From NCBI RefSeq assembly GCF_035975855.1, contig NZ_CP109055.1, forward strand, positions 2,294,001 through 2,358,000: DNA of 64,000 nucleotides. Reading direction: 5' to 3'. Made by a program: the position numbers and the translations under genes. Source of the DNA: Streptomyces sp. NBC_01304. Lineage in GTDB: Bacteria; Actinomycetota; Actinomycetes; Streptomycetales; Streptomycetaceae. Below the pieces are notes generated by a model, which made no database searches, had not been told where the DNA came from, and was given only the letters and a program-made list of their open reading frames with translations. Of the stretch, positions 1 to 64,000 are shown one piece after another (within the stretch, counting starts at the first letter, position 1; the number at the start of each line of letters is the position of its first letter).

Positions 1-780
1 CGCCGCGCCCCCGCCCGCCCCGGACAGACCCGCCGACGCACCGTCGAGCAACGGCCGTTCGCGTACGAACGTCTCCGTCATGGCGGACACCCCGACGAGC
101 GGCTCCCCGGCGACGAACTGCGCCAGATCCACGATGTGCGCCCCGAGGTCCCCGAGCGCCCCCGACCCGGCGTGCTCGCGCTCCAGGCGCCAGGTCAGCG
201 GGAACTCCGGGTCGACGAGCCAGTCCTGCAGATAGGCGACGCGCACGTGCCGGACCGTGCCGATGCGGCCCTCGGCGACCATGCGCCGGGCGAGCGCCAT
301 CGCGGGCACCCGGCGGTAGTTGAAGCCGACCATCGCGAGCTGACCGCGGGCGCGGGCGCGCCGGGCGGCGTCCGCCATGGCCTCGGCCTCCTCGACCGAG
401 TTCGCGAGGGGCTTCTCGCACAGCACGTGCTTGCCCGCGTCCAGGGCGGCGATGGCGATCTCGGCGTGGCTGTCGCCCGGTGTGCAGATGTCGACGAGCT
501 GCACGTCGTCGCGTGCGATCAACGCGCGCCAGTCGGTCTCGGCCGCCGCCCAGCCGAGCCGGTCGGCGGCCGCCCTGACCGCTGCGCCGTCGCGCCCGCA
601 GACGGCCGCGAGACGGGGGCGAAGGGGCAGGTCGAAGACGTGGGACACGGTGCGCCAGCCCTGGGAGTGGGCGGCGCCCATGAACGCGTAGCCGACCATC
701 CCGACGCCCAGGGCCTGTGGCGGGGCTCCCCCGCCACCCGGCCCGGCGCCCGGCGTGTGCTCCGTCTCGTCCTCCAGCAT
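1..780 (-). CDS. Gfo/Idh/MocA family oxidoreductase (3' end beyond window)
   Basis: Likely an NAD(P)-dependent sugar or polyol dehydrogenase in the cytoplasm. The visible 260 residues carry a nucleotide-binding glycine motif, GVGMVGYAFMG, at residues 25-35 and the family EKP motif (CEKPLANS) near residue 120. The C-terminal substrate domain lies beyond the left edge. The start is the ATG at 780, and the first 24 residues are a Gly/Pro-rich extension before the Rossmann fold. The gene follows a sugar ABC importer and its ROK regulator on the same strand, so it probably oxidises the imported sugar. The substrate cannot be read from the sequence. Confidence 0.85.
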   Translation of the reverse strand, partial: MLEDETEHTPGAGPGGGGAPPQALGVGMVGYAFMGAAHSQGWRTVSHVFDLPLRPRLAAVCGRDGAAVRAAADRLGWAAAETDWRALIARDDVQLVDICTPGDSHAEIAIAALDAGKHVLCEKPLANSVEEAEAMADAARRARARGQLAMVGFNYRRVPAMALARRMVAEGRIGTVRHVRVAYLQDWLVDPEFPLTWRLEREHAGSGALGDLGAHIVDLAQFVAGEPLVGVSAMTETFVRERPLLDGASAGLSGAGGGAA

Positions 781-850
781 GCGGTCTTCCTCCTCAACGG
801 CGGTGGGCCGACCGGCCCGGTGCGGTGCGGTAACGGCGCCTGGTCACGGC

Positions 851-1894
851 TCACTTGAAGCCCGTGGCCATGTATTCGCCGACGTTGTCCTTGGTCACGA
901 CCGCCGAGTAGAGCGTGATGGACGCGGGGATCTCCCGTTCGGCGAAGCCTGCGACGCCCTTGCTCTGCCCGAGGGCGCGGGCCACGTCGATCGCCGAGGC
1001 CGCCATGGTCGGCGGGTAGAGGACGGTCGCCTTGAGGACCGAGTTGTCCTTCTCGATGGCCTCGAACGCGGAGAGCGCGCCCGCGCCGCCGACCATGAAG
1101 AACTCGTCGCGCCCGGCCTGCTTGATGGCCGTCAGCGCGCCCACGCCCTGGTCGTCGTCGTGGTTCCACAGGGCGTCGAAGCTCTTCTGCGCCTGCAGCA
1201 GGCCGGACATCACGGACTGCCCCGACTCGACGGTGAACTTGGCGGCCTGCCGGGCCACCTTCTCGACGTTGGGGAAGTTCTTCAGGGCGTCGTCGAAGCC
1301 CTTGGTGCGTTCCTGGGTGAGCTCCAGGGTGTCCATCCCGGCGAGCTCGACGACCTTGGCGTTCTTCTTGTCCTTGAGCTTCTCGCCGATGTACATCCCG
1401 GCGTTGAGGCCCATGCGGTAGTTGTCGCCGCCGACCCAGCAGCGGAAGGCCTGGGGCGAGGCGAAGATCCGGTCGAGGTTGATCACGGGGATGCCGGCCT
1501 TCATGGCCTTCAGGCCGGCCTGGGTCATGGCCTTGCCGTCGGCCGGCAGGATCACCAGGACGTCGACCTTCTTGTTGATGAGGGTGTCGATCTGGCCGAT
1601 CTGGGTGGCCGTGTCGTTGGAGCCCTCGGTGATCTCCAGGGTGACGTCGCTGTACTTCTTGGCACGCTCACGGGCGTTGACGTTGATGGCGTTCAGCCAG
1701 CCGTGGTCGGCCTCGGGCCCGGCGAAGCCGATGGTGACGGGCTTGCCCGGCTTGTCGTCGGCGATGGGCGCGTTGTTGCTGGGCTGCTTGTTCTCCTCCT
1801 TGGGGTCATTGCTGGTGCAGGCGGTGAGGAGCGCACCGGTCGACACGGCGGCGGCTCCGAAGAGCAGCCCTCTGCGGCTCGTGATTTCTGGCAT
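851..1894 (-). CDS. Sugar ABC transporter substrate-binding lipoprotein
   Basis: Periplasmic-binding-protein-like receptor of a ribose/xylose-type importer, 347 residues. The N-terminus has a twin-arginine segment (SRRGLLFG) followed by the lipobox LTAC with the acylated Cys at residue 26, so it should be exported by Tat and anchored as a lipoprotein. The mature part follows the peripla_BP_4 pattern: VTIGFAGPEADHGW, then QIDTLINKKVDVLVILPAD. The start is the ATG at 1894, with GAAGGG upstream. It is the third gene of the transporter set, 65 nt after the permease. The ligand is unknown; pentoses or inositol-like polyols are typical of the family. Confidence 0.93.
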   Translation of the reverse strand: MPEITSRRGLLFGAAAVSTGALLTACTSNDPKEENKQPSNNAPIADDKPGKPVTIGFAGPEADHGWLNAINVNARERAKKYSDVTLEITEGSNDTATQIGQIDTLINKKVDVLVILPADGKAMTQAGLKAMKAGIPVINLDRIFASPQAFRCWVGGDNYRMGLNAGMYIGEKLKDKKNAKVVELAGMDTLELTQERTKGFDDALKNFPNVEKVARQAAKFTVESGQSVMSGLLQAQKSFDALWNHDDDQGVGALTAIKQAGRDEFFMVGGAGALSAFEAIEKDNSVLKATVLYPPTMAASAIDVARALGQSKGVAGFAEREIPASITLYSAVVTKDNVGEYMATGFK

Positions 1895-1959
1895 GACGGA
1901 CCCTTCGCGGGAGGGGAACTGGCGGTTGGGAGAAGGGAGTTGCTCAGTGCTGTGATGCG

Positions 1960-3003
1960 CTAGGGAGTTTTGGAGGCGCGACCCTGGACCAGGACCGCGG
2001 CGACGATGATCGCGCCCTTGGCGATCTGCTGGGTGGCGGTCTCCAGGTTGTTCAGCTGGAAGATGTTGGTGATCGTGGTGAAGATCAGTACGCCGAGCAC
2101 GGAGCCGACGATGGTGCCCCGGCCCCCGCTGAGCAGGGTGCCGCCGATGATCGCGGCGGCGATGGCGTCGAGCTCGTACAGATTGCCGTTGGTGTTCTGA
2201 CCGGATCCGGAGAGCACGATCAGCAGGAAGGCGGCGATCCCGCAGCACAGCCCGGACAGCAGGTACAGGTACAGACGCTGTCGTCGTACGTCGATGCCGG
2301 CGAGCCGTGCCGCCTCCGCGTTGCCGCCCACGGCGACGGTGCGCCGCCCGAACGTCGTCCGGTTCAGGAGCAGCCAGCCGACGACGGCGACGCCGCCGAA
2401 GATGAGGGCGAGCGGCGGGATGCCGAGGATGAACGAGTCGCGTTCGCCGAGGGAGAGCACCGACTGGTTGTCAATGGTCTGAGTCTTGCCGTCGGTGATC
2501 TGCAGAGCCAGGCCCCGGGCCGAGGCGAGCATGGCGAGCGTCGCGATGAACGGCACGATCCCGCCGTACGCGACGAGCACGCCGTTGACGAGGCCACAGC
2601 CCAGGCCGACGATCACCGCGGTGAAGAGGATGCCCGCGAAGCCGTACTCCTGGGTGGCGAGGGTCGTCGCCCAGCAGGAGGAGAGCGCCACGATCGCGCC
2701 GACGGACAAGTCGATGCCGCCGGACATGATGACGAAGGTCATGCCGACAGTGACGACGCCGATGGTCGAGGCCTGGGTGAGGATCAGCTGGACGTTGCGG
2801 GTGTCGAGGAATGCGTCGGGCTTGGTGATGCCGCCGATGAGGACGAGCACGACGAGGACGCCGACCAGGGAGAGCGTGCGGACGTCGGCGCGGGCGAAGG
2901 TGACGCGCCAAGGGCTGCCGTTCGGGGTGTCCGTCTTGCCCACGGCGAGCACGGGCCCCGCTCCGGGGCCGTTCTGCTCCGCCTTCGATGCGGCCTTGTT
3001 CAT
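1960..3003 (-). CDS. Sugar ABC transporter permease (RbsC/AraH type)
   Basis: Integral membrane permease of 347 residues with about ten hydrophobic segments after a hydrophilic N-terminus of about 40 residues. The stretch GMTFVIMSGGIDLSVGAIVALSS is the family signature of BPD_transp_2 sugar permeases, and a second conserved block, AAAIIGGTLLSGGRGTIVGS, is present. The start codon overlaps the ATPase stop by 4 nt (ATGA), so the two are translationally coupled. With 3000-4541 and 851-1894 it forms a complete importer. Confidence 0.93.
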   Translation of the reverse strand: MNKAASKAEQNGPGAGPVLAVGKTDTPNGSPWRVTFARADVRTLSLVGVLVVLVLIGGITKPDAFLDTRNVQLILTQASTIGVVTVGMTFVIMSGGIDLSVGAIVALSSCWATTLATQEYGFAGILFTAVIVGLGCGLVNGVLVAYGGIVPFIATLAMLASARGLALQITDGKTQTIDNQSVLSLGERDSFILGIPPLALIFGGVAVVGWLLLNRTTFGRRTVAVGGNAEAARLAGIDVRRQRLYLYLLSGLCCGIAAFLLIVLSGSGQNTNGNLYELDAIAAAIIGGTLLSGGRGTIVGSVLGVLIFTTITNIFQLNNLETATQQIAKGAIIVAAVLVQGRASKTP

Positions 3004-4541
3004 GACGCGGGGCTCCCTTCCATGACGAGGTCGAGTACGCGGTGTTCGTCGAGCTCCCGGGCGGGTGCCTCGTGGACGACTCGGCCCTCGCGCAGGACGA
3101 GTACGCGGTCGGCGAGGCCGAGGACTTCGGGGACCTCGCTGGAGACGAGGAGCACGGCGAGGCCTTCGTCGGCGAGGCGGCGGATGACTGCGTAGAGCTC
3201 GGCGCGGGCGCCGACGTCGACACCGCGGGTGGGTTCGTCGAGCAGCAGCACCCGGCAGCCGCGAAGGAGCCAGCGGGCGAGGACCGCCTTCTGCTGGTTG
3301 CCGCCGGACAGGGTGCGGACGGCGGCGTGCGGACGGTCGGGCCGCAGCGAAAGCTCCTGGGTGGCCTTGCGGGCCGCCGCGAGCTCCGCCCGCCGGTCGA
3401 GCCAGCCCCAGCGCGAGAAGCGGGACATGGACGACACAGACACGTTGCGGGTGACCGACTCCATCATCAGCAGGGCCTGCGCCTTGCGCTCCTCGGGGGC
3501 GAGCCCGAGCCCGGCGCGGACGGCGGCGCGTACGCTGCCCGGCTTCAACACCCGTCCGTCGATGAGGACTTGACCGGCGCTGGGCTTGCGCGCCCCGTAC
3601 ACCGTCTCCAGGATCTCGGAGCGCCCGGAGCCGACGAGTCCGGCGAGCCCGACGATCTCGCCGGGCCGCAGCTCCAGGTCGAGCGGCGCGAACTCGCCGT
3701 CGCGGGCGAGACCTCGGACCTTGAGCAGCGGGACGTCCCCGGTGACTCCGGTGGGCCGGTCGGGGAAGGCGTACTCGACGTTGCGGCCGGTCATCAGGGC
3801 GACGACCTCGCGCGTCGGGGTGGACTTCGCGGGGAGTCCGACGGCCACGGCGCGGCCGTCCTTGAGGACGGTGACACGGTCGCCGATGCGGCGGATCTCC
3901 TCCAGGCGGTGCGAGATGTAGACGACGGCGACACCGTCCGCGGTGAGGTCGCCGACGATGCGGAAGAGGTTGTCGACCTCGTCCGGGTCGAGGGCGGCGG
4001 ACGGCTCGTCCATCACAATGAGGCGGACGTCGTGGGAGAGGGCCCGGGCCATCGACACGATCTGCTGCTGGGCGGCGGAGAGCTCGCCGACGAGGCTGGC
4101 CGGATCGATCTCGGGGTGGCCAAGTCGCTTGAGCAGCTTGCCCGTTGAGGTGCGCGCGTCCCGTCCGCGTACGACGAACCCGGCGGTGGTCGGCTCGTGC
4201 CCGAGGTAGACGTTCTCGGCCACGGACAGACCTTCGACGAGGTCGAGCTCCTGGTAGATGGTGGCGATCCCGAGCCGCATCGCCGCGATCGGCGACTTGA
4301 GCGTGACGGTCTCACCGCGCCAGGTGATCTGCCCGCCGTCGGGCTGGTGGGCGCCCGCGAGGACCTTGATCAGGGTGGACTTGCCCGCGCCGTTCTGGCC
4401 GAGCAGGCAGTGCACTTCGCCGGGCCGGACGTCGAGGGCGACGCCGTCCAGGGCGCGTACGCCGGGGAAGGACTTGGTGATGCCCTGCATGGTGAGCAGG
4501 GGTGGCTGGTCGGCGGGCAGCGGTGGTTCAGGTGTTGCCAT
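3000..4541 (-). CDS. Sugar ABC transporter ATP-binding protein (duplicated ATPase)
   Basis: Cytoplasmic energiser of the importer, 513 residues with two tandem ATPase domains as in RbsA/XylG/MglA. The first has Walker A (GQNGAGKST), an ABC signature of the form ELSAAQQQIVSMARAL and Walker B (LIVMDEPSAALD). The second has the usual degenerate P-loop (GLVGSGRSE) but an intact signature (LSGGNQQKAVLARWL) and LLLDEPTRGVD. The length is normal for the family. It is the first gene of the transporter operon, and the ROK gene lies 119 nt upstream. Confidence 0.95.
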   Translation of the reverse strand: MATPEPPLPADQPPLLTMQGITKSFPGVRALDGVALDVRPGEVHCLLGQNGAGKSTLIKVLAGAHQPDGGQITWRGETVTLKSPIAAMRLGIATIYQELDLVEGLSVAENVYLGHEPTTAGFVVRGRDARTSTGKLLKRLGHPEIDPASLVGELSAAQQQIVSMARALSHDVRLIVMDEPSAALDPDEVDNLFRIVGDLTADGVAVVYISHRLEEIRRIGDRVTVLKDGRAVAVGLPAKSTPTREVVALMTGRNVEYAFPDRPTGVTGDVPLLKVRGLARDGEFAPLDLELRPGEIVGLAGLVGSGRSEILETVYGARKPSAGQVLIDGRVLKPGSVRAAVRAGLGLAPEERKAQALLMMESVTRNVSVSSMSRFSRWGWLDRRAELAAARKATQELSLRPDRPHAAVRTLSGGNQQKAVLARWLLRGCRVLLLDEPTRGVDVGARAELYAVIRRLADEGLAVLLVSSEVPEVLGLADRVLVLREGRVVHEAPARELDEHRVLDLVMEGSPAS

Positions 4542-4660
4542 GACGGTTCCCCTCGGCGGGTACGCGGCCGGTGAGCGGGCAGGGCAAAGCTGAGCGCTGT
4601 GCTGGGGTGGTTCTGACGTGCGGCTCTTACAAGTCGTACGAGGCGTACGGTGCGCGCGGA

Positions 4661-5851
4661 TCAGGCAGGCGAGAACAGATGGTCGCTGATGAGCCGGGCC
4701 GCCCCGATCACTCCTGCGGTCGGCCCCAACTCGCCCAGGACGATGGGGAGATTGCCGGTCGCGAGCGGGAGCGACTGGCGGTAGACCTGGGTGCGGATCG
4801 CGGCGAGCAGGGTGTGGCCGAGCCCGGTCACCCCGCCGCCGATCACCACCAGGCCCGGATTGAAGAAGCTGACCAGGCCGGCGATCACCTGGCCGGTGCG
4901 GTTGCCGCCCTCGCGGATCAGGTCGAGCGCGGTGGCGTCCCCCGCCGCGGCCGCCGCGGCGACATCGGCGGCGGTGAGCTTGCCGGTGGCCTCCAGGCGG
5001 TCCGCGAGTTCCGGGGACAGTCCGGAGCGGGCGGCCTCCTCGGCGTCGCGGGACAGGGCCGCGCCGCTGAAGTGGGCTTCCAGGCAGCCCCTGTTGCCAC
5101 AGGCGCAGGCGCGCCCGTCGGGCTCGACCTGGATGTGCCCGATGTCGCCGGCGCTGCCCGTCGTACCGCGGTAGACCTCACCGCCGACGACGATGCCGCA
5201 GCCGATGCCCGTGCCGATCTTGACGCAGAGGAAGTCGCCCACGGAGCGTGCGACGCCCGCGTGCTGCTCCCCCATCGCCATCAGGTTCACGTCGTTGTCG
5301 ACCATGACCGGGCAGCCCAGGTCCTGGCTGAGCGCCTCCCGGACCGGGAACCCGTCCCAGCCGGGCATGATCGGCGGGGCGACCGGGACGCCTTCGGGGT
5401 AGCGGACGGGGCCGGGCACGCCGATCCCCGCTCCGTCGAACCCCTCCGCGACCCCGGTGGCCTTAAGCTTGGCCGCCATCGCGAGCACCTGCTCGAAGAC
5501 GGCGACCGGTCCTTCCCGTACGTCCATGGGCTGGTTGAGATGCCCGAGGACCTCCAACTCGGCGTTGGTGACGGCCACATCGATCGACGTGGCACCGATG
5601 TCGACGCCGAGGAAGCGCAGCGCGGGGGCGAGCCGGATGTTGTGCGACCGACGGCCACCGCGCGAGGCGGCGAGGCCGTCGGCCACCACGAGACCGGTCT
5701 CCAGGAGCCGGTCCACTTCCACGGCGAGCTTGGAACGCGAGAGGTCGACCTGATCCCCGAGCTGGGCCCGGGAGTTCGGCCCGCCGTCACGCAGCAGACG
5801 GAGCAGTCGCGCCTGGTGCGCGTTCGCGGGTCGAGCCGTCATGCGCCTCAC
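4661..5851 (-). CDS. ROK family transcriptional regulator
   Basis: Sugar-responsive repressor of the NagC/XylR type. An N-terminal winged helix (ARLLRLLRDGGPNSRAQLGD onward) precedes a ROK kinase-like fold with FLGVDIGATSIDVAV and the zinc signature CACGNRGCLEA. I start at the GTG at 5851 because GGAGG sits 6 nt before it; an ATG at 5842 has only a poorly spaced GAGG. It is expected to control the adjacent importer and oxidoreductase. A weak 6-bp inverted repeat (AAGTTG and CAACTT, 15 nt apart, 5926-5952) lies upstream and could be an autoregulatory site. Confidence 0.9.
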   Translation of the reverse strand: MRRMTARPANAHQARLLRLLRDGGPNSRAQLGDQVDLSRSKLAVEVDRLLETGLVVADGLAASRGGRRSHNIRLAPALRFLGVDIGATSIDVAVTNAELEVLGHLNQPMDVREGPVAVFEQVLAMAAKLKATGVAEGFDGAGIGVPGPVRYPEGVPVAPPIMPGWDGFPVREALSQDLGCPVMVDNDVNLMAMGEQHAGVARSVGDFLCVKIGTGIGCGIVVGGEVYRGTTGSAGDIGHIQVEPDGRACACGNRGCLEAHFSGAALSRDAEEAARSGLSPELADRLEATGKLTAADVAAAAAAGDATALDLIREGGNRTGQVIAGLVSFFNPGLVVIGGGVTGLGHTLLAAIRTQVYRQSLPLATGNLPIVLGELGPTAGVIGAARLISDHLFSPA

Positions 5852-6052
5852 GCTGCCCCTCCCGCCGTGGTCGGCATCTCGCTGCTTTCGAGGGGAACGT
5901 AGCAGCGGCTGCTGGGACTGGGAAGAAGTTGAGCAGGAATCCATCCCAACTTTCTCCACCTTGAGGACAAAGATGCGTGCGGCCCCGCACCAGGAACGGG
6001 CGTGCGAGGCTCTGGAAGGTCCTACGGGATGGTCCTACGGAAAGGGAACCGC

Positions 6053-6901
6053 ATGATCCTCGTCACCGGCGCCACCGGAAACGTCGGCTCCGAAGTCGTC
6101 CGCCACCTCGTCCAACAGGGCGAACGGGTAAGGGCGTTCAGCCGCTCGGGGCGCGTCCCCGAGGGTGCCGAGGGCGCCGAGGGGTTCGCGGGCGACCTCA
6201 ACAGCGCGGACTCGGTCACGGCGGCGCTCGACGGCATGAGCGCCGTCTTCCTGCTCCCCGGCTACCAGGAGATGCCCGAGTCGCTGGCCGCGATGCGCCG
6301 GTCCGGCGTCGAGCGGGTGGTGCTCCTGTCCAGCAGCTCGATCCCGGTACCGGGTGACCGCTCCAACGCGGTCACCCGCTACATGCTGGAATCGGAGGAC
6401 GCGGTCCGCGCCTCGGGCCTGCCCTGGACGTTCCTGCGCCCGGTCGGCTTCGCCTCCAACGCCCTGCAGTGGAAGGACCAGTTGGCGGCGGGCGACGTGG
6501 TCCGCGCCCCGTTCGCCGGCGTACGGACCGCGACGATCGACCCGTACGACATCGGTGCGGTCGCCGCACTCGCGCTCCGCTCGGCACAGCACGAGGGCCA
6601 GGCCTACGCCCTGACGGGCCCCGAAGCCCTCCTCCCGGCCGACCGGGTCCGCATCCTGGCCGAGGTACTGGACCGCAAGCTCCACTTCGAGCCCCAGCCG
6701 GACGGCGAGGCGAGGGCGGAGATGACCGCACAGATGCCGGCCGAGTACGTCGAGGCGTTCTTCAGCTTCTATGTGGACGGGACTCTGGACGAGTCCCAAG
6801 TGCGGCCGACCGTGCGTGAGTTGACCGGAAGGGAGCCTCGCACCTTCCGTGAGTGGGCCCAATCAGCCGGTCCGCAAGCCTTCAGCCCGTCCGGCGTTTG
6901 A
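6053..6901 (+). CDS. NmrA-like NAD(P)-binding protein
   Basis: Atypical short-chain dehydrogenase of 282 residues. The N-terminus has the glycine-rich motif VTGATGNVGSEVVRHL for NAD(P) binding, and the middle (VERVVLLSSSSIPVPG) matches NmrA/TMR-like reductases related to azoreductase or redox-sensing proteins. The ATG at 6053 is preceded by GGAAAGGG. The last residues and the stop codon are supplied by a dispersed repeat (6882-6969). The gene is monocistronic and convergent with the GntR gene. No substrate can be assigned. Confidence 0.9.
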   Translation: MILVTGATGNVGSEVVRHLVQQGERVRAFSRSGRVPEGAEGAEGFAGDLNSADSVTAALDGMSAVFLLPGYQEMPESLAAMRRSGVERVVLLSSSSIPVPGDRSNAVTRYMLESEDAVRASGLPWTFLRPVGFASNALQWKDQLAAGDVVRAPFAGVRTATIDPYDIGAVAALALRSAQHEGQAYALTGPEALLPADRVRILAEVLDRKLHFEPQPDGEARAEMTAQMPAEYVEAFFSFYVDGTLDESQVRPTVRELTGREPRTFREWAQSAGPQAFSPSGV

Positions 6902-6969
6902 GGACACCGCCCGAAAGGCGGAAAGCTTCGCAGAATTACGGGAAGGGGCGGGGCGGGGAGAAAATCAGC
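6882..6969. repeat. Dispersed palindromic repeat, copy 1
   Basis: Begins with the core TCAGCCCGTCCGGCG, then TTTGAGGAC, and ends GGGAAGGGGCGGGGCGGGGA. It lies between two convergent genes and contains the stop codon of the NmrA-like gene (6899-6901); the stop of the GntR gene (6965-6967) lies at its other end. The position suits a bidirectional transcription terminator. Related copies are at 15645, 27256, 43211 and 55644. Confidence 0.8.
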
Positions 6970-7642
6970 CCTCGGCCCGCTGATGATAGGTACGCCGGGT
7001 GTGCTCGGTATGCGCCCGCATCACATCCTTGGCCCGCTCCTCATCCCGCGCGGCGATCGCCGCGATCAAATCGCGATGCTCGATCCACGACTGCTTCCCC
7101 CGCTGCCGGGCAACCGGCGTGTAATACCACCGCACCCGCCGATCAACCTGCCCGGCCAGCTCGGCAAGGACCACGTTCCCCGCCAGCTCCATGACCTTGG
7201 CATGGAACCGCGCATTGGTCGCGACCACCAGGTCACGCTCCCCGTCGGCGACAGCCTTCTCCCCGATCTCGCACAGCTCCTCGAGCGCGGCGATCCCCGC
7301 CGTGCCCGCATTGGCCGCCGCAAGCCGCGCCGCCTCCGCCTCGAGCAACGTACGCACGGTGAGCAGCTGGTCGGCCTCCTCCTCGGTGGGCTCGTGCACA
7401 AAGGCACCCTGCGCGGGCCGCAGATCGACCCACCCCTCGGTGTTGAGCCGCTGCAGCGCCTCGCGCACGGGCTGGCGGGACACCCCGAGGTGCCCGGCGA
7501 GTTCGCTCTCCACGAGGTGCTGGCCCGGGCGCAGCGCACGGGTCGTTATCAGCTCGAGGAGCGCCTCGTACACCCGCTCGCGCAGCGGGCCGGGCCGCTC
7601 CAGTTTCGGCACGGCACCCTGTGGCAGTCCTGCGGACAACAT
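6965..7642 (-). CDS. GntR family transcriptional regulator, FadR/FCD subfamily
   Basis: Ligand-responsive DNA-binding regulator of 225 residues. A winged helix (VYEALLELITTRALRPGQHL, then LAGHLGVSRQPVREALQRL) is followed by an all-helical FCD effector domain with the metal-binding pattern NARFHAKVMELAGN and a later HRDLIAAI. The ATG at 7642 has a strong GAGGAGGGG. A box matching the FadR-type consensus TnGTnnACnA lies 69-81 nt upstream (7711-7723). Similar boxes precede the OFA carrier, the ketopantoate-reductase-like gene and the formate dehydrogenase, so this is the probable regulator of the formate block. Confidence 0.93.
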   Translation of the reverse strand: MLSAGLPQGAVPKLERPGPLRERVYEALLELITTRALRPGQHLVESELAGHLGVSRQPVREALQRLNTEGWVDLRPAQGAFVHEPTEEEADQLLTVRTLLEAEAARLAAANAGTAGIAALEELCEIGEKAVADGERDLVVATNARFHAKVMELAGNVVLAELAGQVDRRVRWYYTPVARQRGKQSWIEHRDLIAAIAARDEERAKDVMRAHTEHTRRTYHQRAEG

Positions 7643-7710
7643 CGCGGTCCCCCTCCTCGGCTACTGACAGCCCTCGGCTACGTACAGCCAAGTCTCCCTA
7701 CTACATTGGC

Positions 7711-7723
7711 TATCGTCTACAGT
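7711..7723 (-). promoter_or_regulatory. Candidate FCD-GntR operator, box 1
   Basis: Reads ACTGTAGACGATA on the minus strand, with the dyad TGT-AG-ACG at its core. It is identical at 12 of 13 positions to the box at 11304. It lies 69-81 nt before the GntR start, which fits autoregulation. The assignment is inferred from shared sequence and context. Confidence 0.55.
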
Positions 7724-7797
7724 CTACCGAGCACAATGGCCAGATCCAGAGGGAGTTGACCTCATCACACCGGCCCCAGAGGCACGCGGTGAAGACG

Positions 7798-8754
7798 TCA
7801 CGGGCAGCGCACGACCTGCCCCGCATAGCTGAGGTTCCCGCCGAAGGCGAAGAGCAGCACCGGCGCCCCGGGCTCGATCTCCCGCCGCTCCACCAGCTTG
7901 GACAGCGCGAGCGGCACGCTGGCCGCCGAAGTGTTCCCGGACTCGATCACATCGCGGGCGACCACCGCGTTCACCGCCCCGATGCGCTCGGCGAGGGGCT
8001 CGATGATGCGCAGGTTGGCCTGGTGCAGCACGACCCCTGCCAGGTCCTCGGGGGTGATGCCCGCCTTCTCGCAGACCTTGCGGGCCAGCGGCGGCAGCTG
8101 GGTGGTGGCCCAGCGGTAGACGGACTGGCCCTCCTGCGCGAAGACCGGGGGCGTGCCCTCAATGCGTACGGCGTTGCCCATCGTCGGCACCGAGCCCCAC
8201 AGGACCGGCCCGATCCCGGCCGGCTCGCCCGCGGGGGCGGCCTCGACGACCGCGGCGCCGGCGCCGTCGCCGACCAGGACGCAGGTGGTGCGGTCGGTCC
8301 AGTCGGCGACCTCGGACATCTTGTCGGCGCCGATCACCAGGGCCCGGGTCGCCGATCCGGCGCGCAGCGCGTGATCGGCGGTGGCCAGGGCGTGCGTGAA
8401 GCCGGCGCACACGACGTTGAGGTCCATGGCGGCGGGCGAGGGGATGCCGAGGCGGGCGGCGACGCGGGCCGCCATGTTCGGGGAGCGGTCGATCGCGGTG
8501 GAGGTGGCGACCAGGACCAGGTCGATGTCCTCGGGCGCGAGCCCCGCGGCGGCCAGCGCCTTGGCCCCGGCCTGGGCGGCGAGCTCGTCGACCGGTTCGT
8601 CGGGGCCCGCGATGTGACGGGTGCGGATGCCCACGCGGCTGCGGATCCACTCGTCGCTCGTGTCGACCAGTGCCGCCACGTCCTCATTGGTGAGGACCTT
8701 GGCGGGCTGGTAGTGGCCGACCGCGGCGATGCGCGAACCGTGCGCTGTGTTCAT
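7798..8754 (-). CDS. 3-oxoacyl-ACP synthase III family protein
   Basis: Thiolase-fold condensing enzyme of 318 residues, close in length to FabH. The full Cys-His-Asn triad is visible: C116 in LNVVCAGF, H244 in VVLHQANLRI and N274 in ESGNTSAAS, so it should be catalytic. The family primes fatty-acid or polyketide chains from acyl-CoA and malonyl-ACP. I start at the ATG at 8754 (GAGGGG 8 nt upstream) rather than the ATG at 8781. No acyl carrier protein or other fatty-acid gene is adjacent, so its role next to formate genes is unclear. A 9-bp inverted repeat lies 33-60 nt upstream. Confidence 0.93.
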   Translation of the reverse strand: MNTAHGSRIAAVGHYQPAKVLTNEDVAALVDTSDEWIRSRVGIRTRHIAGPDEPVDELAAQAGAKALAAAGLAPEDIDLVLVATSTAIDRSPNMAARVAARLGIPSPAAMDLNVVCAGFTHALATADHALRAGSATRALVIGADKMSEVADWTDRTTCVLVGDGAGAAVVEAAPAGEPAGIGPVLWGSVPTMGNAVRIEGTPPVFAQEGQSVYRWATTQLPPLARKVCEKAGITPEDLAGVVLHQANLRIIEPLAERIGAVNAVVARDVIESGNTSAASVPLALSKLVERREIEPGAPVLLFAFGGNLSYAGQVVRCP

Positions 8755-8786
8755 CTGTGGAACCCCTCGTGCCGGTGACATCAGGA

Positions 8787-8814
8787 CCCACCAGTCTGCT
8801 CAGCGACTGGTGGG
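8787..8814. promoter_or_regulatory. Inverted repeat upstream of the KAS III gene
   Basis: Perfect 9-bp arms CCCACCAGT and ACTGGTGGG are separated by 10 nt, 33-60 nt before the KAS III start. Size and spacing fit a dimeric repressor operator. It does not resemble the FCD boxes, so a different regulator would be expected. Confidence 0.55.
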
Positions 8815-9000
8815 TAGCAGGGCACGTAAAGCGACAGGATTCCGGCACGGGCCTTGGAGGCTTCTCATGATCTGCGCGGCCGCCCTTATCCCGAGGGCAC
8901 GTCCGCCCTTATCCGGCGAACACGCACATCCTCCCCGGGAGGGACGGCCGCGCTCCGTCCCGCGAACAGCTGTGTGGCCATCCCGCGAACAGCCGTCCGG

Positions 9001-9132
9001 CTACCCCGTGAACAGCTGCGTGGCCTTGCGTACGAGTTCGTACAGGCCGTAGCCGAGCGGCAGCCCGACCCACAGCCAGGCGAACAGGATCAGGCCGCGG
9101 CGGCTAGGCGTCCTCCCTGACGGTGTCGTCAT
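9001..9132 (-). CDS. MFS transporter small subunit (43-residue membrane protein)
   Basis: Small protein with one transmembrane helix (LILFAWLWVGLPLGYGLYEL) between a basic N-terminus (SGRTPSRRG) and a short cytoplasmic-like tail. The ATG at 9132 lies inside the 3' end of the OFA carrier gene, giving a 29-nt overlap and likely translational coupling. Mini-proteins of this kind are annotated next to OFA carriers in Streptomyces as a transporter small subunit; I assign it by position and topology. The mechanism is unknown; an accessory or stabilising helix is plausible. Confidence 0.7.
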   Translation of the reverse strand: MTTPSGRTPSRRGLILFAWLWVGLPLGYGLYELVRKATQLFTG

Positions 9133-10441
9133 CACTTGCCTTCCTCTGCGCGGGGACGTGGTGGTGGCGCCGGTGGACGGGACGTACGAGCTCATTGGCC
9201 ACGAAGCCCACCGCGAGCAGGCCGATCATGATGGTGAGCGAGAGCCCGTAGAGCCCGGCGCCGCTCTTGCCCGCCGCCTCCTGGGAGTCGGCCACCCGGT
9301 TCACGATCAGCGGCCCGAGCACGCCCGCGGTGGACCAGGCGGTGAGCAGCCTGCCGTGGATGGCGCCCACCTGGTACGTGCCGAAGAGGTCCTTCAGATA
9401 CGCGGGGATCGTCGCGAAGCCGCCGCCGTAGAAGGACAGGATCACCAGGGCGCAGCAGATGAACAGCGGCTTCGAGCCGTCCCCGAAGCGGGCGATCAGC
9501 AGGTACATCAGCGCGCCCACGCCGAGGTAGACCCGGTAGGCGTTCTTGCGGCCGATCAGGTCGGAGGTGGAGGACCAGCCGATGCGGCCCGCCATGTTGG
9601 CCGCCGAGAGCAGCGCCACGAAGCCCGCGGCCGCGGAGGCCGTGACGGGTGCGCTGGAGTCCGCGAAGAAGTCCGTGATCATCGGGGCGGCCTTCTCGAG
9701 GATGCCGATGCCCGCGGTGACGTTCATGCAGAGGACGACCCACAGGCACCAGAACTGCGGGGTGCGCACGGCGGAGCGTGCGGAGACCTGGGGACCGGTG
9801 AGTTCGGGGGCCCGCTGCTCGCCGCTCGCGCCGGTGGCCGGCCGCGGGACGCGGATGAGGAGTACGCCGAGGGACATGAAGAGGGCGTACGTCACTCCGT
9901 GGATCAGGAACGCGAGCGCGATGCCCTGGGTCCCGAGGGGGAAGGACTCGATCATCTGCGCCGACCAGGGCGAGGCGATCAGCGCGCCGCCGCCGAAGCC
10001 CATGATGGCGATGCCGGTGGCCATGCCGGGCCGGTCCGGGAACCACTTGATCAATGTGGAGACCGGCGAGATGTAGCCGATGCCGAGCCCGATGCCGCCG
10101 ACGAAGCCGTAGCCGAAGACGATCAGCCAGTACTGCTCGGTCCAGGCGCCGAGGGCGGCGAGCACGAACCCCGAGGAGAAGCAGTACAGCGCCACGGTCA
10201 TCGCCCAACGCGGCCCGTTGCGCTCCACGAGGGTGCCGCCGAACGCGGCGGACAGGCCGAGCATCACGATGGCCAGCTGGAAGGGCAGGGCGCTCTGCGT
10301 ACCGGAGAGCCCGAGCTGCAGTTCCAGCGGCGGCTTGAAGACGCTCCAGGCGTAGGCCTGGCCGATGGAGAGGTGGACGGAAAGGGCTGCGGGCGGCACC
10401 AGCCAGCGGCTCCAGCCGACAGGTGCGAGAGGCGGGCTCAT
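9104..10441 (-). CDS. OFA family MFS transporter (oxalate/formate antiporter type)
   Basis: Twelve-helix carrier of 445 residues. Family features include GQAYAWSVFKPPL in the first helix region and GLGIGYISPVSTLIKWFPDR, then GMATGIAIMGFGGGALIASP, in the fourth and fifth. OFA members exchange oxalate, formate or related carboxylates. The ATG at 10441 is preferred; an upstream in-frame ATG at 10534 would add 31 hydrophilic residues before the first helix. The nearby formate dehydrogenase supports formate or oxalate as substrate, but no oxalyl-CoA decarboxylase is in the window. A degenerate FCD box lies 54-66 nt upstream. Confidence 0.92.
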   Translation of the reverse strand: MSPPLAPVGWSRWLVPPAALSVHLSIGQAYAWSVFKPPLELQLGLSGTQSALPFQLAIVMLGLSAAFGGTLVERNGPRWAMTVALYCFSSGFVLAALGAWTEQYWLIVFGYGFVGGIGLGIGYISPVSTLIKWFPDRPGMATGIAIMGFGGGALIASPWSAQMIESFPLGTQGIALAFLIHGVTYALFMSLGVLLIRVPRPATGASGEQRAPELTGPQVSARSAVRTPQFWCLWVVLCMNVTAGIGILEKAAPMITDFFADSSAPVTASAAAGFVALLSAANMAGRIGWSSTSDLIGRKNAYRVYLGVGALMYLLIARFGDGSKPLFICCALVILSFYGGGFATIPAYLKDLFGTYQVGAIHGRLLTAWSTAGVLGPLIVNRVADSQEAAGKSGAGLYGLSLTIMIGLLAVGFVANELVRPVHRRHHHVPAQRKASDDDTVREDA

Positions 10442-10494
10442 GGTCGCGAACTCTAGGAAGGCCGGGGCGGGTTGGGAAGGGTGTCGACCGAACA

Positions 10495-10507
10495 CCCGTA
10501 TGCGATA
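10495..10507. promoter_or_regulatory. Candidate FCD-GntR operator, box 4 (degenerate)
   Basis: CCCGTATGCGATA matches the box before formate dehydrogenase (ACTGTATGCAATA) at 10 of 13 positions. It lies 54-66 nt upstream of the OFA carrier start. It is the weakest of the four boxes and is supported mainly by its position. Confidence 0.35.
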
Positions 10508-10655
10508 TGCAGTTTCGTCGAACCGTTGAGTCAATTGAATGATCTAACGCGACAATTGGCCCGTCCGGGGCAAAATGCGCATCCACATTTTTCCGGTTTC
10601 GTTGCTAATCGTGAGGCCCGTAAACAGGGCTTCCCGAAAACGAAGGAAAATGATC

Positions 10656-11114
10656 ATGTTTCGTAAGTCCCTGGCCGTAATCGGCGCCATCGCCGCCCTC
10701 TTCGCCGCCGCCGTCAGCCCGGCCTTCGCCGCGGGCGGGGACGACGCCCCCGGCGGGAACGCGAAGGGCAACGCCAAGCTCGGGCTCGACATCCCCAACA
10801 CCACCGTCGGCGACAAGCTGTGCGGCGCTCCGTGGCACTGGACCGGCCCGGGCAACGTCGGCGCCGGCGACGGATCGTACAACGCCTGCAACCGCCCGTC
10901 GGGCGGCAGCGACCGTGACAGCGGCATCAACATCCTCAACGACGCCTGTCTCGCGCCCTGGCAGTGGAACGGCCCGCTGTCCATCCTTTCGTCGACCGCT
11001 CCCTACAACGCCTGCAACGAGAAGTCCGGCAAGGACATGGTCGTGGCCCCGAAGGAGCTGACCCTGCAGGGCACCGCCACCACCACCTCCAACACCAAGG
11101 TCGGCAAGAACTGA
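10656..11114 (+). CDS. Secreted protein with two Trp/Cys repeats, function unknown
   Basis: Protein of 152 residues with a clear Sec signal peptide (hydrophobic core AVIGAIAALFAAAVSPAFA, cleavage after AFA). The mature part has two copies of a motif C-x-A-P-W-x-W-x-G-P followed by YNACN: LCGAPWHWTGP with SYNACN, and ACLAPWQWNGP with PYNACN. Each copy has a Cys at either end, so two small disulfide-closed loops are likely. I chose the ATG at 10656 because GAAGGA sits 8 nt upstream. It is followed by a strong terminator and is divergent from the OFA gene. I do not recognise the family; a cell-surface or matrix role is a guess. Confidence 0.75.
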   Translation: MFRKSLAVIGAIAALFAAAVSPAFAAGGDDAPGGNAKGNAKLGLDIPNTTVGDKLCGAPWHWTGPGNVGAGDGSYNACNRPSGGSDRDSGINILNDACLAPWQWNGPLSILSSTAPYNACNEKSGKDMVVAPKELTLQGTATTTSNTKVGKN

Positions 11115-11144
11115 CCGCCGCCCGACCCGGCATCCCCGAGCCCT

Positions 11145-11179
11145 GCAGCCCGGCCCCTCTCCCCGAGGGGCCGGGCTGC
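11145..11179 (+). terminator. Strong hairpin terminator
   Basis: Perfect 15-bp arms GCAGCCCGGCCCCTC and GAGGGGCCGGGCTGC with a 5-nt loop, 30 nt after the secreted-protein stop. No U-tract follows, as is usual in Streptomyces. Confidence 0.85.
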
Positions 11180-11303
11180 GGCACGTCCGCCACCCGAACC
11201 GCCGCTCCGCGCCAGGTCCGCCGCCCGCACCCGAACGCGGCCCCGAACGCGGGACCCGGTCAACTCCCGCTCCTGTGCGAAGTCTTGCCGCACCTCATTC
11301 CAT

Positions 11304-11316
11304 ACTGTAGACAATA
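11304..11316 (+). promoter_or_regulatory. Candidate FCD-GntR operator, box 2
   Basis: ACTGTAGACAATA, containing the dyad TGT-AG-ACA. It matches box 1 at 12 of 13 positions and box 3 at 11 of 13, and lies 101-113 nt before the ketopantoate-reductase-like start. Confidence 0.55.
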
Positions 11317-11416
11317 TTCAGTCGACATCGAGTGGCCCGGCAGCCGAGCGTCCGCCCGGTCCGCTCCCGTCCTTCGACGCCCTTCCATCGGTTCCCTCGA
11401 CCGAACGGAGAGCCAA

Positions 11417-12388
11417 GTGAAAGTCGCAGTTGTCGGTGCCGGAGCGATCGGCGCCTACGTCGGAGCCGCGCTGCACCGCGCCGGCGCCGATGTCCATCTC
11501 GTCGCCCGTGGACCGCACTTGGCGGCCATGCGGCAGCACGGAGTCAGGGTGCTCAGCCCGCGCGGTGACTGGACCGCGCAGGTGCCCGCGACGGACCGGC
11601 CGGCCGACATCGGCCCGGTCGACCATGTCTTCCTGGGACTCAAGGCCAACTCCTATGCGGCGTGCGGGCCGCTGGTCGAGCCGCTGCTCCAGGACCACAC
11701 GTCGGTGATCGCCGCGCAGAACGGCATCCCCTGGTGGTACTTCCACCGGCACGGCGGCCCGCACGACGGGCAGCGCGTCGAGAGCGTCGACCCCGGCGGC
11801 TCGGTCAGCGCGGTCCTGGAGCAGCGGCGGGCCATCGGGTGCGTCGTCTACGCGGCAACGGAGCTGGAGGGTCCGGGAGTTGTACGCCACCTCGAAGGCA
11901 CCCGGTTCTCCATCGGCGAGCCCGACCGGTCGGTGTCCAAGCGCTGCCTGGAGTTCAGCGAGGCCATGCAGGCGGGCGGGCTCAAGTGCCCCGTCGAGCC
12001 GGATCTGCGCAAGGACATCTGGATCAAGCTGCTCGGCAACATCTCCTTCAACCCGATCAGCGCGCTGACCCGGGCCACGATGGTTCAGATGTGCCGGCAT
12101 CGCACGACGCGCCAGGTCATCGAGTTGATGATGGCCGAGACCCTGGCCGTCGCCGAGGCGCTCGGCTGCCGCCCCGACATCTCCATCGAGCGCCGCATCG
12201 CGGGCGCCGAGCGGGTCGGCGACCACCGGACGTCGACGCTCCAGGACCTGGAGAAGGGCAAACCGCTCGAACTCGACGTACTGCTCGCCGCCGTCGTCGA
12301 GTTGGCGTCCATCGCCGACGTCCCGGTGCCCACCTTGCGCACGGTGGACGCCATTTCCGATCTCCTCGCCCGGGGGACCGCCGCCTGA
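11417..12388 (+). CDS. Ketopantoate reductase family protein (PanE/ApbA)
   Basis: NADPH-dependent 2-oxoacid reductase fold, 323 residues. The N-terminus has VAVVGAGAIGAYVGAALHRAG for nucleotide binding. The C-terminal domain has the family Lys in DIWIKLLGNISFNPISALTRAT, plus a conserved ELDVLL segment. The start is the GTG at 11417 with GGAG 7 nt before it. Because it carries an FCD box and precedes the HPP and formate dehydrogenase genes, it may act on a 2-oxoacid of the formate/oxalate pathway rather than in pantothenate synthesis. This is inference from context. Confidence 0.92.
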   Translation: MKVAVVGAGAIGAYVGAALHRAGADVHLVARGPHLAAMRQHGVRVLSPRGDWTAQVPATDRPADIGPVDHVFLGLKANSYAACGPLVEPLLQDHTSVIAAQNGIPWWYFHRHGGPHDGQRVESVDPGGSVSAVLEQRRAIGCVVYAATELEGPGVVRHLEGTRFSIGEPDRSVSKRCLEFSEAMQAGGLKCPVEPDLRKDIWIKLLGNISFNPISALTRATMVQMCRHRTTRQVIELMMAETLAVAEALGCRPDISIERRIAGAERVGDHRTSTLQDLEKGKPLELDVLLAAVVELASIADVPVPTLRTVDAISDLLARGTAA

Positions 12389-12441
12389 GAGACGCCGGAC
12401 GGCAGTCCGGCAGCTCCACCTTCAGGGGAGGACCGCTTTCC

Positions 12442-13068
12442 ATGCCGCGTACGACCACCTCCCGGACCGCATCCTTACGGACCGGGAGAAACGCCCCGCC
12501 GCCTGCCGCACCGTCGCCCTGGTATCGCACCAAGGCGCCTCCCCGCGGCCCGGCGCGAGCCACTCTGATCGCCACCGGAACCAGCATCTGCGCCCTGCTG
12601 ATCCTGGTGGCGCTCGGAACCTGGTGGGGGCAGACCCTGCTGATCCCGCCACTGGCCGCGAGCATGGCGCTGGTGGCGGGAGCGTCCGGCACCCCGCTCG
12701 GCCAGCCGCGCAATGTGGTGGGCGGGCAGCTGGTGGCCGCGGTCACCGGCTACCTGGTGGTGCTGATCGGCGGGGCGAACGCGTGGAGCGCGGCCGTGGC
12801 GGGCGGGCTCGCGCTGGGCGCGATGCTGACACTGCGGATGGCGCACTCGCCCGCCGCCGCCACCGCGATGATCGTCGGGCTCACCGGGCCCCCGGCGCCG
12901 GCCTTCCTCGGGCTGCTCCTGCTGGCCACGGTGCTGCTTGTCGCCGTGGGCCTGGTGGGGGCGAGGGCGCCCGGCAGCCGTACCCCGTCTATTGGTGGTG
13001 ACCGGCGGCTCGCATTGCGGCGGCACACATCCCGGCGGCTCAAATCCCTTACAAGAGGCTTCCGTTGA
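12442..13068 (+). CDS. HPP family membrane protein
   Basis: Integral membrane protein of 208 residues with a basic cytoplasmic N-terminus of about 40 residues, four to five hydrophobic helices and a basic C-terminal tail. The segment LLIPPLAASMALVAGA, then PLGQPRNVVGGQL, matches the HPP family, which includes plastid nitrite carriers. The GGAGG upstream of the ATG at 12442 supports this start. It sits between the ketopantoate-reductase-like gene and the formate dehydrogenase, so transport of a small anion such as formate or nitrite is plausible but unproven. Confidence 0.88.
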   Translation: MPRTTTSRTASLRTGRNAPPPAAPSPWYRTKAPPRGPARATLIATGTSICALLILVALGTWWGQTLLIPPLAASMALVAGASGTPLGQPRNVVGGQLVAAVTGYLVVLIGGANAWSAAVAGGLALGAMLTLRMAHSPAAATAMIVGLTGPPAPAFLGLLLLATVLLVAVGLVGARAPGSRTPSIGGDRRLALRRHTSRRLKSLTRGFR

Positions 13069-13084
13069 AGCTCGCCTACAGAAT

Positions 13085-13097
13085 ACTGTATGCAATA
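13085..13097 (+). promoter_or_regulatory. Candidate FCD-GntR operator, box 3
   Basis: ACTGTATGCAATA lies 62-74 nt before the formate dehydrogenase start used here. It matches box 2 at 11 of 13 positions; the two differences are in the centre of the dyad. Confidence 0.5.
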
Positions 13098-13158
13098 GGG
13101 CGCACCCACTGGTCACAAGCCAGGGGCCATCTCCATGGGCAGGTATGAGGAGCGCAGC

Positions 13159-15126
13159 GTGAAGAAGCGAAACCGAACTCCCAAGACGTACAACCGACTT
13201 ACTCATCCCCTGGTCCGGGACTCGCGCGACGAGCCGTTGCGCCGCGCCACCTGGGACGAGGCGCTGCAGCGGGCCGCCGCGGGGTTCCGCACGGCCCGCG
13301 AGGAGCACGGCCCCGACTCCTTCGCCATGCTGTCCTGCGCCCGCGCCACCAATGAAATGAACTACGTGGCACAGAAGTTCACCCGCGTGGTGATGGGCAC
13401 CAACAACGTCGACTCCTGCAACCGCACCTGTCACGCACCGAGCGTCGCCGGCCTGTCCGCGGCCTTCGGTTCGGGCGGCGGCACCTCTTCGTACGAGGAG
13501 GTGGAGCACACCGACTTCATCCTGATGTGGGGCTCCAACGCCCGCTTCGCGCACCCGATCTTCTTCCAGCACGTCCTCAAGGGGATCCACAACGGCGCCC
13601 GGATGTACGCCGTCGACCCGCGCCGCACGTCCACCGCCGAGTGGGCGGAGAGCTGGCTCGGCCTCAACGTCGGCACGGACATCCCGCTCGCGCACGCCGT
13701 CGGGCGGGAGATCATCCGTGCGGGGCTGCACAACAGGACGTTCATCGAGCGCGCGACGAGCGGTTTCGCGGAGTACGCCGCGCTGGTGGAGCCCTGGACG
13801 CTGTCGCTCGCGGAGAAGGTGACGGGCGTACCCGCCGCCGCCATCCGCGACCTCGCCCATGCCTTCGCCACCGCCGAGCGGGCCCAGCTCTGCTGGACCC
13901 TCGGCATCACCGAACACCACAACGGCACGGACAACGTACGGGCGTTGATCAATCTCTCGCTCCTGACCGGGCACGTCGGCCGGTGGGGCGCGGGCGTACA
14001 GCCGCTGCGCGGACAGAACAACGTGCAGGGCGGCGGCGACATGGGCGCCATCCCCAACCGGCTGCCCGGCTTCCAGGACATCCTGAACGACGGCCACCGG
14101 GCGAAGTTCGAGACGGCCTGGGACACGGTGATCCAGCCGCGCTACGGCATGACGCTCACCGAGATGTTCGAGTCGATGGAGCACGGCACGCTGCGCGCCG
14201 TCTACTGCATCGGCGAGAACCCGGCCCAGTCCGAGGCCGACAGCGAGCAGGCACTGCGCCGGCTCGCCGCACTCGACCACCTGGTCGTGCAGGACATCTT
14301 CCTGACCAAGACGGCCGAGATGGCCGACGTGGTGCTGCCCGCCACGGCCGCCTGGGCGGAGACGGACGGTACGACGACCAACAGCGAACGGCGGGTTCAG
14401 CGGGTACGCGCCGCCCTCACGCCGCCCGGTGAGGCGCGCGAGGACATCGACATCATCTGCGACATCGCCGGACGCCTCGGCCACGAATGGAAGTTCGCCG
14501 ACTCCGAGGCCGTGTGGAACGAGCTGCGCTCCCTGTCCCCCGATCACTTCGGCATGACGTACGAGCGTCTCGACGTGCACCAGGGCCTGCAGTGGCCCTG
14601 CCCCGACGAGGACAAGCTGCCGTCGAGCTTCCTGCACGGCCGGCTGTGGGAGACCGACCCCGCGCTGCGCGGTCGCCGAGCGCCCTTCGGCCTGGTCGAG
14701 CACGATCCGCCGGTCGACCTGACCGACGAGACGTATCCGCTGCGCCTGACGACCGGGCGTCGCCTGGACTCATACAACACCGGTGTGCAGAGCGGCGGTT
14801 TCGCCTCTCCGCTGCGCCGCGGCGAGTACATCGAGCTGTGCCCCGAGGACGCGGAGCACTACGGCGTCCGGGTGGGCGAGGAGGTCCTGGTCGCCTCCCG
14901 GCGCGGGACGGTCACCGCGCCGGTCTGGGTCGACCCGGCGCTGCGGCCCGGGCTCGCCTTCATGACCATGCACTTTCCCGACGAGGTGGACACCAACCAG
15001 CTGACGATCGAGGCGAATTGCCCGATCGCGGGGACGGCGGAGTTCAAGGCGTCGGCAATACGAATCGAGAAGCTGCCGGCCGGTTTCGCGCCGGCCGATG
15101 CGCCGGTCACGGCCGTGAGGAGCTGA
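13159..15126 (+). CDS. Formate dehydrogenase catalytic subunit lacking its N-terminal Fe4S4 domain
   Basis: Molybdopterin oxidoreductase of 655 residues expected to oxidise formate to CO2. The active-site region reads NNVDSCNRTCHAPSVAG; the Cys of RTCH (residue 91) aligns with the selenocysteine of E. coli FdhF, so this is a Cys enzyme. The C-terminal molydop-binding domain is complete (LRLTTGRRLDSYNTGVQSGG). The [4Fe-4S] domain that normally opens the chain is absent: the protein starts at NRLTHPLVRDS, and the missing module is the C-terminus of 17122-18018. I prefer the GTG at 13159 (GAGGAG 6 nt upstream) over the ATG at 13135. Confidence 0.92.
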   Translation: MKKRNRTPKTYNRLTHPLVRDSRDEPLRRATWDEALQRAAAGFRTAREEHGPDSFAMLSCARATNEMNYVAQKFTRVVMGTNNVDSCNRTCHAPSVAGLSAAFGSGGGTSSYEEVEHTDFILMWGSNARFAHPIFFQHVLKGIHNGARMYAVDPRRTSTAEWAESWLGLNVGTDIPLAHAVGREIIRAGLHNRTFIERATSGFAEYAALVEPWTLSLAEKVTGVPAAAIRDLAHAFATAERAQLCWTLGITEHHNGTDNVRALINLSLLTGHVGRWGAGVQPLRGQNNVQGGGDMGAIPNRLPGFQDILNDGHRAKFETAWDTVIQPRYGMTLTEMFESMEHGTLRAVYCIGENPAQSEADSEQALRRLAALDHLVVQDIFLTKTAEMADVVLPATAAWAETDGTTTNSERRVQRVRAALTPPGEAREDIDIICDIAGRLGHEWKFADSEAVWNELRSLSPDHFGMTYERLDVHQGLQWPCPDEDKLPSSFLHGRLWETDPALRGRRAPFGLVEHDPPVDLTDETYPLRLTTGRRLDSYNTGVQSGGFASPLRRGEYIELCPEDAEHYGVRVGEEVLVASRRGTVTAPVWVDPALRPGLAFMTMHFPDEVDTNQLTIEANCPIAGTAEFKASAIRIEKLPAGFAPADAPVTAVRS

Positions 15127-15130
15127 GACT

Positions 15131-17125
15131 GTGGATCTGCACTTCGGTGACAGCAAGCCGACGGACGAGGAGCGGGCGGCGATCGACGCCCTGCTCGGTC
15201 CTCCGGAGTCGGCGTGGGAAGGTGCCGCGGACCGTACCGATGCCGATCTGCGCTGGGCGCGCGGGGGCCGGGCGGCGCGGGAGCGGCGGGATCTGCTGTT
15301 GCCGGGGTTGCACGCGGTGAACGACCGGGTGGGGTGGATCAGCGAGGGCGCCCTCGACTATCTGTGCCGGCGGCTGACGGTGCCGCCGGCGGAGGCGTAC
15401 GGGGTGGCCACGTTCTACTCCATGTTCGCGGTGAAGCCGCGGCCCGCGACTGTGGTGCACGTCTGCACGGACTTGGCTTGCGCGGCCCGGGGTTCGGCTT
15501 CGGTGTGTGCGAGCTTGGCTGCCCGGCTGGGCCCTGCGGGTACGCCGGTGGCGGGTGGGGCCGTGTGGGAGGAGAGCCCGTGCCTGGGCTTGTGCGAGCG
15601 GGCTCCGGCGGCGTTGGTGGTGCGGGCAGGGGTATCCCCTGATGAATCAGCCCGTCCGGCGTTTGAGGACAACCCTTTGGAAGCCGGCGGCAGCCTTACG
15701 GGAAGGAGCGGGGCGGGGGATCAAAACGGCCCCGGCGACAGCCTGTTGGCCGCGCTCAGCGGGCAGGAACCCGAGCCGAGGGAGCGGCAAAGAGCCACCG
15801 CCGTCATAGCCCCGGCGACCGCCGAAGCCATAGCCCTGGCCGCCGCGGCACCGGAAGCGGCAACCCCCGAACCCGCAGCCGCACTCGCCGTCCCCCAGGC
15901 AGGCCAGGACGGCCTGATCCTCCTGCGACGGGTCGGGGTCGTAGACCCCGAGAACCTCGACGACTACCGGGCCAATGGCGGCTACGAGGCCCTGCGGAGG
16001 GCCTTCAAACTCGGCCCCGCCGGAGTGATCCGCGAGGTCACCGAGGCCGGCCTCCTAGGAAGGGGCGGCGCCGCCTTCCCCACGGGCCGCAAGTGGAGCG
16101 CGACCGCCGCCCAGCCCGACCACCCGCACTACCTGGTCTGCAACGCGGACGAATCCGAGCCCGGCACCTTCAAGGACCGCGTCCTGATGGAGGGCGACCC
16201 GTACTCCCTCATCGAGGCGATGACGATCGCGGGCTACGCGACCGGCGCCCACCTCGGTTACCTCTACCTCCGCGGCGAGTACCCCCGCGCCCTGCGGCGC
16301 CTGGAGCACGCCATCTCCCAGGCCAGGGCACGCGGCCTGCTCGGCCCGGACGTCCTCGGCCAGGGGTACGCCTTCGACATCGAGATCCGGCGCGGCGCGG
16401 GAGCGTACATCTGCGGCGAGGAGACGGCGCTCTTCAACTCCATCGAGGGGTACCGGGGCGAACCCCGGTCCAAGCCGCCGTTCCCCGTCGAGAAGGGCCT
16501 GTTCGGCAAGCCGACCGCCGAGAACAACGTCGAGACGCTGGTCAACGTCCTGCCGATCCTGACCATGGGGGCGCAGGCGTACGCGGCCATCGGGACGGAG
16601 AAGTCCACCGGGCCCAAGCTGTTCTGCGTCTCGGGCAACGTGGAGCGCCCGGGGATCTACGAGCTGCCGTTCGGCGCGACCCTCGGCGACCTCCTCGACC
16701 TGGCGGGCAAGCCCGCACGACTGCGGGCCGTCCTCCTCGGCGGGGCAGCCGGCGGCTTCGTACGCCCCGATGAACTGGACATTCCGCTGACCTTCGAGGG
16801 CACGAGGGAGGCCGGCACGACCCTCGGATCGGGCGTGGTCCTCGCCCTGGACGACAGCGTCCCGCTGCCCCGGATGCTCCTGCGGATCGCGGAGTTCTTC
16901 CGCGACGAGTCGTGCGGCCAGTGCGTGCCGTGCCGGGTCGGCACGGTCCGCCAGGAGGAGGCGCTGCACCGCATCGCCGACCGCACGGGCGCGGCGGCCG
17001 CCGAGGACATCAACCTGCTCAGGGAAGTGGGGGCGGCCATGAAGGACGCCTCGATCTGCGGTCTGGGGCAGACCGCGTGGAACGCCGTGGAATCGGCCAT
17101 CGACCGGCTTGGAGCGTACGAATGA
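15131..17125 (+). CDS. Formate dehydrogenase NuoE-NuoF fusion (NADH-binding subunit)
   Basis: Diaphorase subunit of 664 residues that passes electrons from the iron-sulfur chain to NAD. Residues 1-165 are NuoE-like, with [2Fe-2S] ligands C112, C117, C151 and C155. Residues 260-664 are NuoF-like, with the FMN/NADH motif GRGGAAFPTGRKW near 310 and [4Fe-4S] ligands C595, C598, C601 and C643. In related NAD-linked formate dehydrogenases these are usually two genes. The 100-residue linker contains residues encoded by a dispersed repeat (172-197) and then an Ala/Pro/Glu-rich stretch. The GTG start is 4 nt after the catalytic gene, and the end overlaps the next gene by ATGA. Confidence 0.93.
   Translation: MDLHFGDSKPTDEERAAIDALLGPPESAWEGAADRTDADLRWARGGRAARERRDLLLPGLHAVNDRVGWISEGALDYLCRRLTVPPAEAYGVATFYSMFAVKPRPATVVHVCTDLACAARGSASVCASLAARLGPAGTPVAGGAVWEESPCLGLCERAPAALVVRAGVSPDESARPAFEDNPLEAGGSLTGRSGAGDQNGPGDSLLAALSGQEPEPRERQRATAVIAPATAEAIALAAAAPEAATPEPAAALAVPQAGQDGLILLRRVGVVDPENLDDYRANGGYEALRRAFKLGPAGVIREVTEAGLLGRGGAAFPTGRKWSATAAQPDHPHYLVCNADESEPGTFKDRVLMEGDPYSLIEAMTIAGYATGAHLGYLYLRGEYPRALRRLEHAISQARARGLLGPDVLGQGYAFDIEIRRGAGAYICGEETALFNSIEGYRGEPRSKPPFPVEKGLFGKPTAENNVETLVNVLPILTMGAQAYAAIGTEKSTGPKLFCVSGNVERPGIYELPFGATLGDLLDLAGKPARLRAVLLGGAAGGFVRPDELDIPLTFEGTREAGTTLGSGVVLALDDSVPLPRMLLRIAEFFRDESCGQCVPCRVGTVRQEEALHRIADRTGAAAAEDINLLREVGAAMKDASICGLGQTAWNAVESAIDRLGAYE
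15645..15720 (+). repeat. Dispersed palindromic repeat, copy 2, inside a coding region
   Basis: Starts AATCAGCCCGTCCGGCG, then TTTGAGGAC, and ends GGGAAGGAGCGGGGCGGGGG, so it is the same element as copy 1. It lies exactly between the NuoE and NuoF domains. It keeps the frame open because the TGA in GTTTGAGGAC is out of frame here and the copy encodes ESARPAFED. A few differences from copy 1 (AACCCTTTGG in place of the second half-palindrome) suggest drift after insertion. Confidence 0.7.
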
Positions 17126-18018
17126 CAGCGCCAGCGCAACCGCGCCCGACCTCCGCATCCGTGCCCGTGTCGCTCGGACTGCCGCGCCGCCTGGTCGAGT
17201 TCACGCTCGACGAGCAGCCGGTGCGGGTCCCCGAGGGCTCGACGATCCTCGATGCCTGCAAGGCGGCGGGCAAGGACATCCCGACGCTCTGCCAGGGCGA
17301 CACGCTCACCCCGAAGAACGCCTGCCGCGTGTGCGTCGTCGAGGTGGAGGGCGCGCGCACCCTCGCCCCGGCCTGCTCCCGCAAGGCGGAGCCCGCCATG
17401 GTGGTGCGGACCGACACCGAACGGGCCCGGCACAGCCGCAAGATCGTGCTCGAACTCCTCGCGTCCTCGGTCGACCTGTCGACCACGCCGCAGGTGGCGG
17501 GGTGGCTCAAGGAGTACGAGGCCAAGCCCGACCGCTTCGGTCCGGACGCGGCCCGGCTCAACGAGTCGCCCAAGGTCGACAACGACCTCTACGTCCGCGA
17601 CTACGACAAGTGCATCCTCTGCTACAAGTGCGTGGACGCCTGCGGCGACCAGTGGCAGAACACCTTCGCCATCTCGGTCACCGGCCGCGGCTTCGACGCC
17701 CGGATCGCGGTCGAGCACGACGGGCCGCTCACCGAGTCGGCGTGCGTGTACTGCGGCAACTGCATCGAGGTGTGCCCGACCGGGGCGCTCTCCTTCAAGT
17801 CCGAGTACGACATGCGGGCGGCCGGCACCTGGGACGAGAGCGCGCAGACGGAGACGACCACCGTGTGCGCGTACTGCGGAGTGGGCTGCAACCTGACCCT
17901 GCACGTGCAGGACAATGAGATCGTCAAGGTCACCTCGCCGCACGACAACCCGGTGACCCACGGCAACCTCTGCATCAAGGGCCGCTTCGGCTACCAGCAC
18001 GTACAGAACCGCGACTGA
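17122..18018 (+). CDS. Formate dehydrogenase iron-sulfur subunit carrying the displaced FdhA N-terminus
   Basis: Electron-transfer subunit of 298 residues. In order it has a plant-type [2Fe-2S] domain (C57, C68, C71, C85), a two-cluster ferredoxin domain (C164, C167, C170, C174; C208, C211, C214, C218), and a Molybdop_Fe4S4 module with ligands C249, C252, C256 and C284 ending in NLCIKGRFGYQHVQNRD. That order is the N-terminal half of a one-chain NuoG-like formate dehydrogenase alpha subunit. It stops where the separate catalytic subunit (13159) resumes, so the two should assemble. The ATG overlaps the previous stop by 4 nt. Confidence 0.93.
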   Translation: MTAPAQPRPTSASVPVSLGLPRRLVEFTLDEQPVRVPEGSTILDACKAAGKDIPTLCQGDTLTPKNACRVCVVEVEGARTLAPACSRKAEPAMVVRTDTERARHSRKIVLELLASSVDLSTTPQVAGWLKEYEAKPDRFGPDAARLNESPKVDNDLYVRDYDKCILCYKCVDACGDQWQNTFAISVTGRGFDARIAVEHDGPLTESACVYCGNCIEVCPTGALSFKSEYDMRAAGTWDESAQTETTTVCAYCGVGCNLTLHVQDNEIVKVTSPHDNPVTHGNLCIKGRFGYQHVQNRD

Positions 18019-18031
18019 GGACTGATCTGGC

Positions 18032-18880
18032 ATGGGACGCGTCACCGAGCGACGCCGAGTGATCCGCATCCGGGACGGGGCGGTGTCCGCACGACCGGAC
18101 ACGCTCGTCGCGGAGGAACCCCTGGAGATCCGGCTGAACGGCAAGCCCCTGGCCATCACGATGCGCACCCCGGGCGACGACTTCGCGCTCGCGGCGGGCT
18201 TCCTGGTGAGCGAGGGAGTCCTTGCCTCGGCGGACGAGCTGCAGTCGATCGTCTACTGCGCGGGTGCCACGGCGGACGGCTCGAACACGTACAACGTGGT
18301 GGACGTGAAGCTCGCCCCGGGTGTCGTGGTCCCCGACATCACGCTCGAACGCAACGTCTATACGACCTCCTCCTGCGGCCTGTGCGGCAAGGCCAGCCTC
18401 GACGCCGTGCGCACGCAGGCGCGCTGGGAGATCGCCGACACTCCCCCGGTCCGGATCGAGCCCGAACTGCTCGCGGGCCTCCCCGACCGGCTGCGCGCGG
18501 CGCAGCGCGTGTTCGACCGGACCGGGGGCCTGCACGCGGCAGCACTCTTCACCGAGACCGGAGAGCTGGTCGACATACGGGAGGACGTCGGCCGGCACAA
18601 CGCGGTCGACAAGCTCGTGGGCCGCGCGGTCCGCGAGGGCCGCCTGCCCCTCTCCCGCACCATCCTGCTCGTCTCGGGCCGCGCTTCGTTCGAGCTGGCC
18701 CAGAAGGCGGTGATGGCGGGCATCCCGATCCTCGCCGCCGTCTCGGCCCCGTCGTCCCTCGCGGTCGACCTCGCCACGGAGACCGGCCTCACGCTGGTCG
18801 GATTTCTGCGGGGGGCCTCCATGAACGTGTACGCGGGCGAGCATCGCCTGGCCCTGGAGGCCTCGGCCGGCCAGGGCTGA
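18032..18880 (+). CDS. fdhD: Formate dehydrogenase accessory sulfurtransferase FdhD
   Basis: Cytoplasmic maturation factor, 282 residues. FdhD transfers sulfur from a cysteine desulfurase to the molybdenum cofactor of formate dehydrogenase. The sulfur-carrying motif CGLCG is at residues 115-119, and conserved blocks TPGDDFALAAGFL, GGLHAAALF and EDVGRHNAVDKL are present. It starts at the ATG at 18032, 14 nt after the iron-sulfur subunit, so it is the last gene of the fdh operon. A bidirectional terminator follows. Confidence 0.95.
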   Translation: MGRVTERRRVIRIRDGAVSARPDTLVAEEPLEIRLNGKPLAITMRTPGDDFALAAGFLVSEGVLASADELQSIVYCAGATADGSNTYNVVDVKLAPGVVVPDITLERNVYTTSSCGLCGKASLDAVRTQARWEIADTPPVRIEPELLAGLPDRLRAAQRVFDRTGGLHAAALFTETGELVDIREDVGRHNAVDKLVGRAVREGRLPLSRTILLVSGRASFELAQKAVMAGIPILAAVSAPSSLAVDLATETGLTLVGFLRGASMNVYAGEHRLALEASAGQG

Positions 18881-18911
18881 CCAGGCGGTCACGCCTCGCG
18901 CACACGGCGAC

Positions 18912-18958
18912 GCGGGCCCGGACCGGCGGGGAGCGCCCCCTGCGCCGGCCGGGCCCGC
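18912..18958. terminator. Bidirectional terminator between fdhD and MarR gene
   Basis: GC-rich stem: GCGGGCCCGG-A-CCGGCG pairs with CGCCGGCCGGGCCCGC, with a single bulged A. It sits between two convergent genes. Confidence 0.75.
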
Positions 18959-18959
18959 T

Positions 18960-19403
18960 TCACTGTCCGACCTGGGTGATCCTCCGCAGCATCTCCAGGA
19001 ACTGCTCCCGCTCCGTCTTCGACAAGGGCGCCAGCAACTCCTCGTTGGCCCATCGCCCCGCCTTCGTGCACTCCTCGAGGCGCCGCTCCCCCGCGGCCGT
19101 CAGGCGCACCGCGTTCTTGCGGCGGTCGTTCGGGTCGGGGGCCCGGACGATCAGGTCGGCCGACTGCAGGTCGTTGAGGATGCCGACCATGTCCTTGGGG
19201 TCGAGCGAGACGGCCCTCCCCAACTCCGCCTGGGCGACCGGCCCCAGGTCGGCGACGGCCGCGAGGACCACGTGGTGCCACATCTTCATGTCGTGCTGCG
19301 CGAGGGCCTCGGCGACCAGGCCGCGGCCGCGGGCGGCGGCGCGGCCGAGGAGCCAGCTGGGGAGGGTGCGGATGCGGGTGGGGGCGGGCGGGGTTTCCGG
19401 CAT
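18960..19403 (-). CDS. MarR family transcriptional regulator
   Basis: Homodimeric winged-helix repressor of 147 residues. The recognition-helix area reads LGRAVSLDPKDMVGILNDL and the wing PDPNDRRKNAVRLTAAG, as in MarR/SlyA proteins that respond to phenolic or electrophilic ligands. It is divergent from the quinone-oxidoreductase gene at 19533. The 129 nt between them contain several copies of a CCAACGGT half-site, a likely shared operator. Confidence 0.92.
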   Translation of the reverse strand: MPETPPAPTRIRTLPSWLLGRAAARGRGLVAEALAQHDMKMWHHVVLAAVADLGPVAQAELGRAVSLDPKDMVGILNDLQSADLIVRAPDPNDRRKNAVRLTAAGERRLEECTKAGRWANEELLAPLSKTEREQFLEMLRRITQVGQ

Positions 19404-19435
19404 GGCGGAAAGCGTACCGAAGAATCATTGGACTT

Positions 19436-19516
19436 CCCAACGGTTCCCCTTGTACCGTTGGGATCCCCAACGGTACTTCTTGCGTCGTTGGGGATCCCAA
19501 GGAAACCCGACGGTAC
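19436..19516. promoter_or_regulatory. Operator array between MarR and oxidoreductase genes
   Basis: A near-perfect dyad has 10-bp arms TACCGTTGGG (19453-19462) and CCCAACGGTA (19466-19475) around a 3-nt centre. Flanking half-sites are CCCAACGGTT at 19436, CGTTGGGGATCCC from 19486 and CCGACGGTAC ending at 19516. The array fills the divergent promoter, as expected for MarR autoregulation with a target gene. Confidence 0.55.
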
Positions 19517-19532
19517 GTGGAGGCGATCGCCC

Positions 19533-20456
19533 ATGCGGCGCATTCGGTATGAACACAGCGGCGGACCCGACACGTTGTTCCTCGAAGAGGTCGCCGTCCC
19601 GACGCCCGGACCGGGCGAGCTGCTGGTCAGGACGGAGGCGATCGGCGTCACGCTGCCCGTCGTGCGCAAAGTGCGCGAGGCCGCCGAGCCGATACCGCTC
19701 GGCGGTGAGCTGGGCGGCGAGGTGGTGCGCGTCGGCGAGGGCGTCACCGGCCACGCGGTCGGCGATCGCGTGACCGGACTCTGCTTCGGGCACGGCTACG
19801 CCGACTTCGCTCTGCTGCAGACCGCGATGGCCTCGCCCATTCCGGCGGGCGCCACCGCGCGGGACGCCGTCGCGCTGGTCCGCAGCGGTGTGGTCGCGCT
19901 CGGCGCCCTGGCGGCCGCGCGGCCCGAGAAGGGCGAGTCGGTGCTGGTGACCGCTGCCGCGAGCGGGGTCGGTCATCTCGCCCTGCAGCTCGCGAGGTCG
20001 AGGGGCGCCTCGCGGATCGTGGCGGCCGTGGGCGACCCGGCCAAGTCGGACTTCGTGCGCGGGCTCGGCGCCGACGAGGTGGTGACGTACGAGGAGGCGA
20101 GCTGGGGCGAGCCGGTCGACATCGTGCTCGACGCCGTCGGCGGCAAGCTCCTCAAGCCCGCCGTCCAGGCACTCGCCCCGGGCGGCCGGCTCGTCGCCTA
20201 CAGCTCCGGCGGCGGGACCGTCGAGGCGTACGACCTGCTGGTCGGCGGCAAGTCGGTGATCGGGTTCCAGACGGCGATGGTCGCCCGCAACCAGCCCGAG
20301 CGGTACGCGGGTTGGGTCGCGGAGCTGTGGCGGCTGTTCGGCGAGGGCACGCTGCGGCCCGCGGTGCACGGCGAGTTCGCCCTCGAGGACGCGGCACTGG
20401 CCCACGAGGCGATCGAGGGCAGGCGGAACCTCGGCAAGGTGGTCCTCGTGCCCTGA
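19533..20456 (+). CDS. Zinc-type alcohol dehydrogenase/quinone oxidoreductase family protein
   Basis: Medium-chain reductase of 307 residues, quinone-oxidoreductase-like. The GroES-like N-terminus lacks the zinc ligands, and the NADPH site reads VLVTAAASGVGHLALQLARS. Such enzymes reduce quinones or enones with NADPH. GGAGG sits 10 nt before the ATG at 19533. It is divergent from a MarR gene with a shared operator array, which suggests induction by reactive carbonyls or quinones. The substrate is not predictable. Confidence 0.92.
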   Translation: MRRIRYEHSGGPDTLFLEEVAVPTPGPGELLVRTEAIGVTLPVVRKVREAAEPIPLGGELGGEVVRVGEGVTGHAVGDRVTGLCFGHGYADFALLQTAMASPIPAGATARDAVALVRSGVVALGALAAARPEKGESVLVTAAASGVGHLALQLARSRGASRIVAAVGDPAKSDFVRGLGADEVVTYEEASWGEPVDIVLDAVGGKLLKPAVQALAPGGRLVAYSSGGGTVEAYDLLVGGKSVIGFQTAMVARNQPERYAGWVAELWRLFGEGTLRPAVHGEFALEDAALAHEAIEGRRNLGKVVLVP

Positions 20457-20538
20457 CGGACACGACCTCGCACCTCGACGAACGCGACCTCGCACCCTGA
20501 CGGACACGGCCCCGCACCTGACCGACACGACGGGGAGC
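20451..20538. repeat. Four imperfect 22-bp tandem repeats
   Basis: Units begin at 20451, 20473, 20495 and 20517 with the pattern CC(C/T)(T/-)GACGGACACG followed by (A/G)CC(T/C)CGCA. The first unit contains the stop codon of the oxidoreductase. It is noncoding and looks like a replication-slippage minisatellite. Confidence 0.6.
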
Positions 20539-20657
20539 TCAGCGCCCTGACGCTCCGTCAACACTCTTCCGGTGGTCAAGGGGGCCACAACGCATCCGCC
20601 GGCCCCGACCGCTCGTTGCTCCCCATGAGTTCTAGGTCCAGGTACGGAGGCAGTCGC

Positions 20658-20930
20658 TTGGATGCCGGCACCACCCTGCTCGGCTCGTTATTGGCATGCA
20701 CGGGCGTGCTCGGGGCGGCCGTCGTGGCGTACCTGGGCAAGCGGGGCGAGAACGCCCTGAGCGGCTACTCGACCCTCACGGAGCGCCTGCAGTCGGAGCG
20801 CGACCGGCTGGAGCGGCAGATCGCCGAACGTGACTCCCGCATCGACGAGTTGCGCACCCTGCACGCCGCGGACCAGTCGGAGATCGCGCGGTTGCGCCTG
20901 GACAACCACCGGCTCGGAGGCACCACGTGA
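20658..20930 (+). CDS. Small membrane protein with coiled coil
   Basis: Predicted 90 residues from a TTG start with GGAGG 7 nt upstream; an upstream ATG at 20625 has no good ribosome site. One transmembrane helix ([20 protein letters not shown]) is followed by a charged heptad-like helix ([20 protein letters not shown]) that should form a coiled coil. Its stop overlaps the start of the collagen-like gene, and both share a helix-plus-rod layout. Proteins of this shape occur in phage lysis modules, but no other phage gene is here. Function unknown. Confidence 0.65.
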
Positions 20931-21769
20931 AGGAAAGGCGCCACGTGACGCGCGTCGAGCAACTGATCGCCCTGCGCTGGCGCAAGATCGTCCTCGTCTT
21001 CGTCCTCGTCGCCCTCTGCGGCATCGCGGTGATCCTGTGGGGCCGGATCGATGCGGGCGACCGCCGGGCCGACCGGATGGCGAGCGAGGCCCAGCGCAGG
21101 GGCGAGGCCCTGTCCACCCTCGCCGAGGACGTACGCACCCTGCGTGCCCAGGTGCAGGCTGCCGGGCAGACGCCCGCCGCGCCCGACCCCGCCGACGCCG
21201 TGGACGACCTCCTGGCCCGCGTCCGGGTGCCTGCCGGTGAACCGGGGTCGCCCGGAGCAAGGGGCGAGGCCGGAGTGCGGGGCGAGGCAGGGGCGAACGG
21301 CGAGCGGGGGGCCGGCGGCGGGCAAGGGCCGCGCGGGGAGCAGGGATCGCCCGGACCGCAGGGCCCTGCGGGCGAACGAGGCCCGGCGGGCGAGGCAGGA
21401 CCGCCCGGCGAGCGGGGAGCGGCGGGCGCCGACGGGGCGCAGGGACCGGCGGGGCCGGCCGGCCCCGCCGGAGACACCGGCTTCAAGGGCGACAAGGGCG
21501 ATCAGGGAGACAAGGGCAATCAGGGGGACAGGGGCGAGCCGGGCCCCGCAGGCCCGCAGGGCGAACCCGGGGCCGCCTGTCCGCAGGGCTACAGCCTCCA
21601 GGTCCCGGCCGACGACGCCGACGCACTGATCTGCCGCAGGGACGGCTCGGCACCGGCCCCCGGCCCCGACCCGGCCTCGGCCGTGCTCCCGGTTCTGCCG
21701 GTCCTGCGCCGCCCCTGGTCCGCGGAGGCCCTTCCCGCGAAGCCTCGGCCGGACACCGGGACGGCCTGA
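20927..21769 (+). CDS. Collagen-like repeat membrane protein
   Basis: Protein of 280 residues. A short basic N-terminus and one transmembrane helix ([20 protein letters not shown]) are followed by a charged helical stretch, then an unbroken Gly-X-Y block of about 40 triplets (residues 105-222) including [13 protein letters not shown] and [13 protein letters not shown]. The C-terminal domain of about 55 residues has two Cys ([12 protein letters not shown]). The layout suggests a triple-helical rod projecting from the cell with a coiled-coil trimerisation neck. The GTG start has GGAGG 6 nt upstream and overlaps the preceding stop; an alternative GTG is at 20945. Confidence 0.88.
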
Positions 21770-21927
21770 ACCACCTGGTCGCAGCGGAGTCGTCGGCGTA
21801 CGCCCAAATCCCTGCGCGCATGCTCCTTGTGGGGTGCGAAGCGGTGCAAGTAGCGTCTGTGACACGGACATTGGACGTTGGATGTCCGGTTGTCCGGACG
21901 CATTACCGGCGCCACGTACCCCGGAGC

Positions 21928-21972
21928 CACGCAGCACGCAGGCACGCAGCACGCAGGCACGCAGCGCACAGC
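21928..21972. repeat. Three 15-bp tandem repeats upstream of the sialidase gene
   Basis: The unit CACGCAGCACGCAGG occurs at 21928 and 21943, with a degraded third at 21958. It lies about 60 nt before the sialidase start. The frame is open through it, but composition and the downstream signal peptide argue it is a leader region, not coding. Confidence 0.55.
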
Positions 21973-22032
21973 CACGCGGCGCAGCCTCAGCCGCTCGCCG
22001 CACCGCCAGACGCCCGAAGGGCAGGTCGCACC

Positions 22033-23922
22033 ATGCCATCAGGTCTCCGTGCACGCTTCAGACCAGCCGCGACAGCAGCTGTCGCCGTCACCGCCGTACT
22101 CGCGGGGCTCACCGGCCCGGCGCATGCCGAATCCCCGCCCGGGGCAACGGAGTTCGAGCAGCAGGTGCTGTTCAAGGCCGCCCAGGATCCCGGCTACGCC
22201 TGCTTCCGCATCCCGGCGGTCGTGAAGACGGTCAAGGGCACGCTGCTCGCGTTCGCCGAGGGCCGCGTCAACGACTGCAGCGACGCCGGGGACATAGACC
22301 TGGTCGTCAAGCGTTCCGAGGACGGCGGTCGTACATGGTCACCGCTGCAGGTCGTCAACGAGGGCGCGGGCGACACGCACGGCAACCCCGCCCCGATCGT
22401 CGACCGCGAGACGGGCCGGATCGTGCTCGCCGAGACCTGGAACCCGGGCAAGCCCGGCGGCGGCAACTGCGACGTGCCGTGCAAGCGCACACCCCATATG
22501 CAGCACAGCGACGACGACGGCCGCACCTGGTCCGCGCCGCGCGACCTGAGCGACCAGATCCTGCCCGCCGAGTGGAACTCCTGGTACGCCACCGGGCCCG
22601 TGCACGGCATCCAGCTGCAGCGCGGCCGGCACAAGAGCCGCCTCGTGTTCGGCGTCAACACCGAGACGTGGAACGGCAGTCGGGTCACCGCCAATCACGC
22701 CGCCCTGATCACCAGCGACGACGGCGGCGACAACTGGGACATCGGCGCCACCGACTCCTGGCCGGTCGCCGACGACGGCACCTTCCGGCAGAAGCCCTCC
22801 GAGATCACCCTCGCGGAACGCACTGACGGCTCGGTCTACGTCAGCGGCCGCGAGCAGGACGGCACCGACCTCGGCCATCGCACGCACGCCGTGAGCCGGG
22901 ACGGCGGCGACTCCTTCACGGGCAAGTTCCGGGCGATCCCCGACCTCTACACCCCGCAGGTGCAGGGCTCCGCGATCCGCCTCGGCAAACGGATGCTGCT
23001 CGCCTGCCCCGCGGACCCGGACCGGCGCCGCACCATGATGGTCCGCTCCTCCTACGACGAGGGCCGCACCTGGGAGAGCGTCGACCGCGGCAGCCAGGTG
23101 ACCACCGACTGGTCCGGCTACTCCGACATGGCCGCCGTCGACTCCGGCACGGTGGGCCTGATGTACGAGGGCGGCGCGGTGGACGCCCGCGACGAGATCC
23201 GCTTCGCCCGCTTCACCGAGGACTGGCTGCAGCCGCGCCGGGGCCCCGACCCGACGACGAGCGACCGGGCACCGCACGCGCGGGGCGCGGCCGTGCTCGG
23301 CGGGGCGCGCGAGACGGAGGGGAGGTTCGGCGGGGCGGTCGAGTTCGACGGTACGGACGACGCGGTGCGCCTGCCGTACCGGGATGAACTCCCGCTTGGG
23401 GCAAAGGACTTCACGGCCTCGCTCTGGTTCCGCTACTCGGCCACGACCGGGGAGCAGCCCCTGCTGTGGATGGGCGGCGTCGGCACCAATCAGCCGCAGG
23501 TCTGGCTGCGCGGCGAGCCCGCCTCGAACCGCATCACGGCCCTGATCACCACCCGCGAGGGGGCGACCGCGCCCAAGTCCGCGTCGCTGCGTACGACTTC
23601 GGCGTACAACGACGGCCAGTGGCACCACATCGCGCTGCGTCGCACGGGCGGCTCGCTCACCCTGACCGTGGACGGCGCGCACCTCACCGGTCCCGACGTG
23701 CCGGGCACGGTCACCCGCAACTCCGGGTTCGGTTTCCACATCGGGCAGCGCGTGGACAGCAGGGCGCACTTCACGGGCGCGATCGACGAAGTGCGGGTCT
23801 ACGACCGGGCGTTGAGCGACGAGGAGCTGACAGATCTGCGCACCGGCGAGACCGCCGATGCGGCTGTGACTCGGGACACCGTCGCGTGGCTGCCCATGGA
23901 CCGGATCAGCGGCAGGGGTTAG
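22033..23922 (+). CDS. Secreted exo-alpha-sialidase with LamG-like domain
   Basis: GH33-type neuraminidase of 629 residues that would release terminal sialic acid from glycoconjugates outside the cell. It has a Sec signal peptide (cleavage after AHA, residue 32), the FRIP motif at residues 58-61 with its catalytic-triad Arg, and five Asp-box-like repeats (SEDGGRTW, SDDDGRTW, SDDGGDNW, SRDGGDSF, SYDEGRTW) that mark the six-bladed propeller. A concanavalin-like LamG domain occupies roughly residues 425-600 (GRFGGAVEFDGTDDAVRLPY onward) and probably binds carbohydrate. No sialic-acid catabolic genes are in the window. The start is the ATG at 22033. Confidence 0.93.
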   Translation: MPSGLRARFRPAATAAVAVTAVLAGLTGPAHAESPPGATEFEQQVLFKAAQDPGYACFRIPAVVKTVKGTLLAFAEGRVNDCSDAGDIDLVVKRSEDGGRTWSPLQVVNEGAGDTHGNPAPIVDRETGRIVLAETWNPGKPGGGNCDVPCKRTPHMQHSDDDGRTWSAPRDLSDQILPAEWNSWYATGPVHGIQLQRGRHKSRLVFGVNTETWNGSRVTANHAALITSDDGGDNWDIGATDSWPVADDGTFRQKPSEITLAERTDGSVYVSGREQDGTDLGHRTHAVSRDGGDSFTGKFRAIPDLYTPQVQGSAIRLGKRMLLACPADPDRRRTMMVRSSYDEGRTWESVDRGSQVTTDWSGYSDMAAVDSGTVGLMYEGGAVDARDEIRFARFTEDWLQPRRGPDPTTSDRAPHARGAAVLGGARETEGRFGGAVEFDGTDDAVRLPYRDELPLGAKDFTASLWFRYSATTGEQPLLWMGGVGTNQPQVWLRGEPASNRITALITTREGATAPKSASLRTTSAYNDGQWHHIALRRTGGSLTLTVDGAHLTGPDVPGTVTRNSGFGFHIGQRVDSRAHFTGAIDEVRVYDRALSDEELTDLRTGETADAAVTRDTVAWLPMDRISGRG

Positions 23923-23931
23923 CGTCCCTGC

Positions 23932-25242
23932 GTGTCCGCCAAAGAGCGAACGGAGCGAACGTCGGCCGCCGAACGGCACGGGACAGGCTTTCTGCTGCTG
24001 CTCGTGCTGGTCATCGGGGCCGTGCTGCTCACCGCCCTCCCGGGCGACGACGACCGGGAGGGCGGCGCCCCGTGCGCCCCGCGCAAGGTGGGCTCGTGGC
24101 AGGCGGACGAGCGGACGACCGGGGAGTTCGTCCGGTACGGCAACGACGCGTCGCGGGCCGACGACTGGACCGGCGGCGACGGGACGCACTCGGTGCGGCT
24201 GCCGGACGGGCGGCTGCTCTGGCTGTTCTCGGACACCTATCTGGGGCAGGTGCACGCCCCGCCCAATCTGTCCGGGCAGCCGCATGCGTGGCGGGACAAC
24301 ACCGCGCCGTTCGTGCGCAACTCCGCCGTGGTGATGTCGGCGGGCGGCTCCCTGGAGCGCACCTTGCCCGCGCCCCTGTTCGCCAACCCGAGCCCGCAGG
24401 AGTGGCGTTGGCCGGTGGCCGCGAAGGTCGAGCCGCGCTCCCCCGGCTCGGACCAGAAGGTGGTCCGGGTCCTGCTGTGGACGCGGGCGACGGCGGGCGA
24501 GCCCTGGATCTACGGGATGCCGACCGCCACGGAGGTCGCCACCCTCTCGCTGCCCGGCCTGCGCGTCGAGTCGATCGTGAAGGTCTCCGACCAGACGCGG
24601 GTCGCCGACCCCGAAAAGCGCGTCCTGTACGGCACCACGGCGGTCGACGGCCAGGACACCGACCGGGGCACGGGCACGGAGGGCGGCGACGGATACACGT
24701 ACGTCTTCGGCGGCAACGACGGAAAGGCGGCCGCCCGCCCGGCGTCCAACGCCTACCTCGCGCGCGTCCCCGAGGGCAGGCTCGCCGACCCGGACGGCTG
24801 GCAGTACTGGAACGGCAAGAACTGGACGGGCGACGGGCGCAAGGCGAGGGCGGTGCTCGGGGACGGGGCGGCGAAGGGGGTGGGCAGTGCGTTCACGGTC
24901 GTACGCGACGACGGGACCTGGGTCCTGTTCACCATGGCCGCAGGCACGGAGGGCCTGACGACCGTCACCTCGTACTGGGCCTGCTCCCCCACCGGCCCCT
25001 GGCACGGCCCGGCGAAGGGCTTCGCGCCGCCGATGCCGCAGGACGGCGCGCCCAAGCAGGACACGGCGGTCTACAACCCGCAGGCCCACCCGGCGCTGGA
25101 GCCGAACGGGGGGCGGCTGCTCCTGAGCTACGACGTGAACTGGCTGGACGCCACCCCGCAGGTGGCGCACGACCAGGTCAGTCGGAACGTCGAGCTGTAC
25201 CGGCCGAGGTTCGTACGCCTGCGCCTCGCGCCGGCCGACTAG
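23932..25242 (+). CDS. Membrane-anchored DUF4185/DUF5005-like protein
   Basis: Protein of 436 residues. One N-terminal transmembrane helix (GFLLLLVLVIGAVLLTALPG) anchors a large extracellular domain. The repeated pattern LPDGRLLWLFSDTYLG, DGTWVLFTMAAGTEG and GRLLLSYDVNW is typical of five-bladed propeller glycosidase-like domains annotated as DUF4185 or DUF5005. It starts at the GTG at 23932, 10 nt after the sialidase stop, so the two may be co-transcribed and cooperate in extracellular glycan handling. No catalytic residues can be assigned. Confidence 0.83.
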   Translation: MSAKERTERTSAAERHGTGFLLLLVLVIGAVLLTALPGDDDREGGAPCAPRKVGSWQADERTTGEFVRYGNDASRADDWTGGDGTHSVRLPDGRLLWLFSDTYLGQVHAPPNLSGQPHAWRDNTAPFVRNSAVVMSAGGSLERTLPAPLFANPSPQEWRWPVAAKVEPRSPGSDQKVVRVLLWTRATAGEPWIYGMPTATEVATLSLPGLRVESIVKVSDQTRVADPEKRVLYGTTAVDGQDTDRGTGTEGGDGYTYVFGGNDGKAAARPASNAYLARVPEGRLADPDGWQYWNGKNWTGDGRKARAVLGDGAAKGVGSAFTVVRDDGTWVLFTMAAGTEGLTTVTSYWACSPTGPWHGPAKGFAPPMPQDGAPKQDTAVYNPQAHPALEPNGGRLLLSYDVNWLDATPQVAHDQVSRNVELYRPRFVRLRLAPAD

Positions 25243-26242
25243 GGCCCGGCGGGCCCGCCTGCCCTTCCTGGGCCAGGGCCTCCGGGTCGCGCGAGCGGCG
25301 CTTGGCGATCACCGCGCAGACCATGAGCTGCATCTGGTGGAAGAGCATCAGCGGCAGCACGGCGAGCGAGGCCTGCGGCCCGAACAGCACGCTGGCCATG
25401 GGCAGTCCGCCCGCCAGGGACTTCTTCGAACCGGCGAACTGGATGGCGATCCGGTCCTCGCGGCTGAAGCCGAGCCGCTTGGCCCCGAACCAGGTCAGCG
25501 AGAGCATCACGGCGAGCAGCACGGCCTCGACGCCGAGCAGCACGGCCAGGTGCAGCGCGTCGACCTGGTGCCAGATGCCCTCGACCATGCCGAGGCTGAA
25601 GGCGGCGTACACGACGAGGAGGATGGATCCCCGGTCGACGTACCCGAGGACCTTCTTGTTCCGGGTGAGGAACCCGCCGACCCAGCGGCGCAGGAACTGT
25701 CCGGCGAGGAACGGGACGAGCAGCTGCAGCACGATCTTCACGATCGAGTCGGCGGAGAAGCTCGCGTTCCCGCCGATGAGCCCGGCCGCGAGCAGGGGCG
25801 TCAGGACGATGCCGGCGAGCGAGGAGAACGAGCCCGCGCAGATCGCCGCCGGGACGTTGCCGCGGGCGATCGACGTGAAGGCGATCGACGACTGGACGGT
25901 GGACGGCACCACGCACAGGAACAGCAGACCGGTGTAGAGCGGCTGCGACAGGACCGGGGTCAGCCCCTTGGCCGCCAGGCCGAGGAGCGGGAAGGCCACG
26001 AAGGTGGCGGCCAGGATGGTCAGGTGGAGCTTCCAGTTGCGCAGCCCGTCGAGTGCCTCGCGGGTGGAGAGCCGGGCGCCGTAGAGGAAGAAGAGCAGTG
26101 CGACGGCCCCGGTCGAGGCGGCGTCGGCGACGTCGGCGGCCGTGCCTCTGGCGGGCAGCAGCGCCGCGATCCCCACGGTGGACAGCAGAGCCAGGATGTA
26201 CGGGTCGATCGGCATCCGGGACGGCCAGGCGAGGCGTTTCAC
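25178..26242 (-). CDS. Bile acid:sodium symporter family protein (SBF-like)
   Basis: Ten-helix secondary transporter of 354 residues. It begins MKRLAWPSRMPIDPYILALL and contains TGAVALLFFLYGARLSTREAL and FAGSKKSLAGGLPMASVLF, blocks of the SBF-like family. The start is the GTG at 26242 with GGAG upstream. The C-terminal 22 residues are read antisense to the end of the DUF4185-like gene (65-nt convergent overlap) and are low-complexity. A LysR gene is divergent, so it is the probable regulated target. The transported anion is unknown. Confidence 0.9.
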   Translation of the reverse strand: MKRLAWPSRMPIDPYILALLSTVGIAALLPARGTAADVADAASTGAVALLFFLYGARLSTREALDGLRNWKLHLTILAATFVAFPLLGLAAKGLTPVLSQPLYTGLLFLCVVPSTVQSSIAFTSIARGNVPAAICAGSFSSLAGIVLTPLLAAGLIGGNASFSADSIVKIVLQLLVPFLAGQFLRRWVGGFLTRNKKVLGYVDRGSILLVVYAAFSLGMVEGIWHQVDALHLAVLLGVEAVLLAVMLSLTWFGAKRLGFSREDRIAIQFAGSKKSLAGGLPMASVLFGPQASLAVLPLMLFHQMQLMVCAVIAKRRSRDPEALAQEGQAGPPGPSRPARGAGVRTSAGTARRSD

Positions 26243-26352
26243 GTGCGTGGTGCTCCAGAGTGGGGGGCGGGACCGGGTGGTGCAGGTACGTGCCCTTTCC
26301 ATCGTCCTCTCCTTCCCGGAAATCGGGAATCCTGCATACCGCACTTACTGTC

Positions 26353-26367
26353 ATCACGATCTGCGAT
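26353..26367. promoter_or_regulatory. Candidate LysR box
   Basis: ATCACGATCTGCGAT contains an imperfect dyad with the T-N11-A spacing expected for LysR sites. It lies 21 nt before the LysR start and 111 nt before the symporter start. Confidence 0.35.
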
Positions 26368-26387
26368 AACCGGGCTAGGCTGGTGGC

Positions 26388-27257
26388 ATGTACGACCCCG
26401 TTCAGCTGCGTACCTTCCTGGCGGTCGCGCAAACCCTCAGCTTCACCCAGGCCGCCCGGCGGCTCGGCCTGCGCCAGTCCACGGTGAGCCAGCAGGTGCG
26501 CCGCCTGGAGGACGCGACCGGCCGCCGGCTCTTCTCCCGCGACACCCACGGCGTGGAGCTCACCGAGGACGGCGAGGCGATGCTGGGCTTCGCCCGCTCG
26601 ATCCTCGACGCGAACGAAAGGGCCGCCGCCTTCTTCGCGGGTACGCGGCTGCGCGGGCGGCTGCGTTTCGGCGCGTCCGAGGACTTCGTGCTGACCCGGC
26701 TGCCGGAGATCCTGGAGGCCTTCCGGCACGAGAACCCCGAGGTCGACCTGGAGCTGACGGTCGAGCTGTCCGGCACCCTGCACGCGATGCTCGCCGACGG
26801 AAAGCTCGACCTGGTCCTCGCCAAGCGGTCGGGGGCCTCCCGGGGCACGGTCGTGTGGCGGGACGACCTGGTCTGGATCGGGGCGGAGCGGCTACGCCTC
26901 GACCCTGACCAGCCGGTGCCGCTGATCGTCTACCCACCGCCGGGCCTCACCCGGGCCCGCGCCCTGGAGGTCCTGGAGCGGGAGGGCCGCGCCTGGCGCA
27001 TCGCCTGCACGAGCACCAGCCTGAACGGCCTGATCGCGGCGGCCCGAGCGGGCCTCGGCGTAATGGCACACACCCGCGGCCTCATCCCCCCGGGCCTGAC
27101 CCGGGTCCGGGCGGGCCTGCCCGACCTGGGCGGCGTGGACTTCGTCCTGCTGCACGGGGACGACCGGCGACGGGCTTCGGCACGGGGCCCTGCGGAGGCG
27201 TTGGCGGCGGCGGTTCTGGCCGGGGGTGACCGGTTGCATCGGGGGGCCGGCTCATGA
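26388..27257 (+). CDS. LysR family transcriptional regulator
   Basis: Regulator of 289 residues. The N-terminal HTH reads LRTFLAVAQTLSFTQAARRL with the recognition segment LRQSTVSQQVRRLEDATGRRLFSR. The C-terminal effector-binding domain follows (GRLRFGASEDFVLTRLPEIL onward). It is divergent from the SBF-like symporter, the usual arrangement of a LysR protein with its target. The stop codon abuts dispersed repeat copy 3. Confidence 0.93.
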   Translation: MYDPVQLRTFLAVAQTLSFTQAARRLGLRQSTVSQQVRRLEDATGRRLFSRDTHGVELTEDGEAMLGFARSILDANERAAAFFAGTRLRGRLRFGASEDFVLTRLPEILEAFRHENPEVDLELTVELSGTLHAMLADGKLDLVLAKRSGASRGTVVWRDDLVWIGAERLRLDPDQPVPLIVYPPPGLTRARALEVLEREGRAWRIACTSTSLNGLIAAARAGLGVMAHTRGLIPPGLTRVRAGLPDLGGVDFVLLHGDDRRRASARGPAEALAAAVLAGGDRLHRGAGS

Positions 27258-27345
27258 AATCAGCCCGTCCGGCGCTTGAGGACACCGCCCGACGGGCGGA
27301 AGGCTTCGCAGAATTTCGGGAAGGGGCGGGGCGGGGAGAAATTCA
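27256..27345. repeat. Dispersed palindromic repeat, copy 3
   Basis: Core ATCAGCCCGTCCGGCG, then CTTGAGGAC, an inner hairpin CCGCCCG-AC-GGGCGG, and the end GGGAAGGGGCGGGGCGGGGA. It fills the whole gap between convergent LysR and lipoprotein genes and touches both stop codons, so a terminator role is likely. Confidence 0.8.
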
Positions 27346-27960
27346 GTGCCCGCCCACAGGCTTCTCGCAGCCGGTGCCCTCGATGTACCTGCCGTGCGGC
27401 TCGGCCCGCGGCACGCCGCTGCCCGCGACGCCGTCCAGGCACAGTCCGGAGAGGTCGAGGGTGAACGGCACGTAGTCGGTGGCGGCGCCGGTGGGGATCG
27501 TGAGGCGCTCCGCCGGATAGCCCAGGTCGGCCAGGGTCCGGCGCACGCTCTCAGGTGACGGCCGGTCCAGTGCGCGCAGGGCCGCGACGATGCGGCGGCT
27601 GTTGGCCTCGCCCTCGCAGAGCTGGGCGCCGGTCAGCCGGGACGGTCGCTGGAAGCCGTGGTTCTCGGCGTACTTGGTGCCGTCCGAGCCGTCGACGAAC
27701 GGGGTCGGGCTCGCCGTGGGTTCGGGGGCCGGGTCCTTCTCGCAGGCCTCGTGGATCTTCCGCAGGGCGGCGGGGAGTTCGGGCTCCGCAGGCCGGCTCG
27801 GCAGGGCGGAGCTCGCGCTCGCGGAGGGCTGACCCGACGCCGCGCTCGCGGTCGGCTGCCCTGGTGCGCTCTCGGCCGGGCGCTCCTTGCCGCAGCCGGT
27901 CAGGGCGAGCAGTCCGGCGGTGCCAAGGACGGCGGCGTACGTACGAAAGGGTCGCGGCAT
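27343..27960 (-). CDS. Putative lipoprotein
   Basis: Protein of 205 residues with a lipoprotein signal (AAVLGTAGLLALTGC, lipobox LTGC). A Ser/Ala/Pro-rich spacer of about 40 residues precedes a globular domain with four Cys (IHEACEK, QLCEGEA, SGLCLDG, GTGCEKP) that could form two disulfides. I do not recognise the family. It is convergent with the LysR gene and follows the WYL gene on the same strand after 44 nt. Confidence 0.83.
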   Translation of the reverse strand: MPRPFRTYAAVLGTAGLLALTGCGKERPAESAPGQPTASAASGQPSASASSALPSRPAEPELPAALRKIHEACEKDPAPEPTASPTPFVDGSDGTKYAENHGFQRPSRLTGAQLCEGEANSRRIVAALRALDRPSPESVRRTLADLGYPAERLTIPTGAATDYVPFTLDLSGLCLDGVAGSGVPRAEPHGRYIEGTGCEKPVGGH

Positions 27961-28004
27961 GCGCGTCAGTATGGACCGGGCCGGATCGGATGGCCTGAGT
28001 ACCC

Positions 28005-28967
28005 CTACTCAGTACCGCGTCCGTACCGCCCCGCCAGCCCCGCCACCGTCGCCGCGATCCGCTCCCGCAGCTCCGTCGGTTCGAGCACCTCGACCTCCTC
28101 GCCGAGCCGCAGGAACTCGCCGTGCGCGTGGTCGAGCGATTCGATGGGCAGCACCGCCCGGGTCCAGCCGTCGCCCGCTGCCTGGCCCGTCGCGGCCAGC
28201 GCCTTCGCCTGTGCCCCGGTCAGCCGGGCCGCGCCTGCGTCCGTGAGGCGGACGACTGCCTCGGCCGTGTGCAGGCGGGCCAGGAAGTCCTCCTGGTAGC
28301 GCTGCCAGTACGCGGCCAGGTCGAATCCGTCCGGGATCGTGAACTCCTCGTCGGTGACGTCGAGTCGGAGGATCTGGTCGACGCGGTACGTCACCGGGCG
28401 GGGGCCGCTGACCACGTACCAGCGGCCCGCCTTGAGGACGAGCCCGTACGGTTCCAGGCGCCGGTCGACCTCGGTGGGCTCCTTCCAGCGCCGGTAACGC
28501 ACCCGCAGCACCCGCCCGTTCCAGGCCGCGTCGGCCACCGCGGGCAGGAACGGCACCGCGTCGGCCTCCGTGTACCAGCCGGGCGCGTCCAGATGGAAGC
28601 GTGCCGCGATCCGTGAGGCGTGCGCCCGCAGCTCCGGCGGCAGCGCGGCCTCCACCTTGAGCCGGCCCGCCGTGAGCAGCGGCCCGAGCCCCAACTCCGC
28701 GGCCGCGCCCGGCACTCCGGCCAGCGAAAGGGCCTCCGCCTCGCTCGCGGTGAGGCCCGTGAGCCTCGTACGCCAGCCGTCGAGCAGCCGGTAGCCGCCC
28801 GCGTGCCCGGCGTCCGCGTACAGCGGGACCCCGGCCGCGCCGAGCGCCTCGACATCGCGGTAGACGGTACGGACCGACACCTCCAGCTCGTCGGCGAGCT
28901 GCGCGGCGGTCAGGCGGCCGCGGCTCTGCAGGAGCAGCAGGATCGAGACGAGACGGCTGGACTTCAT
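28005..28967 (-). CDS. WYL domain transcriptional regulator (YafY-like)
   Basis: Regulator of 320 residues. A DeoR-like winged helix (LLLLQSRGRLTAAQLADELE, then VSVRTVYRDVEALGAAGVPLY) is followed by the WYL ligand-sensing domain (RRWKEPTEVDRRLEPYGLVL, then KAGRWYVVSG) and a C-terminal extension. The ATG at 28967 is chosen by family alignment. It is divergent from 29030-29521, and a perfect 10-bp palindrome covers the space between them. Confidence 0.93.
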   Translation of the reverse strand: MKSSRLVSILLLLQSRGRLTAAQLADELEVSVRTVYRDVEALGAAGVPLYADAGHAGGYRLLDGWRTRLTGLTASEAEALSLAGVPGAAAELGLGPLLTAGRLKVEAALPPELRAHASRIAARFHLDAPGWYTEADAVPFLPAVADAAWNGRVLRVRYRRWKEPTEVDRRLEPYGLVLKAGRWYVVSGPRPVTYRVDQILRLDVTDEEFTIPDGFDLAAYWQRYQEDFLARLHTAEAVVRLTDAGAARLTGAQAKALAATGQAAGDGWTRAVLPIESLDHAHGEFLRLGEEVEVLEPTELRERIAATVAGLAGRYGRGTE

Positions 28968-28973
28968 GACGAT

Positions 28974-29010
28974 TTCACTGACGACTTCACTGACAGAAGA
29001 TGTCAGTGAA
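28974..29010. promoter_or_regulatory. Palindromic operator between WYL gene and 29030 gene
   Basis: Perfect arms TTCACTGACA (28986-28995) and TGTCAGTGAA (29001-29010) surround 5 nt. An extra direct half-site TTCACTGAC lies at 28974-28982, 12 nt away. Its position overlaps any promoter in this short divergent gap, so it is a strong candidate for the WYL protein's own operator. Confidence 0.6.
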
Positions 29011-29029
29011 GCGGCCCTACCGTCCAGCC

Positions 29030-29521
29030 ATGGCTTTGAACACGGCTTTCGAAGAGAAGCACCTGTGGACCCCACCGCCCATCGAGGCGGGCGGCCGCCG
29101 GATCAAGCGCTACCACGTGAGCGCCGACCCGGCCGGCATCGCGCCGGACGTCGAGGAGGCGGCGTACAAGATCCTGCCGACCCTGCTGCCGGAGCCGGAC
29201 GGCACGCCGCCCGCCACCTTCGTCGTGCTGCACCGCGGCACCGACACCGGCGCCTACCTCAACGCCTACAGCTGGGCATGGGACAACGTCCTGCACTTCG
29301 CGGGCGCGGCCGCGGGCCAGCCGGCGCTGGACTGCCCGGACCTCGACCCGACGCACTTCGTCGTCGCCAAGACGCCCTGGATCGGCTGCGTATGGGAGAT
29401 CCCGCCGATCACGCATGAACGCGATGCCTGGGTGCGGCACATGCTCGCGCCCGAAAAGCCCGATCTGGATGCGTATATCGCCGACTCCCTCCCCGAGGGC
29501 ACGACAGGAGACCGCTCATGA
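29030..29521 (+). CDS. Conserved hypothetical protein
   Basis: Soluble 163-residue protein with a Trp-rich, mixed alpha/beta appearance (AYLNAYSWAWDNVLHFAGAA, FVVAKTPWIGCVWEIPPITH). There is no signal peptide or membrane helix. I start at the ATG at 29030; an ATG at 29000 lies inside the palindrome. No clear ribosome site is present, so the mRNA may be leaderless. It overlaps the next gene by 4 nt. Both genes are probably controlled by the divergent WYL regulator. Family not recognised. Confidence 0.8.
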   Translation: MALNTAFEEKHLWTPPPIEAGGRRIKRYHVSADPAGIAPDVEEAAYKILPTLLPEPDGTPPATFVVLHRGTDTGAYLNAYSWAWDNVLHFAGAAAGQPALDCPDLDPTHFVVAKTPWIGCVWEIPPITHERDAWVRHMLAPEKPDLDAYIADSLPEGTTGDRS

Positions 29522-30000
29522 GCACCACCACGACCACTCCGCACGACTTCGACTTCCTCACCGGCCGCTGGTCGGTCCGGCACCGCAGGGCGCACGACTT
29601 CCTGGCGCCGGAGGCGGGTGGCTGGGACGAGTTCGAGGGGGTCACCGAGGGCGGTACGCACTTCGGGGGTGCCGCGCACTTCGACGAGGTGACCGTTCCG
29701 GGGAAGGGCTACTCGGGGCTGACGCTGCGGCTGTTCAACCAGGCCACCAAGGAGTGGTCGCTGTACTGGGCGGACTCCCGCACGGGGCTGCTGTATCCGC
29801 CGGTGACCGGGCGGTTCGCCGAGGACGGGACCGGTGAGTTCTTCGGGGACGAGCCGTACGAGGGCAAGGTGGTGCGGGTGCGGTTCCGGTGGTCGAACAT
29901 CAGTGAGTCGACGGCCCGTTGGGAGCAGGCGTACTCGGTGGACGGGGAGCAGACCTGGGTGACCAACTGGGTGATGGACTTCGCCCGCTGCGAGGGCTGA
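29518..30000 (+). CDS. DUF1579-like lipocalin-fold protein
   Basis: Protein of 160 residues with the pattern FDFLTGRWSVRHRR at the N-terminus and alternating beta-type segments (KEWSLYWADSRTGLLYPPVTG, ARWEQAYSVDGEQTWVTNWV) typical of small calycin-like DUF1579 proteins, which are presumed to bind a small hydrophobic ligand. It starts at the ATG at 29518, coupled to the preceding gene. Its 3' end overlaps the convergent methyltransferase by 101 nt. Confidence 0.8.
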   Translation: MSTTTTTPHDFDFLTGRWSVRHRRAHDFLAPEAGGWDEFEGVTEGGTHFGGAAHFDEVTVPGKGYSGLTLRLFNQATKEWSLYWADSRTGLLYPPVTGRFAEDGTGEFFGDEPYEGKVVRVRFRWSNISESTARWEQAYSVDGEQTWVTNWVMDFARCEG

Positions 30001-30688
30001 CGGCGGTGTCCGCCTTGCGGGCCACGAAGACCAGCCGCAGGGCCGGGTGCCCTTCGGGGACCGGGTGGGCGCCGCGCAGGTGGAAGCCGCTGCCGGTGAG
30101 GGCGGCGGTGATCTCCTCGGTGCGGTAGGCGCGTTGGACGTGGGTCTCGTACGCGGTCCCCTGCGGCCCTCGACGCTCCACCCGCACCCGGCGCAGGGGC
30201 GCCGCACCGGGACCGGTGCGCACGATCATGTCGAAGACCGTGTGGCCGCCGGGAGGCAGGGCGCGGGCGAAGGCGCGTAGCGCGGTGTGCAGTTCGGGCG
30301 GCCGGAGCAGATAGTTCAGGGTGTCGAACTGGCAGGTCAGCAGGTCGACTTGGTGCGGCAGGCGCAGGGTGCGCAGGTCCTGGAGGAGGAAGCGGGCGCC
30401 GTTCCCCCGGTTCTTGGCGAGGGCTCTGGCCAGCATGTGCGGGGAGCGGTCCACGCCCCAGACGGGGTGGATGCCGCGGGCCCGCAGCTGGGCCACGAAG
30501 GTGCCGGTGCCGCAGCCCACGTCGGCGGCGGAGCGGAAGGCGAGGCCGTAGTGGCGTTCGATCCGTGCGTAGGCGCGGCCGAGGCGGGCGAAGGCGCGGT
30601 CGCCGAGGAGGGCGTCGTAGCGGGCGGCCAGCTGCTCGTACGGGGACAGCTGCCGAACTGCCGTCACCGAAGGGCGGGTTGGCGACAT
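29900..30688 (-). CDS. Class I SAM-dependent methyltransferase
   Basis: Protein of 262 residues with motif I ADVGCGTGTFVAQL, the acidic end of the next strand (GVDRSP) and the post-motif block LPHQVDLLTCQFDTLNYLL. The fold ends near LRLVFVARKADTAV. The last 33 residues are a Ser/Pro-rich tail encoded antisense to 29518-30000, suggesting loss of an earlier stop. It starts one nucleotide into the stop of 30688-31974 and is the last gene of the uncharacterised minus-strand cluster. The substrate is unknown. Confidence 0.85.
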   Translation of the reverse strand: MSPTRPSVTAVRQLSPYEQLAARYDALLGDRAFARLGRAYARIERHYGLAFRSAADVGCGTGTFVAQLRARGIHPVWGVDRSPHMLARALAKNRGNGARFLLQDLRTLRLPHQVDLLTCQFDTLNYLLRPPELHTALRAFARALPPGGHTVFDMIVRTGPGAAPLRRVRVERRGPQGTAYETHVQRAYRTEEITAALTGSGFHLRGAHPVPEGHPALRLVFVARKADTAVSPRSGRSPSPSWSPRSAPRPPSTPAPNGPSTH

Positions 30689-31974
30689 CAGGATTCCCGG
30701 AGAATCATCTCGATGTTGGTGGGGGTCAGGACGTGGACCTTGGTGCCGACGGGCAGCTGCAGACCGGCGGGGTAGGGGCCGCGGGCGGTGATGATCTGGC
30801 CGCCGTTCGCCTCCAGCATTCCGTAGACGAGGCCCTGCAGGCGGCGGAACCAGCCGCCCTGTTTGGCCTCGAAGAGCTTGAGGCCCCTGGTGCGGCTGCG
30901 GGAGCCGATGCAGTCGACGATCACCAGGTGGCCCAGGCGCCGGTTCGGGGTGCCCGGAGGGGCCGAATAGGCGCGTACGTAGACCTTGTTGGCGGAGTAC
31001 GGGAAGTTCCGGGCGACCCGGGCACAGGCGACCTCCTCCCAGTCCGAGCCGGGGCCCTGGTCGCCGGGCTGCCGTGGCCGGAAACGGCCCCTGGCGTCAC
31101 GCAGCTGCTCCTGTACGGGGCCCTCGAAGCGGGGCAACTCGCGCAGTCGCGCCTCCAGTTGGGCCCATTCCGGGCGTTGCATGGCCGCCGCGACGGCGCG
31201 CCGGACGAGGTAGTGGGCGTCGGCGCCCGGCGGGGAGGTCAGGATCTGCAGCCGGCCGACACCCGAGTGGAAGATCAGCCGGCCGCCGATGTTGGCCCCG
31301 GTGAACACCGCGAGGAGCTTCCCGGCCTCGGCGAGCGCGGCCGCGAGGGCGGCGACGGCCGCTCCGGTCAGGCCGATCTTGAGGGCGAAGTCCAGGAGGT
31401 CGCGGGCGCGCCTGAGCAGGTCGGTGACCGAGATGCCGGGCGGCGGCGGATCGAAGATGACCTCTTCGCCGGGGCCGCAACGCGCCCACGGCGGGCAGGG
31501 CATCGGGGGCTGCGCGGGAGGCTGCGAGGGCTGGAACGGCGGCGGCTGCGGGGGCTGGACGGGCGGCCAGGGAGGCGCGAAGGGCCACGGCGCCCTGGGT
31601 GACGGGCCGGGCGGCGAGGAGGCCGGCGCCGGGGGCCGGTTCAGCAAAGCCCGCAGTTCCGCCCTCAGCGGCATCGACAGTTCGCAGTCCAAGAACCTGG
31701 CGAGGGGGTCGGACATGTCGTTGAGGCGTGCGGCCAGCCGGGCGGCCGTGGCGGCATCGAGGCTCCGGAACAGCCGGCGCAGCGTCTCGGCCCGCCGGGC
31801 CTGCAGAGCCGTCTGCTCGGCGGTGACCGGCAGCCGCAGCTGCTCGATCAGCAGCCTCGACGCGGTGTCGTGCGGCGTGCTCGCCCGGTTGAACGCCGCG
31901 CAGCGCCGCGACGGCGGCCGGACCGGCCCCTGCCCAAGTGCGCCGGACCAGCCCGGCGTTCGGATGTACACCAT
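30688..31974 (-). CDS. Uncharacterised multidomain protein of the 30-37 kb cluster
   Basis: Protein of 428 residues. N-terminus (1-125): helical with RLLIEQLRLPVTAEQTALQ. Residues about 125-165 are a Pro-rich linker with repeated PPWPP/QPPQPPP patterns. A hydrophobic helix region follows (DLLDFALKIGLTGAAVAALA). The C-terminal 150 residues have charged and aromatic features (LGHLVIVDCIGSRSRTRGLK, then LFEAKQGGWFRRLQGL) somewhat like nuclease-fold or toxin tips, but I cannot name a family. GAGGAG precedes the ATG at 31974 by 9 nt. The Pro-rich hinge suits a component of a larger assembly. Confidence 0.8.
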   Translation of the reverse strand: MVYIRTPGWSGALGQGPVRPPSRRCAAFNRASTPHDTASRLLIEQLRLPVTAEQTALQARRAETLRRLFRSLDAATAARLAARLNDMSDPLARFLDCELSMPLRAELRALLNRPPAPASSPPGPSPRAPWPFAPPWPPVQPPQPPPFQPSQPPAQPPMPCPPWARCGPGEEVIFDPPPPGISVTDLLRRARDLLDFALKIGLTGAAVAALAAALAEAGKLLAVFTGANIGGRLIFHSGVGRLQILTSPPGADAHYLVRRAVAAAMQRPEWAQLEARLRELPRFEGPVQEQLRDARGRFRPRQPGDQGPGSDWEEVACARVARNFPYSANKVYVRAYSAPPGTPNRRLGHLVIVDCIGSRSRTRGLKLFEAKQGGWFRRLQGLVYGMLEANGGQIITARGPYPAGLQLPVGTKVHVLTPTNIEMILRES

Positions 31975-32007
31975 CGCGTCCCGCTCCTCGGGTCGGTCGT
32001 GCGTCAA

Positions 32008-32053
32008 GGCTTCGCGTCACAGACGTCCCGGGCTTCGCGTCACAGACGTCCCG
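32008..32053. repeat. Exact 23-bp tandem duplication
   Basis: Two perfect copies at 32008-32030 and 32031-32053, each starting GGCTTCGCGTCACAGACG. The duplication covers the end and stop codon (32040-32042) of the downstream-strand gene, so the stop triplet exists twice. Confidence 0.85.
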
Positions 32054-32561
32054 GCGCGCCCCCGAACCGGACGTCGTACCAGTGCCGGCCCACGATCCGC
32101 CCGGCCACCTCGGTCAACTCGTCCGCCCGCGAGGCCCCCGTGTTGCGGACGGTGAACTCGAGGGTCGCGCCCTCGGAGACCCGGATGTCGAGCGGAAAGC
32201 CGGACAGGCCCCAGGGATTGATGATGTGCCCGAAGCTCAGGTACGGGTCGAGCGGCTGTACGTCGCTGCGGATCTGCCAGCGGTACCCGGGCGTCGCCAG
32301 CTTGGTGGGGTCGCGGGCGAAGCGGTCGGTGAACTGGGCGAAGTACTGCAGCAGTCCACAGTGCGTGGCCGGCAGTTCGAACCGGGCGAGCACCACCTCC
32401 TCGCCGGGCCCCGGCGCGGCCAGCACGCTGGAGCTGTCGAAGACCCGGGCGTCCAGCGGGCTGCCGCAGACGTGGCACTGACCGGCTCCGGCGCAGCCGC
32501 ACACGGTGCAGGACGCCTGGTCGTAGCGGGCCGACGAGGAGGCGTACGGCTGGGCGGTCAT
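32040..32561 (-). CDS. Cys-knuckle beta-rich protein of the uncharacterised cluster
   Basis: Protein of 173 residues. Residues 18-33 hold a tight cysteine cluster (C-x2-C-x-C-x5-C-x2-C in SCTVCGCAGAGQCHVCGS) that may bind zinc. The remainder is beta-rich (EEVVLARFELPATHCGLLQY, DIRVSEGATLEFTVRNTG) and looks like a jelly-roll or tail-type domain. The ATG overlaps the stop of 32558-33229 by 4 nt. It shares the layout of a late strand pair, then a terminal aromatic strand, with its neighbours at 32558 and 34050. No family recognised. Confidence 0.8.
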   Translation of the reverse strand: MTAQPYASSSARYDQASCTVCGCAGAGQCHVCGSPLDARVFDSSSVLAAPGPGEEVVLARFELPATHCGLLQYFAQFTDRFARDPTKLATPGYRWQIRSDVQPLDPYLSFGHIINPWGLSGFPLDIRVSEGATLEFTVRNTGASRADELTEVAGRIVGRHWYDVRFGGAPGRL

Positions 32562-33229
32562 GGCAGATAGCCGAGCATCTTGTAGCCGTGCAGCACGAAG
32601 AAGAGCTGCGCGTCCGTGAACAGCGGCCCTTCGGAGACCTCGTCGACGACGATCCGGATCGTGGACCGGGGCAGGAACAGCATCGGCTTGGCCATCGGCC
32701 TGAACGGCCGCGCGCCGTCGGAGCTGCCGAGCCCCGCGATGTTGTGGATCGCCCGGTTCTGCAGCTCACGGCCGCTGCCGCTGTCGACGATGCTGTACGT
32801 GAAGTCGATGCCGCAGAAGCGCGCGAAGAGGCAGCGGGCCGCGTCCGCCGGATCGTTGAAGGCGGCACCGACCAACGCGTCCCAGGGGGGCGGCAGTTGG
32901 ACGGCCTGGCCGTTGATGACGCCGCCGGTGGGTGGTTTGGGGATGAAGCTGTAGCCGATCGAGGTGGCGACGAAGGCTCCGTCGACGCTGATGCTGAGGG
33001 TCTCCTCGACCCGGTTGCCGGCCAGGCCGCGCAGCCTGAGGACCACGACGTGGTCGAAGGGGATCTCCTTGGTGGAGGGCGGCCCGGACCACGGCGCCTG
33101 ACCGTCGCCACGGTCGGGGTAGCGCACCGGGGCCTGTCCGAACTCGCCCTGCTGCGAGCCGTGTTGTGAGCCGTACCGCGACCCGTACTGCGCGCCGTTC
33201 TGCCGGCCGTACTGCTGGTCGTCCTGCAT
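32558..33229 (-). CDS. Beta-rich protein with Gln/Gly/Tyr-rich N-terminus
   Basis: Protein of 223 residues. The first 38 are a Gln/Gly/Tyr-rich low-complexity segment with SQYGS-type repeats (QYGSRYGSQHGSQQG). The rest is a beta-rich domain (FDHVVVLRLRGLAGNRVEET, LPRSTIRIVVDEVSEG, AQLFFVLHGYKMLG). The pair IRIVVDE then FFVLHGYK resembles FRVEMLF then WVVLDGYLE in 34050-34625, suggesting related folds. GGAGG sits 6 nt before the ATG. The role may be structural. Unrecognised family. Confidence 0.83.
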   Translation of the reverse strand: MQDDQQYGRQNGAQYGSRYGSQHGSQQGEFGQAPVRYPDRGDGQAPWSGPPSTKEIPFDHVVVLRLRGLAGNRVEETLSISVDGAFVATSIGYSFIPKPPTGGVINGQAVQLPPPWDALVGAAFNDPADAARCLFARFCGIDFTYSIVDSGSGRELQNRAIHNIAGLGSSDGARPFRPMAKPMLFLPRSTIRIVVDEVSEGPLFTDAQLFFVLHGYKMLGYLP

Positions 33230-33241
33230 CGTGACCTCCGG

Positions 33242-34036
33242 TCACCAGAGCGGCCGCCAGAGTTCGGGGGCCTGTACGGGGCGGCGGAACGCCCGGGTCC
33301 TGGGCCGCCGTTCGCGGACGTAGCCCTCCACGCCGCCCTGTCCCGGGTTGCCTTCGGGGCCGGGCACGTAGTCGCCGGTGCCGCCCGGCTCCTCGCCCTC
33401 GGCGAGCGGCTCGTCGGCCGGGCCCTCGCCGTATCCGTAGCCGTATCCGAAGCCGTTCAGCTCGTCGCCCTCGCCGGGCGGCGCCTCCGGTGCGGGCGGC
33501 ATGGGGGCGACCAGGGGCGTGGGGGCGGCGTACTGCATCGCGGGCGGCAGCATGCGCGGCGGTCGGCGGCCGCGTACGGCCCGCAGCACCTGGGGCAGAT
33601 AGCGGGCGGCCAGCGGCAGCACCGTCTTGGCGAGGGCGGGTATCAACGACCAGAACCCCACCGGGGATCCGAGCCCGTCGTACCCCTCGACCCACTCGTA
33701 CAGCCGCCCGTCCCGGCCCCGGCGCACCTCGCCCGGCACACACCTGGCGGTGTGGGCGGCCTGCGGCTGGAAGGTGTGGCCGAGCTCGTCGGTCTCGCCG
33801 TACCAGCCGAGGGGTTCTTCCTGGCCGTACTGGCCCATGCCCGCCGGCTGGCCGTACCCGGCGACGTCCTCGTACTGGCCGCAGGTCCCGTCACCGGGGC
33901 AGTCGCCGTAGCCGCACATCGCGCAGCCGTACGCACCGTAGGCGCCATATCCGTCGAGCCCTTGCACGGTCATCAATTCCTCGTCGCCGAGGTCGAATCC
34001 GTCGTCTAGTCCGTCGTCTAGTCCGTCGTGGAACAT
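33242..34036 (-). CDS. Gly/Tyr-rich protein with Cys knuckle
   Basis: Protein of 264 residues dominated by low complexity: an Asp-rich repeat at the N-terminus (DGLDDGLDDGFD), Gly/Tyr-rich stretches (YGAYGAYG, FGYGYGYGEG) and a Pro/Ala region. A compact Cys motif CAMCGYGDCPGDGTCGQ (residues 38-54) recalls the knuckle in 32040-32561. One hydrophobic segment near residue 130 (GFWSLIPALAKTVLPLAARYL) could be amphipathic or membrane-associated. The N-terminal Asp repeat comes from a 12-bp tandem repeat near 34004-34028. It is probably an intrinsically disordered, self-associating component. Confidence 0.8.
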   Translation of the reverse strand: MFHDGLDDGLDDGFDLGDEELMTVQGLDGYGAYGAYGCAMCGYGDCPGDGTCGQYEDVAGYGQPAGMGQYGQEEPLGWYGETDELGHTFQPQAAHTARCVPGEVRRGRDGRLYEWVEGYDGLGSPVGFWSLIPALAKTVLPLAARYLPQVLRAVRGRRPPRMLPPAMQYAAPTPLVAPMPPAPEAPPGEGDELNGFGYGYGYGEGPADEPLAEGEEPGGTGDYVPGPEGNPGQGGVEGYVRERRPRTRAFRRPVQAPELWRPLW

Positions 34037-34049
34037 GCCTGAGGTCTCC

Positions 34050-34625
34050 CTACTGGACGTCGCGCTCCAGGTAGCCGTCGAGGACCACCCAGACGTTCCG
34101 GGGGCCCGTCTCGCGCGCCACGGATCCGGGCAGCCCGCGCGGGAAGAGCATTTCGACCCGGAAGTTCTGCTGGGGCTCGATGAGCACCGGCTCGGCGAAG
34201 CGGAAGGTGGCCATCGGGTCGGGCATGCCGTGGCTCAGCGGCGACGCGCTGCTGCCGGAGAACACCCCGGCGCCGGCCGGGAACATGAACGTCGGCGCGG
34301 TGATCGCCTCCTTCTCGCCGACCAGGAGCGTCACCACGGAGCTGAAGATCAGGTCTGGGATGAAGGGGTCCGGGTGGTCGTGGACCGGCGCCGTGTCGCT
34401 GACGACCACGCGCATCGCCCGTGCCTCGAAGCTGTTCAGGCTCGGCAGCACACCGGCCGCCTGCATGTTGGTCTCGAGGCGTGTCTTGTCCTGTACGTCG
34501 ACGAAGAAGCGGATCACGCGAGGGTCGGTCATCCGGTCCTCGAACGTCTCACTGTCGTCGCGCAGGAAGAAGGCGTCGTAAAGAGGGCTGTGCAGCTTCT
34601 CCTTGACGCCGGTCACCCGTGCCAT
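34050..34625 (-). CDS. Beta-rich structural-like protein
   Basis: Protein of 191 residues without a signal peptide. It has regular beta-type segments (DPRVIRFFVDVQDKTRLETN, RAMRVVVSDTAP, DLIFSSVVTLLVGE) and ends QNFRVEMLFPRG, then RNVWVVLDGYLERDV. The pattern is reminiscent of phage virion or jelly-roll proteins, but I cannot assign a family. A good GGAGA ribosome site precedes the ATG at 34625. The upstream leader contains an exact 16-bp duplication. It is 13 nt from the next gene in a tight operon. Confidence 0.83.
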   Translation of the reverse strand: MARVTGVKEKLHSPLYDAFFLRDDSETFEDRMTDPRVIRFFVDVQDKTRLETNMQAAGVLPSLNSFEARAMRVVVSDTAPVHDHPDPFIPDLIFSSVVTLLVGEKEAITAPTFMFPAGAGVFSGSSASPLSHGMPDPMATFRFAEPVLIEPQQNFRVEMLFPRGLPGSVARETGPRNVWVVLDGYLERDVQ

Positions 34626-34638
34626 GGCCTCGCTCTCC

Positions 34639-34670
34639 TTTCACGGGTATCGCGTTTCACGGGTATCGCG
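34639..34670. repeat. Exact 16-bp tandem duplication
   Basis: TTTCACGGGTATCGCG occurs at 34639-34654 and again at 34655-34670, in the 64-nt gap upstream of the 34050-34625 gene and just after the stop of the transglutaminase-like gene. Confidence 0.85.
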
Positions 34671-34689
34671 GGGAATGCGGTCCTGGCGT

Positions 34690-35823
34690 TCAGCGCACGC
34701 GTGCCGTGCGGTGGTCGCGGGGGTACGCGTACGGGACGGGCGGGCGGTACGGGGCCTGCGGCGCGTAGGGCAGGGCGGGCCGATAGCCCTGACCGGGGCG
34801 GTAGCCGTAGCCCGGCCGGTACCCGTAGCCGGGTCGGCCCTGGCGCCAGTACCGGCGGGCGGGCGGGACGTAGAAGGGGGCGGTGGCCGGGTAGTACGCG
34901 GGCGCCGGATAGGCGTTCCAGGGTCCGGGGTAGCCGGGCGTCTGGCCGGGATACGTCCCGGGTGCGAGCAGCGCGGCCGCCAACCGGGCCGCTGTGCGCG
35001 GGCGGTGGCCGGGGCCGAGCCCGGACTGCCAGATCCGGCGCAGCACTTGGCGCAGCCAGGGGTCCTGGCCGAGGCGGCCCTCGGCGCGCAGCTGGTCCCA
35101 GACCGCCCGGACCCGGGGGTCGCGCGCGGGCAGCCCCGGCCGGCGTACCGCCGCGATCAGGTCCGCGGCCGGTCCCGGGGGCGGCTGTCCTAACGGGCCG
35201 TCCAGGGCCCCCGGGTCCATGGCGGCCGGATTCATGGACGGCGCGTTCACGGCCGACGCGTTCATCGGCGACGCGTTCCTCGCTGCCGAGTTCATGGCAC
35301 ATCCCCTTCGTGTTCGCGTACGCAGCGAAATGACCTTCTTCACCGGGCTGTCGGGCGCCCAGCCCATGGGGTGCGGCATCGTCGCGTCCAGGGCGATCCA
35401 GCGGCCGCGGTGGCCGGCCTCGGGATAGACGTGCGTGAACAGGCCGGGCCGGTCCGGGTCGGGCCCGGCGAGGACGATGCGGACCGGGTGCCCGACGGAC
35501 TCCAGCAGCGCGCCGAGCAGGATGGTCATGTCGTCGCAGTCACCGGCCCGCAGCTGGAGCATCCGCCGGGCGGAGTGCAGGAGTTCGACGCGGTACGGGT
35601 CGCGGGTGTAGCGGACGTTGCGGCGCACCCACTCGAACAGGGCCCTGATCTCGGCGAGATAGTCCTTGGCGGGCACACCCTCGACGCCGAGGATGTGCAC
35701 GGCCCGGCGGCGTACCGCCATGTCCTTGGCGCCGCTCAGGATGAGGGCGCGGATGTGCCGCACGGTCCGCGCGGTGCCCGCGGTTCCCGACGGGATGCGG
35801 TACGTGGTGATCCGCACGGTCAC
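34690..35823 (-). CDS. Transglutaminase-like protein with Tyr/Pro/Gly-rich tail
   Basis: Protein of 377 residues. The first 165 form a transglutaminase/cysteine-protease-like domain with the full triad: Cys in LRAGDCDDMTILLGAL, His in FTHVYPEAGH and Asp in WIALDATMPHPMGW. Similar domains occur in phage-like loci and may cross-link or process partner proteins. The C-terminal half is an Asn/Met-rich spacer, a small helical block and a Tyr/Pro/Gly tail with GYGYRPGYGYRPGQGYRP repeats. The GTG start at 35823 overlaps the preceding stop by 4 nt. An internal ATG at 35295 has its own GGGG site, so the tail may have been a separate gene. Confidence 0.85.
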   Translation of the reverse strand: MTVRITTYRIPSGTAGTARTVRHIRALILSGAKDMAVRRRAVHILGVEGVPAKDYLAEIRALFEWVRRNVRYTRDPYRVELLHSARRMLQLRAGDCDDMTILLGALLESVGHPVRIVLAGPDPDRPGLFTHVYPEAGHRGRWIALDATMPHPMGWAPDSPVKKVISLRTRTRRGCAMNSAARNASPMNASAVNAPSMNPAAMDPGALDGPLGQPPPGPAADLIAAVRRPGLPARDPRVRAVWDQLRAEGRLGQDPWLRQVLRRIWQSGLGPGHRPRTAARLAAALLAPGTYPGQTPGYPGPWNAYPAPAYYPATAPFYVPPARRYWRQGRPGYGYRPGYGYRPGQGYRPALPYAPQAPYRPPVPYAYPRDHRTARVR

Positions 35824-36158
35824 CCCCGCCCACCGGCGCGGACGCTGTCGAGGAGGGCGTGTTCGCTGAGCGGCCGGGTGAAGCAGCCGCCCGTCGGCGG
35901 GTGGACGCGCAGGGTGGTGCGGTGCGCGGAGCACTCGACCACGGTGGTGCCGGCCGCGACCGCCACGGAGCGCATGTCCCGCCCGAAGCCGTCGTACGGG
36001 CCGGTCTCCAGGAGCAGCACATCGGGGTGGGTCGCCGCGACGAGCGCCGTCACGGCGTCCACCGGGCATTCCTCGACGAGGAATTCGGGCGGTCGCAGGA
36101 TCGCCCGGATGCCGCGTCCGGCGATGCCACCGAAGCCAGCCACCAGAACTCGGAGCAC
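35820..36158 (-). CDS. Stand-alone receiver-like protein
   Basis: Protein of 112 residues whose pattern (LRVLVAGFGGIAGRGIRAIL, then HPDVLLLETGPYD and GTTVVECSAHRTTLRV) resembles a response-regulator receiver or small Rossmann domain. The acidic pocket is missing and Glu/Thr replace the phosphoacceptor region. A strong GGGGGAGG lies 6 nt before the GTG at 36158. It is the first gene of the transglutaminase operon and follows two LuxR genes on the same strand. It may be a sensing or partner subunit for them. Confidence 0.75.
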   Translation of the reverse strand: MLRVLVAGFGGIAGRGIRAILRPPEFLVEECPVDAVTALVAATHPDVLLLETGPYDGFGRDMRSVAVAAGTTVVECSAHRTTLRVHPPTGGCFTRPLSEHALLDSVRAGGRG

Positions 36159-36284
36159 ATGCCGCCTCCCCCGCTCGCTGCCGTTCGCCGGTTGGGTACG
36201 CCTCGACGCTAGGCCGGTGCGGGAGGCCGTACGAGAGGCGGCCGGGCAGTCAACCGGGCAGCCGCTACCGCCTGTTGGGGCGTC

Positions 36285-36908
36285 CTAGAGGGCGCCCTGG
36301 CGGACCACCGTGGCCACGGCGTGGGCGCGGGTGCGGCAGTTCAGCTTGGTCAGGGTGTCGTGCACGATGTTCTTGACCGTGCGCTCGGAGTACGCGAGCG
36401 CTCCGGCGATCTCGCGGGTGCTGCTGCCGTCCGCGAGCAGCCGGAGCACATCGAGCTCGCGCCGGGCGAGCAGGCCGGTGACCGCGCGCAGCCGCCCGGC
36501 GCCGCCGAGGTCGGCGAGGAGCCCGGCGAGCAGCGCGGGCGGCAGTGCGCCGGTGCCTGCGGCGATCGCGTCCACCGCGGCGACCAGGCCCTCGGGGGTC
36601 GTCTCGGCGCGCACCAGCAGCCCGGCGAAGCCGCACTCCAGGGCCGGGCGCACCCACTCGGGCCGGGCCGCGTCGAGCAGCCCGAGCAGCGGCAGCGGCC
36701 GCCCTTCGAGGAGCGCCGCGAGGCCGGGCAGGCACTCCGGGTCCGCCCCGGTGACCAGGAGCGCGGCCGCGCCCAGGTCGGGCGCGGGCAACAGCCGCGC
36801 GCTCTCCCCGACGATCACGAAGCCGGCCCTGGTGAGGCAGTCGGCCAGGCCCCGGCGGAAGATCACGTTCGGTTCGTCGAGCCACAGCGGGACGTCTGCA
36901 TGCTTCAT
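36285..36908 (-). CDS. LuxR-type regulator with degenerate receiver (A)
   Basis: Protein of 207 residues from the ATG at 36908. The C-terminal HTH is clear (LARRELDVLRLLADGSSTRE, then SERTVKNIVHDTLTKLNCR). The N-terminal domain keeps the receiver outline (DVPLWLDEPNVIFRRGLADC) but lacks the phosphoacceptor Asp; the expected strand reads AALLVTGADPECL. It probably works without phosphorylation. A longer start at 37007 is open but adds an unconserved Cys-containing segment. It neighbours a paralogue at 37057 and the operon at 29900-36158, its likely target. Confidence 0.85.
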   Translation of the reverse strand: MKHADVPLWLDEPNVIFRRGLADCLTRAGFVIVGESARLLPAPDLGAAALLVTGADPECLPGLAALLEGRPLPLLGLLDAARPEWVRPALECGFAGLLVRAETTPEGLVAAVDAIAAGTGALPPALLAGLLADLGGAGRLRAVTGLLARRELDVLRLLADGSSTREIAGALAYSERTVKNIVHDTLTKLNCRTRAHAVATVVRQGAL

Positions 36909-37038
36909 GCCGCAAGCAGAGCAGTGCCCGGCGTCCCCGGTGAAGCGGCCGCCGGGGCGGACCTCGGGGCAGACCGGGACCGGGCCTTGCCCCGAAGGGA
37001 AGGTCAACTGCCCGTAGGCGCGGGCGAGTCGGTACGTT

Positions 37039-37074
37039 TCAGATGAGCCCGTCCCGTCAGATGAGCCCGTCCCG
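37039..37074. repeat. Exact 18-bp tandem duplication at a stop codon
   Basis: TCAGATGAGCCCGTCCCG at 37039-37056 and 37057-37074. The second copy contains the stop of the LuxR gene (37057-37059); the first repeats the same end codons beyond it. Confidence 0.85.
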
Positions 37075-37719
37075 GATCGCGGTGGCCACCGCCTGGGCCC
37101 GGCTGCGCGCCCCGAGACGGTACTGGGCCTGCTGGACCACGCTCTTGACCGTGCGCTCCGAGAACCCGATCCGGTCGGCGATCTCCCGCGTCCCGCACCC
37201 GTCGGCGAGCAGCGCGAGGACCTGCCGCATGCGGTCGGTCAGCGCGTCGGCCGCCCGCGCCTCGGCCCGTACCGGCCGGGCGCCCCGCAGCTGGAGCCCG
37301 CAGGCGGCCGCGTGCACGGCGGCGAGCAGCTGCTCCTCGGTGAGCCGGGAGCGGGAGAGCACCGCGTCGGCCGGGGGCCGGCCCGGCTGCCCGTCGAGGC
37401 AGCAGGGGTCGGCGCAGATCAGCCGGGGCGGCCCTTCGACCGGCCGCCCGGCCTGCCCGTCGGCCTGTCCCTCGCCCTGCCCCTCGGCCGTTTCCGATCC
37501 GGTCGGCCCGGGTGCCGCGCGGGCCGAGGCGAGCACCACGTCCACGCCGTCCGGCACCGGTCCGAAGGGTGCCTCGTGCACCACGAGGAGCGCCTCGTCG
37601 GTCTCCAGGCACGCCACCAGGCCGCGCCGGAAGATGTCGTTCTCGTCCACGACCGCGACCCTGATCACCTTGCGCCGCCCGCCTTCGGACACCTGCCGCG
37701 GGACGCTCGTCGGGTCCAT
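37057..37719 (-). CDS. LuxR-type regulator with degenerate receiver (B)
   Basis: Paralogue of regulator A, about 220 residues. The receiver begins VIRVAVVDENDIFRRGLVAC, so the acidic pair is kept, but the phosphoacceptor strand reads DVVLASARAAP with no Asp. The HTH is intact (MRQVLALLADGCGTREIADR, then FSERTVKSVVQQAQYRLGAR). A Gly/Gln-rich insertion (EGQGEGQADGQAG) breaks the receiver. I use the ATG at 37719 (GAGG 6 nt upstream); a GTG at 37737 or 37668 is possible. No sensor kinase is adjacent. Confidence 0.85.
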   Translation of the reverse strand: MDPTSVPRQVSEGGRRKVIRVAVVDENDIFRRGLVACLETDEALLVVHEAPFGPVPDGVDVVLASARAAPGPTGSETAEGQGEGQADGQAGRPVEGPPRLICADPCCLDGQPGRPPADAVLSRSRLTEEQLLAAVHAAACGLQLRGARPVRAEARAADALTDRMRQVLALLADGCGTREIADRIGFSERTVKSVVQQAQYRLGARSRAQAVATAIRDGLI

Positions 37720-38066
37720 CGGGTACCTCGGGTCCACCTGACCACCCCCCGGGACGGCCGGGCCGTTCCGCCTCCATTATTCGTGGGGGCGCCGTCGGAC
37801 AAGGGCATCACTCCCGGCCAGAACCGGCTCGGGCACCGGCACCCCGGTGACTGCCTCGTACAGATTCCGTGGAGATTACGCCGCCGTAACTTACTGAAGA
37901 GTCAGAATCCCGTCCGGATTCTGCCCCAACCTCGCCCCTTGTGACCGTATTTACCCGGCTGACCTGTACCGATACCGCGCGCCCCGACCTGGAATGACCC
38001 CCTCCCGCCGGGGCGCACAGTGGGGTACCGTCACCGGCGCTGTGCGGAGCGCCACTAGGAGAACCA
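37720..38066. other. Intergenic region with two inverted repeats
   Basis: This divergent gap between LuxR B and the acyl-CoA ligase holds two dyads: TTACG and CGTAA at 37876-37889, and CAGAATCC and GGATTCTG at 37903-37923 around 5 nt. It is AT-richer than its surroundings near 37860-37960, consistent with promoters. No coding signal was seen. Confidence 0.5.
37903..37923. promoter_or_regulatory. Inverted repeat upstream of acyl-CoA ligase
   Basis: Perfect 8-bp arms CAGAATCC and GGATTCTG with a 5-nt centre, 144-164 nt before the ligase start. It could be an operator or the foot of a transcript hairpin. Confidence 0.35.
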
Positions 38067-39890
38067 TTGCGCGAGTTCACCTCCCCTCCCCTGGCGTCGG
38101 CGCCGCCGGTGGGCGGCCTTGCAGACGCCGTCTTCGACCATGCCCTCGAGGACCCGCACCGGACCGCGTTCGGGCGCAAGATCGACGGCCGCTGGCAGGA
38201 CGTGACGGCCGCCGAGTTCCGTGACGAGGTGCTCGCGCTCGCCAAGGGTCTGCTCGCGCACGGCGTGCGCTTCGGGGACCGCGTCGCGATCATGTCGCGG
38301 ACCCGCTACGAGTGGACGCTCTTCGACTTCGCGCTGTGGACCATCGGCGCCCAGGTGGTGCCGATCTACCCCACCTCCTCGGCCGAGCAGGTCTTCTGGA
38401 TGCTGCACGACGCCCAGGTCTCGGCCTGCGTGGTGGAGCACGAGGACCACGCGATGACGATCGGCTCGGTCATCGACCGGCTGCCGCAGCTGCAGCGGCT
38501 CTGGCAGCTGGACGCGGACGCGATGGGCGAGGTGCGGGCGGCCGGCGAGCACATCGACGACGAGGTGGTCCAGCGCCACCGCCGCGCCGTGACCCCCGAC
38601 TCGGTGGCCACGATCATCTACACCTCGGGCACCACCGGCCGCCCCAAGGGCTGCGTGATCACCCACGCCAACTTCATGTACGAGGCGGACACGGTCACCG
38701 AGCGCTGGGAGCCGGTCTTCCACACCAAGTCCGGCGACGTCGCCTCGACGCTGCTGTTCCTGCCGCTCGCGCATGTCTTCGGGCGAATGGTGCAGATCGG
38801 GGCGGTGCGCGCCGGGGTCAAGCTCGCCCATCAGCCGGACCTGAGCGCGGCGGCGCTGCTGCCCGATCTGGCCGCGTTCCGGCCGACGTTCATCCTCGCG
38901 GTGCCGTACATCTTCGAGAAGGTCTTCAACGCGGCGCGCAGGAAGGCCGAGGCCGACGGCAAGCTCGGCCCCTTCGACAAGGCCGTCGAGTGCGCCGTGA
39001 AGTACGCGGACGCCATGGAGCAGAAGGCGTTCGGGACGGGCCCGGGGCCTTCGGCGGGGCTGCGCATGCAGCACTCGGTCTTCGACAAGCTCGTCTACTC
39101 CAAGGTGCGCGACGCGATGGGCGGCCGGGTGCGGCACGCCATGTCGGGCGGCTCGGGCATGGACCGGCGGCTCGGTCTCTTCTTCGCGGGCGCCGGCGTC
39201 ATCATCTACGAGGGCTACGGGCTGACCGAGTCCACGGCGGCCGCGACCGCCAATCCGCCCGAGCAGACCCGCTTCGGCACGGTCGGCCGCCCGATCCCCG
39301 GCACCACCGTGCACATCGCGGACGACGGCGAGGTGTGGCTGTACGGCGACCAGGTCTTCCAGGGCTACCTGGGCGACCCGAAGGCGACCGACGCGGTGCT
39401 GCACGACGGCTGGCTCGCGACCGGCGACCTGGGGGCGCTCGACGAGGACGGCTATCTGACGATCACCGGCCGCAAGAAGGAGATCATCGTGACCTCCGGC
39501 GGCAAGAGCGTCTCCCCCTCGCAGCTGGAGGAGCGCGTACGCGATCACCCCTTGGTCGCCCAGTGCATCGTGGTCGGCAACGACCGTCCGTACATCGCGG
39601 CGCTCGTCACCTTGGACGCCGACTCGGTCGAGCACTGGCTGAACATGCGCGGCAAGCCGACCCTCGCACCCGCCGATCTCGTCCGCGACCCCGATCTGGA
39701 GACCGAGATCCGGCGGGCCGTGGTGGCCGCCAACACCCTGGTCTCACAGGCCGAGTCGATCCGTACGTTCCGGATCCTGGCGCACCAGTTCTCCGAGGAG
39801 CACGGTCTGCTCACCCCGTCGCTCAAGCTCAAGCGCAAGGCGATCGAGCAGGCGTACGACACTGAGGTCGAGGCTCTTTACCGGAGCTGA
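38067..39890 (+). CDS. Long-chain fatty-acid--CoA ligase (FadD15-like)
   Basis: AMP-forming ligase of 607 residues that activates fatty acids to acyl-CoA. The ATP motif is TIIYTSGTTGRPKGC, the linker motif EGYGLTESTAA and the late motif GWLATGDLGALDEDGYLTITGRKKE is split across the hinge. GGK near residue 480 and the C-terminal SLKLKR carry conserved lysines. The TTG start has AGGAG 5-6 nt upstream. It is upstream of a branched-chain-type importer on the same strand, 136 nt apart, with shared operator-like repeats at its stop codon, so the pair may handle a lipid or branched acid. Confidence 0.94.
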   Translation: MREFTSPPLASAPPVGGLADAVFDHALEDPHRTAFGRKIDGRWQDVTAAEFRDEVLALAKGLLAHGVRFGDRVAIMSRTRYEWTLFDFALWTIGAQVVPIYPTSSAEQVFWMLHDAQVSACVVEHEDHAMTIGSVIDRLPQLQRLWQLDADAMGEVRAAGEHIDDEVVQRHRRAVTPDSVATIIYTSGTTGRPKGCVITHANFMYEADTVTERWEPVFHTKSGDVASTLLFLPLAHVFGRMVQIGAVRAGVKLAHQPDLSAAALLPDLAAFRPTFILAVPYIFEKVFNAARRKAEADGKLGPFDKAVECAVKYADAMEQKAFGTGPGPSAGLRMQHSVFDKLVYSKVRDAMGGRVRHAMSGGSGMDRRLGLFFAGAGVIIYEGYGLTESTAAATANPPEQTRFGTVGRPIPGTTVHIADDGEVWLYGDQVFQGYLGDPKATDAVLHDGWLATGDLGALDEDGYLTITGRKKEIIVTSGGKSVSPSQLEERVRDHPLVAQCIVVGNDRPYIAALVTLDADSVEHWLNMRGKPTLAPADLVRDPDLETEIRRAVVAANTLVSQAESIRTFRILAHQFSEEHGLLTPSLKLKRKAIEQAYDTEVEALYRS

Positions 39891-39967
39891 CGGGTCATCA
39901 GCACGCGCCACAGCCAGAACTGACGGTCCATCAATTCCCGCTGCGACAGTTATTGACGGTTCATCAG
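39888..39967. promoter_or_regulatory. Triple operator-like repeat TGACGG(N)2CATCA
   Basis: Three copies occur upstream of the importer: TGACGGGTCATCAG at 39888 (overlapping the ligase stop codon), TGACGGTCCATCAA at 39921 and TGACGGTTCATCAG at 39954. Each is a partial dyad (CTGA and TCAG ends in the first). The spacing is 33 nt, about three helical turns, so bound dimers would lie on one DNA face. Confidence 0.55.
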
Positions 39968-40026
39968 GTCCCGCACAGAATCACCGTCACACTGCAACAT
40001 TCCTGTTTGGCGGAGGGATCCCGACC

Positions 40027-41286
40027 GTGTCGCGACGAACCATCCGAACCATCGCCGCAGCGGGGGCACTGCTGCTCGCCGCCACCGCGTGCAACTCCGC
40101 CTCCACGTCAAGTGGCGATGGGGACAAAGGCAGTTCGGCACGCGGCGTGAGCGCCGACTCCATCAAGGTCGGCGGCATCGTGTCGATGACGACCGCGAGC
40201 GGTTACAGCAAGAAGGACACCGACCTCGGCGCCAAGGCCCGCTACGACCGCGCCAACGCGGAGGGCGGCATCAACGGCCGCAAGATCGACTACCTGGGCG
40301 CGGAGGACGACGGGCAGGACGGCGGCAAGAACATGGCCGCGGCCCGCAAACTCGTCCAGCAGGAGAAGGTCTTCGCCGTCTCCCCGATGAGCTCCACCAC
40401 CTTCTCCGGCGCCGACTTCCTGGAGAAGCAGAAGGTGCCGACCTTCGGCTGGGGCACCCTTCCCTCGTTCTGCGGCCAGAACAAGTTCCTCTACGGCTTC
40501 AACGGCTGCCTGGTCCCGATGCCCGGCGGCACCATCACCCAGAGCTGGCCCGAGGGCCTCGCCCACGTCCTCGGCGGCGCCAAGGGCAAGTCGGTGGCGA
40601 TCATCGCCAATGACAACGAGCCCGGCAAGTTCAGCATCCGTACGTACCAACAGGGCTTCAAGACGGCCGGCTTCAAGGTGACGTACGCCAAGGCCAACGT
40701 CCCCACCACCACCGCGCCCAGCGACTGGTCCGCGTACACCAAGGCCCTGCTGCGCAGCAACGGCGGCAAGGCGCCCGACGCGATCGTCTCGGTGATGCAG
40801 ACCCCGTACAACATCGGCCTGTTCACGGCCCTCAAGCGCGCCGGCTACAAGGGCGTGCTCACCGACCCGACGGACTACGACCCGGCCCTGCTCGCCAAGG
40901 ACGCCACCAAGCAGGCGCTCGACGGGGTGCACGTGCTGCTCGCCTTCGAGCCGTTCGAGTCGACGAGCCCCTCGATGAAGCAGTTCAAGGAAGACATCAA
41001 GAAGGCCGCGGGCAAGGACGTACCGCTCAACATGCACATGATGACCGGCTACATGTCCGCGGACCTCTTCCTCTCGATCGCGGAGAAGGCCGGCAAGGAC
41101 CTGACCGTCGAGTCGTTCCAGAAGGCGGCGGACGGCTTCTCCGACACCGGCACGATGGTCGGCGACCGGGCCCTGCCCAAGGGGCAGCGGGAGGCGTTCG
41201 GGTGCGGGGCGCTCGTACAGCTCAAGGACGGGAAGTACGCGGTGTCGTCGCCGTTCAAGTGCTACGAGCCCATTCCCTTCAAGTAG
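40027..41286 (+). CDS. Branched-chain-type ABC transporter substrate-binding lipoprotein
   Basis: LivK-like receptor of 419 residues. The signal peptide ends in a lipobox with Cys at residue 22 (LLLAATACNS). The mature part has the family start DSIKVGGIVSMTT, then the block GAKARYDRANAEGGINGRKI. Family members bind Leu/Ile/Val, amides, urea or small hydrophobic acids. The GTG start follows a triple operator-like repeat. The downstream fused permease-ATPase and separate LivG-like ATPase complete the system. Adjacency to an acyl-CoA ligase hints at a carboxylic-acid ligand. Confidence 0.93.
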   Translation: MSRRTIRTIAAAGALLLAATACNSASTSSGDGDKGSSARGVSADSIKVGGIVSMTTASGYSKKDTDLGAKARYDRANAEGGINGRKIDYLGAEDDGQDGGKNMAAARKLVQQEKVFAVSPMSSTTFSGADFLEKQKVPTFGWGTLPSFCGQNKFLYGFNGCLVPMPGGTITQSWPEGLAHVLGGAKGKSVAIIANDNEPGKFSIRTYQQGFKTAGFKVTYAKANVPTTTAPSDWSAYTKALLRSNGGKAPDAIVSVMQTPYNIGLFTALKRAGYKGVLTDPTDYDPALLAKDATKQALDGVHVLLAFEPFESTSPSMKQFKEDIKKAAGKDVPLNMHMMTGYMSADLFLSIAEKAGKDLTVESFQKAADGFSDTGTMVGDRALPKGQREAFGCGALVQLKDGKYAVSSPFKCYEPIPFK

Positions 41287-41301
41287 CCGGGGGTCCGCAC
41301 C

Positions 41302-44070
41302 ATGGCTGATCTGCTGGGATTCGTGCTCAGCGGGCTCGTATCGGGTGCGCTGTACGCGCTGCTCGCCACCGGGCTCGTGCTCTCCTACTCGGCGTCCGGG
41401 CTCTTCAACTTCGCGCACGGGGCGACCGCTTACCTCTGTGCCCTCGGCTTCTACGAGTTGCACTCGGGCCTCGGCTGGCCCGCCGTGCCCACGGCCGTGC
41501 TCGTGGTGTGCGTGGTCGCGCCGGGGCTCGGCTGGGGGCTCGACCGGCTGATGTTCCGCAAGCTGGCGCGGGTGGGTGAGACGGCGCAGATCGTGGCGAC
41601 GATCGGGCTGCTCGTCGCGCTGCCCGCGCTCGGGCTGTGGATCGTCGAGCTGCTGGAGAAGGCCGGGGCTTCGGTGAAGTCCGCGGAGAACCAGTTCGGG
41701 CTGCCGGGGGTCGGGCCGAGTCCTGCGAAGGTCTGGCAGCTGACGGACGGGGTCGGGATCGACTCCGACCAGCTGATCACCTGGGTGTGCACGGCCGTGG
41801 TCGCGGTGGGTCTTTGGGTGGTCATGCGGCACACCCCGCTCGGGGTGCGGCTGCGGGCCTCCGTCGACAACCGGTCCCTCGTCGAACTGCGCGGGATGAG
41901 CGCGGACCGGCTCTCGTCGATCGCGTGGATGCTGTCGTCGGGGCTGGCGGGGTTGGCGGGGGTTCTCGCGACGCCGCTGCTCGGGCTGAACGCGAACGAC
42001 TTCACCCTGTTCCTGTTCGTCTCGGCCACCGCCGCGGTCCTCGGCCGGTTCGCCTCCATTCCCCTCGCGTTCGCGGGCGGGCTCGCGCTGGGTGTGCTGC
42101 AGAACCTGGTCGCGGGGTACGCCGACTTCGCGGACAACATCACCGGATTCCGTACGGCCGTGCCCTTCCTGATCCTCTTCGTGGGGCTCCTCGTCCTGAC
42201 GCGGCGGCAGCGCACGGCGGGCACGGCGGCGGCGGACGCGCCACCGATCGACTATCTGGCGGGGCGGTCGTGGGGGCGGCGTTGGGGGCCATGGGCGCTG
42301 GGCGCCGTCTTGCTCGCGCTGTCCTTCTACACGGTGACGACGCCCTTCTGGAGCGGGATCCTGGCTCAAGGGCTGGCGATTTCCCTGGTATTCATCTCGT
42401 TCACCGTGGTGACGGGCCTCGGCGCGATGGTCTCGCTGGCGCAGGCGACCTTCGTCACGGGTGCCGCGCTCGTGGCCGGGCTGCTGATGAGCCATGGCTG
42501 GCCCTTTGTCGCGGCCGCGCTGGTGGGCACGTGTGTGGCGGCGCTGCTCGGGGCGCTGGTGGCGCTGCCCGCGCTGCGGCTCGGGGGGCGGTCGCTGGCG
42601 CTCGCCACGTTGGCGCTGGCCTTCCTTGCCGACCAAGTCCTGTTCCAGATGGGGTGGTTGCGGAACGGCGACACCGGGTGGGAGATCCCCCGGCCCGTCT
42701 TCGGCTTCGTCGACCTGAACGACGACCGTGCGATGGGCGTCGCGATGGTCGTCCTGGTGACGGCGGCGGTGGCCGCGCTCAGCGCGCTGCGGAACTCGGC
42801 GTCGGGGCGGGCGATGCTGGCGGTGCGGTCTGCTCCGGCTGCGGCGATGGCGTCGGGTGTGTCCGTGATCCGGACCAAGCTGATGCTGTTCACGCTGTCG
42901 GCGGGCCTGGCCGGGTTCGGTGGCGTGATGTACGCGTCCTTCAACACCCGCATCACGGCCACGGACTTCACGGCCATGGCCGGGTTGGTGTGGCTGGCGG
43001 TGGTGGTCGCGGCGGGAGTGCGGCGGCCCCAGTTCGCCGTGGTGGCGGGGCTGGTGTTCGCGCTGGTGCCGCATGTCCTGTCGGACTACGTGACCGATTC
43101 GTCACACCTGCCGGTGATTCTGTTCGGGCTGGCGGGGCTGGCACTGGCGAACGACCCGGACGGGTATTGCGCGGCGGTGTCGGTGCGGCTGCACCGGCGT
43201 CGGGCTTCTTCTCTCCCCACCCCGCCCCTTCCCGAAAGTCCTGCGGACGGCTTCGGGCTCAGCAAATCAGCCCGTCCGGCGATTGAGGACGTGCCCGGAG
43301 GGCGCAAGGCTCCGCAGGATTACGGGAAGGGGCGGGTTGGGGAATCAACAGCCCTCACCCTCCACAACATCCACGCAGGCTACGACGGAGCCCCCGTCCT
43401 CCACGGCGTCGACCTCACCATCCGGTCCGGCGAGATCCTGGCCCTCCTGGGCCCCAACGGGGCCGGGAAATCGACGACTTGCAAGGTGGCCGCAGGCCTG
43501 ATCGCCCCGATCAGGGGCCAGATCCACGTACAGGGGCGGGACGCCACCACCGACGGCCCCGTCAAGCTGTCCCGGCAAGGGATCCTCCTGGCCCCGGAGG
43601 GCCGCGGCATCTTCCCCACCCTCACCATCGAGGAAAACCTCGCCCTGCACCTCCCCGACAAGCCCGACCGCGCGGCGGTCTACGAAAGATTCCCCGCCCT
43701 CGCGACCCGCCGCGGCATCCCCGCAGGCTCCCTCTCCGGCGGCGAGCAGCAGATGCTCGCCCTGGCCCCGCTCCTCCAGAAGCCCCCCAAGGTCCTCATC
43801 GCCGACGAGCCCTCCCTGGGCCTGGCCCCACGCATCGTCGACGAGGTCTTCCAGCTGCTCGCCGAGCTGAGGGACGCCGGGACGGCACTTCTCCTGGTGG
43901 AGGAGAAGGCGGCGGAAATCCTCGGCGTCGCCGACACCGTGGCCTACCTCGCCCAGGGCAAGGTCAGCTGGTGCGGCCCCCGCTCGGAGGTACAGGCGGA
44001 CCGCCTCACCGAGGCCTACCTGGGCATCGCGGCAACCGAATCCGGCACAGCTGAGGCGGCGAAGCCATGA
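41302..44070 (+). CDS. Fused LivH-LivM permease and LivF ATPase, one ORF
   Basis: Single 922-residue ORF holding three subunits that are usually separate. Residues 1-300: LivH-like permease (VLSYSASGLFNFAHGATAYL). Residues 330-620: LivM-like permease (VVTGLGAMVSLAQATFVTGA). Residues 680-922: LivF-like ATPase with Walker A GPNGAGKST near 717, signature SLSGGEQQM and KVLIADEPSLGLAP. LivH-LivM fusions are known; joining the ATPase to the membrane part is unusual. The joining linker (636-681) is encoded by dispersed repeat copy 4. There is no stop or good ribosome site between permease and ATPase. It overlaps the next gene by ATGA. Confidence 0.92.
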   Translation: MADLLGFVLSGLVSGALYALLATGLVLSYSASGLFNFAHGATAYLCALGFYELHSGLGWPAVPTAVLVVCVVAPGLGWGLDRLMFRKLARVGETAQIVATIGLLVALPALGLWIVELLEKAGASVKSAENQFGLPGVGPSPAKVWQLTDGVGIDSDQLITWVCTAVVAVGLWVVMRHTPLGVRLRASVDNRSLVELRGMSADRLSSIAWMLSSGLAGLAGVLATPLLGLNANDFTLFLFVSATAAVLGRFASIPLAFAGGLALGVLQNLVAGYADFADNITGFRTAVPFLILFVGLLVLTRRQRTAGTAAADAPPIDYLAGRSWGRRWGPWALGAVLLALSFYTVTTPFWSGILAQGLAISLVFISFTVVTGLGAMVSLAQATFVTGAALVAGLLMSHGWPFVAAALVGTCVAALLGALVALPALRLGGRSLALATLALAFLADQVLFQMGWLRNGDTGWEIPRPVFGFVDLNDDRAMGVAMVVLVTAAVAALSALRNSASGRAMLAVRSAPAAAMASGVSVIRTKLMLFTLSAGLAGFGGVMYASFNTRITATDFTAMAGLVWLAVVVAAGVRRPQFAVVAGLVFALVPHVLSDYVTDSSHLPVILFGLAGLALANDPDGYCAAVSVRLHRRRASSLPTPPLPESPADGFGLSKSARPAIEDVPGGRKAPQDYGKGRVGESTALTLHNIHAGYDGAPVLHGVDLTIRSGEILALLGPNGAGKSTTCKVAAGLIAPIRGQIHVQGRDATTDGPVKLSRQGILLAPEGRGIFPTLTIEENLALHLPDKPDRAAVYERFPALATRRGIPAGSLSGGEQQMLALAPLLQKPPKVLIADEPSLGLAPRIVDEVFQLLAELRDAGTALLLVEEKAAEILGVADTVAYLAQGKVSWCGPRSEVQADRLTEAYLGIAATESGTAEAAKP
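43211..43345 (+). repeat. Dispersed palindromic repeat, copy 4, inside a coding region
   Basis: A long inverted repeat. The left arm contains CCCCACCCCGCCCCTTCCCG and the right arm CGGGAAGGGGCGGGTTGGGG. Between them sits the core TCAGCCCGTCCGGCGATTGA followed by GGAC. All of it is read in frame at the permease-ATPase junction. The normal stop triplet of the core (TTGAGG) falls out of frame. Confidence 0.75.
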
Positions 44071-44843
44071 CCGACCACCTCCTCGAAACCCAGGACGTAC
44101 GCGTCCACTTCGGCGGCATCCGCGCCCTCAAGGGCGTGACGCTCGGCATCCGGCCCGGCGAGGTCTGCGGGCTGATCGGGCCCAACGGGGCCGGCAAGAC
44201 CACCCTGTTCGACGTCCTCTCGGGCATCCGCCGCCCCGACGCGGGCCGGGTCCTGCTCGACGGTACGGACGTCACCCGGCGCTCCCCCGTCTGGCGGGCC
44301 CGGCACGGCATGCGCCGCACCTTCCAGCGGCAGCAGCTGTTCGGGCAGCTCACGGTCGCCGACAACCTGGTGGTGGCGCAGGAGTGGCGCGGCGGCGGTG
44401 GCGGGGTCGCCGCCGATCTCGTGGCCGCACCGACGCGACGTACCCACGAAAGGGCCAGGAGGGAACGGGCCGCCACGGTCCTGCGCGAATGCGGTCTCGA
44501 CGCGCTGGCCGGCGACTACGCGGGCGCGCTCCCCGTCGGGCAGGCCCGGATGGTGGAGCTGGCCCGCGCGGTGGCCGATCCGCCGCGCGTACTGCTCCTC
44601 GACGAGCCGGCGTCCGGGATGACAGCCGACGAGAGACAGCAACTGTCGGCTGTCATCCGGCACTTGGCCGACGAGGAGGGCTGTGCCGTGCTCCTCATCG
44701 AGCACAACGTCGCCTTCGTCATGGAGCTCTGCGCCCGCGTCGTCGTGCTCGACCTGGGCGAGGTCCTGGCCCAGGGCACGGCCGCCGAGGTACGCGCCGA
44801 CCCGAAGGTCAAGGAGGCGTACCTCGGCACGGCCGACGTGTAG
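44067..44843 (+). CDS. Branched-chain-type ABC transporter ATP-binding protein (LivG-like)
   Basis: ATPase of 258 residues pairing with the fused LivF-like domain. Walker A is GPNGAGKTT and Walker B LLLDEPASGM. The family HGMRRTFQRQQLFGQLTVAD segment is present. The ABC signature is unusual, LPVGQARMVELARAV in place of LSGGQ, as in other LivG proteins. It is the last gene of the importer operon and overlaps the fused gene by 4 nt. An 8-nt direct/inverted element (GACAGCCGACGAG then CAACTGTCGGCTGTC) lies inside the gene near 44622-44656 and is probably incidental. Confidence 0.93.
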   Translation: MTDHLLETQDVRVHFGGIRALKGVTLGIRPGEVCGLIGPNGAGKTTLFDVLSGIRRPDAGRVLLDGTDVTRRSPVWRARHGMRRTFQRQQLFGQLTVADNLVVAQEWRGGGGGVAADLVAAPTRRTHERARRERAATVLRECGLDALAGDYAGALPVGQARMVELARAVADPPRVLLLDEPASGMTADERQQLSAVIRHLADEEGCAVLLIEHNVAFVMELCARVVVLDLGEVLAQGTAAEVRADPKVKEAYLGTADV

Positions 44844-44869
44844 GCACCGCTCAGCCACCTCTCGGCGGC

Positions 44870-45646
44870 TCAGACCAGCTGGTACGCGCGCATCTTGCCG
44901 ATCAGCATGTGGCAGTTCTGCAGCGAGCCCGAACTGTCGCCCAGGGAACGGTAGATGCCCCACTTGGGGCGCACCCGGTCCGCGAGCAGCGTGTCGACGC
45001 CGGACTTCGCCTTGTCGATCACCGTGCTGCCGCCGCTCTTGAGGATCCAGCGCACCGAGCCGGACGTACCGTCGCCGATCTTGATCTGGAAGTCGACGTC
45101 GGTCCATTTGTTGTGCAGTGGCTCCAGCGGCGTACGCCCGACGAGAGTGTCGGACTCGAAGACCTTGAGCTCGATGGTCTGCGCGCCGTCCACGCGGCGC
45201 AGTGACTGGACGACGATCGGCGAGGTGCCGGTGCCCGGCTGCTTCATCTGCATGATGTGCGTGAAGGTGCTGGTCGCCTTGAGGGTGCTCGGCAGGAACA
45301 TCGAGTACGTGACCCGCCAGGTCTGGCCGGGAAGCCACTTGAGGTAGCCGGAGGGGGTGCGGCAGCCGGTGACCTCCTGGCGCTGGCGGTCGGTGCTGGT
45401 GTCCCGGTCGACGGTGTGCATGTTGAAGCGCCAGTTGTCGCCGTCCCGGTAGATGTGCGGCCGGGCGGCCGGGTGCGAGTCGGCCCGGTCGTCCTCGATC
45501 GTCTCGAAGGCGTCGAGTCCGTCGGCCGTGGCGGAGGGCGACCAGCGCAGTTGCCAGCTCGCGGCCCGCGCAGGCGTGGCGGGGAGCGTCGCCGCCGCCG
45601 CGCCGCCGAGGGCGGCGGCCAGAAGTGACCTTCGGGCCGCGTTCAT
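44870..45646 (-). CDS. Secreted heparin-lyase-I-like protein
   Basis: Protein of 258 residues with a twin-arginine-like signal (ARRSLLAAALGGAAAATLPA, cleavage near ARA). The mature part has the jelly-roll-like pattern of the heparin lyase I family: VTYSMFLPSTLKATSTFTHIM, QMKQPGTGTSPIV and the late WGIYRSLG. In this family the fold binds or cleaves uronic-acid polysaccharides; catalytic residues cannot be confirmed here. It is monocistronic and divergent from the aldo/keto reductase gene. Confidence 0.82.
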   Translation of the reverse strand: MNAARRSLLAAALGGAAAATLPATPARAASWQLRWSPSATADGLDAFETIEDDRADSHPAARPHIYRDGDNWRFNMHTVDRDTSTDRQRQEVTGCRTPSGYLKWLPGQTWRVTYSMFLPSTLKATSTFTHIMQMKQPGTGTSPIVVQSLRRVDGAQTIELKVFESDTLVGRTPLEPLHNKWTDVDFQIKIGDGTSGSVRWILKSGGSTVIDKAKSGVDTLLADRVRPKWGIYRSLGDSSGSLQNCHMLIGKMRAYQLV

Positions 45647-45688
45647 AAATGTGTCCTGTGTTCAGTCATGCGTTACAGGGTCATGGCG

Positions 45689-45704
45689 TGACCGGACTCG
45701 GTCA
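45689..45704. promoter_or_regulatory. Palindrome in divergent promoter
   Basis: TGACCG and CGGTCA flank 4 nt between the lyase-like and aldo/keto reductase genes. It is a possible operator; no regulator is adjacent. Confidence 0.3.
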
Positions 45705-45822
45705 ATGGTTCAGACCGATAAGGTCGGGGCTGTATCGCGCCAATCTCCGCACGGGAATGCGGACCAGCCTGTGATCGTTGAGGCTGGGAGCAAACCGTCG
45801 ACCACGTAAGGATCGAGAGATC

Positions 45823-46656
45823 GTGAGCAAGGTCCCCACCATCACCTTGAACAATGGCGTCGAGATGCCGCAGCTCGGCTTCGGCGTCTGGCAGGTTCCG
45901 GACGACGAGGCGGCGCAGGCCGTCGGCACGGCGCTCGAGGCCGGGTACCGCAGCATCGACACCGCCGCGATCTACGGCAACGAGGCGGGCACGGGCCAGG
46001 CGATCGCCGACTCCGGCATCGCACGCGAGGACGTCTTCGTGACGACCAAGCTGTGGAACGCCGATCAGGGGTACGACTCCACGCTGCGCGCCTTCGACAC
46101 CTCGCTGGGCAAGCTGGGCCTCGACTACGTCGACCTGTACCTGATCCACTGGCCGCTGCCGTCCAAGGACAGCTATGTGGACACGTACAAGGCCTTCGAG
46201 AAGATCTACGCGGACGGCCGCGCGAAGGCGATCGGCGTCTCGAACTTCCTGCCCGAGCACCTGGAGCGTCTGCTCGACGAGACGTCCGTGGTGCCGGTGA
46301 TCAACCAGATCGAGCTGCACCCGCAGCTCCAGCAGTCCGCCTCGCGCGCCTTCCACGCGCAGCACGGCATCGCGACCGAGGCCTGGTCGCCGCTCGGCCA
46401 GGGCAAGGGACTTCTTGAAGTGCCGACCGTCGTCGCGATCGCCCGGAAGCACGGCCGTACGCCGGCCCAGGTGGTGCTGAGCTGGCATCTGCAGCTCGGC
46501 AATGTCGTCATCCCGAAGTCCGTGACGCCGTCGCGGATCGCGGAGAACATCGACGTCTTCGGCTTCGAGCTGGACGACGAGGACCTGTCGGCGATCGCCG
46601 CCCTGGACGAGGGCAAGCGCCTGGGTCCGGACCCGGCCACCTTCGACGTCGCCTGA
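45823..46656 (+). CDS. Aldo/keto reductase
   Basis: NADPH-dependent carbonyl reductase of 277 residues, (beta/alpha)8 barrel. Catalytic residues are visible: Asp and Tyr in SIDTAAIYGNE, Lys in FVTTKLWN and His in YLIHWPLP. The coenzyme block VIPKSVTPSRIAENI is present. This matches the 2,5-diketo-gluconate-reductase-like branch. It starts at the GTG at 45823. A hairpin terminator follows at 46722. Confidence 0.93.
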   Translation: MSKVPTITLNNGVEMPQLGFGVWQVPDDEAAQAVGTALEAGYRSIDTAAIYGNEAGTGQAIADSGIAREDVFVTTKLWNADQGYDSTLRAFDTSLGKLGLDYVDLYLIHWPLPSKDSYVDTYKAFEKIYADGRAKAIGVSNFLPEHLERLLDETSVVPVINQIELHPQLQQSASRAFHAQHGIATEAWSPLGQGKGLLEVPTVVAIARKHGRTPAQVVLSWHLQLGNVVIPKSVTPSRIAENIDVFGFELDDEDLSAIAALDEGKRLGPDPATFDVA

Positions 46657-46721
46657 GTCGATCTGCCTGGGTTCCATCTGCCTGAGTTCCATCCGGCCGC
46701 ACTGTTCAGCGGCTCCCGTGA

Positions 46722-46751
46722 TCCCCGTACGCCACGGCGTGCGGGGATCGC
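46722..46751 (+). terminator. Hairpin terminator after aldo/keto reductase
   Basis: GATCCCCGTACGC pairs with GCGTGCGGGGATC (one G-T pair) around a 4-nt loop, 66 nt after the stop. Confidence 0.75.
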
Positions 46752-46852
46752 GCGTTTACGGACAAACCGGTGAGACTGAACCTCCTGCACCGAAATCCCC
46801 TCTTTCCCCCGGAGAGGGTCGAGAAGGCCAGCACGCGAAGACAGGACCGTTC

Positions 46853-47203
46853 ATGCACAACCCGCCGAAGGACGTCCGCGCCCCCTGGAGCGCCGGAAAG
46901 ACCTTCCTCGCACTCTCCGTCGGCACCCTGGCCCTGCTCGGCGGCGGAATCGCCTGGGTGGTGGTCGAGTACAAGGAGTCCTGGAGCCAGTCCCACTTCC
47001 TGTCCGACGTGAACGACCGCCTGCCCGACACCGGGCTCTCCGGCGACCGCCTGCTGGACGCCGGCGAGGCGGCCTGCCGGAAGGTCGAGGGCGGCGCCGA
47101 CTGGAGCGACGTACAGAAGGAAGTTCCCGCCGGTACGTCGCCCAAGGAGGCCGCGGCGATCTACGCGGCCGCCCGCATCCACCTCTGCAAGGACGCGGGC
47201 TGA
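46853..47203 (+). CDS. Membrane-anchored DUF732-like small protein
   Basis: Protein of 116 residues. One transmembrane helix (TFLALSVGTLALLGGGIAWV) is followed by an extracytoplasmic domain with two Cys (EAACRKVEG, IHLCKDAG) and the pattern DRLPDTGLSGDRLLDAGEAA typical of DUF732-like secreted domains of actinomycetes. The ATG at 46853 is preceded by AGGA. Function unknown. A noncoding MITE-like region follows. Confidence 0.78.
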   Translation: MHNPPKDVRAPWSAGKTFLALSVGTLALLGGGIAWVVVEYKESWSQSHFLSDVNDRLPDTGLSGDRLLDAGEAACRKVEGGADWSDVQKEVPAGTSPKEAAAIYAAARIHLCKDAG

Positions 47204-47566
47204 GTCGCGCGGGCCCCGGCGGCCGGCAGGCCCGGTCTCCTCGGCAGCTGGGCCGCTGGGGCGTGTGTCGGAAGTCCCCCCGTCCACCCGGAGGGCGGGC
47301 CCTGCGCCCGCTGCGAGGGGGGCACCTCCCTGCTCGAGCGAAGCCGAGAGCTTGGGGAAGCTGATGTCTCGCGGTGCGTGCTCTCGGCGTGCTGGCCGGA
47401 AGGCCCCGTCGATGGACCGGACGTACTGGGGCTTTCGGCCGGTGCGGCGAGCGGGGGCACCTCCCACGCTCTTGAGGCAGTGGGGGCGTGCCGGGCGTCG
47501 CGGGGCAGGAGGGACTTCCGACACATGTCCTAGGTGTGCTGTCACCAACGTCCCGGGACAGCACGC
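47204..47566. other. Noncoding region with MITE-like element and terminator
   Basis: The 363-nt gap between convergent genes is nearly filled by the inverted-repeat element at 47264-47525 and the terminator hairpin at 47530-47570. Open frames through it show no ribosome site or coding bias. Confidence 0.6.
47264..47525. mobile_element. MITE-like element with 15-bp terminal inverted repeats
   Basis: Ends are TGTGTCGGAAGTCCC (47264-47278) and GGGACTTCCGACACA (47511-47525), a perfect 15-bp inverted pair 262 bp end to end. Inside are two copies of a GGGGGCACCTCCC motif (near 47319 and 47453), one next to a CTCG-AGCGAAGC-CGAG hairpin. There is no transposase. I see no clear target-site duplication, so mobility is inferred from the ends only. 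Confidence 0.5.
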
Positions 47567-47570
47567 CTAG
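47530..47570. terminator. Bidirectional terminator hairpin
   Basis: CTAGGTGTGCTGTC pairs with GACAGCACGCCTAG (one G-T pair) around 13 nt. The right arm contains the stop codon of the convergent SRPBCC gene. Confidence 0.75.
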
Positions 47571-48223
47571 GGCGTGATCGCCGCGTCGGCGACCTGCCAG
47601 CGGGCCAGCCAGCGCTCGCGCAGGGCGATGCGGGACGGGGTGTCGAGGCCGTAGCCGTTGACCGTGACGCTCACCGGGCCCGGCCGGTCGGTGGTGATCG
47701 GCTCCTGGGTGGCCGCGGCGATCAGGTTCTCCTCGCGGTCGACCGTCAGCTGCGCGAACCGGCTGGAGTGCCACACCTCCTTGTCCGCCGCCGACTCGAT
47801 CAGCTCAAGCAGCTCGCGCCCGGAGGCACGGCCGGTGAGGTAGAGGGTGTGCCGGCGCTCGCCCGGCCGGCGTTCGAGCAGGAAGCGCAGCTGCTCGAAG
47901 AAGACGCGCCAGCCCTCCTCCACCGGATCGTGCCGGTGCGGGTCGCCGCCGGGCGGCAGTGCCCGGGTCGTCGCGACCCGGAGCACGGTGCGCTGCCGTC
48001 CGGCGACGAGCAGCATCTCCTGGCCGTCCCCGAACGCGATGCGGTCCGGTGGCTGCGGGTCGGCCCCCTCGATGTAGATCTGCCGGATCTCGTCGTCGAG
48101 TCCCGGGTACTCCCAGCCGAACCAGTCCCGGATCAGGGCGGGTTCGGTGAGGTGGCGCCAGATCGTGTCGGCGGGGGCCGCGATCTGCGTCTCGATGCGG
48201 AAGGGCTTCTGGGTGCCGGTCAT
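47567..48223 (-). CDS. SRPBCC family protein (AHSA1-like)
   Basis: Protein of 218 residues with the START/Bet v1-like opening FRIETQIAAPADTIWRHLTE, then PALIRDWFGWEYPGL. Such proteins bind hydrophobic ligands in a helix-grip fold; some are chaperone activators. The C-terminal 100 residues (LTGRASGRELLELIESAADK onward) form an extension with a second half-domain. The ATG is at 48223. It is monocistronic or first before 48317-49396 on the same strand. No specific function can be assigned. Confidence 0.87.
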   Translation of the reverse strand: MTGTQKPFRIETQIAAPADTIWRHLTEPALIRDWFGWEYPGLDDEIRQIYIEGADPQPPDRIAFGDGQEMLLVAGRQRTVLRVATTRALPPGGDPHRHDPVEEGWRVFFEQLRFLLERRPGERRHTLYLTGRASGRELLELIESAADKEVWHSSRFAQLTVDREENLIAAATQEPITTDRPGPVSVTVNGYGLDTPSRIALRERWLARWQVADAAITP

Positions 48224-48316
48224 GTGCGTGCTCCCCTCTGTGAGCGCACTGCCGTACGCGGCCCGGGGAGCGAACTTCCGTGCGCGGCCCGGGCGATCGG
48301 CCCGTACGGGGCGACG

Positions 48317-49396
48317 CTAGTCCGCCCTGACCGCCATGTGTACCGTCTGGGCCGTCAGCACGAAGATGTCCGGGCGGCACAGCACGCTCGCCTCGTCGGC
48401 GGGGTCGACCAGGCGGGCGACCGTGGCCAGGTCGTCGGCGTCCAGGCGCTCGGCGAAGGCCTCCCCGAGTTGGCCGAAGAAGTTCGCCACATGGGCGCGG
48501 GCCAGATCGTCGAGGGGTGCGGGCAGGTCGAGGAGGTAACTGCGGGTCGCGGCGTGGGTCAGTCCGGCCGAGGCGAGCAGTGCGGCCCAGTCCTCGGTCT
48601 CGGCCTTGGCGCCGGGCAGCGAGGTGCGCATCTCGGCGAACCAGTTCTCCCTCGCCGCGTCGACGCGGACCTCCAGGCCGGGCCGGCCGATGCCGATGTC
48701 GCGCGGCAGGTGGCGGGCCGGCAGGCCGCCCTCGAGGAGGACCAGGACGCCGCCGGGCGCGAGGTGCTTCGCGAACGCGGCGAGCGCGGCCCGCTGATCG
48801 CCGATGTGGTGCAGGGACTGGCCGAGCCAGATGACGTCGGCGGGGCCCAACGCGCCGAGCCCGTCCGGGAGTTCGGCCAGGTGGGTGCGGGCGCGCGGGG
48901 CGAGCCTGGCGCGCTCGAAGCGTGCGGCGGCCCGCTCCAGTAGGGCCTCGCCGCCGTCCACCGCGACGACCTCGGCCTCGGGGAAGGCCTCGGCGAGCCT
49001 GACGGAGACGGCGCCGGGGCCGCTGCCGGCGTCGATGATGCGGGCGGGGCGGGGGGTGCGGGCGCGGAGGTCGGCGATGATCTGGTCGTAGACCGGGGTG
49101 TAGACGGCGGCACGGCGCTCAAGCGCCTCGCCCATGGTGTTCCAGTCCATGTCCGAGGTGTGGCCGTGGTGGTGGCCGCCGCCGCCCGACTGGTGACCGT
49201 TACCGCCGCCGCCCGACTGGTCACCGTTACCGCCGCCGCCCGACTGGTCACCGTGACCGCCGCCGGGCTGCTGGTCGTGGCCCCCGTGCCCATGCGTCTC
49301 GGGCCGCTGGCCGCTGTGGTGCTGCTGCTGGTCGTGACCCCCGTGCCGGTGCGTCTCGGGCCCGTGGTCGCCGTGGTGTTGCTGCTGGTCGCTCAT
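48317..49396 (-). CDS. Methyltransferase with His/Gly/Gln-rich N-terminal repeats
   Basis: Protein of 359 residues. The last 270 form a class I methyltransferase (IIDAGSGPGAVSVRLAEAFP, then AEVVAVDGGEALLERA and PADVIWLGQSLHHIGD). The first 82 residues are low-complexity: two copies of a GHDQQQHH/PETHGHGGHDQQ-type repeat and three of DQSGGGGNG, with about 15 His. The tail could bind Ni, Zn or Cu, or be disordered. The repeats correspond to DNA tandem repeats, so the length probably varies between strains. The substrate is unknown. Confidence 0.87.
   Translation of the reverse strand: MSDQQQHHGDHGPETHRHGGHDQQQHHSGQRPETHGHGGHDQQPGGGHGDQSGGGGNGDQSGGGGNGHQSGGGGHHHGHTSDMDWNTMGEALERRAAVYTPVYDQIIADLRARTPRPARIIDAGSGPGAVSVRLAEAFPEAEVVAVDGGEALLERAAARFERARLAPRARTHLAELPDGLGALGPADVIWLGQSLHHIGDQRAALAAFAKHLAPGGVLVLLEGGLPARHLPRDIGIGRPGLEVRVDAARENWFAEMRTSLPGAKAETEDWAALLASAGLTHAATRSYLLDLPAPLDDLARAHVANFFGQLGEAFAERLDADDLATVARLVDPADEASVLCRPDIFVLTAQTVHMAVRAD
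49188..49268. repeat. Three 27-bp in-frame tandem repeats
   Basis: Units start at 49188, 49215 and 49242 (GACTGG, then T-G/C-ACCGT). On the minus strand each encodes nine residues of the GGGGNG-x-QS type in the methyltransferase N-terminus. A longer repeat of about 57 bp encoding PETHxHGGHDQQ lies just beyond (to 49390). Confidence 0.75.
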
Positions 49397-49531
49397 CGGG
49401 ATGGCGCCCCTTCCGCTCCTCGCCGCTGTCCCTGCCAGCGTGCTCCGCCCGCCTCGCGCGAGGCAATCTCCGTTGCCGTTTCGGCAAACGCGGGCATGGA
49501 CCGGCCGGTCAGGCCGCCGTCGGCCGCCCGC

Positions 49532-50275
49532 TCAGCCCGGCCGCCGGAACGCCGACAGCCGGTAGACGGGATCGGCCCGCGGCCGGTCCGGTTCCGGAAG
49601 CGCCTCCAGTTGGGCGGCGACCTGCTCGGCCTCGGCGCCGCGCACGGTCAGCCGCGACACGTAGTGACCCCGGCGCACCGCGGCGGCCGTACGCAGCGCG
49701 GACCGGCCCTGCCCGTGCCCCGGGAAGCGGGCCTCCCCCGCCGGCTCCAGGCCGCACGCGCGCGCGTACCCCTCGATGAGATCCGCGCGGTCGGAGGCCA
49801 CGTTCGACAGATGCGGGGCGAACACCGCGTCGATGTCGGAGCCGACGTCGTGCCCCGCGTCCTTGTCGACGGTGGTCACGAAGACCCCGCCGGGGCGCAG
49901 CACCCGCGCGCACTCTCCGACGATTCGCTCGGCCTCGGCCACCGCGACCAGGTGCAGCAGCCACACCGCGCTCACGGCGTCGAACGAGGCGTCCGGGAAG
50001 GGCAGTTGGCGCCCGTCCCCGATGACGACGGCGCCGGGCAGCCGCTCCGCCGCCCTGCGCGCCATGCCCGACGCCGGGTCCACGCCGCTCACGCGCAGCC
50101 CGGGCCGGGCCAGCCTCTCGGGGACGATGCCGGTGCCGCAGGCCACGTCCAGCAGGGTGCGGGTGGCCCGGGGCACCAGGCCCAGGACCGCGGACGCCGC
50201 GGCCTCGGCCCGCGGCACGCCGCCGCGCGTCTCGTCGTAGTCGGCGGCTTCCTTGGTGTAGTCGAGCAGCACCAC
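49532..50275 (-). CDS. Class I SAM-dependent methyltransferase
   Basis: Protein of 247 residues. Motif I is TLLDVACGTGIVPERLARPG, then VSGVDPASGMARRAAERLPG and the UbiE-like FPDASFDAVSAVWLLHLV and ECARVLRPGGVFVTTV. It starts at the GTG at 50275, 3 nt after the pterin dehydratase stop, so the two are co-transcribed. The substrate is not evident. Confidence 0.92.
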   Translation of the reverse strand: MVLLDYTKEAADYDETRGGVPRAEAAASAVLGLVPRATRTLLDVACGTGIVPERLARPGLRVSGVDPASGMARRAAERLPGAVVIGDGRQLPFPDASFDAVSAVWLLHLVAVAEAERIVGECARVLRPGGVFVTTVDKDAGHDVGSDIDAVFAPHLSNVASDRADLIEGYARACGLEPAGEARFPGHGQGRSALRTAAAVRRGHYVSRLTVRGAEAEQVAAQLEALPEPDRPRADPVYRLSAFRRPG

Positions 50276-50278
50276 GGC

Positions 50279-50584
50279 TCAGCTCGCTCCGTGGCCCGGG
50301 GCGAACTCCTCGACCCTTCGCGCCAGTTCGAAGTCCTTGTCCGTCACGGCCCCGCCCACGCTGTGCGTGTTCACCGACAGGGACACCGTGTTGTACCCGA
50401 GCGAGAGGTCCGAGTGGTGGTCGAGTTCCTCCTGCACCTGCGCGATGTGCACGACCATCGCGGTGGCCGCGAAGTGCGAGCCGAGCCGGTACGAGCGAGC
50501 GATGCGGTCACCGTCGAGGGACCAGCCGGGAAGCTCCGCGAGCCGGTCCTCGATCTCCTTCTGCGACAGCGGTGCGAGTGCCAT
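50279..50584 (-). CDS. 4a-hydroxytetrahydrobiopterin dehydratase (PCD/DCoH)
   Basis: Cytoplasmic enzyme of 101 residues that dehydrates 4a-hydroxy-tetrahydropterin to recycle pterin cofactor. The signature HHSDLSLGYNTVSLSVNTHS carries the catalytic His residues, preceded by FKFAATAMVVHIAQVQEELD-like residues 37-55. GGAG lies 8 nt before the ATG at 50584. No aromatic amino-acid hydroxylase is in the window. Confidence 0.93.
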   Translation of the reverse strand: MALAPLSQKEIEDRLAELPGWSLDGDRIARSYRLGSHFAATAMVVHIAQVQEELDHHSDLSLGYNTVSLSVNTHSVGGAVTDKDFELARRVEEFAPGHGAS

Positions 50585-50668
50585 GGCCGCGCTCCTTCGT
50601 TCCTCGATGCGTTTCAGCGCTTTCAGCCTGCCACAAGGGACCGACATTCGATCGGCTACGGTCGACGT

Positions 50669-51469
50669 ATGACAACTGTCGCGCCAGGTAAGGGCGCCGG
50701 CCCGCTCCTGAGGGGCTGGCGCGAGCAGCGCCGGATCAGTCAGCTGGACCTCGCGCTGCGCGCCGATTCCTCCGCACGGCACATCAGCTTCGTCGAGACG
50801 GGCCGCTCCCGCCCCAGCGAGGAGTTCCTGCTGCGGCTCGCCGAGCACCTGGAGATCCCGGTACGGGACCAGAACGCCCTGCTGCTCGCGGCGGGCTACG
50901 CACCCCGCTTCCCCGAGACCTCGATGGACGATCCCTCGTTCCAGTCCGTTCGCGAGGGTCTGGAGCAGCTGCTGCGCGGCTACGAGCCGTACCCGGCGCT
51001 GATCGTGGACGCCAAGTACGACGTCATCGCCGCCAACCGGGGCATCGCGATGCTCATGGACGGCCTGCCCGAGCACCTTCTCGCGCCGCCGCTGAACGCG
51101 ATGCGCCTCACCCTCCACCCCGAGGGCCTCGCCCCGAGGATCCGCAATCTCGGCGAGTGGCGGGGACATCTGCTGCACCAGATGGAGCGCCAGATCGCCC
51201 TGCAACGCTCTGACGCGGTGCGGGAGTTGTACGAGGAGGTGGCCGGGTACCCGGTGGCCGACCCCGGCGAGAGTGCGGCGGACGCCGGCCCGGTGGCCTA
51301 TCTCGCGCTGCCGCTGCGCATCGAGCACGAGGGCCGGATCCTGTCCTTCGTGTCGTCGATCTCGACGTTCAACACACCCATGGACGTGACCGTCGCCGAG
51401 CTGGCCATCGAGACGCTGCTCCCGGCCGACCCGGCGACGGTCAAGTACCTGCAGATGCTCATGCCTTGA
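50669..51469 (+). CDS. XRE family regulator with MmyB-like domain
   Basis: Regulator of 266 residues. The HTH is LLRGWREQRRISQLDLALRA, with a conserved RHISFVETGRSRPSEEFLLR. The C-terminal two-thirds is the MmyB-like ligand-binding domain (PYPALIVDAKYDVIAANRG). The ATG at 50669 lies close to a TACGGT-type -10, so the mRNA may be leaderless. It is divergent from the pterin dehydratase gene and overlaps a membrane protein gene by 11 nt at the 3' end. Confidence 0.92.
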   Translation: MTTVAPGKGAGPLLRGWREQRRISQLDLALRADSSARHISFVETGRSRPSEEFLLRLAEHLEIPVRDQNALLLAAGYAPRFPETSMDDPSFQSVREGLEQLLRGYEPYPALIVDAKYDVIAANRGIAMLMDGLPEHLLAPPLNAMRLTLHPEGLAPRIRNLGEWRGHLLHQMERQIALQRSDAVRELYEEVAGYPVADPGESAADAGPVAYLALPLRIEHEGRILSFVSSISTFNTPMDVTVAELAIETLLPADPATVKYLQMLMP

Positions 51470-51875
51470 GCTGTCGCAGCGCCGCCCACTGCAGCCCCGC
51501 GAAGCCCGCGACGGTCGCCGCCTGCAGCGGGATCCACACGGCCCCCGCGGTGCTCGGCGACAGCCAGGCGGCGAGGGCGACGATGCTCACGACGGCCCAG
51601 ACCGCGTTGATCTCGACGACCGCGCGGACGGGGAACACCGGGGGCCGCTTCCGCGTCGCCAGGAAGCCGACCCCCGCGGCGTACAGCGTGAGGAAGGCGC
51701 CGAGCTCGAACAGCAGCGTCGAGCCGACCCCGAGAAGCCGCCCTAGGGGCCCCGAAAGGGCAAGGTAGGCGAGCCCGTTGGCCGCGGTGACCACCGCGTC
51801 CAGGGCGAGGAAGCGGCGCAGCACGGTCGTCGGCTCGGTGGTGCGGGCGAGGGCGGTGAGCTGGATGGCAGCCAT
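51459..51875 (-). CDS. Four-helix membrane protein
   Basis: Protein of 138 residues with four hydrophobic segments (VVTAANGLAYLALSG, LFELGAFLTLYAAGVGFLAT, INAVWAVVSIVALAAWL, AVWIPLQAATVAGFAGLQW). GGAGG lies 10 nt before the ATG at 51875. Proteins of this shape are often found beside MmyB-like regulators in actinomycetes. Function unknown. Its 3' end overlaps the regulator gene convergently. Confidence 0.85.
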   Translation of the reverse strand: MAAIQLTALARTTEPTTVLRRFLALDAVVTAANGLAYLALSGPLGRLLGVGSTLLFELGAFLTLYAAGVGFLATRKRPPVFPVRAVVEINAVWAVVSIVALAAWLSPSTAGAVWIPLQAATVAGFAGLQWAALRQLKA

Positions 51876-51989
51876 GGTCGTTCGACCTCCGTCGAGTGGT
51901 GGTGGCCCGGTGGGGCCGGACACCGGAGCGGAGTGCGCCGCCCCGGGATCCGGTGGTCATCACCCTGCCGGGGCGGGCCCGGGGCGTCG

Positions 51990-52006
51990 ATTACCTCTGA
52001 GGTAAT
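51990..52006. promoter_or_regulatory. Perfect palindrome in divergent promoter
   Basis: ATTACCTC and GAGGTAAT around one T, lying 115 nt upstream of the membrane-protein gene start and 137 nt before the ABC ATPase start. Arm length and symmetry fit a TetR- or MerR-like operator, though no such gene is adjacent. Confidence 0.5.
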
Positions 52007-52037
52007 GCGGCTCGGCACGGCCTGGAGGCGCACTGGG

Positions 52038-52055
52038 GGTGTAGCGGGCTCCACC
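52038..52055 (+). promoter_or_regulatory. Shared 18-bp operator upstream of the ABC exporter
   Basis: GGTGTAGCGGGCTCCACC is identical at 17 of 18 positions to the palindrome before the histidine kinase (57619-57636). It lies 88-105 nt before the ATPase start and is the probable binding site of the response regulator at 55780. Confidence 0.65.
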
Positions 52056-52142
52056 GCGGGACGGGTATCTGCTCCCTCGTGCCCGGCCCGCCCGATTCCT
52101 ACCGTGATCAGTGACGTATCCGATCACGAGAGGACGTACGAG

Positions 52143-52997
52143 ATGCTCAGGCGGCGCACCGGCACGGAACCCGACGGCAGCGGGGACGGTGGCGGCACGG
52201 CGGTACTGGCCGAACCGGTGCCCGCGCTCGATCTCGACGCGGTGAGCCGGGAGTACCAGCAGGGCGTGCCCGCGCTCGACGCGGTCAGTCTCACGCTGCC
52301 GCCGGGGCGGATGCTGGCCGTCATGGGCCGTTCCGGTTCGGGCAAGTCGACGCTGTTGCAGTGCGCGGCGGGGCTCGACCGGCCGACCTCGGGCACGGTG
52401 CGGATCGCGGGCACGGATCTGGCCGGGCTGAAGGAAACGTCCCTGACCAGGCTGCGCCGGGACCGGATCGGGTCTGTGTTCCAGGCGCTGAATCTGGTGC
52501 CGTCGCTGAGCGTCCTGGAGAACGCGGCACTGCCGCTGCTGCTGGCGGGAGGCAGTCCGGGTTCGGGTTCCGCTTCTGGATTCGCCTCCGGTTCCGTCTC
52601 CGGTTCCGTCTCGGCGCACGAGGGTTACGAGGAGCGGGCGTTGCGGGCCCTGGAAGCGGTGGGTCTGGCCGACCGTGCCGCGGAGGCGCCGGCCCGGCTG
52701 TCCGGCGGGCAGCAGCAGCGGGTGGCGATCGCCCGCGCGCTGGTCAACGAGCCCGAGGTGGTGTTCGCGGACGAGCCGACGGGCGCCCTCGACCCGGTGA
52801 CCGCGGCCGAGGTGCTCGCCCTGCTTCGGCAGGCCGTGGACCGGTCCGGGCACACGGTGGTCATGGTCACGCACGATCCGGCGGCCGCCGAGTGGGCGGA
52901 CGAGGCCGTCTTCCTGGACCGGGGCCGGCTCGTGGGCAGCTTGGTGCAGCCGAGCGCGGAGGAAGTCCGGGGCGCACTGCGGGGGTTGGGCCGATGA
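52143..52997 (+). CDS. ABC transporter ATP-binding protein (MacB/LolD type)
   Basis: ATPase of 284 residues that powers an FtsX-type exporter. Walker A is MGRSGSGKST near residue 62, signature LSGGQQQRVAIARAL, Walker B VVFADEPTGALDP and the LolD-like MVTHDPAAAEWAD. A Gly/Ser-rich insertion (residues 138-160, SPGSGSASGFASGSVSGSVS) from a short tandem repeat sits between the Q-loop and the signature. GAGAGGA precedes the ATG at 52143. It overlaps the permease gene by ATGA. Confidence 0.93.
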   Translation: MLRRRTGTEPDGSGDGGGTAVLAEPVPALDLDAVSREYQQGVPALDAVSLTLPPGRMLAVMGRSGSGKSTLLQCAAGLDRPTSGTVRIAGTDLAGLKETSLTRLRRDRIGSVFQALNLVPSLSVLENAALPLLLAGGSPGSGSASGFASGSVSGSVSAHEGYEERALRALEAVGLADRAAEAPARLSGGQQQRVAIARALVNEPEVVFADEPTGALDPVTAAEVLALLRQAVDRSGHTVVMVTHDPAAAEWADEAVFLDRGRLVGSLVQPSAEEVRGALRGLGR

Positions 52998-55630
52998 GCG
53001 CCCGGGGCAAAGGGGTGAGGAAGTTCGACGGAGCAGGCAAGGAAGCGGCCAGGGAGGGCGCGCACGCCCCCGCCCTGCTCGCCAAACGCTCCCTGCGCAG
53101 CCACCGCAAGGCCTGGGGCACGGTGTTCGCCGCGCTCGCCCTCACCTCGCTGCTGCTCGGCACCTTCGCGCTGACGTTGGTGTCCACGGCTGTCGGGCAC
53201 GCGCGCGTGGAGCGCTATGCGGCGGCCCCGCTGGTGGTGACCGGCGACCAGACCACGCACTTCACGGCCAAGCCGTGGGGCAGCGAGCCGAAGACCGCGA
53301 AGGCGTCCCTGACCGAACGGGTCGGGGTGCCGGAGCCTGCGGTGGGCGTGGTGGGCGACGTGCCCGGGGTACGCGAGGCGGTGCCGGACGTCGCGTTCCC
53401 GGTGGCCGTGGCGGGCAAGTCGGCGGTACAGGGCCGCCCTTGGGCAGCGGCGGAGCTGGCCCCTTACCCGATCAAGGAGGGCCGTGCGCCCTCGAAGGAC
53501 ACCGAAGTGGTCGCGGCGGGCCTGGCCGCCTCCCCCGGGACCCGGCTCACGGTGACCGCGCCGGACGGCACTCCGAAGACGTACACGGTCGTCGGCACCA
53601 CGGACGCCGATGGCATCCACGGAGGCGGCGGTCCGGACGCGGTCTACTTCACGACGCCCGAGGCCCGTTCCCTGGCAGGCCGCCCTGCCGCCTCCGTGGA
53701 CGCCATCGGCGTCCTGCCCGAACGGGGCGTGTCCGTCGGCGAGTTGTAGGCGCGCGTGCAGGACGCCCTGAACCGGGCCGGCCTGCAGGACGTCGGCGCG
53801 GGCGACCGCGCCAAGGACGACACCGGCGGGCTCAAGGTGCTCGCAGGCGACGCCCGCGGGACGGCCGAACACCTGGACGCGCCGCCCGCGCGTACGGGCC
53901 TTCTCGAAATGCTCGGATCGGTGTCGGCGACGCTGCTGATGGTCGCCGTGCTCGTCGTGTCCTCGCTCCTCGTGCAGGCACTGCAACAGCGGGCGGGCGA
54001 ACTGGCGCTGCTGCGCGCCGTCGGGGCGACACCCCGACAGGTGCGGGCGGCGGTGGGCCGTGAGGTGACGCGGGTGGCGCTGCGTCCCGCGCTGCTCGGC
54101 GCGGCGGCCTCGATCCCTTCCTTCCTGGGCCTCCTGGCGCTCCTGCGGGCCCGCGAAGTCCTCCCTCCGGGCCTCGAACTTCCCACCCCCGCCTGGCTGT
54201 TCACACTGCCCCTGGCCACGGCGGCACTGACGCTCGGCGTGGCCCGGCTGACCGCCGCGATCGCGTCCGCGCGTGCGGCGAAGGTGCGGCCCGCGCAGGC
54301 GCTGGGCGAGGCCGCGACCGAGCCGCGCGTGCTGGGCAACAAGCGGCGGATCACCGGCCTCGTGCTGCTGTTCGCCGGCCTGAGCTCGGCGGGTACGGCC
54401 ACCACGCAGAGCGGCGACGCGGCGGCTGCCGCGGCCGGGGCCGCCGCGGTCACGATGGTCATCGGTTGCGCGCTCCTCGGGCCGTGGATCGCCCGGGGCG
54501 CGATGGCCGTCCTGAACCGACCACTGCGTGCCCTCGGCGGCGTCGGCGGGCGCCTCGCCGCGGCCGACTCGACGGCGAACCCTCGTCGCCTCGGGGCCGC
54601 GATCACCCCGATCGTGCTGGTCACGGCGTTTGCCGCGGTGCAGCTCGGGGCCGGTACGACGATGGCGCGGGCCGGCGACGCGCAGGCCGCGCAGGCGCTG
54701 CGGGCGGACCTCGCGGTGACCGCGCCCGCCCTGCCCGCCGGTGCGGCGGACCGGATCCGGTCCCAGGCCGGCGTGGCGGCGGCCACGGAGGTGCTGCCCA
54801 GCACGGTGGTCCTTGCCCACCACGAGACGGGCGAGCCGCGCCTGGACCGGCTCCCGGTCCTCGGCGTGACCCCGCGCGGACTGGCCCGCACCCTCGACCC
54901 CGGTGTCGAGCAGGGCTCCCTCGACGGGCTGCGCCCCGGCAGGGTGTCGGTCGGCCGGGACCGGGCCGCCTCGCTCGACCTGTCCCTGGGCAGCACGGTG
55001 CGGCTCCGCTTCGGTGACGGGGTCGAGGCGCCGCTGAAGGTGGCCGCCATCCATGAACGCGCGCTCGCGGTGGGCGACTTCCTGCTCTCGCGTGAGCAGT
55101 TGGCACGGCATGTGGCTGCGCCCGGCGCCGCGCAGGTGCTGATCGCCATGAAGCCCGGCTCTTCGGTTTCCGCCGTACGCGACCGGGTCGAGCGGGCGGC
55201 CGGGCCCGGGGTGGCGGTGTCCGAGCACCCCTCTTTCCCCCGACTCCGGTTGGAGGGCGAGGAGTTGAGCGGGCTGCTCGGGCTGGTCGCGGTTGCGGCG
55301 ATCGGCGGGTTCACGGCGCTGGCCGTGCTCAGCACGCTCCGGCTGATCACCATTGGCCGGCGGCCGCAGCTTCGGTTGTTGCGGCTGGTGGGGGCGGGGC
55401 GGGCCCAACTGCGGCGGATGCTGCGGGCGGAGGCCGCTGTGGTGGCTGCGGTCGGGTTGGTGGTCGGTGCGGCCGTCGCGCTGGTGCCACTGCTGGCGTT
55501 CAGCGTGGCACTGACGGGTTCGCTGCCGTATCTGCCTTTGGCGCAGGGCGTGGCGATCGTCGGAGTCGTGGTGGTGACCGCTTACGCGGGGGTGCTGTTG
55601 CCGGCTCGGCGGGCGTTGCGTCGAGGCTGA
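52994..55630 (+). pseudogene. FtsX-family ABC permease interrupted by an in-frame amber codon
   Basis: The reading frame for an 877-residue permease runs from the ATG at 52994 to the stop at 55628, but TAG at 53747-53749 (codon 252) breaks it. Codons 1-251 encode the first transmembrane helix (FAALALTSLLLGTFALTLVS) and part of the extracytoplasmic domain. Codons after the stop continue in the same frame with no overlap: ARVQDALNRAG, then three helices (LMVAVLVVSSLLVQAL), a second module and the C-terminal FtsX core. A GTG at 53756 has no ribosome site. A change of GAG to TAG would explain it; sequencing error or stop-codon readthrough are alternatives. The two fragments are 52994-53749 and 53756-55630. 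Confidence 0.82.
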
Positions 55631-55643
55631 GGCAGGGACATTG

Positions 55644-55774
55644 CCCCCACCCCGCCCCTTCCCGAAAGTCCTCAATCGCCGGACGGGCTGACAAAGTCAG
55701 CCCGTCCGGCGATTGAGGACACCGCCCGGAGGGCGGAAAGCTCCGCAGGATTTCGGGAAGGGGCGGGGTGGGGA
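55644..55774. repeat. Dispersed palindromic repeat, copy 5 (most complete)
   Basis: Nested inverted repeat between convergent genes. Outer arms: CCCCACCCCGCCCCTTCCCG and its complement near 55756-55774. The inner 24-bp arms are perfect complements: 55668-55691 begins GTCCTCAATCGCCGG and 55697-55720 ends CCGGCGATTGAGGAC, with a 5-nt centre. It is probably a strong bidirectional terminator and shows the full structure of the family. Confidence 0.85.
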
Positions 55775-55779
55775 AGAAA

Positions 55780-56427
55780 TCACCCCGCGTTCAGATACGC
55801 CAGCACAGCCCGAACCCGCCGATGCCCACTGTCACTCGGCGGAAGCTTCAGCTTCGTGAACACATTGCCCACATGCTTGTGCACCGAACGCTCCGTCACG
55901 ACAAGGACCTTGGCAATGGTCGCATTGTCGTGCCCCTCCGCCATGAGCTTCAGCACCTCGCGCTCACGCGGCGTCAGCAAAGACAGCGGATCGTCCTTGC
56001 GCCGCCGCGCCATCAGCTCCGTCACCACCTCGGGATCGAGCGCCGTACCCCCCGCCGCCACCCGATCCAGCGCGTCCAGGAACTCATCGACCCGCCCGAC
56101 CCGGTCCTTCAACAGATAGCCCACGCCCCGCGCACCCCCGCCCAGCAACTCCGCCGCATAGGTCTCCTCGACGTACTGGGACAGCACGAGCACCGGCAGA
56201 TCCGGCAGCGATTCCCGCGCGGCCAGCGCGGCCCGCAGGCCCTCGTCGCGGAAACCGGGCGGCATGCGGACGTCCAACACCGCGGCGTCGGGGCGGTGTT
56301 CGAGGAGGAGCGGCAGCACCTCGGGGCCGGTCGAGGCGACCCCGGCGACCTCGTGCCCGGCCGAACTCAGGAGCAGCACAAGGCCCTCTCTCAGCAGGGC
56401 GTTGTCCTCGGCGATCACCACACGCAC
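55780..56427 (-). CDS. NarL/LuxR-type response regulator
   Basis: Response regulator of 215 residues. The receiver has the acidic pair in IAEDNALLREGL, phosphoacceptor Asp52 in VLDVRMP and the conserved Lys in YLLKDRVG. The LuxR HTH is LLTPREREVLKLMAEGHDNA, then TERSVHKHVGNVFTKL. The GTG start overlaps the kinase stop by 13 nt. Its likely target is the 18-bp palindrome before both the kinase and the ABC exporter. Confidence 0.95.
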   Translation of the reverse strand: MRVVIAEDNALLREGLVLLLSSAGHEVAGVASTGPEVLPLLLEHRPDAAVLDVRMPPGFRDEGLRAALAARESLPDLPVLVLSQYVEETYAAELLGGGARGVGYLLKDRVGRVDEFLDALDRVAAGGTALDPEVVTELMARRRKDDPLSLLTPREREVLKLMAEGHDNATIAKVLVVTERSVHKHVGNVFTKLKLPPSDSGHRRVRAVLAYLNAG

Positions 56428-57584
56428 GGCAGCTCCACATCGATCACGGTCGGCCCCCCGACGGGGCTGGTCAGCGCCACTGTGCCATCAAGGGCGGCAA
56501 CCCTGCGCCGGATGCCCAGGAGCCCCGACCCGGCCGACTCGTCCGCGCCGCCCCGCCCTTCGTCGCGTACGGAAAGGGACAGGCCCTTCGGGGCCTGGGT
56601 CAGTGCGATCGAGACCCGCTCGCTCCCGCTGTGCTTGGCCGCGTTGGTGAGCGCTTCCGCCACGACGAAGTACGCGGCGGCCTCCACGGCGGCCGGCGCC
56701 CGTGCCCCGCCGTTGTCCTCCACTGCCAGCCCTTCGGACGAGAGCACGTTCACGTCGAGACCGCTGCTCGCCGCGAGCGCCCGCACCGCGCCGGCCAGGC
56801 CCCGGTCGGTGAGGACGGGCGGATGGATGCCGCGTACGACGTGCCGCAGCTCGGCGAGGGCCTCCTCCGCCTGGTCCTGCGCCTCGTCGAGGAGGCGGCG
56901 TGCGGCGCTCGGGTCGCGGTCGTAGGCGCGGCGGGCGAGCCCGATCCGCATGGAGAGCGCGACCAGATGGGCCTGGGCCCCGTCGTGCAGATCGCGCTCG
57001 ATGCGCCGCAGCTCGGCCCCGTGCGCGGCGATCGCCCCGGCCCGGGTCGCGGTGAGCTGCTCGACGCGGGTGGCGAGGGTCATGCCGGGCGAGGGCAGCA
57101 GCAGGGCCCTCGACCAGGTGGCCTCCAGGTCGACGAGCCGGGTGAACAGGGGCAGCGCGACCGGTTCCCGGCGCAGCAGCCCTGACCAGATCCCGTCGAC
57201 GAGCAGGGCGGGGACCCAGCCCACGAGGGCGACGTAGAAGAGAACGAGTCCGTAGACGAGCTGGGCGGCGACCCAGCGCAGGTCGCGATAGGTACCCGGG
57301 TCGGTCGTGGCGTGCCGGATCCGCTCGGCCAGCGGCCCGGTCAGCGGCAGATACGCCTCGGGCACGGGTGCCCCGGACCAGGCGGCGGTCCGGCGCCGCT
57401 CGAAGCCGGCGAAGCGGCGAACGGTCTGCACTGTCTCGGGGAGCATGCCCGCACCGACGACGAGCATGGTCGCCGCGAGGCCCACCAGGATCAGCCCGAA
57501 GAGGATGTAGCAGGCGAAGCTCAGCCCGGCACCCACGGTCAGGTGCAGTGTGGCCCGGCCTGCCCTGCGTATTGCCTCTTTCAT
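56415..57584 (-). CDS. Sensor histidine kinase (HisKA_3 type)
   Basis: Membrane kinase of 389 residues. Two hydrophobic pairs in the N-terminal 160 residues (LHLTVGAGLSFACYILFGLI, AQLVYGLVLFYVALVGWVPA) form a sensor domain with little extracellular loop. The phosphoacceptor His is in RRIERDLHDGAQAHLVALSM, and the ATPase domain has EALTNAAKHSGSERV and GSGLLGIRRRV. No good ribosome site precedes the ATG at 57584. The 18-bp palindrome lies 35-52 nt upstream. It pairs with 55780-56427. Confidence 0.94.
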   Translation of the reverse strand: MKEAIRRAGRATLHLTVGAGLSFACYILFGLILVGLAATMLVVGAGMLPETVQTVRRFAGFERRRTAAWSGAPVPEAYLPLTGPLAERIRHATTDPGTYRDLRWVAAQLVYGLVLFYVALVGWVPALLVDGIWSGLLRREPVALPLFTRLVDLEATWSRALLLPSPGMTLATRVEQLTATRAGAIAAHGAELRRIERDLHDGAQAHLVALSMRIGLARRAYDRDPSAARRLLDEAQDQAEEALAELRHVVRGIHPPVLTDRGLAGAVRALAASSGLDVNVLSSEGLAVEDNGGARAPAAVEAAAYFVVAEALTNAAKHSGSERVSIALTQAPKGLSLSVRDEGRGGADESAGSGLLGIRRRVAALDGTVALTSPVGGPTVIDVELPCVW

Positions 57585-57618
57585 GGTGGTCAGGCTAGGC
57601 GACCTGCGCATTCGGCGA

Positions 57619-57636
57619 GGTGTAGCGGGCTACACC
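57619..57636. promoter_or_regulatory. 18-bp palindrome upstream of the kinase gene
   Basis: GGTGTAGCGGGCTACACC: perfect 8-bp arms around GG. It is shared (17 of 18) with 52038-52055. It lies in the divergent gap between the kinase and the small membrane protein at 57753 and could control both. Confidence 0.65.
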
Positions 57637-57752
57637 ATTCATTGGGCAGCCCGCAGGGTCGGAACGGTGATCGCGCTACGGCAGAGTTGATCACGTCAAG
57701 CGAACACGGCTTGGCCTCGAACGCCACCCACGACCGCTACGGAGTCACCACC

Positions 57753-57920
57753 ATGAAGGCCCTGCTCTGGGTTCTGCTCACCGCGTCCGTGCTCTTCAAC
57801 GTCAGCACCAGCTTCATCTCGTCGGGCGTGACCCAGGTCCTGCTCAGCATCCCGTCCGGTCTGGTCGTCATAGGCTCCGCCGTCGGCCTCTGGCTGCTGC
57901 GCGACCGCAAGCCCGCGTAG
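57753..57920 (+). CDS. Small membrane protein
   Basis: Protein of 55 residues with two hydrophobic segments (LLWVLLTASVLFNVSTSFI and IPSGLVVIGSAVGLWLL). GGAG lies 8 nt before the ATG at 57753. It is divergent from the sensor kinase, and the 18-bp palindrome lies between them. It may be a target or accessory of the two-component system. No known family. Confidence 0.75.
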   Translation: MKALLWVLLTASVLFNVSTSFISSGVTQVLLSIPSGLVVIGSAVGLWLLRDRKPA

Positions 57921-58060
57921 CCCGGACGGCCCGCACGGCTCGCGCCCGGCCCTCGGCCGGAGCCCGCAACCCGTCCGGCCCCCGCCCGGATGTGCCCCAT
58001 CAGCGCCACACCTAGGTTCGCCTCAAGGTGTACGCGCGCAGACCTGAGGGAGCTCGAACG

Positions 58061-61000
58061 GTGGCCGACAAAGTGACGGAGCCGGGCGCCGCGCTGCTGC
58101 GCGCCGGCAAGTTCTTCACCCGCGGCACCGCCGCCCCCGACCTGCACAGCGTGTCGATCAAGGGCGGCCGGGACTCGGACAGCTTCTACCGGGACCGCTG
58201 GAGCCACGACAAGGTCGTGAACTCCACGCACGGCGTGAACTGCACCGGTTCGTGCCGGTGGAAGGTGTACGTCAAGGACGGCATCATCACCTGGGAGACC
58301 CAGCAGACGGACTACCCGAGCGTCGGCCCCGACCGCCCCGAGTACGAGCCGCGCGGCTGCCCCCGTGGAGCCGCGTTCTCCTGGTACACGTACTCGCCGA
58401 CCCGGGTCCGCTACCCGTACATCCGTGGCGTCCTCGTCGAGATGTATCGCGAGGCCAAACAGCGCCTCGGCGACCCGGTGCTCGCGTGGGCCGACATCCA
58501 GGGCGACCCGGAGCGGCGCCGCAGGTACCAACAGGCCCGCGGCAAGGGCGGGTTGGTGCGGGCCACCTGGGACGAGGCCCTGGAGATCGTCGCGGCCGCG
58601 CATGTCCACACCATCAAGGAGTACGGCCCCGACCGGGTCGCCGGCTTCTCGCCGATCCCCGCGATGTCGATGGTGTCGCACGCGGCGGGCGCCCGGTTCA
58701 TGAGCCTCATCGGCGCCCCGATGCTCAGCTTCTACGACTGGTACGCGGACCTCCCGGTCGCCTCCCCGCAGGTGTTCGGCGACCAGACCGACGTCCCCGA
58801 GTCGGGCGACTGGTGGGACGCCGCGTACCTGATGATGTGGGGCTCCAACGTCCCCGTCACCCGCACCCCGGACGCGCACTGGATGGCCGAGGCCCGCTAT
58901 CGCGGCCAGAAGGTCGTCGTGGTCGCACCGGACTACGCGGACAACGCGAAGTTCGCCGACGAGTGGCTGCACCCCCACCCCGGCACCGACGGGGCGCTCG
59001 CGATCTCCATGGGTCATGTGATCCTCAAGGAGTACTTCGTCGAGAAGAAGACGGAGTTCTTCGACGACTACGTGCGCAAGTTCACCGACCTGCCGTTCCT
59101 CGTGACGCTGACCGAGAAGGACGGCGCGTACGTCCCGGCCAAGTTCCTGCGCGCCACCGACCTCGGGCAGGGCGGTGAGGCCGGCGAGTGGAAGACCGTC
59201 GTCCTCGACGAGACCACCGGTCAACCGGCCGTCCCCAATGGCTCGTTGGGCTTCCGCTGGACCGACTCCGGCAAGGGCAAGTGGAATCTGCAGCTCGGCT
59301 CGATCAGCCCGCAGCTCTCGCTGCACGGCTCCGAGGTCGCGGCGGGCGTCGAGGTGCTGCTCCCCCGCTTCGACACCGAGGGCGGCGAGCACGGTCAGGG
59401 GCGCGGCGAGATCCTCAGGCGCGGAGTGCCCGCGACACGGCTCGGCGGGCAGGACGGGCCCCTGGTCACCACCGTCTTCGACCTGCTGCTCGCGCAGTAC
59501 GGCGTCGGGCGCGAGGGGCTGCCGGGTGACTGGCCGTCGTCGTACGAGGACACGGACGCGCCAGGCACTCCCGGCTGGCAGGAGGCGCTGACGTCGGTGC
59601 CGGCCGCGAAGGCCGTGAAGATCGCCCGGGAGTTCGCCGACACCGCCGAGAAGTCGCGCGGGCGCTGCATGATCCTGATGGGCGCGGGGACCAACCACTG
59701 GTTCCACTCCGAGACCATCTACCGGGGCTTCCTGGCCCTGCTCCAGCTCACCGGCTGCCAGGGGCGCAACGGCGGCGGCTGGGCGCACTACGTCGGCCAG
59801 GAGAAGTGCCGGCCGGCGACCGGCTGGGCATCCCTGGCCAGCGCCAACGACTGGAGCCGGCCGCCGCGCCAGATGATCGGCGCGGCCTACTGGTTCCTCA
59901 ACACCGACCAGTGGCGCTACGACAAGTTCCAGGCCGACGTCCTGTCCTCCCCGCTCGGCGAGGGCCGCTTCGACGGCATGACGGGCGCGGACTGCCTTGC
60001 CCTGTCGGCCCGTACGGGCTGGATGCCGTCGTACCCGACCTTCGACCGCAACCCCCTCGACCTCGCCGAGGCCGCCGAGGACCCGGTGGCCAACGTCGTC
60101 AGTGAACTCAAGGCGGGCACCTTGAAGTTCGCCGTCGAGGACCCGGACGCGCCGGAGAACTGGCCGCGCGTCCTGACCCTGTGGCGGGCGAACCTGCTGG
60201 GTTCCTCCGCGAAGGGCGCCGAGTACTTCACCAAGCACCTCCTCGGCACCCACTCCTCCCTGCGGGCCGAGGAAGCCTCCGAGGACGTACGGCCGCGTGA
60301 TGTGAAGTGGCACGAGGACGCCCCCGAGGGCAAGTTGGACCTGCTGCTCTCCCTGGACTTCCGGCAGACGTCCTCCACGCTGCTCTCGGACGTCGTCCTT
60401 CCTGCCGCCACCTGGTACGAGAAGCACGACATCGCCACCACGGACATGCACCCCTACGTCCATTCGTTCACGCCCGCCGTGGACCCGCCCTGGCAGGCCC
60501 GCAGCGACTTCGACACCTTCCTCGACCTGGCCCGCAAGTTCAGCGAGCAGGCCCGCGCGCACCTCGGCGTCCGCAAGGACATCGTGGCCACCGCCCTGCA
60601 GCACGACACCCCGGGCGAGACGGCGCAGCCCGGCGGGGTGGTCCTGGACTGGAAGAACGGCGACTGCGAACCGGTGCCGGGCAGGACCATGCCGGGCCTC
60701 GCCGTCGTGGAACGCGACTACACGGCGATCGGCGAGAAGTTCGCCTCGCTCGGCCCGCTCGTGGAGAAGCTGGGCCTGCCCGTGAAGGGCATCGCGTTCA
60801 GGCCCGACCAGGAGGTCGAGAGCCTCAAGGAGCGCAACGGCACGGTCCGCGGCGGCCCCGCCGACGGCCGCCCCCTCCTGGACACGGCGGTCAAGGCGGC
60901 GAACACCATCCTCGCCCTGTCCGGCACGACCAACGGCCGCCTCGCCACCCAGGGCTTCCACACCCTGGAGGAACGCACCGGCCAGGAGATGGCGCATCTC

Positions 61001-61747
61001 GCCGCCGAGCACGAGGGCAAGCTGATCACGTACGCGGACACTCAAGCCGCGCCCGTCCCCGTGATCACCTCCCCGGAGTGGAGCGGCAGCGAGGCGGGCG
61101 GGCGGCGCTACACAGCCTTCACCCTCAACACCGAGCACCTGAAGCCCTGGCACACCCTCACCGGCCGCCAGCACTTCTTCCTCGACCACGACTGGATCCA
61201 TGAACTGGGCGAGGCGCTGCCGGTGTACCGGCCGCCGCTGGACATGAACAAGCTCTTCGGCGAACCGGTGCTCGGCCCGGACGGCGAGAAGCAGGTCACG
61301 GTCCGCTATCTGACCCCGCACAACAAGTGGTCCATCCACTCCGAGTACCAGGACAACCTGTTCATGCTGTCGCTGTCCCGCGGCGGTCAGTGCATCTGGA
61401 TGGCCCCGCAGGACGCGGAGTCGATCGGCGTGAAGGACAACGACTGGATCGAGGCGGTCAACCGCAACGGCGTGGTCGTGGCCCGCGCGATCGTCTCCCA
61501 CCGCATGCCGGCCGGCACGGTCTACATGCACCACGCGCAGGAACGCACGGTCAACGTCCCCAAGGCGGAGGCCAGCGGAAAGCGCGGCGGCATCCACAAC
61601 TCGCTGACCCGGGTCCTGATGAAGCCGAGCCATCTCATCGGCGGCTACGCGCAGCTGTCCTGGGCGTTCAACTACCTCGGCCCGACGGGCAACCAGCGCG
61701 ACGAAGTGACCGTCATCCGCCGCCGCTCGCAGACTGTGACCTATTAG
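58061..61747 (+). CDS. narG: Respiratory nitrate reductase alpha subunit NarG
   Basis: Molybdenum catalytic subunit of 1,228 residues that reduces nitrate to nitrite at the membrane. The N-terminal [4Fe-4S] ligands follow the Nar pattern H-x3-C-x3-C (THGVNCTGSCRW) and a later Cys in PRGCPRGAAF. The active-site Asp region reads FYDWYADLPVASPQ. The length and the C-terminal cofactor domain (ESIGVKDNDWIEAVNRNGVV) are normal. I start at the GTG at 58061 (GGAG about 10 nt upstream); a GTG at 58028 is open. First gene of the nar operon, 21 nt before narH. Confidence 0.96.
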   Translation: MADKVTEPGAALLRAGKFFTRGTAAPDLHSVSIKGGRDSDSFYRDRWSHDKVVNSTHGVNCTGSCRWKVYVKDGIITWETQQTDYPSVGPDRPEYEPRGCPRGAAFSWYTYSPTRVRYPYIRGVLVEMYREAKQRLGDPVLAWADIQGDPERRRRYQQARGKGGLVRATWDEALEIVAAAHVHTIKEYGPDRVAGFSPIPAMSMVSHAAGARFMSLIGAPMLSFYDWYADLPVASPQVFGDQTDVPESGDWWDAAYLMMWGSNVPVTRTPDAHWMAEARYRGQKVVVVAPDYADNAKFADEWLHPHPGTDGALAISMGHVILKEYFVEKKTEFFDDYVRKFTDLPFLVTLTEKDGAYVPAKFLRATDLGQGGEAGEWKTVVLDETTGQPAVPNGSLGFRWTDSGKGKWNLQLGSISPQLSLHGSEVAAGVEVLLPRFDTEGGEHGQGRGEILRRGVPATRLGGQDGPLVTTVFDLLLAQYGVGREGLPGDWPSSYEDTDAPGTPGWQEALTSVPAAKAVKIAREFADTAEKSRGRCMILMGAGTNHWFHSETIYRGFLALLQLTGCQGRNGGGWAHYVGQEKCRPATGWASLASANDWSRPPRQMIGAAYWFLNTDQWRYDKFQADVLSSPLGEGRFDGMTGADCLALSARTGWMPSYPTFDRNPLDLAEAAEDPVANVVSELKAGTLKFAVEDPDAPENWPRVLTLWRANLLGSSAKGAEYFTKHLLGTHSSLRAEEASEDVRPRDVKWHEDAPEGKLDLLLSLDFRQTSSTLLSDVVLPAATWYEKHDIATTDMHPYVHSFTPAVDPPWQARSDFDTFLDLARKFSEQARAHLGVRKDIVATALQHDTPGETAQPGGVVLDWKNGDCEPVPGRTMPGLAVVERDYTAIGEKFASLGPLVEKLGLPVKGIAFRPDQEVESLKERNGTVRGGPADGRPLLDTAVKAANTILALSGTTNGRLATQGFHTLEERTGQEMAHLAAEHEGKLITYADTQAAPVPVITSPEWSGSEAGGRRYTAFTLNTEHLKPWHTLTGRQHFFLDHDWIHELGEALPVYRPPLDMNKLFGEPVLGPDGEKQVTVRYLTPHNKWSIHSEYQDNLFMLSLSRGGQCIWMAPQDAESIGVKDNDWIEAVNRNGVVVARAIVSHRMPAGTVYMHHAQERTVNVPKAEASGKRGGIHNSLTRVLMKPSHLIGGYAQLSWAFNYLGPTGNQRDEVTVIRRRSQTVTY

Positions 61748-61768
61748 AAGCCTGGAGTACTGATTCCC

Positions 61769-63379
61769 ATGCGCATCAAGGCTCAAATCGCGATGGTGAT
61801 GAACCTCGACAAGTGCATCGGGTGCCACACCTGCTCGGTCACCTGCAAGCAGACGTGGACCAACCGGACGGGCATGGAGTACGTCTGGTTCAACAACGTC
61901 GAGACCCGCCCCGGCCAGGGCTATCCGCGCCGCTACGAGGACCAGGACCACTGGAAGGGCGGCTGGACCCTCAACAAGCGCGGCGGCCTGAAACTGAGGA
62001 ACGGCGGCCGCATCAAGTCCCTGCTCGGCATCTTCTCCAACCCGAAGCTGCCGGAGATCAAGGACTACTACGAGCCCTGGACGTACGACTACAAGAACCT
62101 CACGGACGCCCCGCTCGGCGACGACTACCCGGTGGCCGAGCCGCGCTCGCTGATCAGCGGCAAGCCGATGAAGGTCGAGTGGTCCTCCAACTGGGACGAC
62201 AACCTGGGCGGCGCCTACGAGCACGGCGACCTGGACCCGATGGTCGCCAAGACCCGCGAAAAGGCCGCGGAGAAGGTCAAGTTCCAGTTCGAGCAGACCT
62301 TCATGTTCTACCTGCCCCGGATCTGCGAGCACTGCCTCAACCCGTCCTGCGTGGCCTCCTGTCCGTCCGGCGCCATCTACAAGCGGGAAGAGGACGGCAT
62401 CGTCCTCGTCGACCAGGACGGCTGCCGCGGCTGGCGCAAGTGCGTCACCGGGTGCCCGTACAAGAAGATCTACTTCAACCACAGCACGGGCAAGGCCGAG
62501 AAGTGCACGATGTGCTACCCGCGCATCGAGGTGGGCCTGCCGACGGTCTGCTCCGAGACCTGCGTGGGCCGCCTGCGCTACCTCGGGGTGATCCTGTACG
62601 ACGCGGACAAGGTGACCGCGGCCGCCGAGACCGAGGACGACAAGGGGCTGTACGAGGCCCAGTTGGGCGTCTTCCTCGACCCGGAGGACCCCGAGGTGCG
62701 GCGCGAGGCGGAGAAGGCGGGCATCCAGTACGACTGGATCGAGGCGGCCCGCCGCTCCCCCGTGCACGCCCTGATCAGCAAGTACAAGGTGGCGCTCCCG
62801 CTGCACCCGGAGTACCGGACGATGCCGATGGTCTGGTACATCCCGCCGCTCTCCCCCGTCGTGGACGCCTTGACGGAGACCGGCTTCGACGGCGAGGACG
62901 CGGACAACCTCTTCGGCGCGATCGACACCCTGCGCATCCCCCTCGAATACCTCGCGGAGCTCTTCACCGCGGGCGACACCGGCCCGGTCCGGTCCTCCCT
63001 CAACAAGCTCGCCGCGATGCGTTCCCACATGCGGGCCATCAACCTCGGCGACCGCCCGGCGCACTCGATCGCCGACTCGGTGGGCATGAGCGGCCCCGAG
63101 ATCGAGGAGATGTACCGCCTACTCGCCATCGCCAAGTACGAGGACCGGTACGTCATCCCGACCGCCGCGATGGGCGACGCCAAGCGCCTGGAGGAGTCCG
63201 CGGTCCCCGACTCCTGCTCCCTGGACCACGCGGACGGGCCCGGCATGGGCGGCGACGGTCCGCTGGGCGGGGACTCGGGCCGCAAGAACCTGCCCCTGGT
63301 GACGATCGAGAACTTCCACGCGGCCCGCAAACGCCAGACGGCCGACGCCGAGCCCGACGACGTGAGGGAGCAGCAGTGA
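61769..63379 (+). CDS. narH: Respiratory nitrate reductase beta subunit NarH
   Basis: Iron-sulfur subunit of 536 residues that carries electrons from NarI to NarG. The four Cys groups are all present: NLDKCIGCHTCSVTCKQTW, ICEHCLNPSCVASCPSG, GCRGWRKCVTGCPYKK with Trp in place of one Cys (the [3Fe-4S] cluster), and KCTMCYPRIEVGLPTVCSET. The C-terminal region contacts the membrane subunit. It overlaps narJ by 4 nt (GTGA). Confidence 0.96.
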   Translation: MRIKAQIAMVMNLDKCIGCHTCSVTCKQTWTNRTGMEYVWFNNVETRPGQGYPRRYEDQDHWKGGWTLNKRGGLKLRNGGRIKSLLGIFSNPKLPEIKDYYEPWTYDYKNLTDAPLGDDYPVAEPRSLISGKPMKVEWSSNWDDNLGGAYEHGDLDPMVAKTREKAAEKVKFQFEQTFMFYLPRICEHCLNPSCVASCPSGAIYKREEDGIVLVDQDGCRGWRKCVTGCPYKKIYFNHSTGKAEKCTMCYPRIEVGLPTVCSETCVGRLRYLGVILYDADKVTAAAETEDDKGLYEAQLGVFLDPEDPEVRREAEKAGIQYDWIEAARRSPVHALISKYKVALPLHPEYRTMPMVWYIPPLSPVVDALTETGFDGEDADNLFGAIDTLRIPLEYLAELFTAGDTGPVRSSLNKLAAMRSHMRAINLGDRPAHSIADSVGMSGPEIEEMYRLLAIAKYEDRYVIPTAAMGDAKRLEESAVPDSCSLDHADGPGMGGDGPLGGDSGRKNLPLVTIENFHAARKRQTADAEPDDVREQQ

Positions 63380-64000
63380 AGACCTCGAAGATCTCCGGGA
63401 ACGCGGTTCTGTACCAGGCGGCGGCGCTCTGCCTGGCCTACCCCGACGACGAGTTCCGCTCGCGGCTCCCGCTCGTCCGGGAGGCCGTCCCGGAGCTGCG
63501 TACGTTCGTCTCGTACGCGGAATCCATCCCCCTGCCCGAGCTGGCGGCCGACTACGTCCGGGTCTTCGACTTCAAGAACCGGCACAGTCTGTACCTGAGT
63601 TGGTGGCGGGACGGCGACACCCGGCGGCGCGGGATGACGCTGGTCGGCTTCAAGCAGACCTACCGGGAGCACGGCCTGGAATTCACGGGCGAGGAACTGC
63701 CGGACTTCCTCCCGGCGGTGCTCGAATTCTCCGCCCAGGCCGGGACTTTGCTCCTGGAGGAGCACCGGGCCGGGCTCGAACTCCTCCGCCTCGCCCTGAC
63801 CGACCACGGCACGCCGTACGCCTCCGTCCTGCAAGCGGTCTGCGGCACGCTCCCGGGCCCCTCCCCGAAGGACAAGGCGGAGGCTCAGGCGCTGGCGCGC
63901 AGCGGGCCGCCGATGGAGGACGTCGGGCTCGAACCGTTCGGCTCGCCGCGACTGCTGCCGCTCATCGACGCGGAGCCCGCACTCACCGGAGAACCTTCAT
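63376..64000 (+). CDS. narJ: Nitrate reductase molybdenum cofactor assembly chaperone NarJ (3' end beyond window)
   Basis: Partial; 208 residues visible. It has the TorD/NarJ-like pattern YQAAALCLAYPDDEF, then LPELAADYVRVFDFKNRHSL and LYLSWWRDGDTRRRGMTLVG. NarJ binds apo-NarG and guides cofactor insertion. It starts at the GTG at 63376, overlapping narH. The narI gene is expected just beyond the right edge. Confidence 0.93.
   Translation, partial: MKTSKISGNAVLYQAAALCLAYPDDEFRSRLPLVREAVPELRTFVSYAESIPLPELAADYVRVFDFKNRHSLYLSWWRDGDTRRRGMTLVGFKQTYREHGLEFTGEELPDFLPAVLEFSAQAGTLLLEEHRAGLELLRLALTDHGTPYASVLQAVCGTLPGPSPKDKAEAQALARSGPPMEDVGLEPFGSPRLLPLIDAEPALTGEPS

Follow-up and report, generated by a model that had tools for sequence, protein, structure and literature searches.

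A ten-gene Streptomyces cluster that may be a domesticated structural module of tailless jelly-roll viruses

A chromosomal cluster of ten genes (g1 to g10) in Streptomyces sp. NBC_01304 is, in a reading that we hold with moderate confidence, a domesticated cellular structural module derived from tailless internal-membrane viruses with single jelly rolls, of the kind represented by Salisaeta icosahedral phage 1 (SSIP-1). Its transglutaminase-like protein is far closer to viral transglutaminases than to the host's four others. A virus particle kit taken over by the host is a possibility because capsid-like and transglutaminase genes occur here without packaging or replication genes.

Gene order and conservation

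Within the window (the whole 64,000-nucleotide stretch of DNA that was analysed), all ten co-directional minus-strand genes proposed in the sequence-only reading are present, at 29900-37737. The spacing had been put at mostly 1-20 nt, which is true of about half of the junctions, because the remainder run from 49 to 148 nt. Overlaps are 1 nt for g1/g2, 4 nt for g3/g4 and 4 nt for g7/g8, the last if g7 starts at the GTG at 35823; the g9/g10 gap is 49 or 148 nt, depending on whether g9 starts at the TTG at 37007 or the ATG at 36908; and the remaining gaps are 12, 13, 64, 65 and 126 nt.

The genes lie in an inserted-looking block of ~10.6 kb (27250-37856, no strand assigned) that is missing from six of the seven relatives compared; in these six, the lysR and AMP-ligase genes adjoin. 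Occurrence is patchy (2 of 392 Streptomyces). S. atriruber keeps the whole ten-gene order, with all ten reading frames open and collinear, which excludes a neighbourhood conserved nowhere else. Searches of the ten proteins against Pfam, PHROG and NCBIfam recognised no ATPase, recombinase, replication or integration gene, and the packaging ATPase of tailless viruses was likewise not recognised among them. The open-access literature, searched at keyword level (jelly-roll bacterial compartment; transglutaminase in tailless phages), yielded no description of the cluster. A defence system was considered and rejected: the methyltransferase and HTH matches from PADLOC were generic ones, and the Cas11e match that it gave g2 (E 0.05) was at chance level. 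Tailed-phage and encapsulin identities and PHROG membership were set aside for want of a profile match.

The transglutaminase and its viral relatives

The product of g7 (34690-35823, minus strand), which ends in a Pro/Tyr/Gly tail, passes Pfam PF01841 (Transglut_core) with 45.1 bits against a cut-off of 23. The full triad claimed for it is kept: Cys (GDCDD), His (HVY) and Asp (LD) align with the viral homologues. Eight sequences of tailless-virus-like genomes score 52-115 bits with g7, versus at most 8.8 bits (six frames) for the host's four other transglutaminases, which form the whole cellular side of this comparison. It also matches gp34 of Salisaeta phage SSIP-1 (E 4e-9), a protein annotated as 'structural'. 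By hydropathy, a C-terminal membrane anchor is present in gp34 and in all five of the closest viral transglutaminases and missing from both cluster transglutaminases; the more distant viral ones of contigs L010 and L054 likewise have none. Plasmid records yielded no relative of g7 or g2.

L010, the first virus contig found, carries a transglutaminase and no match to g4 or g6. Five related IMG/VR contigs (L052/L058, L053/L057, L059, L060 and L061), apparently an undescribed group of tailless viruses, were compared with the cluster. They have the gene order transglutaminase, v256, v173, v150, in which v256 is weakly g6-like, v173 is g4-like by position only and v150 is g3-like. For g3 (32040-32561, minus strand; 173 aa with an N-terminal CxxC pair), v150 is the best ORF in all five contigs (E 5e-6 to 0.015), and hhalign of the two gives E 1.7e-6, equalled by none of 120 column shuffles. 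An ORF of one further virus contig is matched by g6, beyond shuffles, and both the g3-like and the g6-like viral ORFs lie downstream of the viral transglutaminase gene. No sequence signal links g4 to the virus contigs, its likeness being one of fold and position only. Unlike the cluster, the five contigs encode single-membrane-span proteins, v477 and v234 and, where seen, a HerA-type ATPase, a serine recombinase and a glucosaminidase. No PHROG match better than E 0.05 was found for g2-g7, and eight structural-module proteins of L060 are likewise without one at E 0.01. Whole-genome searches with viral profiles found nothing. The virus contigs provide a first handle on SSIP-1 gp34; scans with gp34 and gp46 returned SSIP-1 itself alone.

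Predicted jelly-roll proteins

Structure models predict a single, capsid-like jelly roll for g6 (34050-34625, minus strand; 191 aa) and an eight-strand jelly roll for g4 (32558-33229, minus strand), the latter in residues 54-219 with a low-confidence N-terminus. The folds might have had nothing in common with one another or with virion proteins; the models show otherwise, with resemblance to a cellular enzyme besides. The PDB matches listed for both include virus capsid proteins, and about half of the listed matches in each case are the cellular enzyme PHM, which heads the g4 list. The 'shell-like beta domains' suggested earlier fit the predicted jelly rolls of g4 and g6, but not in the form of tailed-phage capsid or tail folds or encapsulin folds, which neither model resembles. 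A PDB sequence search gave nothing below E 0.3 for g2, g4, g6 or g7.

Both families are without a Pfam model (2209 database matches for g6, 868 for g4), and the rows that carry names are Streptomyces with a few Mycobacterium, Nitrospira and Chromatiales. The two families co-occur on contigs: 12 lengths of at least 3 kb are common to the contigs of the listed g4 and g6 homologues (119 and 118 compared), versus 0.16 in a jitter control. Together with the gene order kept in S. atriruber, these common contigs indicate a cluster beyond chance. Searches of 50,697 phage records and 72,556 plasmids turned up neither family, and IMG/VR pattern scans gave 52 matches for g6 and 26 for g4, with no relative among them. 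The count for g4 in one same-class genus, 0 of 248, comes from a search without bearing on true absence. SSIP-1 gp46 and gp47 were rejected as relatives of g6 and g4, being the best of 27 and weak (E 0.066 and 0.062); the hhalign results for gp46 are weak as well (E 0.017 and 0.088). Viral v173 matches gp47 at E 0.0007 over 41 columns.

The g2 and g5 proteins

The 428 residues claimed for g2 (30688-31974, minus strand) are confirmed from the ATG at 31974; the protein has a Pro-rich hinge and, by hydropathy, one hydrophobic stretch (1.88). Its C-terminal D...EAK...Q...Y pattern, picked out by eye, is what we take to be a possible PD-(D/E)xK nuclease motif. The D, E and K columns are invariant in six sequences; Pfam gives no match for the C-terminus, and none of its PDB matches falls below E 2. 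Five database matches were found, all four named ones in Streptomyces, a scarcity that is a weak absence because only the 8000 most word-rich candidates were scored. With five matches among these candidates, g2 was rejected as a general cargo.

The Gly/Tyr-rich g5 (33242-34036, minus strand; 57% identity, S. atriruber) combines a hydrophobic stretch with a Cys cluster. The absence of an export signal, noted earlier, is upheld for the N-termini of g2-g7 by hydropathy alone: the strongest 19-residue stretch begins at residue 78 or later in all save g3, where a weak one (0.89) lies at residue 18. Hydropathy detects no clear membrane span in g3-g7, so that no membrane-anchored virion protein is seen there.

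Proposed origin and alternatives

In the reading we favour, we infer that the genes passed from virus to cell and that their products may assemble into a particle. The jelly-roll shell subunits would be g6, g4 and probably g3, and g7 would be a transglutaminase-like virion enzyme, freed of its membrane anchor, that might work during assembly either by cross-linking or as a protease. Flexible chains for scaffolding or linking could be supplied by g5 and the g7 tail, and g2, with its hinge and nuclease-like end, would be the likeliest cargo or effector. The domesticated phage structural module suggested from the sequence thus gains from the predicted jelly rolls and from the viral kin of g7, g3 and g6, but its tailed-phage and encapsulin folds fall away.

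The cluster is like SSIP-1 and SPV1 in its transglutaminase, related to the structural protein gp34, and in the predicted fold of g4 and g6. It differs from such viruses in having no recognised ATPase, membrane-anchored proteins or replication and integration genes, in being chromosomal and in its unanchored g7. Encapsulins, cellular shells with cargo whose presumed ancestor is a phage capsid, are a candidate for a functional likeness to the cluster. They have the HK97 fold, according to PMC8987985, in contrast to the jelly rolls modelled for g4 and g6, and Pfam matches no encapsulin HK97-fold shell protein in the cluster. DUF2961 and PHM are likewise cellular proteins with capsid-like jelly rolls; however, PMC8812541 describes them as double jelly rolls and DUF2961 as without virus-like neighbours, whereas single jelly rolls are predicted for g4 and g6, which neighbour a viral-type transglutaminase. 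Within the PF01841 superfamily g7 is a member by cut-off and triad, but scores much higher with viral than with the host's other members.

We consider it unlikely that the cluster was cellular first and that tailless viruses recruited its transglutaminase and jelly rolls. Single-jelly-roll capsid proteins are thought to derive from cellular proteins (PMC8812541), the g6 and g4 families are numerous and PHM leads for g4; yet the viral modules are fuller, with membrane proteins and an ATPase, and the structural annotation of gp34 in a distant phage suggests old viral residence. A live unrecognised mobile element, be it a satellite, a gene-transfer agent or a virus with its other genes elsewhere, is slightly harder to credit: insertion-like block, patchy distribution and intact genes all suit it, but no ATPase, recombinase or replication gene was recognised among the ten, and the phage, plasmid and IMG/VR collections gave no match.

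That the cluster is simply an ordinary cellular beta-sandwich complex with a metabolic or cell-envelope role, and its viral-type transglutaminase a coincidence, seems quite improbable to us. Jelly rolls are common, PHM fills about half of both match lists, and neither the g4 sequence nor the viral-profile searches gave a signal; against this, two more genes, g3 and g6, have matches exceeding shuffles among virus-contig ORFs that lie downstream of the transglutaminase. Least credible is a decayed provirus, the remnant of a tailless phage that lost its other genes after integration. Such a remnant could explain why structural genes related to those of viruses stand alone, with no genes for packaging or replication, in a block that looks inserted between lysR and the AMP-ligase gene, but not the open, collinear frames and conserved regulators of S. 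atriruber, the numerous g6 and g4 families not found in IMG/VR, or the lack in g7 of an anchor common to all five of the closest viral transglutaminases.

Beyond the domesticated module, we advance only tentatively a new class of bacterial particle, built from the jelly-roll capsid proteins of tailless membrane viruses rather than HK97 ones, finished by a transglutaminase, loaded with a lineage-specific effector, for which the nuclease-like g2 is one candidate, and common among uncultured bacteria from several phyla. Jelly-roll viruses are the other great phage capsid lineage beside HK97. If true, this would be a jelly-roll counterpart to encapsulins and a second route from virus particle to bacterial organelle or weapon. 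The g4 and g6 families, large, lacking Pfam models and expressible, leave assembly open to direct test.

Regulators and methyltransferase

Upstream in the cluster, g8 (35820-36158, minus strand; 112 aa; 62% identity, S. atriruber), earlier called receiver-like, matches nothing in Pfam, PHROG or NCBIfam at better than E 0.05, and the same is true of g3-g6. The two LuxR regulators that had been claimed are found in g9 (36285-37007, minus strand; PF00196 E 6.3e-13; 75% identity, S. atriruber) and g10 (37057-37737, minus strand; GerE HTH, PF00196 E 4.2e-12; 59% identity, S. atriruber), and g8-g10 may turn the operon on. At the other end, g1 (29900-30688, minus strand; 71% identity, S. atriruber) is the expected methyltransferase, of class I SAM type (PF13649 E 1.2e-17).

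A conserved ten-gene cluster at a variable site

The cluster lies within positions 2,294,001–2,358,000 of a 10.66 Mb Streptomyces contig and consists of ten minus-strand genes (37737–29900) transcribed from g10 to g1. LuxR-type regulators are encoded by g10 and g9, a 112-aa protein by g8, a transglutaminase-like protein by g7, beta-rich proteins by g6 (191 aa), g4 (223 aa) and g3 (173 aa), a Gly/Tyr-rich protein by g5, a 428-aa orphan by g2 and a methyltransferase by g1. Among the ten proteins only g1, g7, g9 and g10 have profile matches. All ten genes recur in identical order on a contig of S. atriruber, with protein identities of 89% (g6), 86% (g3) and 78% (g4) against 56–75% for the other seven: the three beta-rich proteins are thus the best conserved. 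CxxC-type clusters with a zinc-knuckle-like look are found near the N-terminus of both g3 (32040–32561) and g5 (33242–34036); those of g3 are preserved in S. atriruber.

In six of seven compared relatives lysR (26388–27257) adjoins the AMP-ligase gene (38067), the aligned blocks being 54–382 bp apart; in the seventh they are separated by 2.8 kb. Here the site is occupied by the cluster and four further genes at 27343–30000. Two of these, both assigned by eye, are genes for a putative lipoprotein and a WYL-like regulator; the other two are on the plus strand, and the first of this pair (29000–29521) lies elsewhere in relatives, for example, in one of them, ~11 kb downstream from the ligase. In four of the seven relatives the alignment crosses the AMP-ligase gene and picks up again at ~45,750–45,800, which marks 39900–45750 as a second variable insertion. 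Of 392 searched Streptomyces genomes two carry g6, this one included, and among 396 genomes of the phylum it is matched in this genome only.

In a set of 5.8 billion proteins, g6 has 2209 matches and g4 868; the 120 listed for each carry no Pfam domains. Among the listed matches that carry an organism name, those of g6 come from Streptomyces and a Chromatiales MAG, and those of g4 from Streptomyces, Mycobacterium, Mycolicibacterium vaccae and a Nitrospira MAG. Some members of these families sit on contigs several Mb long. The listed g4 and g6 matches have 12 contig sizes of at least 3 kb in common, compared to 0.16 in a jitter control, indicating that the two travel together. Neither family was matched in phage records or plasmids, nor found in IMG/VR with two peptide patterns per family.

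The transglutaminase and its viral relatives

In a search of 50,697 phage records, the sole matches of g7 were the two entries for Salisaeta icosahedral phage 1 (SSIP-1), at gp34 (E 4e-9), which is annotated with the note structural protein. Passages of three papers (PMC6356626, PMC6260650, PMC4958249) describe SSIP-1 as a phage that has an internal membrane, no tail and two types of major capsid protein, and group it, in part with a question mark, among single-beta-barrel viruses. An IMG/VR scan with the transglutaminase-domain alignment returned five loci, two of them in contigs of a single group and the others in the virus contigs L054 and L010 and in SSIP-1 itself. When the scan was repeated with a viral protein encoded nearby, the group grew to five related contigs. 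g7 scores 106–115 bits against this group, 52–66 bits against the other three viral sequences and at most 8.8 bits against the host's four other transglutaminase loci (six-frame pieces). By sequence, then, g7 points to tailless viruses. The C-terminus forms a hydrophobic anchor in gp34 and in each of the five closely related viral transglutaminases; neither cluster protein has one, nor do the more distant enzymes of L010 and L054.

The five contigs are IMG/VR records of 33–39 kb. Three of eight tested records match the HerA-type ATPase family, all three in this group and two above the cut-off. One HerA-type ORF also matches the PHROG 'terminase large subunit' (E 1.6e-11); its contig further encodes a serine recombinase, a glucosaminidase and an ERF-like protein just under the cut-off. 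None of the eight tested structural-module proteins of one contig (L060) has a PHROG match. Apparently, the five represent an undescribed group of tailless, membrane-protein-rich phages with collinear structural genes. L054, 70 kb long, may also belong to the lineage, as a distant member; at positions 9830–20327 it carries the transglutaminase, an ORF resembling g6 and several additional large ORFs. In L010 (IMGVR_UViG_3300027902_000010) the subgroup transglutaminase lies amid many small proteins with membrane-span-like stretches, and no g4 or g6 matches were seen.

Candidate viral counterparts of the beta-rich proteins

All five contigs share the gene order transglutaminase ... v477, v234, v180m, v256, v173, v187, v150. 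The best ORF for g3 is v150 in every one (E 5e-6, 1.2e-5, 6e-5, 7.5e-4 and 0.015), and comparing the two profiles yields E 1.7e-6 across 115 columns, equalled by none of 120 column shuffles. L054 yielded no relative of g3. There, g6 matches ORF 14216–14821, the best of 134 (E 2.5e-5), at 17.2 bits compared to at most 8.4 bits for shuffles (1304 scored of 2000); hhalign gives E 1e-4 and 0/160 shuffles.

The relation of g6 to v256 is only suggestive at the sequence level: v256 is its best ORF in one of five contigs (E 0.23), three of 120 shuffles reached the score, and the transglutaminase family by chance scored slightly higher. A joint alignment of v256 and the L054 ORF, the latter itself found with g6, gives E 1.7e-5 (0/160 shuffles); by itself the L054 ORF gives no signal against v256 (126/160 shuffles). 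In L061, one of the five contigs, the best ORF for the g6 profile is v173 (10884–11321, E 0.008) and not v256; v173 and v256, both viral jelly-roll candidates, may themselves be relatives. Neither v173 nor v187 shows a sequence signal with g4. Both g4 and g6 are predicted to adopt jelly-roll folds. Whole-genome searches with viral v150 and v256 profiles did not recover the cluster, and the viral matches of g3 and g6 sit in different contigs. Taken together, the comparisons indicate that the order transglutaminase, g6, g4, g3 parallels transglutaminase, v256, v173, v150. The correspondence is firm for the transglutaminase and g3, weak for g6 and, for g4, limited to position and predicted fold.

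A putative domesticated structural module

This conserved bacterial cluster thus encodes a transglutaminase, g3 and g6 with relatives in tailless-virus-like structural modules. No packaging genes were recognised in it, nor a HerA-type ATPase, serine recombinase, ERF-like protein or glucosaminidase. We consider it somewhat more likely than not that the cluster is a structural module derived from a tailless virus and domesticated by the cell; the weakness of the g6–v256 match and the separate contigs of the g3 and g6 matches lower this likelihood slightly. It would best be called a case of virus structural genes kept by cells; keyword searches of the open-access literature yielded no account of the cluster, and no earlier case came to light for this virus lineage. 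Passages of earlier work describe encapsulins as having the HK97 fold, plausibly from phage capsids (PMC8987985), and DUF2961, a jelly-roll relative in cells, as lacking virus-like neighbours (PMC8812541).

The module would have been acquired from a tailless-type virus and retained as a particle or scaffold, with g7 processing or cross-linking subunits; the lost anchor of g7 fits a membrane-free particle. The regulators would time expression, and g2 could be the cargo or effector. Its C-terminus has a D...EAK...Q...Y pattern invariant in six sequences, a possible PD-(D/E)xK nuclease motif for which Pfam and PDB gave no support. The named g2 matches (four of five, from a limited candidate set) are all Streptomyces, and the cargo may therefore differ among lineages.
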